NCBI GenBank assembly: GCA_026874595.1
Contig: CM049319.1
Coordinates: 2,818,601 to 2,882,600 of the forward strand
Length of the DNA: 64,000 bases
Reading direction: 5' to 3'
Source of the DNA: Sipunculus nudus
Taxonomy: Eukaryota > Annelida > Sipuncula > Golfingiida > Sipunculidae
In this document: in pieces, positions 1-64,000 of the stretch
Layout: every line of letters begins with the position of its first letter
How positions within the stretch are numbered: the first letter of the stretch is position 1
Translations under genes and position numbers: made by a program
The notes under the pieces: generated by a model
What the model saw: the letters and a program-made list of their open reading frames with translations, nothing else
The model's database searches: none
Told to the model about the DNA's origin: nothing

Positions 1-1824
1 ATATTAAGACTGATCATATGGTAATATGTATATAGCAAGCGTGAAGCCAGCAATAGGCGGTTACTGAATTAACCATGTTGGTTTTAAAACAGATTCTGGG
101 AAAGGCCTCTATAATTACCTTTTTACTTCAGTGGGAAAGACCTTAGTTCAACAAGACGGTGATGTGTGGCGCTGACTGTCCGGAACAACCCAAGTTTACC
201 AGTCGATGATATAAGAGGGTCAGAGAGTAGTAATTAGTTATGTAAGTTGCCATGTGATAGCAGTACCTGCACTAAGTGTGACACAGTGAGAGCCATCTGA
301 TATCTCTGTCAGAGCCATTTCATTGACTGGGCCAGTCTATTAAGATCTGTGTCATAGTTGACCTGTATACCCTTATGATTACCACATGTTTTACAGGTTC
401 TTATAGGTTGCTGATTAAAGCACCATGTTTTCAGAGGCCTTTAACTAATATGTTTATGCAGATGCATCATCCCCTCTTCTTCATCTTAGTTGATGGGACA
501 TCTTATTCCTTAGGGTTTAATAGATTCATCATTAATTCCCATTCATGAATATTGTAAAAATTAAAACCTTCACAAAGAAAAAGGCAATCACAGTTTGTCA
601 GTATCTTCTGCTGAAACATATTCCTTGTGTGAGCCTGAAATGAAGCTTCTTGTAACAGTCTCTAACAGGGTTGGTTTTCTTCCATAAGAAATGTATTTCT
701 TCCTAGACATTGGAAGAAACTGGAGGAAATGGGGTTTCCTCCACTTTCCTCTGGAATTAATGAATGAAAGTGGAATTTAGTGGAGAGTAAGAGTAATAGT
801 GTGATACACAAAAATCAAAACAGAAATTTGAACTATTTTATTCTTTTGAATAAAATAAAACAATAAGATGGAACAGATTATGTTTAAGCAGAAATAAAGC
901 TGAAAATTTATTTATTTTATATTCTCACATGACATTTGAAAGTTTCTTCCTGAAGATTTCTTCCGAGCCGGAAGTTTCCGGAAACATCCATGGAAGAGAC
1001 AGCCTTTCGGAAGAGATTGCAAACCCTGGTCTCTAAGAAACAGAACTCCTCTGATAATACCCTCCTCTGATAAATGATCAGTCATATTTAATCAATGTTA
1101 TTTTCACCATAAAGCAGTGATTTTTATATCACTAATATAAAAAGAGAGAGCCACAGTTAATGCTGGGAATCAGTTGTAATTTCATGATCTTTCATCAGCA
1201 AATATCAGATGACCTCTGCCAACCCATAATCAAAATTCATTGGTTGTTTATCAGCATGAAAATTCATACCTTTTTTGGACATGTACATCCCTTTCAGCTT
1301 ATATTTAAGTTTGTTGACGTATTGATAAACATATCCAATAATTTTATAGCCTACAAGTGTATATGGTAAAACAGAGGTATGAATTTATTAGTAAAAACAG
1401 AGTTTTCCTAAGTTTGCTTGCATCATTAGACATTTCTATGTAAGTATACCTTCCCTGTACAAAACTCTGTGGCTTGTCAATCAGATGTTTTGCAAAACTC
1501 CCTGATCATCAGTGATGATAAATCATCAGCCTATCAAAAATCCACTCATGATATTTTAACATGCCCTACTTACTTATTTTCATACCAAAACAAAACTTGT
1601 ATACTATGATTCACCTCAGATTAACAAAATACTTGAACCACATTGTCTAGTTTTATGAGAAATATAAAGAAAAATGTATAAATATCAGACAGTGTCACCT
1701 GAGATCCACAGCTAACCAGAGCTAATCAAAACATTCACTGCAAGCTTTCTTATTCATGGCTACATGATGGATGAGGAATATTGATTAAGAGGACCCTGTG
1801 ACTGAGTTTGAAACTTTGCTTCAG
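1..1824. other. Upstream ACSS3 intron or flank, no gene seen
   Basis: AT-rich non-coding sequence. I searched for the missing ACSS3 first exon (mitochondrial leader and the segment before FVGG) and saw none, so exon 1 of this window is preceded by an intron of at least 1.8 kb. Confidence 0.6.
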
Positions 1825-1969
1825 GTTTGTTGGTGGGGAGATCAACACTTGCTACAATGCTGTAGACAGACATGTTGATGAGGGGCGGGGCGACCAGGCG
1901 GCCATCATCCATGACAGTCCTGTCACAGAACATGTGTGTTACTACTCCTACAAGGAGCTTCAGCAAATG
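1825..1969 (+). CDS. ACSS3: ACSS3 exon 1 (first exon in window)
   Basis: The acceptor is tttgcttcag and the donor atg|gtgggt. The first base completes a codon begun in an upstream exon. It encodes [20 protein letters not shown] and then the [14 protein letters not shown] segment, the N-terminal ACS domain region typical of ACSS3. It ends in phase 0. Confidence 0.92.
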
Positions 1970-2571
1970 GTGGGTGTCACAGTGATGTTACTAACACCAA
2001 GCAACCAGAACTGATAAAAGTTTTCCTGAAAGACTTCAAGTTGATTCTGAAATTAAGACTCTTATGTGAAGTTAAACCTTGAAATTACACCCACCAAGAG
2101 TCTTACATAAAGAGCATACTAAAAGAATTGGGACTGTGATCAAGTGGTTGTTATTTTGAGGTTGATGCTAAACCAAAGTGGTCTTTAGCCCAGGTTTTAC
2201 TGTATATATCAGAATATCAGTGATCATCACCTTGTTACTTCTGTGGTCATCTTTATCTAGCAGACCTGACAAATCACTCTTTTTTAAAAGAGTAAATTTT
2301 TTTAGGGTTTCCTGAAAATGACACTAATTAAATACTCTTTTTTTTTACTCTTTTTTTTTTCAGCAGCACTTTTTTTCCTCTTTTTTCATTAAAGAATTCT
2401 GGTATCTATTTCTCTCTTGCTTAAACAGTCCAGTTAGAACAAGAATAGGCCACATTGCATTTTTTTGTCTGCTAAGTCCATCATGTGTTACAACATGTGG
2501 AAAATGCCCTTATCTTAATGAAATTGGATGAGCACCATGTATATTTCTGACATTGGGAATGATATGCGTCG

Positions 2572-2644
<73 letters not shown>

Positions 2645-5600
2645 ATTGTGCTATGCGAAGCTCATCTTTATTCAGTCTGTGATAAAAAATGGGGAATTGG
2701 CGCTAATTTTACTCTTTTTTCACTTTTTATTTCAAAGACGTTTACTCTCTTTTTTCGGAGCACCAACTCTTTTTTTCAGTCATTTACCTTTACCTGTTAT
2801 GGAAAGTAAATCTGTTTCCTATCAGTTTAAATATTGAATAAGCCAACATGTTTGAACCACTGCCACAGAATCCCATGAGGATATCTGCTCAATCCTATAT
2901 TATAATTTCTTTGTGCTTTCATATGTGCATATCACATGATTCATATAAAAAAATTGCTGTAAAGCAGAATATTTTTGCAACATTTTTGTTTGGATATTGT
3001 TTGGGGTTTAACACAAATTATGAGTCTGAAAACATGACAGCTAATCATGTACAATAATTAACACACCAAGTTACAGGAATTTTGACATATATGTGTTTAT
3101 AACAAAGGTAACACCATTGCATTTGTTACTGATAAGAAATGTTATTTTAAAGTAAGAGAAAATGTGTTTCAGTATATTGTATCTTCATTATCTAACGTAT
3201 CAGCCTTTGAACTCAGATATTGGGTCTGTTAGGGCCATACTACAAATAATGTTACCAGCTTCTGTGGTGTGGGGTAGAGCACAGGACTCAAGCTGGGTGA
3301 TCATGAGTTTTAATCTCAGCTGTGGTGATGAGGTTTTCACGGTCTTCCTACAGCCATGCTAAGCACTCTACAGGCTTAAAGGGGTGACTGTGCCCAACAG
3401 TCATGTTTAACTCTCAAATGAATGCGCCTTTTGGGGTTTCTTGGTGGTATGACCACCAAGTGTTGTGAGAAAGATCACACATCCAGGACCCACAGGTGCA
3501 GTAGTCACTGGGCCTAGTTAACGCCAGGATATAAAATGGAGGAAGTGTGTGCTACTGCTCTGTAGTCCAAAAACAGAATGGTATTCTGCAAATGTACATA
3601 ATAAGTTAAGGCCAGACTTTTTTAATCTTTCGGTTTACGAACCCGCCGACCTCCGATTTACTCATTTCAGAAAAAAAATAAAATTGGCATTTGACTTTTT
3701 TTTTCTTCTATATTGCGTCGCCGTATCCAACACGGTTGTTGACAAATGATACGTTTATTGACCGTGTGTATTAGATCACCTCAAACGTTAGAACTCTTAT
3801 GATTGGCTAATAAGGTCACTTTCGTAATGACAGATGGCGGGTATAAGCCAATCACAGTGGGGTATCCTTGGGCCATAAATGCAATTGATTGGCCATCAAG
3901 TAGTCAAAAGATTCAGCAGGGAAAATGAGAATTCTTGGAGAGTTTTCAAAGTTCGTTTTCTGCACTACAGTTGCATTTTCAAAGCAGCGTTTATGTCATA
4001 TTTACCTCGTTAAACATATTTGTTTTAGATAGATGTGAATGAGATAAGGAAATTATTTTGGTTGCATAGCGGCTTTACCAGCTTTGCCACCGTTAATAAC
4101 TTGCTGGATATACAAACAAATTTACTTCTTAAGACTAATTATTGCATTCAAAGTCAGACCCTATTTACTACTGCAAATTGGCTAAGTTTCACAAGTTTAC
4201 TCTTAAAAAATATTATAACTTGTCAAAACTTTAAACTTAACGCTTAAAAGAAAATTACTGAACAGGTGAAATTATATGTACTGCAGGAGGTCGTCATGTA
4301 TTCTTTGAAAACTCCAGGAATTCTCAGGGTTTCTGCAGGATTTCCAACTACCTGTAGTCTTAGTGGCGCGGGTTGAAGCATAGGCTTTGCGGGTATTTTT
4401 TTATAATCAAATCAAAAGCAAGCTAAAATCAAAGCCATTAAAAATTCAGAAACTTTGAAAGGATTCATTTAATTGTTCCAAGCTGGAAGCTTTAATGTGT
4501 ATGGATGCCGAAAAGCAGTACCTGACTGACAGTGGCCAAGTGACGGCATTTTAAACCGAGTACGGTACGTACTGTCACGGCCGTGGTAAGAAATGCAGAT
4601 CTTTATTAATAAATATTAAAAGATTATTAATACTTTTTTAAACTTTTAAAATAGTTGGATTATTCAATGTGATCTCCAATGGAAACCTCACTTTATTAGC
4701 AGTTGTTGTATAATCATTCAATGTGATCTCCAATGGAAACCTCACTTTATTAGCAGTTGTTGTATAATCAAAGGACTATCAAACATGCGCAACACCAAAA
4801 AGGAAAGGTCATGGTTATAAAATCAAAGAACTCGAGTTCCATGTTGTTGACATTTGATAAACAATAGGCGAATAGCTGCAAGTTGCTCATTGACATTGTC
4901 ATTTACGACTGAAAAATAAAACTTCAGTCTATCATGCTAGCAGTGAATATTTAGTTTTCTCCTTGCATATCAGACAAAAATATATTATTTTGTATTTGTA
5001 TAAGTATTTGACTGGTCTTTAATTTGTAAAACTTTATAAAATAGGCAGTTCACTTGGCAGGGACAGTGACTAAAGTTTTATTTCAGGTGTGTATGAAATC
5101 ATATATAAGTTATACTGTTTAAACTTTTATTTGTCATTATTTTACCTTCGATGACATTCGAATGGCTTGAAATAACATGGCACACGCATGATTCATGTGG
5201 AAAACTCAAGAGGATGATAATAATATTTTAATTTTTACATATTTTATTTTTTATATAGGTTTATAAAGTGCCTTTTTAAAAATGAATTTTATAACCCAAC
5301 TGAACAATAAAGGATTCACGAACACCAGTATCCAGGTTTGTTCCATTTTTTTTTTTTTTTTTTTTCCTACCTCCTACCTATCACTTTTGTCAAACATGTT
5401 CGTAAACCAAAGAATTAAAAAAGTCTGGCCTAAGCCATCATTAAAGAGTGGAGGCAGTTACCTCGAACAAAAAAGAAATAAAAATTTTACCATTTGTTGC
5501 ATCAGCTCAGCTCTTTTACCTTCAGTTTGCACATAAAATTATCTGCTTACATAACAGGTGTCTGATTTTGCGGGTGTCCTGAGCTCTCATGGTGTTGGGC

Positions 5601-8600
5601 ATGGTGACCGGGTTTTGATCTACATGCCTATGATACCACATGCTGTCGTTACCATGTTAGCATGTGCTCGTCTTGGTGCCATCCACTCACTGGTGTTTGG
5701 GGGATTTGCCTCCAAGGAGCTGTCAACAAGGATCAGCCATGCCGAGGTAAGAGCTGTTGAATTTCAATGATAAACTGTATTATTATTGTTTGTTCCATCC
5801 CCTCCTTTCCACCTGGTTTTTTTTTTGCTATGAAATTCTTTGTTACATTTCAACAGAGAAAACAATAATGTAGGGTAGAAGATTAAGGGTCCAATTATCA
5901 ACAAGGTAAATAAACACCTAATTTGCACACATTATCAAAGAAACAAAAGTAATTAAACATATGAGAAATCTCTACATTTTACAACATATATCAGTTCCAC
6001 TTAAGGCAGTCAAGGTCACTGGTCACATGCACAAACATTTCAGGTTGACTTCTGCTGATTGGATGATGTCATGTAAATACTGTAAAAACATGTGTAAAAG
6101 AAAAATGGCTACTCATACAGGGACACATCTGGTCTGTCAGATTAATTTAAAAAGTAAAAATAAATAATGAATCATGAACTGGAGATATAATGTAAAATTC
6201 CTCATTGCCGTAGTAGGCCATGCAGGGTTTTTTCAGGAAAGTTTTGAAAAATATAAACTTTTAAGAAAATGATCTCTAACTATATAGTTGAAAGTAGATA
6301 AGGAGTATATAGCATACATTACTTCACAGAGAAAAAAATCCTTAGAAAAGTAAAGTGTTGGATGGTCTAAGTTTTATGTTTAAGTTCATGGCACTTTCAA
6401 AAACAACATGCATGACTTATCAGAACAAATTTGTCCTCTTTCATTTCAGCCAAAAGTGATTGTCAGCGCCAACTGTGGCATGGATTATGAAAAGGTCATA
6501 CCTTACAAACCCCTGTTGGATGCTGCTATAGAGATGTCACCCCACAAACCAAAAGCCTGTATCATTCTCAACAGGAAGTACATGAAGGTAAGTGCAGCGC
6601 TGATCTGCTTACAGCACTGGTAACCTATATCCTGTATCGTTCTGTACATGTGCATGAGAGAAAGTGCAGCTCCAATCCACTCACTTTACTGATAACATAA
6701 ACCCTGTGTCATTCTCAACATTAAGTACATGAAGGTATGTGCTTACATCACTGGTAACCTAAATCCTGTATCGTTCTGAATAGAAGTACATGTACATGAG
6801 AGAAATGCAGCTCTGATCCACTCACTTTACCGATAACATAAACCCTGTGTCATTCTCAACATTAAGTACATGTGAGAAGATGCAGCCCTGATTTACTAAC
6901 ATTTCTTCTGCTTTCATGTAACCTTCATATTTTATATATGTTGGAGAGTGAATTTAGCATTTCATTAAAGCTCTTTGAATATTTAAAAAAGATATTTTTG
7001 ATGTACATGTCATTTCTATTAAACCTGTATTGAAGAAATAATACAACACAGTACACTTCTATGCAAAACTTGACACAGTTTTGTGCAAAGCGCAGCCTGA
7101 GTCCTTTTTCAGTGCTCATACTGTTGGCTAGGTAATCTGCATACAATGATAAATTCAATTACATCACATCCAGCCAAACTTTTTTAGGGTGTATAGCACT
7201 TTTTTCAGCCTTTTTTCTTAAGTAACCAGTTTATACAGTTGTGGAGAACAAGATCTGCTTTCCTAATGTCGAGTATTTGAACTTCAGTTTGATGATGCTA
7301 ACCTGCTCCCTGGTCGTGACTTTGACTGGGATGAGGAGATGAACAAGGCCAGGCCGCACGACTGTGTTCCTGTCCCGGCTAATGATCCCGTCTACCTTCT
7401 ATATACTTCAGGCACGACAGGCACACCCAAGGTGACGTACACTTTATGTTTAGATGATGGAAAATATATTTAATTCTGAAATAATAGAAAGTTATACTAA
7501 CTGGTTTGGACAATTAAAGATACCTGAAATATCTGAATTGTTGAAAAATATATAATGAAAAGTATGAAATGATAAAAAATATATACATAAAGTAATGAAA
7601 TGATGAGACACATGATGAAAAAATGTAGTAATGAAATTATATGAAAATTTTGGGATCAGGAAAGTATATAAGAATAATTTAGATGTGGAAATATATATAT
7701 ATAGAAATGGTGCATCCATGAAACATATGTGATAAAATTTTATGAGAATGTTTATTATGAAATGTATGAGAAAAGTAAGTGTTTTTAAAAAAGCATATTT
7801 TATGCCTGTCTAATACAGAACATATTATGGTACACTCATGGTCTGTACATCTGTCTGTCTACCCATCCGTTAACTCTAAAGTGTTATTGCGATAACTTAT
7901 ACCAGGGGTTTGATGGAATTGGAAACTCGCATAACTACCTTCCTTTAGATTGTCTCACTCAAGTTTAGTGTAGACAAAGCATCAACGACAACATTCAGTT
8001 ATAAAAACCTAAAGTACCAACAATATGTCACAACAAACACACAGTTAGCTCAGCTGACTGAAAGTCATCTGAGCTATAGCGATCACTCTTTGTCCGTCGT
8101 CCGTCTGTCCGTCCGTTAACCAGGCACAAATCGTAACCACTGGACCTAGAACCTTGTTACTTGGGATTCTGAGAGGTCCATAAAAAATCTCCTTGGAAAC
8201 CAGAAATTAGGTCTCTGTTACCCATATCCTTCGAGCTATGGGGCCCCAAAGTACCCCCCAGAAAAGTCAAAAATTTCATACAAAAACTTCAATATCTCAT
8301 TAACTACTTGACTGATGGTCATGATTTTTGGCATACATATTGATCATGAGATGTTACATCACTTCCTGCAGACTGGTGGCGCCACCTGTATTTTTCGATT
8401 TTTTACGAATTGTTTTCTCTATTTTTGAGACCTTTAAAAATGTGAACATCTGTTAACAAGGCACAAATCATAAAGACTGGACTTAGAATCTTAATTCTTG
8501 ACACACTGAGAGGTCTACGAAAAATCTCCATGGAAACCAGAAATTAGGTCCCTGTTACCCATATCCTTCGAGCTATGGGGCCCCAAAGTACCCCCCAGAA

Positions 8601-11600
8601 TAGTAAAAAATTTCATACAAAAACTTCAATATTTCAATAACTACATCACTGATGGTCTTCATTTTTGGCATACATATTGATCATGAGATGTTCGATCAGT
8701 TCCTGCAGACTGGTGGCGCCACCTGTACTGTTTGATTTTTTACGATTTTTTCCTCTATTTTTGAGACCTTTGAGGATGCTGTCATCTGTTAGCGTGGCAC
8801 AAATCGTAACGACTGGACCTAGAATCTTCGTTCTTGACACACAGGGAGACCCATGATAAGTCTCCATGGAAACCTGAAATTTGGTCTCTGTTACCCATAT
8901 CCTTTGAGCTATGGCACTCCAAAGTACAGCTCAGAATAATGGAAAATTTGATACAAAAGCTAAAGTATCTGAACAACTAATGCAGAGATAACCATAATTG
9001 TTTGCATGGATATTGATCATGGAGTGTTTCATAAGTTTCTGCAGACTGGTGGCACCACCTGTATTTGTTCGGTTTTTTTTACGAAATTTTTCTGTATTTT
9101 TGAGACCTTTAAAGATATGAACATCTGTTAACAGGGCACAAATCATAACGAAGTTTTGCGGATACTATGTTTTTGATCGAGTTCCTCCACCGCGGCGGCG
9201 TTCGTTTCCAGAGAGCTCCTCGGAGACTAATGGACCAATTTTTCCCAAACTTATCGGGTCACATGTGAACTGGTGCCTAACCAATTTGCGTTGACCTCTG
9301 ACCTTTCCTCTCTATCCAGTGTCCATTTGTGGGTCTGTTTCCACTCATAAACCCTCATATCTCGGGAACCGTTTGTCCGATCAGGAAATAAAATTGATAC
9401 AAATGTAGCCCTTGGATTGCTTTATAACATACACAAAAAATGGTGGCGCCACCTGTAACCATGTTTGCACAGTGTCCATCTGTTCATCTGCCTTGGGTTA
9501 AAATCACTCATATCTCTGCAGTGAATTGACTAATTCACTTGAAATTCGTCATGCGTATACATCCAGGATAGCTTTCTTGATTTTATGACAGGTGGCGCCA
9601 CCTACATTCACGTTCACGCTGATGACATCCAAGCTTATATCTTGGGAACCGTTTGACGGATCAGGAAATAAAATTTATACAAATGTAGCCCTTTGATAGC
9701 TCTGTAACATACACAAAAAATGGTGGCGCCACCTGTAACAATGTTTGCACAGCGTCTGTCTGTTAGTCTGCTGTGGCCTAAAATCACTCATTTCTCTGTA
9801 GTGGTTCGACATAACTGCCTAAAATTTTGCAGGTTTATACATCGTGGACAGCTTTCTTGATTTTATGACAGGTGGCGCCACCTACATTCTAGTTAACGCT
9901 GCACACATCCAAGCTCATATCTCAGGAACCATTTGACCGATTGGGCCAAAATTGTGCATGTGTTTAGATCTCACATAGGTCTTTATCATACACAAAACTG
10001 GAGGGGTTACCTGCAAAGATTTTTGCACAGTGTTTGTCTGTTTGTCTGCCATGGGCAAAAATCGCTCATATACATGTAGTGGTTTGACTTTTCTGCCTAA
10101 AATTTTGCAGGTGTATACAACTTGGACAGCTTTCTGGATTTGTGGTAGGTGGCACAACCTACATACACATTTAGGCTGCAGACATCCATGTTAATATGCA
10201 ACATACCTCACTCTATTTCCCCTTGCCACTCAATCCATGCCTCACTATCTGATTTTGGCAGATACATGTAGTCAATTGTCGGTTACCCATATTCTAGTTT
10301 TAAAAGTTTACACATTTTTCTCTATTTTTGAGATATATAAATACAGACTAAATCTTGGCCTGTTGGTTAATCTGTTTGATGCTTCAGTTGAATGGGTATA
10401 TACTACCATTCTGATGATAAAATTTCCTTTTGCAAATCTCTTCCCAGTCAGCTGAGCGTCATGACCCATGGGTCACTTGTTTTTGAATACTTTAGATACA
10501 AACATAAATGCAGATTTGTATTTCACCCCAGTGCTGATCATTATACTTATTTAAAATGACTTTTATTTCTTCTCAAACAGGCTGTGGTGCGTCCAAACGC
10601 TGGCCATGCTGTGACCTTGAACTGGTCCATGTATAACCTTTATGGACTCAAGCCGGGAGAGGTTAGAATCAAAGTTTTGTTCATGATTAAAGATTTGGAT
10701 AATTTAAAACCAATTTAGTCAGACACATTACCCTTAATAAAAGCACAATTACAGTGATATGAATATTTACAGCATATTATTGTATTCTGATAACATTGAA
10801 ATTTGTGATCCAGTTAATTACCCATATTTGTGCATGTATTAGCTGACGCGGTGTATGAGACATGGGTATGTTTTATGACAGTTACTGTATCTTAATCTAT
10901 CATGTGTGATGTAATACCTGTTGCATCATGACTTGAATACACTGATATTGGTAGCAATGCGGTGGCCACATGGCAAATGTCAGCAATTGCCCCCTGAGTG
11001 TTTATTGCTACTTGCCTGCCATATGCAGATTCCTTGAAAACGTATTGTTTCTGTTGAAATTATAGCAAAAGCATTGAATTAGCACTTCAGTTATTTGTAT
11101 ACTTCATTATGCATGTAAATATAATATTTATAACATGTATATATAAGCATAATAATGCATGTTTATATATAATTACTTTTATATGTAAATATACAGGTAT
11201 ATATGTTCACATAAATATATGTATTTCATTAATTTTTTTTTTCAAATATTGTTCAAATAACTGAAGGTATGTTTCTTAGACATACAAATGAAATATAAAA
11301 AAAGATCTGGATATAGTTGACAGTTTTTCAACAAAATTTGCTGAATTGCATCTTTGCAAGTGTGTTTTGACCTTCTTTTTGGATGTACAGCTTTATTTGG
11401 GTTATAGTCTGGTTTAAAGTTTATAATCTGATTTTGTCATTTATTTGACTGTAGACCTGGTTTGCTGCATCAGATCTGGGCTGGGTAGTTGGTCACTCGT
11501 ATATTGTGTACGCCCCACTTCTTGCTGGCAACACCACTGTGTTGTACGAGGTATGTATTGATGCTCAACATCCAAAGTGTTCACATTTATAACATTTAAC

Positions 11601-14600
11601 ATCAAAAGCTCAAGTACAAGCTAAATATATAAAGGACTTTTGAATTTTTCAGATAAGCTGATGAAAACTGAAAAATCTTGAAGGTTTCCATCTTTGATTT
11701 TATGTGTTATATTGCATGTAAATACATGATTGCATAATTTCCTGTATTTGCCCATATGCATAGATCTCTATGATGTTTAAATAACACCAAGGTGTAATGA
11801 TAAGCATGCTTTAAATAAACTGATTGCAACCATAAAAAATCATGTCCACATTTGTACCATAGGTGATTGGTAATGTAAGGTTCCTATGTATCTTGTTGTT
11901 TTAAGGGTAAGCCAGTGGGGACGCCTGATGCCGGTGCGTTCTTCCGCATCATTCAAGAACACAATGTGGCAGCCATGTTTACAGCTCCCACGGCACTGAG
12001 GGCTATACGTCAGCAGGACCCAGATGGAAAACTTGCCTCAAAATACTCATTGCCCCAGTAAGTGAATGAATTAAAATCCCTTAGCAATTAAGAGGCCATA
12101 TATATGAGACATTGATTATATCAAATTATGTCTCTGATTTAGTTATTATAAATGGTCATGTCATTATGTCTCTAGATACAAGAATCATCATTTCATGTAG
12201 ATACTTTTTAATTAGGTAATTTTACTTAATACTGTATTTTTTTTGTTTATTTTTTCTGTGTATGTTTTACATTGTATTCATATGCTTGGTCACATGTATT
12301 CTATCTGGTATTGTCTGTTTGTGATGTCTGGTGTGTTGAATAAAATAAGTATGAATGACTTCTTGAATATGATTGTATATATCAAATCCTCATTCTAGAA
12401 TATTATGATTGAGAACATTGTAATTCTATACTGAAAAAAATGTTCCATATATTAATGGCTAACTTTATGTACAAATTCATTTCATCGTATGCCAAAGCTC
12501 TCCATCATCTATTTGTAAAAAGTTCATCTTTCATATGTGTACTTATAAAATCCCTTTGTAAAAGAATAATCCAAAAAGTCCATTACATCCATTCTGTTTT
12601 ATATACACATCTGATCTGCCAGCTACCAAGAGAATCACTTTAATAATAATCTTCTTCATTCTATTTCAGTGTGGTTTAATGTCCTTTGGTTCTCATGGTA
12701 TAAGTGCATCTGTGTTGACAATTGAAGTGTTTAGATATTAAGTTGATTGACATTTTGATTTGCTGGAGGTGCATGGGTCCATGAATATTAAATGTAGAGC
12801 ATATTAATAATGAAGTGTGATCTTGTGCATGATTACTCAGAGTGGATTTTATGAGCTAGTAGATGAAACTTAATTCAGTTCCACTACCCCTGTCCACCTG
12901 GTTCTTCTATCATTTCATTATATTCAGGAAAGTTAAGATGAATTATAATGAGGAGTGAAGCATAATGAGAAATTGATTGTAGTAAAATACAATTTACCTG
13001 TTCAGAGATCTTGCAAAAAGGTGAAAATGAAATAAAATAGTCAATATTTTTGCGATTTTTACAACCCAAGCAAAAAACACAATGTGGCTTTGAGAATAAA
13101 TGATACGAGAATGAAATATCTGATGTAATAACGAAATGAATCACATGGTCTCATCTATGCTATTAGAATGTATTTCCACAAGATGATTAAGTCAGTGATG
13201 CAGTAAAGACTCAGCACTGTAATCACAAGACAACAGGTCATTAAAATAATGACCATAGCATTTCAAGTCATTTCACAAAAGCAAACATTTTTATTCACTT
13301 GTTTCATATACTTTTGCTTTTTTAACAAATGGAATTGAATGATATATCATAAAAAACAGGTGGACCAGAGGGTGTTGGAAGGGATTATAGTGGTAACTAG
13401 AGAGCAGTCGACAGAGGGCAAATGCCTCTGCCAAGGCCAAACAATGAGAGTACATCCCATGTCAAGGGAGTGAAAATACTCATTGACTCATACATTAGGC
13501 TTACATTATGCTTGTAATGGGACTCGATCCCTGGTCACTCTCTGGAGTGAGTTCTGTTCTTAAAATTGAGCAGTCAGTTTGCAGAAGAACTGAGTCATAT
13601 GATGTGATGGTTATTTTTTCTAATTCAAATCCAGTCGTCACACAAAATATAATTTTAACATAAAATCAGTTGACAAGTTTAGGGAAAACTGGCCAACAGA
13701 CAAACAAAGCCATGACTTCAGAAAAAAAGTGTGAACATCCAAAGCAAAATATTTTTTTCGAGAAATTTCACCCGTGATTTATATATTTAGAAATTCAGGT
13801 TGGATGAACAATGCCATACCAAGGCTACAGTTTATCCATGGGATGTATATGGATCTGTGTTTCCTGAAGATTGACCTCTGCCAGAAGGTTAATTAAATCC
13901 ATTGTACATTGTCAAGCAGACTTATATCAAATAAACTGAAACTGTTTCTGCATTCACATATTAACCTGAATAATCTCCAGCTCTACAATACTTTTGAATT
14001 ATAAGAGAGATTCTAAAATTTATTACATTCAGTTTTGAGAAGTTTTTTAAGTGTTTTGAGAAACGTTGTGCATTTTCCAAAAATAGAGAGACTGTACATG
14101 GTTAGTTGTGCTTTTAGCATATGTAGCCATTTAATAAAAATATTATGAATTGCCTTTTTGGTATAAATCCCCTTGCTCTATGTGCCCTGGGTTTACATTC
14201 CGCCATCAGGCCAGCATGATGGAAATGCAGAAAAAAAGGTCAATAACATATAAGTAACATTTGTCTCCCTGAGCCTCCAAGTCCTTTCATTAAATTTCAA
14301 CTTACTCCAGTCAAATGAAGGATTTAATTCATGTTATGATCATAACATGTAGACTGATAATCAGTTATTCTGATCTTTTTTGTTACCACAGTGTCCCAAA
14401 CCATGTTCATGGTAGAATGTTTTGAATGATAATCAATAATTCTGATAATTGTATGTATTCTCAGTTTCCGGACCATGTTGATGGCAGAATGTTTTGAATG
14501 ATAATTATTAATTCAGATAATTATTTGTAGTCTCAGTTTCTGGACCATGTTTATGGCGGAATGTTTTAAATGATAATCATTTATTCTGATAATTATTTGT

Positions 14601-17600
14601 ATTGTCAGTTTCCGGAACATGTTCGTGGCGGGTGAACATTGTGACCATGAGACCTTGGAATGGATCCAGAAGGTCGTAGACCGACCCATCCTAGACAACT
14701 GGTGGCAGACAGGTCAGTACATATACGTGTGCCATGCAACCTTTGACATGGCTAAAGAGCAGCTATTTATTTTTGTTTTTTTTTTGCCATAGTAATATAA
14801 GATATGCATGTTTTGTTAAAATTGTATGAATTATATGTACCTTAAGGTCATCAAGAGTTCTAAAATTTTAATTAAAAAAAAATAATGTGACTGCATCAGT
14901 TTATAATATTTCAGTTCTAGAAGGGACATCATGCCAGACTGCCATACTATAATCTGTTTCATCACCTTGTGTCCAACTGGTTTTTGTTATGAAAATATTT
15001 ATTAGTTACATTTCCTTTTAGGAAAAGGTTAATATAGGTTAGAGATTTTAAGGGCCTAGCCTTCAACGAGGTAAATAAATACCTTTCCTCCCTATTATTT
15101 AAGAAACAGATTTATTTTAAAATATGAGAAATCAGTCAATATTTCACAACATATCAGCCATATTTATGGCAGTCAGGGTCATTGGTCACTTGCAAAAGCA
15201 GCCTCAGTCGACAGCCACGACTTGGCTGATGTCACATAAACACTCTTAAAATTTGACCATCTAAAACAAAGATGGCTGCTCATGCAGTGACACATCTGAT
15301 CAGTCAGATCATTTAAGGAGTCCAAAAAGTTGTGAAAGATAAACTGAAGATTTGTTATAAATGTCTTAATTGTCATATTAGGGCAATCAGTTCCATATGC
15401 AGTGTCTAGGAAATAAATGAAAAATTATAAATTTTGAGAAAATAATCTCTAAAAACAGGTGGACTCAGGTTTGTGGACCAGAGTATGATACAATGTTTGA
15501 CTTTGTATCTTTGGACAGGCTGGTGTATTGTTTCAGCCCTACACTGATGATTGCTGTTTTATTTTGCTTATTCAGAGACTGGGTCAGCTATAACCTGCAC
15601 ATGTGTTGGACTTGGCAACGACTTGTACCCTCCTCATGGCGTGGCTGGCAGACCTGTACCAGGCTGGAATGGTAAGATAAAGTTTTACTTATTTTAATAT
15701 TTCACTTGTTTAAAATAAACAAAACTGTTATTCACATACTTTTAAATAATATGACATGGTCATAAAGACACACAACGAGGGCCTACACAGACCATCAGGA
15801 GACCATAAAGTATTCCATTCTGCAGATGCAGTGAAACAAACTAAGCTCTTGCATACAAGTCATACAGGTTGAGTCTACTCAACTGCTTCTGACTGTGACA
15901 GAATAAATGCATGATACGGTCAATTACTGCTGACTCTACCTGAACAAACATGCCATAATTGGTGGCTAAGTTTTCTCTGAACTGTCTAAAAAACATGTAT
16001 AAATATTGTTTCAGTTTTTCTGTAATATTTACAAAATACTGGTCTCGTTTTTGTCCACACATCTGTAACAGCTTCAGAATCACTTTGGGTGTCATGTTAA
16101 ATTTTAGGCAAACTACAGGATGTCTATTAGTTGGAGTGTTAATTTTCAAAATAATGATTTTATAGGTCAAATAAATTTTAAATGAACAAAAGAAATTTTA
16201 CTTTTTAAATTTTCTTCTTTAAAAGTCTTGTCTTAATAGATGGGCCAAAAATAAAAATGTGCATAGTTACAATTCCATTTATTAAAATGAAATGTTTTAA
16301 AAAGTAAATGGCTGAGAAATATCAATTTAAATTTACAATATAGAAAACTAGTAAATATTTTCAGAAATCCCAAAGTTTTCACAAACCACTTTGTAGAGAA
16401 TATGTTTCAGAATATGTACATTTAAGTGGTCAGAGAGCAAGAGTTTTAACTAAAATTAAGGAAAACCTGAAACAATACATAGACAGACTAATGAGACAGT
16501 TCTGAGACAATGATAATAAAAAAGGTCAGGATTTTTTACAGGGTGCTAACAGAGCATGATTTAGGAGTGCAGTGCATTTATTTACCTGTTTTCTGTTCCT
16601 CCCAGGGTGGCAAACTTTGTCTTGTGTTACCTTAAAAACTGTCCGTCTGTCTGTTTGCTTGAGCAGGGTGGTGCTGCTCCAGTATATTCTCTCACAGCTA
16701 ACTACCAGTTAATGGTATTATAAGAAGTAAATTGGCATTTATAATATTCATGATTTTGAGATTCATAATAATTTACAAACTGCTAGCCATGTACTTTCCT
16801 GGTAGATGAAGGTTATGTAATTAATTGTAAAAGAAAGTATATTTTGTTGTGTACTAAGTGAAAAGAAGAAATGGGGTATGTAATGTAATTTAAATTTTAT
16901 ACATCTCAACTATCATAAAGCTGGTGATACTGATATTGGTGATTGTGATGGTGGTGATTTATAAATGCTTTAATGTTTCAGTGCAAGTTCACAGAGAGGA
17001 CGGCACAGAAACTGACGACTATGAACTTGGTGAAATTGTTGTGAAGTAAGTGTAACAAAATGTCTCATAACCTTCCATTAACAGGAATACATCTCACCTG
17101 AAGGGGCTTTCTCATAAAAAAAGGTTAAACTGCCTTTAAATTATGTTCATTTGTTGTACCCTTGAACCTCTGTCACAAGCTTATGTGTGACCTGAGCTTT
17201 ACCCATGAACTAAGAAATAATATTAAAACCTTATTCTGAGTACTTCTTAAGTATTGTGGTGACATGTAATCTCTTACAAAAAATCAAAAGACTATTTGCT
17301 TCATCAGGGTTGTATATTGGATATGATGATAATAATGAAATGCCCAAAATTTCTGTTCAGTATGTGTATAAGGCAGACTAGTATGAGTATTCTATTGAGA
17401 GAAAATGAAATAATCGAAATATGATTTTATTCTGCACTCTATATATGTCTTTCTGAATTCCTCTTCCAGGTCTGGAGCTGGATCCTGACTTTTATCTCAT
17501 TACTTTTCATTAATGTTTAAAGTACTTTTGACCTTCTAATTACTAACCTGCTTATTCATTAATTTTGTTTTATTTAAATGCTCTGTAAAGCTGTGGTTCC

Positions 17601-20600
17601 TTGTGCATGTATATGTGTATGTATGCGTATATGCTTAAAAAATCATTCACTTGATTTTGTAACTGTTGTATTTCCGTGTGTCCATCAGTGTATATACATC
17701 CGTCTTTATGATGAAGAACAGTCTTTATGATGAAGACGTGTAACAATAAATATGTCTTCCAGTTCATGAATATACACATATACATGCACACAGAAACACA
17801 GCTTGAGGTAGAGTATAACTGCTAAAATGGATTCATTGACTAACATGGATCTGTAACTTATCCCACTTTGCCAAAAATATCCCCAAATTCATTCGGCACT
17901 AGGTTAAACAGATAGATATCTAAAACGATTGATGTGATATTATTATATCTGTTTTCTTCTCCAGACTGCCATTGCCTCCTACATCCTTCTCCACATTATG
18001 GAAAAATGATGAATTGTTCAAGAACCTGTACTTTAACATTCCAGTAAGTATCATGGAGTCATTTATAAATGTGTCAGTTATTACTCTCTTTAGGTGGAGC
18101 CCTGTGGTAATTAGGATTTATATCTGTATGTATTTCAGCAGTTAATGTATTACAAAGATACTATTACCTACATGAACACTGTATTACAAAGATTTGCTGT
18201 GTAAACTATATGTAACAGTGCTGGACTATGCATTACAAAGTTACACTGTGTATTACAGGGGTACTATGACACAATGGATGCCGGATACAGGGATGAATTT
18301 GGAAATATCGCAGTTCTGTCACGAGCTGATGATGTCATCAACGTCGCTGGTCATCGCCTGTCAGCCGGCGCCCTGGAAGAGGTCCTTTACCACTCATTAT
18401 TCATATAGTTATTATATATATGAGCATGAATACTGTAAACTTAGTCAGTGCCTGTGTAATAATATAACATATTAGGTAATTGTTTCAGATGTTATCACTT
18501 TACATTATCATTCTCTATGTTTGCTTTTTACTTCAAACTTTCATATGTTACTGATGTATAATCAACATTTTTCCAAAAAATCTTTCTTTAAGGAATTATT
18601 GTTTTAATATACCCTTTTATATAAGAATTAACAGGGGCCTGCTTGACAAGCAGTGCCCTATAGTGATTACCGTGTCAGTCCTTCCTTCCGTCCATCCTTC
18701 CTCCCGTCAGTGACACTTTCTTTTGCGCTCAATACCTCAACAACAACATACTGTAGCTTTCACAAATTCACAGAGATGATTGGTACCTATGAGGGATTCA
18801 GACCTGTCGAATTACAGACCTGTCAGAATTCCAATATGGCCACCACAGCCCAATAGCTGATTTTCTTTCACTTGTGATAACTCAACAACAACATACTGCA
18901 GCTTTCCCAAATTCACAGGGATGGTTGGTACCTATGAGGGCTCTAGACCTATCAAATTACAGACCTGTCAGAATTCCAATATGGCCACCACAACCCAATA
19001 GCTGATTTTCTTTTGCGTGATTTAACTCAACAACAACATACTGCAGCTTTCCCAAATTCTCAGGGATGGTTGGTACCTATGAGGACTCCAGACCTATTGA
19101 ATTACAGACCTGTCTGAATTCCAATATGGCCACTACAGCCCAATCGCAGATTTTCTTTAACATGTGATAACTCAACAACAACATTCTGCAGCTTTCCCAA
19201 ATTCTCAGGGATGGTTGGTACCTATGAGGGCTCTAGACCTATTGAATTACAGACCTGTCAGAATCCCAATATGGCCACCACAGCCCGATCACTGATTTTC
19301 TTTCATGCGCAGTAACTCAACATCAACCTACTGCAGCTGTCCCAAATTTACAGGGATGATTGGAACCTATGAGGGCTCCAGACCTTCCAAATTGCAGACC
19401 TGTCGGAATTCCAATATGGCCACCACAGCCCAAAAGCTGATTTTATTTCGCGTGCGATAACTCAACAACAACATACTGCAGCTTTCCTAAATTCACAGGG
19501 ATGGTTGGTACCTATGAGGACTCCAGACCTATAGAATTACAGGCCTGTCGGAATCCGTATATGGCCACCAAAGCCCAATCACTGATTTTCTTTCGCGCAC
19601 GATAACTCAACATCAACCTACTGCAGCTTTTCTAAATTTACAGGGATGGTAGGTACATATGAGGGCTCCAGACCTATTGAATTGCAGACCTGTCTGATTC
19701 CAATATGGCCACCACAGCCCAATAGCTGATTTTATTTCGCGTGCGATAACTCAACAACAACATACTGCAGATTTCCTAAATTCACAGGGATGGTTGGTAC
19801 CTATGAGGACTCCAGACCTATAGAATTACAGGCCTGTCGGAATCCATATATGGCCACCAAAGCCCAATCACTGATTTTCTTTCGCGCACGATAACTCAAC
19901 ATCAACCTACTGCAGCTTTTCTAAATTTACAGGGATGGTAGGTACATATGAGGGCTCAAGACCTATTGAATTACAGACCTGTCGGAATTCCAATATGGCC
20001 ACCACAGCCCAATAGCTGATTTTATTTCGCGTGCGATAACTCAACAACAACATACTGCAGATTTCCTAAATTCACAGGGATGGTTGGTACCTATGAGGAC
20101 TCCAGACCTATAGAATTACAGGCCTGTCGGAATCCATATATGGCCACCAAAGCCCAATCACTGATTTTCTTTCGCGCACGATAACTCAACATCAACCTAC
20201 TGCAGCTTTTCTAAATTTACAGGGATGGTTGGTACATATGAGGGCTCCAGACCTATTGAATTTCAGACCTGTTGGAATTCCAATATGGCCACCACAGCCC
20301 AATTGCTGATTTTCTTTCGCACGAAATAACTTAACAACAACATACTGCAGCTTTCCCAAATTCACAGTGATGGTTGGTATCTATGAGGGCTCCTGACCTA
20401 TTGAATTACAGACCTGTCGGAATTCCAATATGGCCACCACAGCCCAATAGCTGATTTTATTTCGCGTGCGATAACTCAACAACAACATACTGCAGATTTC
20501 CTAAATTCACAGGGATGGTTGGTACCTATGAGGACTCCAGACCTATAGAATTACAGGCCTGTCGGAATCCATATATGGCCACCACAGCCCGATCACTGAT

Positions 20601-23600
20601 TTTCTTTCATGCGCAGTAACTCAACATCAACCTACTGCAGCTGTCCCAAATTTACAGGGATGATTGGAACCTATGAGGGCTCCAGACCTATTGTATTACA
20701 GACCTGTCGGAATTCCAATATGGCCACCACAGCCCAAAAGCTGATTTTATTTCTCGTGCGATAACTCAACAACAACATACTGCAGCTTTCCTAAATTCAC
20801 AGGGATGGTTGGTACCTATGAGGACTCCAGACCTATAGAATTACAGGCCTGTCGGAATCCATATATGGCCACCAAAGCCCAATCACTGATTTTCTTTCGC
20901 GCACGATAACTCAACATCAACCTACTGCAGCTTTTCTAAATTTACAGGGATGGTAGGTACATATGAGGGCTCCAGACCTATTGAATTGCAGACCTGTCTG
21001 ATTCCAATATGGCCACCACAGCCCAATAGCTGATTTTATTTCGCGTGCGATAACTCAACAACAACATACTGCAGATTTCCTAAATTCACAGGGATGGTTG
21101 GTACCTATGAGGACTCCAGACCTATAGAATTACAGGCTTGTCAGAATCCATATATGGCCACCAAAGCCCAATCACTGATTTTCTTTCGCGCACGATAACT
21201 CAACATCAACCTACTGCAGCTTTTCTAAATTTACAGGGATGGTAGGTACATATGAGGGCTCAAGACCTATTGAATTGCAGACCTGTCGGAATTCCAATAT
21301 GGCCACCACAGCCCAATAGCTGATTTTATTTCGCGTGCGATAACTCAACAACAACATACTGCAGATTTCCTAAATTCACAGGGATGGTTGGTACCTATGA
21401 GGACTCCAGACCTATAGAATTACAGGCCTGTCGGAATCCATATATGGCCACCAAAGCCCAATCACTGATTTTCTTTCGCGCACGATAACTCAACATCAAC
21501 CTACTGCAGCTTTTCTAAATTTACAGGGATGGTTGGTACATATGAGGGCTCCAGACCTATTGAATTTCAGACCTGTTGGAATTCCAATATGGCCACCACA
21601 GCCCAATTTGCTGATTTTCTTTCGCACGAAATAACTTAACAACAACATACTGCAGCTTTCCCAAATTCACAGTGATGGTTGGTATCTATGAGGGCTCCTG
21701 ACCTATTGAATTACAGACCTGTCGGAATTCCAATATGGCCACCACAGCCCAATAGCTGATTTTATTTCGCGTGCGATAACTCAACAACAACATACTGCAG
21801 ATTTCCTAAATTCACAGGGATGGTTGGTACCTATGAGGACTCCAGACCTATAGAATTACAGGCCTGTCGGAATCCATATATGGCCACCACAGCCCAATTG
21901 CTGATTTTCTTTCGCACGAAATAACTTAACAACAACATACTGCAGCTTTCCCAAATTCACAGTGATGGTTGGTATCTATGAGGGCTCCTGACCTATTGAA
22001 TTACAGACCTGTCGGAATTCCAATATGGCCACCACAGCCCGATCGCTGATTTTCTTTTGCCTGCAATAACTCAACAACAAACTACTGCAGCTTTCCCAAT
22101 TTTACAGGGGTCATTAGTGCCTATGAGGAATCCAGACCTATTGAAAACAGACTTGCTCAAAATCAAATATGGCTAACAGACTACATTCGGTGATTTTCTA
22201 TGGCACACATTATTTCAGACATATCTTCTAAATCTTTAATATCATTTGATCTAGTAGGATTTTTTCCCTCATGCATATGGATAAAAACCTGTTTCTGTTT
22301 GTCATATTTTTCAAATTTAACTTAATTTTTCACCCATATGTAAACTAGTACAGCACTAGCAGAAATGCGGGGCCCTCCGAGGACCATTGTCAAACCACAT
22401 CTAGGTATTTTTAATTTACTATCATTATTACAATGGATATAACACCCCTGGTCAATTTTTCAATTCTGCCATTAAATTTTAATCTTGTTTTTGTTGGTTT
22501 GACTGTTAGCAACTTTATGCAAAATGTTCTGTACAGATTTTGATGAAATTTTTAGAGGATTGGGACAACACACAAGGAACAATTCATTAAATTCTATAGT
22601 TATATGAATCATCATTTTAGTTTTTTAATGCAGAGGATTCTGTCCCATTGTCACATACAACTGTACATACAACTATTTCTTTATTAATGGTTCGACCTTT
22701 CCATTCATATGTATTAGAGCCATTATTTGTAAAGAAACTTATCATGTGAACCCATGTTACTGAAGTACAATATTGAAGCTTATAAACACAAGCTTGATTA
22801 TGATGGTCCTGACAAGGGTATCTGGTAGTTGCATCGTAGGAAATCAGAACTACCTACCATCCTTTTTAACTGTAAGTGGACTAACCCATTTAAAGGATAA
22901 CCCTGTGGTAAACTAGGCTGAAAGTGACAAACCCTCACTTTGTCTCTATAGCCTGGGTGAGATTGATGTGTGGCCATTGTGCAGCCATATTTGCTACATC
23001 CAGCACAAGTCACTATGTGGCGCTAAGAAGCTAAATGTTAATTGACGTAAGGGGAAACCTCTTTTAAGTACCCACTATGTTTGTATAGCTCTTTAAGAAT
23101 TATGCTTAATCCATGGGCTGGCAGTATATGTTTCAGCTTATTAATAACAACCGTTCCAAATTTGGACAAACCTTTTTGGTTATTTAAAACTTAAATTGCT
23201 TTGTTGTTTTTATTTTTATCTGTGAGAGAAATCCTGCAGTATGACCACACATACATCTTAGTTATAATTATTTTAATTTACTATGTATCTGTTTGTTACT
23301 CTTAATGCAGGCCATCTTGGAGCATGATGATGTGACTGAGGCAGCCGTTGTCGGTCTCCCTGATCAGCTTAAGGGCCACGTACCCCTTGGATTTGTGGTG
23401 CTCAAGAAAGGTAAATAACCAGGGGAGCTCTGAGTGCAGTGCAGATCCCTCTAACAAGGCTTAACATTCTGACATTTATAAAGGTAAATAAGCAGGGGAA
23501 CTGGATTGCAGATCCCTCTAACAAGGCTTAACATTCTGACATTTATAGAGGTAAAATAAGCAGGGGAGCTCTGAGCAGAGTGCAGATCCCTCTAACAAGG

Positions 23601-26600
23601 CTTAACATTCTGACATTAATAAAGGTAAATAACCAGGGGAGCTCTGAGCAGAGTGCAGATCCCTCTTACAAGGCTTAACATTCTGACATTAATAAAGGTA
23701 AATAACCAGGGGAGCTCTAAGTGGAGTGTAGATCCCTCTAACAAGGCTTAACATTCTGACATTAATAAAGGTAAATAACCAGGGGAGCTCTAAGTGCAGT
23801 GCAGATCCCTCTATCAAGGCTTAACATTCTGACATTTATAAAGGTAAATAACCAAGGGAGCTCTGAGCAGAGTGCAGATCCCTCTTACAAGGCTTAACAT
23901 TCTGACATTAATAAAGGTAAATAACCAGGGGAGCTCTAAGTGGAGTGTAGATCCCTCTAACAAGGCTTAACATTCTGACATTTATAAAGGTAAATAACCA
24001 GGGGAGCTCTGAGTGGAGTGTAGATCCCTCTAACAAGGCTTAACATTCTGACATTTATAGAGGTAAAATAAGCAGGGGAACTCTGAGTGGAGTGTAGATC
24101 CCTCTAACAAGGCTTAACATTCTGACATTTATAGAGGTAAATAACCAGGGGAGCTCTAAGTGCAGTGCAGATCCCTCTAACAAGGCTTAACATTCTGACA
24201 TTTATAGAGGTAAATAACCAGGGGAGCTCTAAGTGCAGTGCAGATCCCTCTAATAAGGCTCAACATTCTGACATTTATAAAGGTAAATAACCAGGGGAGC
24301 TCTAAGTGCAGTGCAGATCCCTCTAACAAGGCTTAACATTCTGACATTTATAGAGGTAAATAACCAGGGGAGCTCTAAGTGCAGTGCAGATCTCTGTAAC
24401 AAGGCTTAACATTCTGACATTTATAAAGGTAAATAAGCAGGGGAGCTCTGAGCAGAGTGCAGATCCCTCTAACAAGGCTTACCATTCTGACATTTATAAA
24501 GGTAAATAACCAGGGGAGCTCTAAGTGCAGTGCAGATCCCTGTAACAAGGCTTAACATTCTGACATTTATAAAGGTAAATAACCAGGGGAGCTCTGAGCA
24601 GAGTGCAGATCCCTCTAACAAGGCTTAACATTCTGACATTTATAAAATTAAATAACCAGGGGAGCTCTGAGTGCAGTGCAGATCCCTCTAACAAGGCTTA
24701 ACATTCTGACATTTATAAAGGTAAATAAGCAGGGGAGCTCTGATTGCAGTGCAGATCCCTCTTACAAGGCTTAACATTCTGACATTTATAAAGGTAAATA
24801 ACCAGGGGAGCTCTGAGTGGAGTGGAGATCCCTCTAACAAGGCTTAACATTCTGACATTTATAAAGGTAAATATCCAGGGGAGCTCTGAGCAAAGTGCAG
24901 ATCCCTCTAACAAAGCTTAACATTCTGACATTTATAAAGGTAAATAACCAGGGGAGCTCTGAGTGCAGTGCAGATCCCTCTAACAACTATTACATTCTGA
25001 CATTTATAAAGGTAAATAACCAGGGGAGCTCTGAGTGCAGTGCAGATCCCTCTAACAAGGCTTAACATTCTGACATTTATAAAGGTAAATAACCAGGGAG
25101 CTCTGAGTGCAGTGCAGATCCCTCTAACAAGGCTTAACATTCTGACATTTATAAAGGTAAATAAGCAGGGGAGCTCTGAGCAGAGTGCAGATCCCTCTTA
25201 CAAGGCTTAACATTCTGACATTAATAAAGGTAAATAAGCAGGGGAGCTCTGAGTGGAGTGGAGATCCCTCTAACAAGGCTTAACATTCTGACATTTATAA
25301 AGGTAAATAAGCAGGGGAGCTCTGAGCAGAGTGCAGATCCCTCTAACAAGGCTTAACATTCTGACATTTATAAAGGTAAATAAGCAGGTGAACTCTGAGT
25401 GGATTGCAGATCCCTCTAACAAGGCTTAACATTCAGACATTTATAAAGGTAAATAACCAAGGGAGCTCTGAGCAGAGTGCAGATCCCTCTAACAAGGCTT
25501 AACATTCTGACATTTATAAAGGTAAATAACCAGGGGAGCTCTGAGTGGAGTGGAGATCCCTCTAACAAGACTTAACATTCTGACATTTATAAAGGTAAAA
25601 AAACCAGGGGAGCTCTTGAGTGCAGTGCAGATCCCTCTAACAAGGCTTAACATTCTGACATTTATAAAGGTAAATAACCAAGGGAGCTCTGAGCAGAGTG
25701 CAGATCCCTCTAACAAGGCTTAACATTCTGACATTTATAAAGGTAAATAACCAGGGGAGCTCTGAGTGGAGTGGAGATCCCTCTAACAAAACTTAACATT
25801 CTGACATTTATAAAGGTAAAAAAACCAGGGGAGCTCTAAGTGCAGTGCAGATCCCTGTAACAAGGCTTAACATTCTGACATTTATAGAGGTAAATAAGCA
25901 GGGGAGCTCTGAGCAGAGTGCAGATCCCTCTAACAAGGCTTAACATTCTGACATTTATAAAGGTAAATAACCAGGGGAGCTCTAAGTGCAGTGCAGATCC
26001 CTGTAACAAGGCTTAACATTCTGACATTTATAAAGGTAAATAAGCAGGTGAACTCTGAGTGGATTGCAGATCCCTCTAACAAGGCTTAATATTCTGACAT
26101 TTATAAAGGTAAATAACCAGGGGAGCTCTAAGTGCAGTGCAGATCCCTGTAACAAGGCTTAACATTCTGACATTTATAAAGGTAAATAAGCAGGTGAACT
26201 CTGAGTGGATTGCAGATCCCTCTAACAAGGCTTAACATTCTGACATTTATAAAGGTAAATAACCAGGGGAGCTCTAAGTGCAGTGCAGATCCCTCTAACA
26301 AGGCTTAACATTCTGACATTTATAAAGGTAAATAAGCAGGTGAACTCTGAGTGGATTGCAGATCCCTCTAACAAGGCTTAATATTCTGACATTTATAAAG
26401 GTAAATAACCAAGGGAGCTCTGAGCAGAGTGCAGATCCCTCTAACAAGGCTTAACATTCTGACATTTATAAAGGTAAATAACCAGGGGAGCTCTGAGTGG
26501 AGTGGAGATCCCTCTAACAAGACTTAACATTCTGACATTTATAAAGGTAAAAAAACCAGGGGAGCTCTTGAGTGCAGTGCAGATCCCTCTAACAAGGCTT

Positions 26601-29600
26601 AACATTCTGACATTTATAGAGGTAAATAACCAGGGGAGCTCTGAGTGGAGTGCAGATCCCTCTTACAAGGCTTAACATTCTGACATTTATAAAGGTAAAT
26701 AACCAAGGGAGCTCTGAGCAGAGTGCAGATCCCTCTAACAAGGCTTAACATTCTGACATTTATAAAATTAAATAACCAGGGGAGCTCTGAGTGCAGTGCA
26801 GATCCCTGTAACAAGGCTTAACATTCTGACATTTATAGAGGTAAATAAGCAGGGGAGCTCTGAGCAGAGTGCAGATCCCTCTAACAAGGCTTAACATTCT
26901 GACATTTATAAAGGTAAATAACCAGGGGAGCTCTGAGTGGAGTGGAGATCCCTCTAACAAGACTTAACATTCTGACATTTATAAAGGTAAAAAAACCAGG
27001 GGAGCTCTAAGTGCAGTGCAGATCCCTGTAACAAGGCTTAACATTCTGACATTTATAGAGGTAAATAAGCAGGGGAGCTCTGAGCAGAGTGCAGATCCCT
27101 CTAACAAGGCTTAACATTCTGACATTTATAGAGGTAAATAACCAAGGGAGCTCTGAGCAGAGTGCAGATCCCTCTAACAAGACTTAACATTCTGACATTT
27201 ATAAAGGTAAATAACCAAGGGAGCTCTGAGTGGAGTGGAGATCCCTCTAACAAGACTTAACATTCTGACATTTATAAAGGTAAAAAAACCAGGGGAGCTC
27301 TAAGTGCAGTGCAGATCCCTGTAACAAGGCTTAACATTCTGACATTTATAGAGGTAAATAAGCAGGGGAGCTCTGAGCAGAGTGCAGATCCCTCTAACAA
27401 GGCTTAACATTCTGACATTTATAAAGGTAAATAACCAGGGGAGCTCTAAGTGCAGTGCAGATCCCTCTAACAAGGCTTAACATTCTGACATTTATAAAGG
27501 TAAATAAGCAGGTGAACTCTGAGTGGATTGCAGATCCCTCTAACAAGGCTTAATATTCTGACATTTATAAAGGTAAATAAGCAGGTGAACTCTGAGTGGA
27601 TTGCAGATCCCTCTAACAAGGCTTAATATTCTGACATTTATAAAGGTAAATAAGCAGGGGAGCTCTGAGCAGAGTGCAGATCCCTCTAACAAGGCTTAAC
27701 ATTCTGACATTTATAAAGGTAAATAAGCAGGTGAACTCTGAGTGGATTGCAGATCCCTCTAACAAGGCTTAATATTCTGACATTTATAAAGGTAAATAAC
27801 CAAGGGAGCTCTGAGCAGAGTGCAGATCCCTCTAACAAGGCTTAACATTCTGACATTTATAAAGGTAAATAACCAGGGGAGCTCTGAGTGGAGTGGAGAT
27901 CCCTCTAACAAGACTTAACATTCTGACATTTATAAAGGTAAAAAAACCAGGGGAGCTCTTGAGTGCAGTGCAGATCCCTCTAACAAGGCTTAACATTCTG
28001 ACATTTATAGAGGTAAATAACCAGGGGAGCTCTGAGTGGAGTGCAGATCCCTCTTACAAGGCTTAACATTCTGACATTTATAAAGGTAAATAACCAAGGG
28101 AGCTCTGAGCAGAGTGCAGATCCCTCTAACAAGGCTTAACATTCTGACATTTATAAAATTAAATAACCAGGGGAGCTCTGAGTGCAGTGCAGATCCCTGT
28201 AACAAGGCTTAACATTCTGACATTTATAGAGGTAAATAAGCAGGGGAGCTCTGAGCAGAGTGCAGATCCCTCTCACAAGGCTTAACATTCTGACATTTAT
28301 AAAGGTAAATAACCAGGGGAGCTCTGAGTGGAGTGGAGATCCCTCTAACAAGACTTAACATTCTGACATTTATAAAGGTAAATAACCAGGGGAGCTCTAA
28401 GTGCAGTGCAGATCCCTCTAACAAGGCTTAACATTCTGACATTTATAGACGTAAATAACCAGGGGAGCTCTAAGTGCAGTGCAGATTCCTGTAACAAGGC
28501 TTAACATTCTGACATTTATAAAGGTAAATAAGGGGGCTGGACATAGCCTAGTGGTTAAAGAACTGGACATTTAGAGCTGATGTCCCTGGTTTGAACCCTG
28601 TGAATTCATTGGTGGTATGTTGGTGAAATCTCGATAAAACCTCAGAGATTTGTCTAATGTCTTTCTAAAGGTTATGCATATATATAAATGTGAACTCCAG
28701 ACAGCTAACAAATAGCAAATCCTTTTCATTGTATTTTAACCTTCATCCATATTCAATAGACCTTGCCAGCAACAGGCCCTGGACCTATCCTCAAAAAAAA
28801 AAAAAAAAATTAATGCAATAATAATTATTTGCTGTGGTGGGATTCAATTTTAGTTGCTGTGCTTTTGGAAAAGTACATGATGATACAGGATAAGTGAAAA
28901 GCTCCTTAAAGAATCTGTTGAATCTTGAGAACAAATAGTTCTGATGGAAGAATTTTGCTGTCCTAAAGTGAACTATCATTGATTTTTTTTTGTGATAATA
29001 GGGTTCTCCAACCATTTGCATTCAACCCTGTCATGTCAAAACAATTAGAAGCAATATAACATAAAGCTGCCTTGTTCAGATTCGCAGTTATATTCATACA
29101 AGATCACATACATCTCTTAGGTCTCAAGCATTCAATCATTGTGTTTTGTAGCTTTATTTAAGTCCAAGATGCTGTGTTCATATACATTTTCTAAAAATAA
29201 AAACTAATTTTTAAATTGTAAATTAATGGGCTCACATGATTATTCTTGAAAGCTTATTACTGTTTCTAAATTGTTACATTGACAGTTACCTTAAATTTTA
29301 TGCAATTTACCTCTGGCTTATTTTCACCACAGAAAAAAGATAGACTTACATTTTTATCTTATAGGTGTGAAAGAAACTAAAGATGAAGTTTTGAAGAAGG
29401 TTTATCAAGTTGTCAGAGAACACATTGGGCCTGTTGCTGCCTTCAAACAGGCTGTCATTGTGGATAGGCTGCCTAAAACACGATCAGGAAAGATCCCTCG
29501 CAAGACTTTAGCTGCCATGGTGGCTGGAAAGCCATACAAGGTATGATCCCTGTTCATGTGTTATAATCCCTCTCTTGTTAGTCATGTGACATCCTGTGCT

Positions 29601-32600
29601 TAAATATGATTGGCTTATTGTACAAAGTTATGAACCAACAGATCTGGCTGCAGGCTGCAAACTGTTGCTTAAAATGAACACAGTTTTCGCCTGAATTTAG
29701 TTATCTTTCTCAGTATAAGTTTCTGGTTAAAGCATGTTCTTTAATGTTTATTGAACATGGCTTTTCAAGCTTGTTGCTTGAAAAAATGTTTGCTTATTTA
29801 AAGTGAGCAATATTTTGTTTGAATTATTTCTGAACAAGTATCGTTTTTCATTTGTTATTAGCCAGTAGTACTTGTACATCAGTCGTCTGTGACAGGCAAT
29901 TATATCTTGTCCATTAAATATACACTTATAAGTTTGAATCCTCTGATATTAAACCACTTTTTTACAGGTATATAACCACTCTGTTACAGGTACCTCTCTG
30001 AGACAGTCTAATTGCTCTCCTTAATGGTATACATGGATGTCTGTAACCTCACTGATAAAGGAACCATTCTGTTACAGATATGATCCAGAGCCTGCATCAT
30101 CTGTTTGTGTTTGTTATCATGACTTTCCGCTGTACAGTTATAAAATGGCAAATCTGTTACTCGCCTAGCCATAAACATACTTTTTGTCATATAAAGTGAT
30201 GAGTTCACCTTTACATCTGTCCTTTTCTGTTGAATCCTTGTATAACTATATACAGTGAAACCTCAATAGTGGGGACACCCTTGGGACTGGGAGAAGTTGC
30301 CCATTATATGGCATCATGACCGCAACATAAATAATGAGGAGAAAAAAGGGACTTTCAAATATGCCCACCATATACAGGTACCCATTTGAAGGAGGTGCCC
30401 ACAAGGAGAGGTTCCATTGTATATGCTCACGTTATAAAGATAAGCTTCTCTTTTGTACATACAGATCTCTTAATACAGATCTTTTGAATAACATGCTTTA
30501 TACAAACTGCAAAATCATTATGTAGTTAATTGTTCAAGTTGCTAGTGTTCACACAAAACAAAAATGCAGGAATTTTTTGTGTTAAATGAAGTAGTGTATT
30601 CATGCACATTGCTGCAAATTAAATCATATATTTTTTTTTCTGGCGTCTGTTTAAGATATTGGGCATTCTTGGTCTACTTTAATTGCTGGTCAGGATCTCC
30701 ACTCAACCTGATTCTTTAGGTTTCTTAACTAAGTCATTTAGCAGCAATAAATGCCTACCTTTTTATATTCTTGCTTCTAGAATCCTTTTCTTTCTCAGAT
30801 TGAAAAATTAAGTTTTTTTTTATTGTGCATATGCCTTGTAGATTCCATCCACCATTGAAGACCCATCTGTATACTTGGTTATCATACAGAATTTGAAGGA
30901 CGCAGGTTTTGATCCCAGCAGCCCATCAGAATAAGCATTTGTTTTTATGGTTAATATGACTTTTTATGTAGTTAATACAATGTCATCTGGAAGGTGGTGG
31001 CTACTAACCTGCACTTAACATTTACAATATTATGCTATATAATGTTGTAGTTACAGTAAACATCACTGCTGTTAGTGATCAGTGCCACCTAGTGTTAAGT
31101 CTTTAAATCAGAGTGTTTCCATTGCAGTACAGTTGTAACCTCTACACTTGTACATCATCTGTTCTAGGTAAGGATGATCATTTATTTTGTATTATGGAGT
31201 TTTCTCTCAGTGAAACGTCTGATTTATTAAATGGACACTAGATGGCATTGATCTTAATGTATTTAGGATGTGTTTACTCTAACATGAGCTTTTATTTATT
31301 AGCTCACCATTAGCTCATCATTAGTGTATTAATAAATGTGGCTTTAGTATGGTGATATTTATAAGAAAATACTACAAACATAACTATACTACTTATTAAA
31401 AATTTAAATATTTTAAACTCTGTTATACCAGAGTGTATAACATTCAATAATGCCTAAACATTTCAAAGTAAACAAAATAATGTTTATTGCCAATGTAGGT
31501 CATTTCGCAGGTCAAGAGATGGAAAATCTAGACCCAAAATGCACATTGATTTATGTAATAAAATTGCATAAAATATTTATGGAGCATCTCACATCAATTC
31601 TTCTTGTTGAGCACTTGATAAATTAGTAATTCCTATCGGGAGTTTTATGTTGGTCTCATATTCTGTTTTGCATATTTGATAACAATAATTACATTAATTA
31701 ATGAGAAGTTCCTGTTCATAGGTGTGGTGGTAGAATTCAAATTGCTGAAAACTGAGGAAAATTATATCACAAAATCCTAAAGTTTCTGTGTGATAACTCA
31801 TCAATTATAGATAAGAAATTTTTTATCGGTAAGAAATAATTGTGTCTGGGTGTAGATATGGCTGTGGTACAGCTAATTTTATGTCATCTGAACTGTACAC
31901 AGGACAAGGCCATGTTCCTCATTGTGTAGCTACCATCTCCCATATATGTCTGCCCTCCAATTTGGGAGACATATATAGTTTGTGCTGTCGCCACTGTCAT
32001 TATTTATGAATGCATTCACGTAGAACCAGTCATTTTTTTCATGAAATTCCAAATTTAAATTGTACCTAAAAATACCTCAGATAAGTTAGAAAACTGGTAA
32101 CCCAGACCTTCATCATCAAGCCGGAACAGAAATTATGTGAGAATGCTATAAATTTTGCGAGAATGCTATAACTTTAGAACCACTCAGTATACTTTTATGA
32201 ATCTTGACTCATAAAATGCTTCTATCAGAATCTTAGAAGTGAAAAAAACTGTGAAATTGACCTTCATCTGCAAGGTCAAATCAGTCAGAATAGAAGTTTT
32301 TTGTGAATGCTGTGACTTTAGAAGTAGTTCGTATTTCTTTCCTCAAATTTACGTATGGGGGGTCCATATGGAGGGGAGACGTATATCTGTTTTGCATTGC
32401 AAAAGCAACCTCATTCTAGTTCAACATGGTTATTGGTTGTGGCAAACCTGAAATTAGGTTTATGTGACCTATATTTATGTGCTTTTTAAAATTCTGTTGA
32501 GCTTCATGGCCCAAGGGTCACTAGTTTTAGTTCTCAGTCAGAAGTTTATGCTCAGTGTTTTATAACTAAGATGACCAGTTTTGATATTTTTTAATCTTGA

Positions 32601-35600
32601 ACCATTGTATATCTCAGACCCAGTGTTTAATGAGGTTTTCCTGCTCTGTATGTGCCTTGTAGATCCCGACCACCATTGAAGACCCAACTGTTTACTCACA
32701 TGTCATAAAGGATTTGAAGGATGCAGGTTTTGAAGCCAGCAGACCTTTAGACTAAGCATTTATTTTCTGATGGTTAATATGACTTTTTTTCTCATAGCAT
32801 ACCAAGATAACATAATGTCTGGGTGGTGGCTAACAACATGTCTCTAACTTTTCAAATGTGATACTGTAAAACCCAGTTTACAGTAACAATTACAAGCAGC
32901 AGTTGCCAGCACCACCTGGTGTTCAGTCTTGAAATTAAAAGTTCAATTTAACATTAACATTTATGTTAACATTAACATAAACATTAATCTATTAATCCTA
33001 TTTCAGTTGTTTCTTTATTATTCTGACAATCTGAATATTTAAAGTCCTGTAAAGATGTATTTTCAGGAATTCTCAGTGATAAAATTCTCTTCTGTAATTA
33101 AATTTGCCCTCAGTTTTTGTTTTAATGTATAACAAATACCCCAAGTGGCCTTGCTGAATAATTACTGTAAGTTTCTCTGTGTTTTACGGTACCACATGCT
33201 TCTTGCTGTAGATGCTGACTGCTGTTATGTTCTAACTGCTTGCTCTCTGCGGTGTTTTAATACATTGGAGTATAAGACTAGTAAATTGTAATTATGTAAA
33301 CATGCCGCCTTGTATTGCAATGATGATCAAGGAACTGCTGTGATCATAATTATGGTGCTTGTCCTATTAAAAGCTTATGCTTTGCAAGGGTGCATCGGGT
33401 ATGTAATGCCTGAACAATTAAATGATGTAAAACACTGTGCAAGTTAAAGAAAGACTCATTAAAGGTCAAGCGATAGAAAGATACAGATCCCCATTTTATT
33501 TGACAAAAATTAACATAAATCCATGTATTTAATACATAGACATTGAATGGGAAATTGCTACAGTTGGTGTAGCTACTGACATAGTAAATGATACGGTATG
33601 ACCACCAGTGATGGAGGCTTGGCCTTGGAAGGTAATGACTCAGACTCATAACTATTTTGTATACATGCATTTGAACTCAGTCCAGAATTCAGACATTGAT
33701 TCTTAGTTGTATGGACTTGGTTGGTGGTGATCCACCTGGGTCTCTGTGTTGGAGGGCCATTACACAGAATATGTCTTGACCTAGCCAAAGGGCCATGACT
33801 AAGCCACATCCTTGGAGGGCCATTACACAGAATATGTCTTGACCTAGCCAAAGGGCCATGACTAAGCCACATCCTTGGAGGTCCATTACACAGAATATGT
33901 CTTGACCTAGCCAAAGGGCCATGACTAAGCCACATCCTTGGAGGGCCATTACACAGAATATGTCTTTACCTAGCCAAAGGGCCATGACTAAGCCACATCC
34001 TTGGAGGGCCATTACACAGAATATGTCTTGACCTAGCCAAAGGGCCATGACTAAGCCACATCCTTGGAGGGCCATTACACAGAATATGTCTTGACCTAGC
34101 CAAAGGGCCATAACTAAGCCACATCCTTGGAGGGCCATTACACAGAATATGTCTTGACCTAGCCAAAGGGCCATGACTAAGCCACATCCTTGGAGGTCCA
34201 TTACACAGAATATGTCTTGACCTAGCCAAAGGGCCATGACTAAGCCACATCCTTGGAGGTCCATTACACAGAATATGTCTTGACCTAGCCAAAGGGCCAT
34301 GACTAAGCCACATCCTTGGAGGTCCATTACACAGAATATGTCTTGACCTAGCCAAAAGGCCATGACTAAGCCACATCCTTGGAGGTCAATTACACAGAAT
34401 ATGTCTTGACCTAGCCAAAGGGCCATGACTAAGCCACATCCTTGGAGGTCCATTACACAGAATATGTCTTGACCTAGCCAAAGGGCCATGACTAAGCCAC
34501 ATCCTTGGAGGTCCATTACACAGAATATGTCTTGACCTAGCCAAAGGGCCATGACTAAGCCACATCCTTGGAGGGCCATTACACAGAATATGTCTTGACC
34601 TAGCCAAAGGGCCATGACTAAGCCACATCCTTGGAGGTCCATTACACAGAATATGTCTTGACCTAGCCAAAGGGCCATGACTGAGCCACATCCTTGGAGG
34701 GCCATTACACAGAATATGTCTTGACCTAGCCAAAGGGCCATGACTAAGCCACATCCTTGGAGGTCTATTACACAGAATATGTCTTGACCTAGCCAAAGGG
34801 CCATGACTAAGCCACATCCTTGGAGGGCCATTACACAGAATATGCCTTGACCTAGCCAAAGGGCCATGACTAAGCCACATCCTTGGAGGGCCATTACACA
34901 GAATATGTCTTGACCTAGCCAAAGGGCCATGACTGAGCCACATCCTTGGAGGGCCATTACACAGAATATGTCTTGACCTAGCCAAAGGGCCATTACTAAG
35001 CCACATCCTTGGAGGTCCATTACAATGAATATGTCTTGACCTAGCCAAAGGGCCATGACTAAGCCACATCCTTGGAGGGCCATTACACAGAATATGTCTT
35101 GACCTAGCCAAAGGGCCATGACTAAGCCACATCCTTGGAGGGCCATTACACAGAATATGTCTTGACCTAGCCAAAGGGCCATGACTAAGCCACATCCTTG
35201 GAGGGCCATTACACAGAATATGTCTTGACCTAGCCAAAGGGCCATGACTAAGCCACATCCTTGGAGGTCCATTACACAGAATATGTCTTGACCTAGCCAA
35301 AGGGCCATGACTAAGCCACATCCTTGGAGGTCCATTACACAGAATATGTCTTGACCTAGCCAAAGGGCCATGACTAAGCCACATCCTTGGAGGTCCATTA
35401 CACAGAATATGTCTTGACCTAGCCAAAGGGCCATGACTAAGCCACATCCTTGGAGGGCCATTACACAGAATATGTCTTGACCTAGCCAAAGGGCCATGAC
35501 TAAGCCACATCCTTGGAGGTCCATTACACAGAATATGTCTTGACCTAGCCAAAGGGCCATGACTAAGCCACATCCTTGGAGGTCCATTACACAGAATATG

Positions 35601-38600
35601 TCTTGACCTAGCCAAAGGGCCATGACTAAGCCACATTCTTGGAGGGCCATTACACAGAATATGTCTTGACCTAGCCAAAGGGCCATGACTAAGCCACATC
35701 CTTGGAGGTCCATTACACAGAATATGTCTTGACCTAGCCAAAGGGCCATGACTAAGCCCCATCCTTGGAGGTCCATTACACAGAATATGTCTTGACCTAG
35801 CCAAAGGGCCATGACTAAGCCACATCCTTGGAGGTCCATTACAATGAATATGTCTTGACCTAGCCAAAGGGCCATGACTAAGCCACATCCTTGGAGGGCC
35901 ATTACACAGAATATGTCTTGACCTAGCCAAAGGGCCATGACTAAGCCACATCCTTGGAGGGCCATTACACAGAATATGTCTTGACCTACCCAAAGGGCCA
36001 TGACTAAGCCACATCCTTGGAGGGCCATTACACAGAATATGTCTTGATCTACCCAAAGGGCCATGACTAAGCCACATCCTTGGAGGGCCATTACACAGAA
36101 TATGTCTTGACCTAGCCAAAGGGCCATGACTAAGCCACATCCTTGGAGGGCCATTACACAGAATATGTCTTGACCTAGCCAAAGGGCCATGACTAAGCCA
36201 CATCCTTGGAGGGCCATTACACAGAATATGTCTTGACCTAGCCAAAGGGCCATGACTAAGCCACATCCTTGGAGGGCCATTACACAGAATATGTCTTGAC
36301 CTAGCCAAAGGGCCATGACTAAGCCACATCCTTGGAGCGCTATTACACAGAATATGTCTTGACCTAGCCAAAGGGCCATGACTAAGCCACATCCTTGGAG
36401 GGCCATTACACAGAATATGTCTTGTCCTAGCTAAAGGGCCATGACTAAGCCACATCCTTGGAGGGCCATTACACAGAATATGTCTTGACCTAGCCAAAGG
36501 GCCATGACTAAGCCACATCCTTGGAGGTCCATTACAATAATATGTCTTGACCTAGCCAAAGGGCCATGACTAAGCCACATCCTTGGAGGTCCATTACACA
36601 GAATATGTCTTGACCTAGCCAAAGGGCCATTACTAAGCCACATCCTTGGAGGGCCATTACACAGAATATGTCTTGACCTAGCCAAAGGGCCATAACTAAG
36701 CCACATCCTTGGAGGGCCATTACACAGAATATGTCTTGACCTAGCCAAAGGGCCATGACTAAGCCACATCCTTGGAGGTCCATTGCACAGAATATGTCTT
36801 GACCTAGCCAAAGGGCCATAACTAAGCCACATCCTTGGAGGGCCATTACACAGAATAAGTCTTGACCTAGTCAAAGGGCCATAACTCAGCCACATCCTTG
36901 GAGGGCCATTACACAGAATATGTCTTGACCTAGCCAAAGGGCCATAACTAAGCCACATCCTTGGAGGGCCATTACACAGAATATGTCTTGACCTAGCCAA
37001 AGGGCTGTGACTAAGCCACATCCTTGGAGGTCCATTACACAGAATATGTCTTGACCTAGCCAAAGGGCCGTGACTAAGCCACATCCTTGGAGGGCCATTA
37101 CTTGGCCTCTGAGGGTTGTAACTCGACTACAAAACTGAGGACCATGTTACATGGGCTGACAAAATTCTGTAACTGAGGAGTTCATTCCTGTGGCTCCTCT
37201 TCCTCCAAGATGATAGTTCTGGGCAAAAAAAAAAAATTATCTATGTTCAGCAGGTCAAACCCTGGTGTATTTTAATTTTTAGCTCAGCTGACTATAAGTC
37301 ATCTGAGCTATAGTCGTGGTCCATTGTCCGTCGTCCGTCCGTCTGTCTTGCTGTCCGTCCGTCCGTCCGTCTGTAGATGTGGCATGTTTTGAAACCGTAA
37401 GACCTAGGAATCCAAAATTTGGCATAATGTTAGATGTCCCCAAGATCTCCTACCAAGCTGAAAACTGGGTCTTTGCAGCTTCGTGCCTTTTAGAAATTAA
37501 GGAAAAACCTCAATTTTTTATTAAAAACCTATTTTTACACTTCAGGACTGCCTAATATCAAAACCACTCATCTGTTTTTCATCATATTTACCATAATTAT
37601 TCCTCTATATAGTTCCTATGTACATGCCAAAAATTATGTCTGTATTATGTAAATTTAAAAAGTTATGGGCCCAAACATAATGCATTGTGTAAAAAATCAG
37701 GAAAGATATTTGATCACTTAACACAAAATATGTTAAAGCTATAAACTTTTTTTCCAGTAATATAACTTTAATTAATCAAAATTAAATTGTATACCCAAAA
37801 TTAGATCAAAATCTTTTAAATTTTTTAAAATATTAACAAAAATAAAAAATTGGTACCTTAAATTTTGCCCAACTTTGACCATGGCACGTTTTTTTCCTGT
37901 AAGTACTGTGGATTTAATTTTCTAAGCATGTTTTTTTAGCATTTTGTCTGTAAACACCGAAAATTTGAAACCAGTTGATCAAAAACTGTAGATTTTATTC
38001 AAGTTTTCAAGCACCATGTAACATATTGTTTACATCAAGCTAGTGTCATGCAGTTTGCAAGTGCTCAGCTCCCCAGCTTCAGCTCTCAGTTCCTAAAATT
38101 TGGCATGCAATTAGATGTCTCAAAAATCCCCTACCATGCCAAGAATTTGGTCACTAGGACTTAATACCTTCGAGATATTAATGAAAAACGTAATTTTTCC
38201 ATTAAAAACCCATTGTTACACTTCAAGACTGCCTAATATCAAAACCACTGATCTGACTTTAATCATATATAATATACATATTTTTCTATACATTCTCTAT
38301 GAACATGCCAGAAATGATGTCAGTATTGCGTAATTGTTTTAAGTTATGGGCCCAAACATAATGCACTTTGTAAAAAATCAAGAAAAATATTTACTCCCTT
38401 AACAAGAGGATTGCTGAAGCTAGAGATTTTTTGTCAGAGATGTAACATTATTTAATCAAGATTCAATTGAATACCCAAAATTAGTTCTGAATTTTTCAAA
38501 TTTTATAAGTTATTAGTATAAATATAAAATTAGTACCTTAAATTTTGCCCAACTTTGACCATGGCATGTTTGTTTCATGTGAGCACTGTTGATATAATTT

Positions 38601-41600
38601 TCATATCATGCACACATAAAGATTTCAACTTTTTAGTTTAAAAAGCTGAAAGAAATTGGCCAAAAATTGTAGCTTTTATTAATGTTTTTATGAGACCATG
38701 TCAGACCTTGGCTCTCTGTAGCACCTCTTGAGTCACCTGTATGTTGACCTTGTTGAACTTTCAGCAAATTATGCATGCTTGAGGCGAGTCATAAACTGGG
38801 GCTCCAGGCAGCTTATTATATAATGGCCAGCCACAGTTGATCCAGGTGTCCAACCCAACTCATCTAGTAGTTTTAACCAACAACATAACAATAAACAATA
38901 AATTAATAAATTTTTATTGGTTTTTAATAACAAATTAAAGAAAAATAGAAAAGGAATTTGTTAGTTGATAATAACAGGAAATTAACTTGCAGTTACTGAT
39001 GATATAAGAATCTTGTATCGATGGATAGAATGTCACGTATTCCAAATAACACCATGCAGTCACCTATGGTATTTTTCAGTTCAATTTTAATGATAAAAAA
39101 GTAAATCATATTATTCATTACTAATCATTAGGGATCATATGAAGGAAATTAATGATAGACAATGATGCAGTTTATATTTAATATAAATAAAAGCCATAAA
39201 ACCAGGTACTTATGATCATTATTTAAATGTGTGAATTTTGTATATTCTGGATTCTCAACATCATTGTTTGGTGAAAACTGAATAAATACCAGACATGGTG
39301 TGAATACTTTGCAATTGTATTTAAACACTAATATGAATATGTACTCCATTATAAAATTTCTTTCATAAGAATGGGAATTCAGGTAAAAATGAAAGTATAT
39401 GAATACCAGTGCAAATACTTTCAAAATGTATTAATGAATGCATTCATGAATATATTCTTTAATATTATTTTAATAATCATTTCAGTCATATTTTATTTGA
39501 AAAAATCATAATATTCTCTTATATTTGGGACAATATTTGTAATTTTTTTAATAAATAGTTAAACTCTTATATTATATGTTCTGCTTAAATTTTATATGGC
39601 CAAGTCAAAATCTGTGTGACAATTGCACTCCATTTGTTTATAAAATAAATTAAATTAATCCTCTTTCCTGTCTCCAAAGTACTATCAAAATCATACATAA
39701 GCTAAACAACAACAAATCATAATACAGCTTATTTTTGTTACCACATAAAACCAGCATGTGCCTCATTTCTAAATCATACTTTTTTATCATATATAACAGC
39801 TGAGTGCCGTGACCCATAGGTCCCTTGTTTTAGTTTTAATATTGAAAAGTCTGAAGTCTTTACAATGTGATCAGGATGAGAAAGTCACTATATCAACAGC
39901 CGGGACATGGTTTTTATCTTGGTGCTGGTTCCAAGTAAACAGTTTGTTCCATATCTTGTCTGAGTTGACCCTAGGGAATGGTTTCAGTTCTTTTCACCAG
40001 GTGTCACTAGGTTCAACTTTAACTTTAAACTATTACCTCCATTGGAATTAACTGATATTCTGAATACCACAGTGTTTATACATTATCACTACATGTACTT
40101 GTGGTAATGCTTGAAATGTTTTGCAGTGAATGATGTATATAACACATTGTTTTCAGATCTATCTTACTGATATAACCTGCACAAAAATAGTTGATTCCAT
40201 AATATTCATCATTTTGTTGTATGGGCACACACATAGTAACACTTGCATTTACATATACCCTTTCTTACATATACATGTATGTTTATGGTTTGTGTATATT
40301 TGCAAGCGTGTGCTTTTTTTTTTATTTTAATTTGACACCTGATTGCCTATTTGTTGCATGTTGCAGTGAGATTTTGCTTCCAGAGCTTGTGCCATGCTTT
40401 GCAGTTTACCAGTCCTGCTTATTGTATAATGATCCATATCAAGATCACCATGCCACTGTAGTAAAAAGAATGCCCTTTATTAGGTGACTGTGTGTAAAAA
40501 TATTTTGTTTTATTAGTGATATCATATTTTATCAAAAATGTATTATACAGTGAAATTTTGTTTGCCAAGCAGTCAGAAAATAGTTAAACACATTCAAGGA
40601 TTAAAACATTGGGTTTCCTGGATAATAAGTTATCTAAACTTTGCAAGGATCTATAGATTATGCCTCTTTACACAGGATGTAAACTTTTAGTACCGAGTCT
40701 TCAGTTTTTTAGGACTGCCTTTATAACATGTATTTGGCTTTTTAGAAATAGGCTTTTTTAAAAAAAAAATCCCTGTCATATACAATTCTCCTGTGAACAC
40801 TAAAGCTGAAGGTTTTGAAAATCATCAAGGAAATAATATAGATAAGTTCTGATGTGTAAAATTGGACAAGTCCTGTGTTTACTAGTTGGTTAAATCTGTG
40901 GTTTAGGTTTATCTGACAGTGTGGACTTTCTAAAGGGTTGGAAATCAGTGGGAAACTATTAGATTATTGGAGATCCAAATATTGAAATGATGGATCTAGA
41001 CTAAATTACTTTCTGTTATTCAGGAAATGATAATTTAAATGTGCAACTAAATAAACCAGATTATATGCTTAATTTTTATCCTTCAGTTCAAAATATTCAA
41101 AAATATATTACTGTATTTTTCCCTGCTGCGTTTTTATTCTCAAATCAGGTTTTAAACATTTGACATAGGGGTTATTAAACATAATTGAGTTTGACTAAAT
41201 TGTTGTTCCCACACAAGCTACTGTGGTCTTGCAGAATAATGAAATTATGAATGTTAAAAATGGAATGTATTGTGCATGGGCTTCAGGTTCCAAGTGCTAT
41301 AGAAGACGCTTCAGTTTATGCTGCTATAACAATTGTTCTACGTGATGAAGGCTATGATCCAGTAGACCCGCCCGTATAGGTCATGTGACCTGTTGTGTCA
41401 CATGACCAATAGTAAATACTCATAGGTTTGTACCAAGTCCTCTCCTACACTCCCTCTCTTATACTGCACTTATGTAAAAAACGCTTATTTGCATGAGGCT
41501 CATTGATTGGCCAATGTACACTAATTAGAATTAGTCTTGTGTTGTCTTGTAGTCTAGTTGTTTGTTTATAAATGGTATATAATCTTTCATGCATGGTATA

Positions 41601-44491
41601 TTACAGTATATTCATTATTTAAACAAACTGCCGTTATATATAGACTTTTGCACAGATATGTTGTTTTGTCTTGTTGATTGTGTATAAATTATGCAAATTG
41701 ATACATGGTACATTTCAGCATGTTTATTCATTTAACAAAGTTAAATTATATTATACATATGAACAAAGGAACAATGTATAGTTTTAATGTAAAGTTAACA
41801 CTTTAAATTCTGGTAGTCAAGTAAATTTCAAGGTATTTCACCTACTGCACTGAAAATAAATTAATATTATAAAGCTTAGTATGCAGCCCATTTAAGGAAT
41901 TTAAACTGTTAAGTTGACCCTTTTATACACTGTGTTATAGTGTATGATTATTCTGCAATGAACGGGGGGAAATTTTTATTTTAAAGATTGTTTATCATGT
42001 TATTTATTTTTTTATGAATAAAACTAAATGATCAACCAACAATTAAAAACCAGAAGTAAAATCTCTTTTATTCTGATACTGTAAATTAATAAGGGGCAAT
42101 TGAATCTTGAGTAATAAGCCAAACTTGGGACCTGCCAAAACTGGTCTTAGTCCATAGGTGGTCTTATATAATTGGTCAGTTTTAACTGAAGTGGGTGCTT
42201 ACAGTCTTTTGAGAGAAGTGGTCTTTCAGACAGGTTCTCCTGTATTAAGCAACTCACTTTTAGCATCCCTGCTGGTTACCTTGTCTCCCACCAGATGTCA
42301 CCACTGCACATACTTCTGTAGAATCTTTTATCTTCTTTCAAATGCATCAGGCTTAAACTTCTGACAGCATAATTATTTAACTTACAAACAACCTCTTCTT
42401 CAGCAAACCTGCAAGGGGTCACTTTGTTATAACTCTACAGTTTAATTGATCAGACCTTGACACTTACCTGTATTACTATGGTAACAGTTTCTTGTTAAGA
42501 TTAGTACTTTCTTCAGGAGATTCTGAAAATGACAAACTATTACTGATGCACATTCACTCGCTTGCATTTTCCTTTAAATACACAAATGGTCTTTTTTTCT
42601 TTTTTTTTTATATGTATAATCTCAAGCAGCAGTTATTTGTTGCAGTCATTCCAGATCTCCTTTGTTATAACTGCTTTTTTTTTCAAGTTTCTTTGGGTCT
42701 CAAAAACAGGGCTGGCACAGGGCCATTAATCAGAGCAATGATAGCAGGGTGTTGCAGGTTTAAACCTCAGGGGTTATATGCACAATGGGATACATGTACC
42801 ATACTCACATTGGTCTGATTACAATTCTTTACCTGTGTCAGCCCTGGTGGTGAAACCTGGAGACTCTGGCTATACACAGCAGCGGTTAAAGCGAAGGAGA
42901 TTAAAAACAACTGCAGTGTGTAACCACTGCCTGAGGAGTGCATGTTTGGTGGCTGGACTTTTGATACAGTGGTTTAAATAAATTTAAATTCAAACTTGCT
43001 AAACGGGTAATTTATTAATTGAATCAGTATAATAAGTTAAAAATATTCTGTGTTGTTGAACTTTTGACACAGGTGTTAAGATTAACATAAATTTTAATAG
43101 CTGGTTGTTGAACTTAAAATAAAAGTTTTATTTTTTATCTTAAATGGAGTTGTTTAAACTTCCAAAAAAATTGTTCAGATTAATTTTGATTTAATTTTAA
43201 GTCTTGTTTATCTTAAAAAAAATTAACTATATTTTTTCTATCCTTGACACAGCCAAATTTTTTTTTAATTTCCAAGCAAGGTCAACAAGTGTATCAACCT
43301 TTTGTTGGTAATTTAAGTTACACAGTTAAAGTTACCTGCATTCACTCAATCACCACAAGTTTCATATTTTCTGGACTGTTATATTCTTATCTGTACATTA
43401 CCTAAAATCATACTTGTAGTTCCTTTCCATAAATCTTGAGCAAGAGATTTTATTAATTGAGACAGTAGATTTTTTTTCAGTGTAAATCACTCCAAGCTAC
43501 CGGACATAATTTAAATTCCAATAATTCTCTCCATAAATGGCCAATATATCTGAATAATATCTATTGTGGGACATTAGAATATATGTAAATCATACCTGAA
43601 ACAATCTGACCCAATCTTTAACAAATTAAATAGTACTAATATTGGTGGTAGTAGTTGTTGTAATTTGAAAGTTTATGTGAATATTACTTTTACTGATAGG
43701 AATATTTTGCTGCCAGTAATGAAGTGACCTTGTGAACAAAGATAGATTAATGATATTTATGTATTTATTGTCTTGCTAGTACATATTTCCAGGGTAATAT
43801 TAAACTATGTAATGTTTTTGTTTATTATTTCTGCTTCCTTATAACTGGTAATAAAGTGACTTGGTAAGTATGAATCCAGATTAAATATGTGCATATAGGC
43901 GGCTTACCTTTAAAATATAAAATAGTATATAGTGTAATGATGCAGTGATTGTATAAGTATTTAAAAGTAGCTCTTTAGTAGTTTGACTAAGGACTCTATT
44001 TGTATACAAAACATTTAACTGTTGGTTCTGATATCTTCTCTAAAAAATGTGAATCTTTTGTGTCAATGATGAGATTACATGCAATACACTAATATGAAAC
44101 AAAGTTTGATAATCAGTTGATGATTAAGTTGGTCAGATGGCATCTTCAGAGTCATGTTTTCATATACATTGTGTACATAGGTGAGTCTTTTAATAGAAAT
44201 GTGACTTATAATATATAATGGAGAATTTACTGTAATTATTTATTATCATATATAAAAGTCATTGTAAAATGTACACATAAATCAGAGATTAATATAAAAT
44301 GATGTACTGATTGAGCACAGGTTGAAGATGAAAATATATGTAATGTTGTTTATGGGATTTGTATTTTATTTATTTATTTTTTTTAACATTTATTTCAGAT
44401 TCCATTAACCATTGAAGACCCCACAGTGTACAGCAATATTATAAATGTTTTAACTCAACGAGGCTACAAGACATCAACACCCAGGAAGTAA
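1825..44491 (+). CDS. ACSS3: ACSS3-type acyl-CoA synthetase gene (spliced, 5'-incomplete, four alternative last exons)
   Basis: Family role: ATP-dependent ligation of a short-chain acid (propionate/acetate) to CoA, in the mitochondrial matrix in vertebrates. Fourteen exons plus one last exon join in frame to about 592 residues; the human protein has about 690, so roughly the first 95, with the start and any targeting peptide, lie left of the window. Motifs in order: [20 protein letters not shown] and [10 protein letters not shown] (exon 2); the AMP-binding P-loop [12 protein letters not shown] (exon 4); [12 protein letters not shown] (exon 6); [15 protein letters not shown] (exon 7); WWQTETGS across exons 8/9; TMDAGY and [20 protein letters not shown] (exon 12); GPVAAF and [13 protein letters not shown] with the catalytic lysine (exon 14). 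Motif order and exon phases fit ACSS3 better than ACSS1 or ACSS2. Every junction has GT and AG and all phases agree. No stop or frameshift is seen, so it looks functional. Confidence 0.95.
2571..2642. repeat. (TA)n microsatellite
   Basis: About 36 TA dinucleotides with one TG interruption, in ACSS3 intron 1. The flanks (2280-2400 and 2700-2780) hold short T-rich blocks with repeated 'actctttttt'. Confidence 0.95.
3256..3540 (+). mobile_element. Possible tRNA-derived SINE
   Basis: The stretch ggggtagagcacaggactca followed by gatcatgagttttaatctca resembles the A and B boxes of a tRNA-derived SINE head; a non-tRNA body continues to about 3540. There is no clear poly(A) tail or target duplication, so boundaries are approximate. 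Confidence 0.45.
3610..5430. mobile_element. Harbinger-like non-autonomous DNA transposon (1.8 kb)
   Basis: The ends are inverted repeats of about 33 bp: ggccagacttttttaatctt at the left and, reversed, ggccagacttttttaattct at the right; both then run ggtttacgaac. They are flanked by TAA at 3607-3609 and 5431-5433. A 3-bp TWA target duplication is the habit of PIF/Harbinger elements. No transposase ORF is visible inside, so it is a non-autonomous copy. Confidence 0.75.
4658..4769 (+). repeat. 55-bp tandem duplication
   Basis: Two nearly identical copies of a unit containing caatgtgatctccaatggaa and ttagcagttgttgtataatc, inside the Harbinger-like element. It looks like a recent duplication. 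Confidence 0.9.
5558..5746 (+). CDS. ACSS3: ACSS3 exon 2
   Basis: The acceptor is ttacataacag and the donor gccgag|gtaaga; 63 codons, phase 0 at both ends. It encodes [19 protein letters not shown], then [20 protein letters not shown] and the conserved [17 protein letters not shown]. Confidence 0.95.
5787..6290 (+). mobile_element. Dispersed repeat, copy 1
   Basis: About 500 bp similar to 14950-15455 in the same orientation; shared blocks include the tatgagaaatc and ggcagtca(a/g)ggtcactggtcac regions, a 'gatgtcat/gatgtcac' block and 'atggctactcat/atggctgctcat'. It has no coding sequence and unknown class, in ACSS3 intron 2. Confidence 0.7.
6450..6587 (+). CDS. ACSS3: ACSS3 exon 3
   Basis: The acceptor is ctttcatttcag and the donor catgaag|gtaagtg; 46 codons, phase 0. 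It encodes [20 protein letters not shown] and continues to NRKYMK. Its 3' end and donor have been copied into the following intron (see the junction repeat at 6624-6900). Confidence 0.95.
6624..6900 (+). repeat. Tandem copies of the exon 3 donor junction
   Basis: Exon 3 ends ..tgtatcattctcaacaggaagtacatgaag|gtaagtgcagc; degenerate copies of this junction follow about every 60-80 bp, near 6632, 6706, 6765 and 6847. The copy at 6706-6745 keeps an intact donor (acatgaag|gtatgt, GT at 6735). Exon sequence was therefore copied into the intron together with its splice site. Confidence 0.8.
7288..7431 (+). CDS. ACSS3: ACSS3 exon 4 (ATP/AMP-binding P-loop)
   Basis: The acceptor is tgaacttcag and the donor cccaag|gtgacg; 48 codons, phase 0. 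It encodes [20 protein letters not shown] and [13 protein letters not shown], the A3 P-loop of the adenylate-forming superfamily. The next residue, from exon 5, is Ala rather than the usual Gly after TPK. Confidence 0.96.
8045..10484 (+). mobile_element. Palindrome-ended element with internal tandem modules (intron 4)
   Basis: It starts with an imperfect hairpin (8047-8075, agctcagctgact and its near-reverse), then a ccgtccgtc stretch, and ends in gtcatgacccatgggtcact near 10475. Inside are about three modules of roughly 330 bp (8110-9150) and further modules of about 270 bp (9330-10180), several carrying the palindrome ggtggcgccacc. It has no ORF of note. The layout resembles molluscan non-autonomous elements with tandem cores, such as those described as pearl elements. 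Confidence 0.7.
10581..10661 (+). CDS. ACSS3: ACSS3 exon 5
   Basis: The acceptor is cttctcaaacag and the donor gagag|gttaga; 27 codons, phase 0. It encodes [20 protein letters not shown] followed by YGLKPGE, aligned with the family segment after the P-loop. Confidence 0.94.
10662..11454. other. ACSS3 intron 5, nothing recognised
   Basis: AT-rich, with a run of 'tatat/atgtaaata' steps at 11100-11230. No ORF or repeat family recognised. Confidence 0.6.
11455..11550 (+). CDS. ACSS3: ACSS3 exon 6
   Basis: The acceptor is tttgactgtag and the donor tacgag|gtatgt; 32 codons, phase 0. It encodes [20 protein letters not shown] and [12 protein letters not shown], a highly conserved block of the large domain. 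Confidence 0.96.
11906..12057 (+). CDS. ACSS3: ACSS3 exon 7
   Basis: The acceptor is ttgttttaag (weaker than its neighbours) and the donor cccca|gtaagt; 152 nt, ending in phase 2. It encodes [20 protein letters not shown] and then [15 protein letters not shown], the A4-like core. Confidence 0.95.
12058..14339. other. ACSS3 intron 7, mostly unremarkable
   Basis: AT-rich non-coding sequence. A stretch near 13360-13580 (gtggaccagagggtgttgga ... gggactcgatccctggtcac) looks like a decayed mobile element but cannot be classed. Confidence 0.5.
14340..14608 (+). repeat. Tandem copies of the exon 8 acceptor junction (72-73 bp unit)
   Basis: Four acceptors occur at regular spacing: AG ending at 14391, 14464, 14536 and the true 14608 (steps 73, 72, 72). 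Each is followed by a version of exon 8's first bases (tttccggaccatgttgatgg, tttctggaccatgtttatgg and so on) and by aatgttttgaatgataat-type intron sequence. Use of any of the three upstream acceptors hits a stop within about 12 codons. Confidence 0.92.
14609..14712 (+). CDS. ACSS3: ACSS3 exon 8
   Basis: The acceptor is tgtattgtcag and the donor gacag|gtcagt; 104 nt. It encodes [20 protein letters not shown] and ends in WWQT, the start of the A5 motif finished by exon 9. Its acceptor and first 25 or so bases are repeated three more times directly upstream (14340-14608). Confidence 0.95.
14950..15455 (+). mobile_element. Dispersed repeat, copy 2
   Basis: The second copy of the roughly 500-bp repeat at 5787-6290, in intron 8, ending close to exon 9. 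The two copies differ by many substitutions and small indels, so they are old. Confidence 0.7.
15576..15671 (+). CDS. ACSS3: ACSS3 exon 9
   Basis: The acceptor is tgcttattcag and the donor ggaatg|gtaaga; 96 nt. It completes [17 protein letters not shown] and continues to [11 protein letters not shown]. The A5 glutamate-threonine (TET) is intact. Confidence 0.95.
15672..16981. other. ACSS3 intron 9, nothing recognised
   Basis: Non-coding, AT-rich. Short open frames near 15841-16170 on both strands show no domain or family resemblance. Confidence 0.55.
16982..17045 (+). CDS. ACSS3: ACSS3 exon 10
   Basis: The acceptor is aatgtttcag and the donor gtgaa|gtaagt; 64 nt, phase 2 at the end. It encodes [20 protein letters not shown], a surface segment before the LPLPP motif. 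Confidence 0.93.
17046..17964. other. ACSS3 intron 10, nothing recognised
   Basis: AT-rich non-coding sequence with short tatgtgtatgtatgcgtata-like simple repeats near 17610. No gene seen. Confidence 0.55.
17965..18043 (+). CDS. ACSS3: ACSS3 exon 11
   Basis: The acceptor is tcttctccag and the donor ttcca|gtaagt; 79 nt. It encodes [20 protein letters not shown] and then NLYFNIP, leading into [10 protein letters not shown] of exon 12. Confidence 0.95.
18142..18258 (+). repeat. Acceptor-like motif repeated before exon 12
   Basis: The string (t)g(t/c)attacaaag occurs with AG ending at 18157, 18191 and 18240, and the true acceptor gtgtattacag ends at 18258. The repeats are short and imperfect, so this is a weaker example than the one before exon 8. 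Confidence 0.55.
18259..18381 (+). CDS. ACSS3: ACSS3 exon 12 (A7-A8 hinge)
   Basis: The acceptor is gtgtattacag and the donor gaagag|gtcctt (a GT donor with poor +3 to +6 bases); 41 codons, phase 0. It encodes [16 protein letters not shown] and [20 protein letters not shown], covering the ribose-binding aspartate and the hinge to the mobile C-terminal domain. Acceptor-like 'gtattacaaag' motifs recur just upstream. Confidence 0.96.
18634..22380 (+). mobile_element. Element with long satellite core (intron 12)
   Basis: It starts with ggggcctgcttgacaagcag (a small hairpin, gcttgacaagc) and a cttccgtccatcctt stretch; the right end near 22355-22380 (actagcagaaatgcggggcc) is roughly the inverse of the left end. 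The core, 18720-22200, is about 24 copies of a 145-bp unit. It has the same plan as the other palindrome-ended elements here, but a different family. Confidence 0.65.
18720..22200 (+). repeat. 145-bp satellite with 290-bp higher-order unit
   Basis: Each unit runs aactcaacaacaacatactg, then cagggatggttggtacctat, then ccaatatggccaccacagcc. In the middle the units alternate between two types (ttatttcgcgtgcgataact and tttctttcgcgcacgataac); the second type recurs at 19582, 19871 and 20161, a 289-290 bp period. Confidence 0.9.
22381..23310. other. Rest of ACSS3 intron 12, nothing recognised
   Basis: AT-rich non-coding sequence between the satellite-core element and exon 13. Confidence 0.5.
23311..23410 (+). 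CDS. ACSS3: ACSS3 exon 13
   Basis: The acceptor is ttaatgcag and the donor aagaaag|gtaaataa; 100 nt, ending in phase 1. It encodes [20 protein letters not shown] and then [13 protein letters not shown]. Its donor is also the left edge of a roughly 70-copy 73-bp repeat. If the intron were retained, translation would add Gly-Lys and stop at once (ggt aaa taa). Confidence 0.95.
23411..28530 (+). repeat. 73-bp satellite, about 70 copies, beginning at the exon 13 donor
   Basis: The unit runs gtaaataaccaggggagctc, then a variable tgagtgcagtgca/tgagcagagtgca block, then gatccctctaacaaggctta, ending acattctgacatttataaag. It starts at the exon 13 donor, so nearly every unit recreates aaag|gtaaataa. 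Some copies lost it (aaattaaataa) or changed it (aaggtaaaaaaac). Larger blocks repeat inside, for example about 26600-26960 and 28000-28350. The - strand open frames here are by-products. Confidence 0.95.
28531..28810 (+). mobile_element. tRNA-derived SINE
   Basis: An A-box-like tagcctagtgg at 28544-28554 and a B-box ggtttgaaccc at 28588-28598 have proper spacing; a body of about 190 bp follows, ending in an 18-A tract near 28793-28810. It sits directly at the right edge of the 73-bp array. Confidence 0.75.
29365..29540 (+). CDS. ACSS3: ACSS3 exon 14 (catalytic lysine, A10)
   Basis: The acceptor is tatcttatag and the donor tacaag|gtatga; 176 nt, ending in phase 0. It encodes [20 protein letters not shown] and [19 protein letters not shown]. 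The lysine of SGKI is the A10 lysine required for adenylation. It must be spliced to one of four downstream last exons for a normal stop. Confidence 0.96.
29541..30252. other. Start of ACSS3 intron 14, nothing recognised
   Basis: Non-coding. 'ctgttacagg/ctgttacaga' recurs at about 29980 and 30070, but no feature can be named. Confidence 0.5.
30253..30419. mobile_element. Small inverted-repeat element (pogo/Tigger-like MITE)
   Basis: The ends cagtgaaacctc and gaggttccattg are near inverse copies flanked by TA on both sides (30251-30252, 30420-30421), as expected for Tc1/mariner-pogo type insertion. At 167 bp it is non-coding. A related left end (acagaaaaacctcgtcaatg) occurs at 53130. Confidence 0.65.
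30842..30934 (+). CDS. ACSS3: ACSS3 alternative last exon A
   Basis: The acceptor is gccttgtag; phase 0, 30 codons plus TAA. The tail begins [11 protein letters not shown] and ends DPSSPSE, the closest of the four to the vertebrate ACSS3 tail (STIEDPS). About 250 bp of downstream sequence is shared with copy B, so A and B arose by a fairly recent duplication. Possible poly(A) signals are attaaa at 31226 and aataaa at 31331. Confidence 0.88.
   Translation: MPSTIEDPSVYLVIIQNLKDAGFDPSSPSE
31935..32530 (+). mobile_element. Palindrome-ended element, third family
   Basis: The left part has a hairpin (catatatgtct ... agacatatata, 31940-31980); the right end cttcatggcccaagggtcac resembles the 3' end of the elements at 8045 and 37281. 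The part at 32290-32420 is similar to the reverse complement of 54760-54900. Confidence 0.55.
32663..32755 (+). CDS. ACSS3: ACSS3 alternative last exon B
   Basis: The acceptor is gtgccttgtag; phase 0, 30 codons plus TAA. The tail begins [11 protein letters not shown], shares LKDAGF with A and ends SRPLD. It lies 1.8 kb after A with similar flanks (tgccttgtag before; tggttaatatgactttt after). Confidence 0.87.
   Translation: MPTTIEDPTVYSHVIKDLKDAGFEASRPLD
33751..37105. repeat. 63-bp satellite, about 53 copies
   Basis: The unit is ggagggccattacacagaat, atgtcttgacctagccaaag, ggccatgactaagccacatc, ctt. Copies are nearly identical; the main variant is ggagggcc versus ggaggtcc. Because 63 is divisible by three and two - strand frames lack stops, open frames of up to 905 codons appear; they repeat a 21-residue unit and have no sign of being a gene. 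The array lies between ACSS3 last exons B and C. Confidence 0.96.
37281..39832 (+). mobile_element. Palindrome-ended element (intron 14)
   Basis: It has the same left hairpin as the 8045 element (37281-37309), then gtccgtcgtccgtccgtctg, and ends in cagctgagtgccgtgaccca and tcccttgtttta. A module of about 500 bp occurs twice, offset by 680 bp (from 37411 and 38091). The remainder is AT-rich and non-coding. Confidence 0.7.
39833..41286. other. Intron sequence before last exon C, nothing recognised
   Basis: AT-rich. Short open frames at 40130-40490 show no recognisable protein family. Confidence 0.5.
41287..41379 (+). CDS. ACSS3: ACSS3 alternative last exon C
   Basis: The acceptor is gggcttcag; phase 0, 30 codons plus TAG. 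The tail begins [11 protein letters not shown], keeps the DEGYDP block and ends DPPV. It is more diverged (Pro to Ala after IED), but open and exactly the same length. A candidate poly(A) signal (aataaa) is at 41855. Confidence 0.85.
   Translation, partial: VPSAIEDASVYAAITIVLRDEGYDPVDPPV
41380..44398. other. Sequence between last exons C and D
   Basis: It should hold the 3' UTR of the C isoform (aataaa at 41855, another near 42016), then AT-rich sequence with the SINE-like repeat at 42705-42960. No further tail exon was found. Confidence 0.5.
42705..42960 (+). mobile_element. SINE-like repeat, copy 1
   Basis: It shares gggctggcac, a ggtctgattacaattct block, then ggtggtgaaacc and a cagc(a/t)g(c/t)ggttaaa-like block with 52539-52810. 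ggctggcacaggg and aggtttaaacctc resemble degenerate A and B boxes. Confidence 0.6.
44399..44491 (+). CDS. ACSS3: ACSS3 alternative last exon D
   Basis: The acceptor is tatttcag with a strong T-rich tract; phase 0, 30 codons plus TAA. The tail begins [11 protein letters not shown] and ends KTSTPRK, basic where A, B and C are acidic or neutral. Candidate aataaa signals follow within about 100 bp (near 44587). It could be the ancestral last exon or the most distal duplicate. Confidence 0.87.
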   Translation: MPLTIEDPTVYSNIINVLTQRGYKTSTPRK

Positions 44492-47400
44492 TTTTGGAAT
44501 TTTATCAAAACCTGGTTCATTTTAAATGGGCATTCAGGTGGGTGCAATTTAACTTAAATTAATTCATTGATAAGTTATTCCAAATGAATAAATAAATTTA
44601 TCAAATTCCCAAATTCCAAACATTATCTTTAAACTTTTTTCAGCTATTTCCTGTGATCTGACAGTCAAAATGTCTTTCTTTAAGCTCTGATAGTGTCAAC
44701 ATGACATTCTCCAGTTGCAGGGCTGCAGCTGCCTCCAGTATTTAATGTATTTTCGTTAAATTTGTCTCTCATGTTTTTCACCATTAAGAGCATACTCTCC
44801 TGTAAGTTCCTATATTTTTTTTCACAGCACAATTGAGTTTCTGATACAATTGTTTTTATATAATCGTAGTTATATGAACATTTTACTGTTTAAAACATGC
44901 AACTCTTTTATAGAACTATACATTTAAGGGTTGTACTCATACAAGTAAAGGAATTTTAACACAATTAAACAGACTTTCAGATATTGCTTGGAGAATTGAT
45001 GGTCATGTTAATTTACCATGTAGACCACAATTGTCCAGTAAAAACTCATATATTCTTCCTATACTTTTGGCTGTAAACCCTAAAACTCCTATACTTTTGT
45101 CTCAGGTGCTCCGATAAAAGGCTATATTTCGTCAGGGGTTTGGCAGAAGCCCAGCAGTTTTCAAATATATGTTTTTGGAATATGGCTGACATTTTTGATT
45201 CATCAGTTTGGTTGAATCTTTGTTAAAAAGGAACTGATATGCCATATATTAAACTGAATATCTTAATTATATTATAGGTGTGCCTATGCTTCTGTTTCAA
45301 TGTATTGTCTAATTCACTGATCAGAATAATATCCACAGTCATTATGCATTAATACACATGCACAGTATTTTAATGGATCATACTTGATAGACTATCAGTC
45401 ATAGATAATTATAACACATATTTTGAAAAAAAAAACTCAAAACAGATAATTATAATGGTTACACCTGCTAAGTGGATGAGTCTTCAGTTTCTTGTTTCAG
45501 ACCTTATTTGCTGTGTTGTACTGTATATCTATATTATTTTGTGTTTTCACTCTCCATTGCAGACATGTTTTTAGCATTCCTCTATACCGAGGCATTAACC
45601 ATTGACAGGCTACAGGGATGAAATCTCCACCTTTCAACTACTGATGTCATGTGACTAACTGCTAATGATCTGGGCTAATAATACATGATATATGTATCAG
45701 GACTGAACAAAGCAAATAATACTCTGTACCTGTGAACCAGAAGAAATGATCTGGAACCTGCTGAAAAAAAACAGCAACTCCACCGATTAGGCCTACACTA
45801 CAGCATTCATTCTGTATATATCAGATGCAAAACATTGTTATAGATGAACCTCCTAATAACATATCTAATCATGTACATAGAATTTAGTTTAAATATATTA
45901 AGTTGACAGATTTTCATTCAAGAAATGTTTAACCGCAAGTCAGCAAGAACAAGATGCTATTGCTTATAAGGCTTAGTTATGTAATTACTTTAGAGATATG
46001 TTGAGATAAACATTATGTTGGTCATGTTATGAGAAAAAACTAATCATTTGGAATGCACCAACTGACCTCTTAATATTACAGCTTTAGTATATAAGGGCAG
46101 TTGGTAAATCTGAAGTGAACACCATTTATAATAAGCTGAACTGTTTTTACCTAATGTTGATAAGTGTAATATATTCTGATTAACTGGTATCCTGTTCAAA
46201 TGAATTGGTTGTCAAATATTATTAGGAGGAAAATTTTGTAGAGATATACACAGAAAACTAAATTTTATAGAATATGTTGAGATACAGCATTATAAGTACG
46301 GTATTATTTCAGTTATCTGAACATCTTGAAAAGAAAAGACAATTTGTTCAGAATAAGTTTTCACTTTTTTCAGAAGTTTGATGAAATGTGGCATATATGT
46401 GATCTATACTGTTTTTTTTTTAGCAATTTAAAGATGTCATAAAAAACAAGATATGAGGTTTATACTCTGGTTGATGTGCAATATATGAATTAATTTTTTT
46501 TTTAATGTTAGCTCTTCAATTGGATTTAATTAAGTAATTGTTGATAAACTTACTCAGGTGATGCATTTTTACACTTGTGAAAGATTTGATTCCATTAATG
46601 CTCACAATTTTGCTGTGAATATCATATTATTATTTTTTTTCATTTTCCATTTGAATATTATGGGTTATTTGTAATAATATCATTTTATAATCACTGATAA
46701 TTTCAAATATATATGAAAAGCTGGAATATGTTCCAGTTCACTATAATGAAACACCTTTATATAAGAGTTTAATTTGCTCATAACATGTATTTGAACAAAA
46801 ATTAGGCATTATTGTTCTGTGTTTATTTAATTTATTTTTATACGATTTTTAGGGGTGTAACACATGATCATGTAGTGGCAGTATTTTATTACATGATGCC
46901 AGAATTTTGCCAGAAATCACAGCAAATTTAAGAGTATGGTTCCAGGATAGATAAAAATGACTAAATGTGCATACTGAGATTAAGCTTTGATACACAGGTT
47001 AAAGTTCATCAGTTTTTAAACAGAATTATGTACTGGATAATTTTTATTTTCTGCCAGGAGTTAATACATGTGTCAGCATGGAGAATACAGTGAGCTTCAG
47101 TAAGGTATCCAATCAACATTTTTAACTTTTGATTAGTAAATTGTAATAACTTCATTGCTGGCTATGAAGCTCCATTGGTTGCATTATTGTCTTTTAATAA
47201 ATTCTTGTTACACACCATTGTTATATTATACATTAAACAATGAGTATTGAACATTCTGAAAATGCCATATCTTTTCTTTATTATGATAGATCATTCATTG
47301 TAATTTATGCACTTCATATGAAGATTAAAATTTTCAGCATTGGCATTAATGGATATTATTAAGATATTTATAAAATTATCTTACTAGAGGAGCTCTGATT

Positions 47401-49250
47401 TTAATGTAAATTCCTCCACCAAGATTAGTATATAAAAGTGTGAATTGAACTTATTATCTTACTGGCAAATTATTAAAATGTTCCATATCTGGCAGAAAAC
47501 AATTTTGTATTCCTGGTATCATAATTTTGTATTTACAGTGACTTTGGACAACTTGTGCCTCAGCTTGCTGCCTGCCTATTGGCTAGCAGCAGCATAATAT
47601 TTTGAAGAAAAAACTGCGTATTTTTAGCTATTGTTTTCAGTATATTTCCCCATCTTGTTAAAATATGCAAGTTTCTTGTCTGTTAAATGTTACCCTTGTG
47701 TGTTTTACCTTTTATGCTCAAGTATGTTGTATACTTTCAATTTAAACAGTTGGTACAATTATATATACATACCAGTGCCAATTTTAGAAAATGTACAGAA
47801 TTCAGGATATTGATATTTGTTCATAAAATGAAATAAAATTTGTATATAAATATTGATGTATTCAGTGAGGTATTTTTATATGGGTAAAGGGTCAAGTTTG
47901 TATACAACTTGTTGTACACAGTTTCCTGTAGTATGTCATTATAATGCTAGGACATGCATATCTTGGATTGTTTATAGAGGTTAAGTTTATATACATGTGT
48001 AAAAAGTGATAATAGAATAATTGACTGTGTCATGTACTTGGTACATGCCGATATGCAAGGTTTAGGATATCATTTTTAATCAGGCATTTTGGGAGTGGGT
48101 ATACATGTATTTTTAATATTTTACATGTCATTGTGCCTTATGAAAAATTATATAAATAAATTCCTTGATAAAACTTTAGGTATATGTTTAATTTATTATA
48201 CACCCAGGAGAATCCTTAGGTGTATGTAATCTCTACTGAATGTTCCAACATTTATTTGAATATCTGGCAGCAAAGCAAATCATATACTTTATATTTTTTT
48301 ATTCCATAAATGTATGCTCTGAATGACCCTTTTTTATTAGAGGTTAGAGATATTGGGGCTGCCCCCCCCCCCCCCCCAAAAAAAAAAAAAAATAAACCTG
48401 CCAGGCCATTCAAAATTATTCTTGCAAGTAAGTAAAATAATATGGAATTTGATGCCTTGATAGATATAGCCAAGTCCAGGTTATTATTAAATAATAGCCA
48501 GAGAACCATAAATTACATTGTAGTTACATCATTTACCACCAGGAAGCAGTACCTGTCAGAGATGATTTCAGACAGCCAGTTAAAATGTATATGTACCGAT
48601 TGTTTTGGCCAAAATAAATAAAAGGTTTGGTTTTTAAGCACCACCCGCATCAACTTTAAAACCCCGCATCAATTTTTTTTTTTTTCGATTTTCAATAGAA
48701 ACTAACCAATTTTGAGCTCTAGCCGCCCGGACATTTCTTTCCATAAAAATTTCCTGAGTTATGTAGTGCTTTTAATTGTTTAGCAAAATAAATCTGTTAT
48801 TATCATGCTTTTCCCTGGACATTTTTATTGAAACATGCCAAAAAATAAAAATAAAAACAAGGCCTACAGGCCTAATGCGAACCTGTGCATTGGGAAATAC
48901 ACCAGGTATAATGCTTCAATGCTGGACCATTACTTTTCATGTATATGAAAAATGCAAGTACTAAACATTTTGAATATGAAACAATTACACAAACATCACT
49001 GCTGAAATTCTGGCATGAGTGCACACAACACAGAAATGATTGTAGCTGGCACAACCAGTCTTGTATACAACAAAGCTATCAGAGATATATACATATGCCC
49101 GATTTCAGACTGATATATCAAACCCCTCCTGAGAAAAACGCAGGGACACACACTGTGCAAAAGTCATTGTAGGTGGTGACACCTGTCTTGTGAGTGAGAA
49201 AGTCATCAAAGAAACATAGGTCAAACTACTAGGCCAATACATCAAACTTA
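44492..49250. other. ACSS3 3' flank, no gene seen
   Basis: AT-rich sequence, presumably including the 3' UTR of the D isoform (aataaa near 44587, others at 47199 and 47831). A C17-A15 homopolymer pair lies at 48362-48392. No coding potential recognised. Confidence 0.5.
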
Positions 49251-49299
49251 CCTCGAGTCTGATGCATGGGGCTGACCAGGCTTAGGTGAGAAAGGCAGG

Positions 49300-49700
49300 T
49301 GCCCCGAGTGAACTGTGACAAATTGCTTGCTCAGGCTACTGCGCTGAGTGAACTCATGACCTACCTGGCTAGACTGAGTGATTTTTTGACCTGTACTTGG
49401 CTGCACTGAGTGAACTCTAGACCTGTTGCATAATCTGACACAGTTGGCAGTCTGCCAAAGCTATAAATAGATCCAGTGCCAAATCTGATGCAGTGGGCAG
49501 TCTGCCAATGCTATAAATAGAATGCAGCTACTGCACTGAGTTAACTCCTGACCTATACCTGGCTGCACCCAGTGAACTCTTGACCTGTTGCCTAATCTGA
49601 TACAGTTGACAGTCTTACAAAGCTATAAATAGATCCAGACTGACCTTTGGCCTGTTGCCAAATCTGAAATAGTAGCCACACCTATGCATAAGCTCTCAGA
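49300..49700 (+). repeat. Degenerate tandem repeat with TATA-like motifs
   Basis: Blocks of ctgcactgagtgaactcttg and aatctgacacagttggcagt recur in shuffled order. gctataaatag occurs three times (about 49461, 49511, 49621). Copies are diverged. Confidence 0.7.
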
Positions 49701-49734
49701 TTGGCTCCACATGCAGCCCTGAGGGGCATGACAC

Positions 49735-49842
49735 ACATGAGGTGATCACATGATATTCATGAGGTGATCACATGCTACCTATGAGGTGATCACATGGTGC
49801 CCATGAGGTGTTCACATGCCACCCATGAGGTGATCACATGCC
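49735..49842 (+). repeat. 22-bp tandem repeat with palindromic core
   Basis: Five copies of atgaggtgatcacatg plus six variable bases, starting near 49739, 49761, 49783, 49805 and 49827. The core gtgatcac is an 8-bp palindrome. Confidence 0.9.
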
Positions 49843-50167
49843 TTGTGCTTGGCTGCACTAACTGAACTCTTGACCTATATCTGCCTGCACTGAATGAACT
49901 CTTGATCTGTTGCCAAATCTGAAACAGTTGGTAGTTTCTCAACCTATTTAAAAATACAGACACAATCTTGGCATGGTAGTAAATCTGTTTACACATACTG
50001 AAAGACTTTGGCCAAAATACTTTTTTTTGGAGCTGACATATTCATAAACTTTTTATCAAAATATTTAGAATAATAAAAGATGCAGTTCTTTCATTGTTAA
50101 AGGTCTAATAGTTCTGCCAAAAATCGTTCAAGTAAACTTGAACAAAAGCCACCTAAGAATAATTTTT

Positions 50168-51395
50168 AGCTCAGCTGACTTTCAGTCATGCTGGGCTATA
50201 GCGATGGGTCTTTGTCCGTCGTCCTTCCGTCTGTCTGTCCGGCTGGCCGTCCGTCCGTTAGCAGGGCACAAATCGTAACCGTAGGGGCTAGGGCCATGAA
50301 CCCTATGCAGTCTTAGAGGTAATAAAAAGATCTCCTTGCAAACCTGAAATAAGGTCACTGCGACCTATATTCTCGAAGTTATGGGGTGTGTTTGCACCCC
50401 CCAGAAATAACTCTTTGAGACAAAATTTTCATCCCAAACCTTCAATCTTTCACATACAGCTCACCTACCAACAGGGGAAGAACGATAATTTTTTTGAGGT
50501 CAAAAGGTCAAAGGTCAAGGTCACAGGAGCCTTTTCTTTGAAAAGCCTGTGGATACATTTTAAGCCAACCCTTTCATCCAAATTCTTTGATCTTTCACTT
50601 ATAGCTCACCTACTAAGTTGGAGAAGAATCCTACAGATTTTGAGGTCACAAGGTCAAAGGTCAGGGTCACAGGATCCACTTCTTTGAAAAGGTTGTGGAC
50701 ACATTTCAAGCTAGACTTTTCATTCCAAACCTTCCAGCACTGATATCGCTTCTCTGCCAACAGGGGAAAAGACCTGTTGATTTTGAGGTCAAAGGTCAAG
50801 TTCACAGCACCCACTTCTTGCGTGGAGTCATTTTCAGGCAAACTTTTCAATCTGTACCTTCCATCTGTCATATATGGCTTACCTACCAATAAGGGAAGAA
50901 GCCTATTGATGTTGAGGTCAAAAAGTCAAAGGTCAAGGTCACAATATTTAATTGTTCTAAATGCTTGTGAGCATATTTCAAGTGAAACTGTTCAACCCAA
51001 ACCTTCAGTCTTTCACATTTGCCACATCTATGCATCACTCAGTTTGACTCAAACTTCATACTTATGGGTCTTTTTGCTTGAATAAATAACTTATTGATTT
51101 TGGGGTCAGCTGGTCAGCAGGTTAAAGGTTGCAGGTCAAAGTTATTCACCCATTGGTTGCCAAGTAATTACACCAGATTTAAGTGGTTAGTAGTTACCCA
51201 TCATTTAGAAGGAATCCAGTTGATATATGGGCAAAAGGCCAAGGTCATAGGTCAGGGATGTTCACAATTACTTATTTTATAGACCATCTCTATTTTTCTT
51301 GTATATATAACCATCCCACTCCAGCTGGTACATCTCCCTGTGTGGCTGTAATTGTGAGTGACACTGGTGACATATGACTCCCTTTTGTATCAGCC
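50168..51395 (+). mobile_element. Palindrome-ended element with AGGTCA-rich modules
   Basis: The left hairpin at 50168-50197 and the ccttccgtctgtctgtccgg stretch match the 8045 and 37281 elements; the next 150 bp (aacctgaaat, then cctatattctcgaagttatg) resembles the 8045 element. The core is about five modules of 130-145 bp. The right end is degenerate and its position approximate. Confidence 0.65.
50497..50942 (+). promoter_or_regulatory. Clusters of AGGTCA half-sites
   Basis: At 50497-50523 four AGGTCA units follow each other with gaps of 2, 1 and 0 bp; the pattern recurs at 50643-50669 (last unit gggtca) and, less perfectly, at 50786-50804 and 50915-50941. AGGTCA-N-AGGTCA is the DR1 type bound by RXR, HNF4 and COUP-TF class nuclear receptors. 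Binding is inference; the motif may simply be part of the mobile element. Confidence 0.5.
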
Positions 51396-52538
51396 TATTA
51401 AGTGATAAGGCTCAGTGATAGGTACCTCGTTACTTCATAACAAAAACACTGTTGTCAGAATGCTTCAGCCAGGCATAAAGACTATGAGAGTATAGTATTA
51501 AGGTTTACCTACTGATTTATAAGATGATGGGAACATTTTGCAGTTTATTTTATGGAATCCTAGCAATAAACTTAGTTTCCTAGATATCTGAATATTTTAA
51601 TATATATCACCACATATAAAAGCAAGTGTTTGTTCTCATAATATGTGGATGTGTACCTTGATTTAGGATGGCTTTTTGTTTTATTTCAAGACTCTTAGTC
51701 ATGCTTTCTGCATTTCTTTTCTTTCAGGTTTGGCAGTTTACCTACCCTGCTGACCCCATTGAAAAGCAGAGTGATAATAAAAAATATTGGACTTACACTT
51801 TTTACAATTGCATATCTATAAATCTGATATGAGGGCCTGGACATGCCTTTTGAATTATTTTGGGCATTCATTACTGGATAATTTGCCCCAAGTTTGGTCT
51901 CCTATTGGAGAATGTGGGATATCAAATGTTATACTTGTCAGAAATCCATTATGTCTGCCAGTTAGCCACCTTAGAAATTCTTTCTTCAGTGCAGTTTCAG
52001 TAATTTTTCTTAAATGTTTGGTCTGATTTAGAGAATGTTTGTTGTCTGATTTCAGACTTGTCAGAAGTCCAATATGGCCACCAGGCAACCATCTTTTTAT
52101 TCCTTTTGATCATATTATCTCAAGAACAGTTAAAGTGAATGCAGTTGGATGTATATTTATGTAATCTTGTAAAGGATTGGGTCAAATATTTCTGAATAAA
52201 TATTACCATCATTTATAAAAGTGCAGTACAGTTGGCTTGTATTGAATAAAAATTCATACAGAAGCACCTGTTTCTCAATAATTCTTGCATGTATTTCCTT
52301 GATTTTTGCTATATATTTTGATCTTATATTTGCCCTTTGTGGTGTTCCTTTTGAGACTGACAGGTTTCAAGCAAGCTGTTGGAATAGTTCCTGATAGCTT
52401 AACAATCATGCATTTTCCTCAGACCATCAATTCACTGTGTTTTAACCAGACATAGGTGATATATATTTCTGTTGTCATAGAAAATTTTCAACAAATTGGC
52501 AAATTGGTTCTTCAAAATTTGACTGGTTTAACCGTCAG

Positions 52539-52810
52539 GGCTGGCACGTTTCAGGGACAAGAATTTGTTTTCAGACTGATGAGTGGGGCATCACATTTTG
52601 CATCAAACCAATGAGAGCTTGATGGTGTGGGTTGGAAACTTGGAGTTGGATGCACAATGTGATACCACACTCTCAGTGGTCTGATTACAATTCTGTGCCC
52701 TGTGCGACCCCTGGTGGTGAAACCCGGAGAATCCTGCTATACAAAGCAGCTGTTAAAACAAAGGAGATCCAGGATGACTGCAGTGTATAATTACTGCATG
52801 AGGAATGCAG
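52539..52810 (+). mobile_element. SINE-like repeat, copy 2
   Basis: Related to 42705-42960 throughout (gggctggcac; gtggtctgattacaattctg; cccctggtggtgaaaccc; actgcatgaggaatgcagat). A shorter match to ggtctggtggtgaaacctgt occurs at 63490. Confidence 0.6.
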
Positions 52811-54755
52811 ATGGAAGAAAATCAAAAACATTACGCAGGAGTAACTGAGGAAAAAACCTGTGAATCTCATGTCTACAAAAACTATGAACAACTTTTTGTA
52901 AAATATCATTTATTCACTTTAGACAGACATTTTGTGGTCCATGAAAAGCATACATAGGACAACATACCTAGCCAAATATTATGGCTACTCTAACCGTTCA
53001 AGCTTCACCCTATCCCACCTGCCTTGTATGTATAAAACAAACCAGCGCTGCCAGTTGATTTCCTGCATTATTATGCATACCATCTTCACTGACCAGTGAT
53101 CTTACTGGACTCTGCATTGACTGCTGCCACATACAGAAAAACCTCGTCAATGACCACCTCATATTTGCGACCACCTCCTAAAATTGATCACTTTTTTCAT
53201 GGCCCAATTCTCTGTTGCTCTTTATATCAGACTTTGATTAGATGTCCACCTCAACATCCACCCCCCCCCCCCCCCCCAGAAAGTCCAAGGCCAACATATT
53301 GACAGGAGTAAACTAGCACTGATATTAACACTTACTATAAAATGTTACCAACCTCAGTGTAGACGTTTTTTCTGCTCATGCCAGTTGATTTCATTGGATG
53401 TTTTTTCATCTACACTATACAACATGTCATTATAGCCACATATATTAAAAAACCAGCAGTGGTGAATAATATTAGATTTGTGGCATTTCAGGATAACAAT
53501 AAGAACGGAGGAAGCCGTTAAATGTTTTAATAAATTAACAAGTACTGGAGACATTGAAGACCTGGACCCTTACAACCAAAGGGGGGGGGGGGGTAATTAA
53601 AGGGCCATGATGAACCCCCAGATATCACCCAGGAACAACCATGTTTTAAAAACCCTCTATCAATCAGTTCATAAACATTTCTGGTAAAGCAAGTGTAATT
53701 AACTAGTTTACCTATAGGTCATGGATGTACCGTAAATAAAATGGCAAGTGTTTGCCAGTCTGAGTGTTTGACAAAATAATGCTGAGTACCAGTCTACAAC
53801 TTGTATGCAAAGCATAGCTTGTGAAGCACACACAGCAATTGTTATGTTAAACTAACATCTGCTCAGCTCTGCAAGCAACAACCTGTATTATGCCATCAAA
53901 TAATAACTTCAATAAAAATTTTTTAAAAGTTATTTAAGTACATCTTTGTAGCACCAAGATATAAGATACCTTGCAGTAACTGGGATTAACAAAAGCTGTA
54001 GATGTGTCAATTCTATTTTTATCAGATTATTTTTATATTCTTTGGATTACTGAAAATTTATAGATCATTAAACATTCACAGGAGGTGGTTAGATGGTTGG
54101 TTCAGATTACATTGCTAGGGAAACTAGATTCTAAACCCTGTACTAGTTTGACTAGTGAAAGTGCAGGTGCTCTGATGAACACTGACCCTGACTTTAAATC
54201 CCAGTTCTTAAGGCGTTTTTTAGGATTTCCTTCATATGATATAAATGTTTAGAACTTCTGAGAGTCCTCTAATAACTAGAACCACTCATTTTATATGATA
54301 AGCCAGTATCCAAAGACATTGCACATCAGGACAACTGAAGGTGCACCTTCGTAAAGAAAACTAAACAGCACGTAAGCTGTAGATTCCCTGTTAGGATAAA
54401 CTGAAACATGCACTGTTTCCTGCAGTAAATGGTTTGGCTTGTTCTGGTTGGCCTTGGCCTAGGCTGTAGTGACATAATTTGACACCTCCATGTTTGACTT
54501 AATCAGAAGAACTTTTTAATATTCATGGGAGATAACCTGCAACCCTGCAGTAAATGGCTTGGCCCACTATGATTGGATTTAGGGCTGCAGGCCTTGGCAT
54601 TTAAATACAGCTCCAGTGTTTGAGAAACATATGTTTGGCATAATATTCTCACAAAAACAGGTAGCATTTGAAAGGTTTTTTATTTAAATTTGGTCTAGCA
54701 GAGGTTTTGATGAGCAAGTGCTAGACTGTCCACAAGGAGAGATGACATTTTAAAT
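52811..54755. other. Intergenic, no gene seen
   Basis: Non-coding, with a C17 run near 53262 and a G13 run near 53581, and a decayed MITE-like left end at 53130. Nothing else recognised. Confidence 0.5.
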
Positions 54756-54759
54756 TCAC

Positions 54760-54900
54760 ACTAGAATAAGGTTGTTTTTGCAATACAAAAACAGATATAT
54801 ATCTCCCCTCCCTATGGGCCTCCCATCCCAAAATTAAAAAAAAAATACAGACTACTTCAAACGTCACAGCATTCACAAATAATTTTTATTCTAGCTAAAT
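54760..54900 (-). mobile_element. Fragment related to 32290-32420, inverted
   Basis: The reverse complement carries tttgtgaatgctgtgac, gaagtag and ggaggggagatatatatctg, matching the + strand at about 32300-32390. Confidence 0.6.
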
Positions 54901-55249
54901 TGAGTTCCTGAGTCCATTTGCATAAGTTTTTAATCGGGGAAGACCCATAATTTTTTTTATATGGGTCTAGATAGAGGGGCAAGTCAAGTAAGATATTATT
55001 TTGTCTAAGTCAAGATAGGTATCCTACTGAATGTTGTTCTAATTTAATTAACTTTCTATAAAGGTATATGGTGCTATGGAACCACTACTACCTATGTATA
55101 CAATAATTGTGATAAAAAATCGTTACCAGCACAAACAATGAGTGACTGAATAATTGTTTCATTCTTAAACACCAGATGGCACTGACAAGCAGTTGCAGTA
55201 TTACTATATTTTACTAGAATGACACTCAGCAGTACATACCCCACCAAGG

Positions 55250-55415
55250 CAAGACAATCATACTGGATTGGACCGTCTGTCTGGATCTGTACCAAATTTT
55301 ATAGCGGCTTTCTCTGGCCTATGAACAAAGATTGATGGAAATAAGTCAAGTAGTTTTTGTGTTATGCTGCTTAAAACAAACAAACAGAGGTGAAAACATA
55401 ACCTCCTTCCAGAAG
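55250..55415. mobile_element. Fragment ending in aaaacataacctccttcc
   Basis: 'gttatgctgcttaaaacaaa' followed by 'aaaacataacctcc' is the kind of end seen on the widespread invertebrate repeat bounded by cctctgccaag (compare 59299). No coding sequence. Confidence 0.4.
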
Positions 55416-55501
55416 TAATAATGACTGTTTTTTAAAGTACCCATTTTACTGAAAGGGGACAATCTGACCATAGGTAAATATCTTCTGATCATTAAGAATA
55501 C

Positions 55502-55507
55502 TTTATT
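55502..55507 (-). terminator. Candidate poly(A) signal of the TRAF6-like gene
   Basis: Canonical AATAAA on the - strand, about 88 nt past the stop codon. Sequence match only; the cleavage site is not visible. Confidence 0.4.
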
Positions 55508-55594
55508 AACACAGATAACATTATGGCTTACTAATTTCTAGATATTATTCAGTGTATCAACATAAAAAATCTGTATCACCATATAAAAAAAACA

Positions 55595-63299
<7,705 letters not shown>

Positions 63300-63307
<8 letters not shown>

Positions 63308-63329
63308 TACTCCTCAGACACATCACCAT
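63300..63329 (-). promoter_or_regulatory. Possible overlapping upstream ORF before the TRAF6-like start
   Basis: On the - strand, an ATG at 63329 in good context (gccatgg) opens nine codons and stops at 63300. It overlaps the main start at 63307 out of frame. It matters only if the mRNA begins upstream of 63329; an acceptor-like ctttccag just upstream (about 63335-63342) would be compatible with a 5' UTR exon starting there. Confidence 0.4.
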
Positions 63330-64000
63330 GGCAACTGGAAAGATATGCAATTAAATACGAGTTAAAATTTTTAAAGCAGACACAGGACAATTATTATATC
63401 TCTAATATTAGTAGAATTTCTGAGCAGGATCAAACTCTTTATACCATTTAATGATGACATTTTCAAACTGACATCAGGACTGGCTGAAGGTCTGGTGGTG
63501 AAACCTGTATTAATGTTGGGTAACCATGACAGTCAAGCAGGTTCAAATCTATTCACCTCATCCATTCTCACTTTCATCTGGATAAAGGTAGACCTGGTGT
63601 CTAACACACCTGCAGGTTATGGGTATGTGATGATCAATCCATGTTGCTGGGTTATATTACTTATAACAGTGAGGATCTCACACACTTATAAGTCATACAT
63701 GGCTGTTGGACATAACCTTTCCAATAAGCACGCAGTTTGCTCCCTGGTTGGGTGAAATTTCACCACTCCCGAGCTGAGATTCTAACTATTAATATCCTGG
63801 CTTTGAGTCTGATGTGCTCACTTATAGTAGTCCTAAAGCACAGAAGCTAATTTTCAGTTTTTTTTACAAATATGCAAAGTAAATAACAATAGTATATATG
63901 TAGAACAGGTTGAACCAGGATGATGTTTGTTGCTAGGTTTTTAGGATTCATTCTACACGGTAAAAACATCACAGTACAAGCCAGGAACCGGTGAAAATAA
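63330..64000. other. Upstream flank of the TRAF6-like gene
   Basis: No core promoter or further exon recognised. It contains a possible repeat near 63480-63780 (ggtctggtggtgaaacctgt). Confidence 0.4.

Follow-up and report, generated by a model that had tools for sequence, protein, structure and literature searches.

How does an enzyme gene end when four candidate last exons of equal length follow it in a row? This question is raised by a stretch of 64,000 nucleotides of the sipunculan Sipunculus nudus (assembly GCA_026874595.1, 1.43 Gb in 153 contigs; contig CM049319.1, positions 2,818,601 to 2,882,600, forward strand), which we call the window and whose first letter is position 1. The original prediction regarded these exons as interchangeable ends of the acyl-CoA synthetase ACSS3, that is, as a cassette giving one catalytic core four C-termini, and took their intact frames to suggest selection on all four copies.

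The synthetase gene and its array of last exons

Searching with two bacterial propionyl-CoA synthetases as tblastn queries, we found one ACSS3/PrpE-type gene on the plus strand, extending from 1825 to 29540. The gene is intron-rich, and 13 core exons could be placed in it by tblastn, with the splice sites read from the sequence:

1825..1969, + strand, core exon
5558..5746, + strand, core exon
6450..6587, + strand, core exon
7288..7431, + strand, core exon
10581..10661, + strand, core exon
11455..11550, + strand, core exon
11906..12057, + strand, core exon
14609..14712, + strand, core exon
15576..15671, + strand, core exon
17965..18043, + strand, core exon
18259..18381, + strand, core exon with a weak donor, GAG/GTCCTT
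23311..23410, + strand, core exon
29365..29540, + strand, last shared exon, with the motif PKTRSGK and the donor AAG/GTATGA in phase 0

This model lacks one or more short exons in the interval from 15671 to 17965, and N-terminal exons were not found in the 10 kb upstream, where all matches had E >7. The number exon 14, which the original prediction gave to the last shared exon, is therefore provisional. The assembled pieces of the predicted product match the Pfam models AMP-binding (2e-66) and AMP-binding_C (8.6e-26). Among the NCBIfam models, propionate--CoA ligase is the top one for the N-terminal piece (2.2e-129, below the whole-protein cut-off), and with the C-terminal piece it comes narrowly second (2.1e-43) to acetate--CoA ligase (8.4e-45), both again below their whole-protein cut-offs. 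The AMP-binding, AMP-binding_C and propionate--CoA ligase models support the predicted identity to the extent that the gene appears to be of the ACSS3/PrpE type. PKTRSGK in the last shared exon is the catalytic-lysine motif (A10-type).

Two further features lie in or near the gene. A minisatellite of about 70 units of 73 bp (23407..28531) starts at the exon/donor border of exon 23311..23410, and its unit holds a copy of the donor of this exon (AAAG/GTAAAT, 48 exact copies; AGGTAA, 67 copies), so that decoy 5' splice sites stand by the dozen at the start of the intron. Downstream of the gene and convergent to it lies an open reading frame on the minus strand (55595..56680), which encodes a TRAF-type MATH domain (Pfam TRAF-mep_MATH, 2.3e-44).

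The four 93-nt exons that had been proposed as alternative ends are all present beyond the last shared exon (the evidence gathered on each is given in brackets):

30842..30934, + strand, terminal exon A, 93 nt (sequence, genome search with tail A, simulations, bacterial profile)
32663..32755, + strand, terminal exon B, 93 nt (sequence, genome search with tail A, simulations, bacterial profile)
41287..41379, + strand, terminal exon C, 93 nt, further from the family pattern than the other three (sequence, search with tail C, simulations, profile)
44399..44491, + strand, terminal exon D, 93 nt, with the top acceptor score among the four (sequence, search with tail D, simulations, profile)

Each of them has an AG acceptor (TAG directly before A and B, CAG before C and D), 30 open codons and a stop of its own, as proposed. 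The predicted phase 0 junction was likewise found: the shared exon closes at 29540 on a complete codon, and hence any of the four would continue its frame. A to D are thus homologous terminal exons arranged in tandem, in the same phase and with their own stops, spaced at 1.8, 8.6 and 3.1 kb along the array. Counting residues, the net charge of the tails is -4 in A, -3 in B, -5 in C and +2 in D; the prediction is right in that D is basic, but the most acidic tail is C, not A or B. The array contains repeats as well. Between exons B and C lies a second minisatellite (33749..37101; about 53 units of 63 bp, 97% matches), which yields minus-strand open reading frames of 905 and 710 codons consisting nearly entirely of repeat, and directly after the stop of exon C (41380..41406) the perfect 10-nt inverted repeat GTCATGTGAC/GTCACATGAC is found, its arms 7 nt apart.

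Relation to the family C-terminus and copy number in the genome

Human ACSS3 and bacterial PrpE share a C-terminal element, P-x-T-I-(D/E)-D-P ... L ... G, which in the bacterial proteins directly follows the catalytic-lysine stretch, as the tails do here. For comparison we used six bacterial PrpE tails (L001, L002, L003/L004, L005, L006 and L008; the identical L003 and L004 were counted once, and L008 comes from a bacterial-type contig of the same assembly). A BLOSUM-averaged profile built from these six alone was scored at all six-frame positions of the window, and exons A to D took ranks 1 to 4 (49.5, 47.0, 46.5 and 35.7). Since the next score is 18.3 and the maxima in 10 first-order Markov windows were 15.5-25.8, chance is excluded for the four exons. 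In the bacterial tails, 12 of the 24 columns compared are conserved (P2, T4, I5, D/E6, D7, P8, I/V10, L11, E13, I/V14, L18 and G22). Ten of these, a set which omits L11 and E13 and was chosen after the tails of the window were known, are all kept in A, B and D, and eight of the ten in C, which is without the family-conserved T4 and P8. Counted over all twelve columns, A, B and D keep 10 each and C keeps 8, because L11 (Y instead) and E13 of the bacteria are absent from all four tails. All tails retain the hydrophobic anchors and a P-x-(T/A)-I-E-D core, but differ from one another between these points and over the final seven positions. The profile ranks show that the four tails are duplicates of the regular C-terminus of PrpE-type enzymes. 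An unrelated new cassette is ruled out by the alignment to the bacterial ends; what the array repeats is no addition to the enzyme but the conserved C-terminus of its family. The bacterial genes differ in that each annotated one compared has a single tail, and in that L11 and E13 are kept.

Searching the whole 1.43 Gb genome with tail A (E<=10) returned exactly four matches, namely exons A to D. With tail C as the query C and A were found, with tail D as the query D, B and A; tail C misses B and D, which shows that a fifth tail elsewhere, if strongly diverged, could escape such a search. The last shared exon has one full match in the genome, at 100%, and 22 others at 52 or 59% on ten other contigs: 11 at 52%, within a 637-residue open frame, and another 11, each 41 residues long, at 59%. 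Seven of the 11 long matches were fetched (L008-L014, from contigs C61, C90, C91, C62, C66, C69 and C71; the four further full-length ones were left out), and these are intronless, bacterial-type prpE genes (motif checked in all seven, open reading frames listed for L008). As the seven loci fetched from the contigs of these other matches carry bacterial-type prpE, the ACSS3-type gene appears to be single copy outside these contigs.

The bacterial-type loci themselves fall into three groups, with 2-5 differences within a group. The 3' end of prpE is present three times in the group of L008, L009 and L011 (its two additional copies separated by 279 bp), twice in that of L012 and L014, and once in that of L010 and L013. 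An open reading frame beside prpE in L008 is presumably prpB. These loci suggest that the bacterial-looking contigs represent several symbiont or contaminant genomes. A search for stray relatives yielded none among 27 pattern stretches in a collection of viral contigs and four among 200 in a collection of genome contigs, all four being bacterial PrpE loci.

Origin, constraint and probable use of the four exons

The neighbourhoods of exons A and B can be aligned well beyond the coding sequence (blastn and alignment):

30760..31108, + strand, duplicated block holding exon A together with its acceptor region and the first part of the 3' UTR
32579..32935, + strand, duplicated block around exon B

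These blocks of about 350-360 bp, including about 175 nt of 3' UTR, share 68.8% identity over 359 alignment columns. In a finer alignment 74 of 93 nt are identical in the exon, 56 of 88 in the upstream flank and 122 of 171 in the downstream flank; the distance is 0.24 in the coding part versus 0.40 in the flanks. No indel separates the 93 coding nucleotides, compared with seven events in 259 aligned flank sites, a difference for which the chance of no indel alone is 0.08. A and B thus arose rather recently, from a duplication which included the acceptor and the 3' UTR. D shares an alignable stretch of 67 nt with A and one of 55 nt with B (blastn), reaching at most 34 nt upstream of the exon, and the flanks of C gave no blastn alignment with the other copies beyond pieces of chance length. 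C and D are older than the A/B duplication. Between any two copies, 19 to 46 of the 90 coding sites differ.

Pairwise substitution rates were estimated by NG86. For A/B, dN is 0.21 and dS 0.38 (ratio 0.56, from 20 synonymous sites); in the five deeper pairs pS is 0.56-0.82 versus a pN of 0.35-0.45, with dS saturated or >1, and where dN/dS could be computed it is 0.40 for A/D, 0.12 for B/D and 0.66 for C/D, whose dS of 1.04 is lower than that of any other old pair. The ratios of A/B and C/D on their own therefore indicate mild constraint only. Neutral simulations were run as well (20,000 per tail, starting from the present sequences; the branch length was half of the distance in the A/B flanks for these two tails and, for C and D, an assumed 0.5, half of the dS of 1.04): the frame, the stop and the ten family positions survived together in a fraction of 0.006 for A, 0.0076 for B, 0.0005 for C and <0.0001 for D. 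Rerunning them with all 12 columns gave 0.007, 0.006, 0.00005 and 0, respectively. An intact frame and stop alone survive neutrally in 0.32 of the runs for A and 0.31 for B. These results support constraint on all four tails, least clearly on A and B. Speaking against it are the present sequences as starting point, the assumed branch length for C and D, the loss of T4 and P8 in C, and the neutral survival of frame and stop in about one run out of three for A and B. The claim of selection on every copy is upheld in so far as such retention would be improbable under neutrality for each tail, and weakened by the ratios of 0.56 for A/B and 0.66 for C/D.

Concerning the splice signals, a crude acceptor matrix derived from 13 sites of the same gene was applied to 826 intronic AGs: D reaches the 99.9th percentile among them and C the 98.4th, whereas A reaches the 90.2nd and B the 84.9th. 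In leave-one-out scoring the acceptors of the gene itself range from 1.1 to 10.3, a span which includes A (4.1) and B (2.7). AATAAA or ATTAAA hexamers occur after every terminal exon, yet they are common throughout the introns and therefore uninformative as poly(A) signals. Within 400 nt after B or C no match to GTRAG was found; after D there is one at 308 nt (CTGTAAGT), and after A there is the following site:

31166..31173, + strand, donor-like AG/GTAAGG, 231 nt past the stop of exon A (consensus match only)

Considering all these findings, the gene probably carries tandemly duplicated, mutually exclusive terminal exons, its shared exons joining one of the four and one core thus receiving four C-termini. 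Repeated duplication of the terminal exon at the 3' end, most simply in three events with A/B as the latest, would have produced the array; the shared exons up to 29540 would be spliced to one of the four homologous last exons, and the product would be one synthetase core with four versions of a conserved 30-residue C-terminal element. Use of all four exons is inferred, and so is their mutual exclusion, since each has its own stop and the first one spliced in would set the C-terminus, whatever follows. The choice among them may be made with separate poly(A) sites or with one distal site.

It is conceivable, if clearly less probable, that a single last exon does the work (most likely D, or A) and that the remaining intact copies are by-products of exon duplication, either in decay or seldom used. 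Exon D has the best acceptor and all ten tested family positions; A and B are recent enough for an intact frame and stop by themselves to be nothing rare; two conserved residues have been lost in C, and the dN/dS ratios of A/B and C/D are not low. Against this stands the joint retention of frame, stop and family residues, improbable under neutrality for each tail, as well as the age of C and D, whose dS (1.04 between them, >1 or saturated versus the others) is a long time for an unused frame of 90 nt to stay open. Quite improbable is a use of the array other than by alternative polyadenylation, in which a single distal poly(A) site serves all exons and an upstream terminal exon simply precedes the downstream ones in the mRNA, its stop codon fixing the C-terminus. 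The alternative oxidase (AOX) of oysters works in this way, and its transcript AOXB has both duplicated exon 10s (PMC5589949). Through the donor-like site after A, exon A could keep its stop and still precede a downstream exon in one mRNA, but there is no such match within 400 nt after B or C, mRNAs with a stop upstream of a junction might be degraded, and the spacing of the array would make unspliced read-through long. An origin of the array in faulty assembly, or in several gene copies, is hardly credible. Long tandem arrays nearby, such as those of the 63-bp and 73-bp units, can disturb assembly; however, 19 to 46 differences in 90 coding sites are too many for haplotype or duplication errors, and the shared exon has only one match at 100%, the other 22 being at 52 or 59%. 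On divergence and single-copy status we reject this explanation in both its forms, and return to four alternative last exons as the preferred one.

Possible role of the tails and comparison with known systems

In acyl-CoA synthetases the C-terminal domain is mobile. The alignment to acetyl-CoA synthetase 1pg3 ends at residue 643 of that structure, corresponding to query residue 75; counting back from there and assuming no gap, position 14 of the tails lies at residue 641. This position is I in A, C and D and V in B, while many of its neighbours and the last seven residues differ. The original work on the substitution L641P was reportedly done in Salmonella. The same change has been used to render E. 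coli Acs insensitive to acetylation (PMC6036698). Given that the tail comes next to the catalytic lysine within this domain, on its C-terminal side, the four versions are likely, as a fair guess from their position, to tune domain docking or recognition by lysine-modifying enzymes rather than to confer a new activity. A bolder and rather doubtful extension would be that the gene makes four enzymes differing only in the tail beside the catalytic lysine, the choice of the last exon according to tissue or condition setting the strength of switching by lysine acylation or the partner docked; if true, a core metabolic enzyme would be regulated by swapping its regulatory tail.

Tropomyosin, a muscle and cytoskeletal protein and not an enzyme, is one of several systems to which the array can be compared. 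Duplicated terminal exons are already known as a layout, also in a mitochondrial enzyme of a mollusc: in AOX of Crassostrea virginica and C. gigas, exon 10 and part of the 3' UTR are duplicated, and the copies have their own stops, encode proteins of equal length and are used in a stress-dependent manner, with 14-15 differences in 41 residues (PMC5589949). The likeness to the present gene is close, comprising an enzyme that is mitochondrial in the oysters and presumably here, and a terminal exon with a partial 3' UTR in tandem, with own stops, equal length and divergence. The differences lie in the number of copies (two versus four), in the enzyme, and in the fact that splicing and its response to stress were demonstrated by experiment in the oysters, whereas the splicing proposed here is a prediction from sequence. 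In humans, 236 events of tandem-exon substitution have been counted, 77 of them C-terminal, and three tandem 3' exons are present in human TPM1, fly Tm1 and worm lev-11 (PMC9741552); ACSS3 did not occur in the sections consulted. The tropomyosins named there resemble the ACSS3-type gene in having homologous tandem 3' exons for alternative C-termini, and differ in having three of them instead of four. Serpin-1 of insects likewise combines a constant core with homologous alternative C-terminal exons: PpSerpin-1 of a wasp has 21, 16 of which have orthologues in another wasp, and in Manduca the alternative exons encode the reactive-site loop, as the title of a reference states (both from PMC10513286). 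The 21 exons in the wasp, and the reactive-site loop in Manduca, contrast with four copies of a conserved tail in S. nudus. For ACSS3, no description of a duplicated last-exon array was found in the literature searched, most of it outside subscription journals, which agrees with the original prediction, where no such description was known.

If all four exons are used, the gene would give an enzyme of central metabolism four homologous last exons in a row, more copies than in oyster AOX (two) or in the tropomyosins named above (three). Nature would thereby offer one unchanging catalytic core with four variants of its tail, in a region where a point change is used to make a related enzyme insensitive to acetylation. 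Use of all four would further suggest that the duplication of terminal exons is a recurrent route by which metabolic enzymes may be diversified without duplication of the gene.
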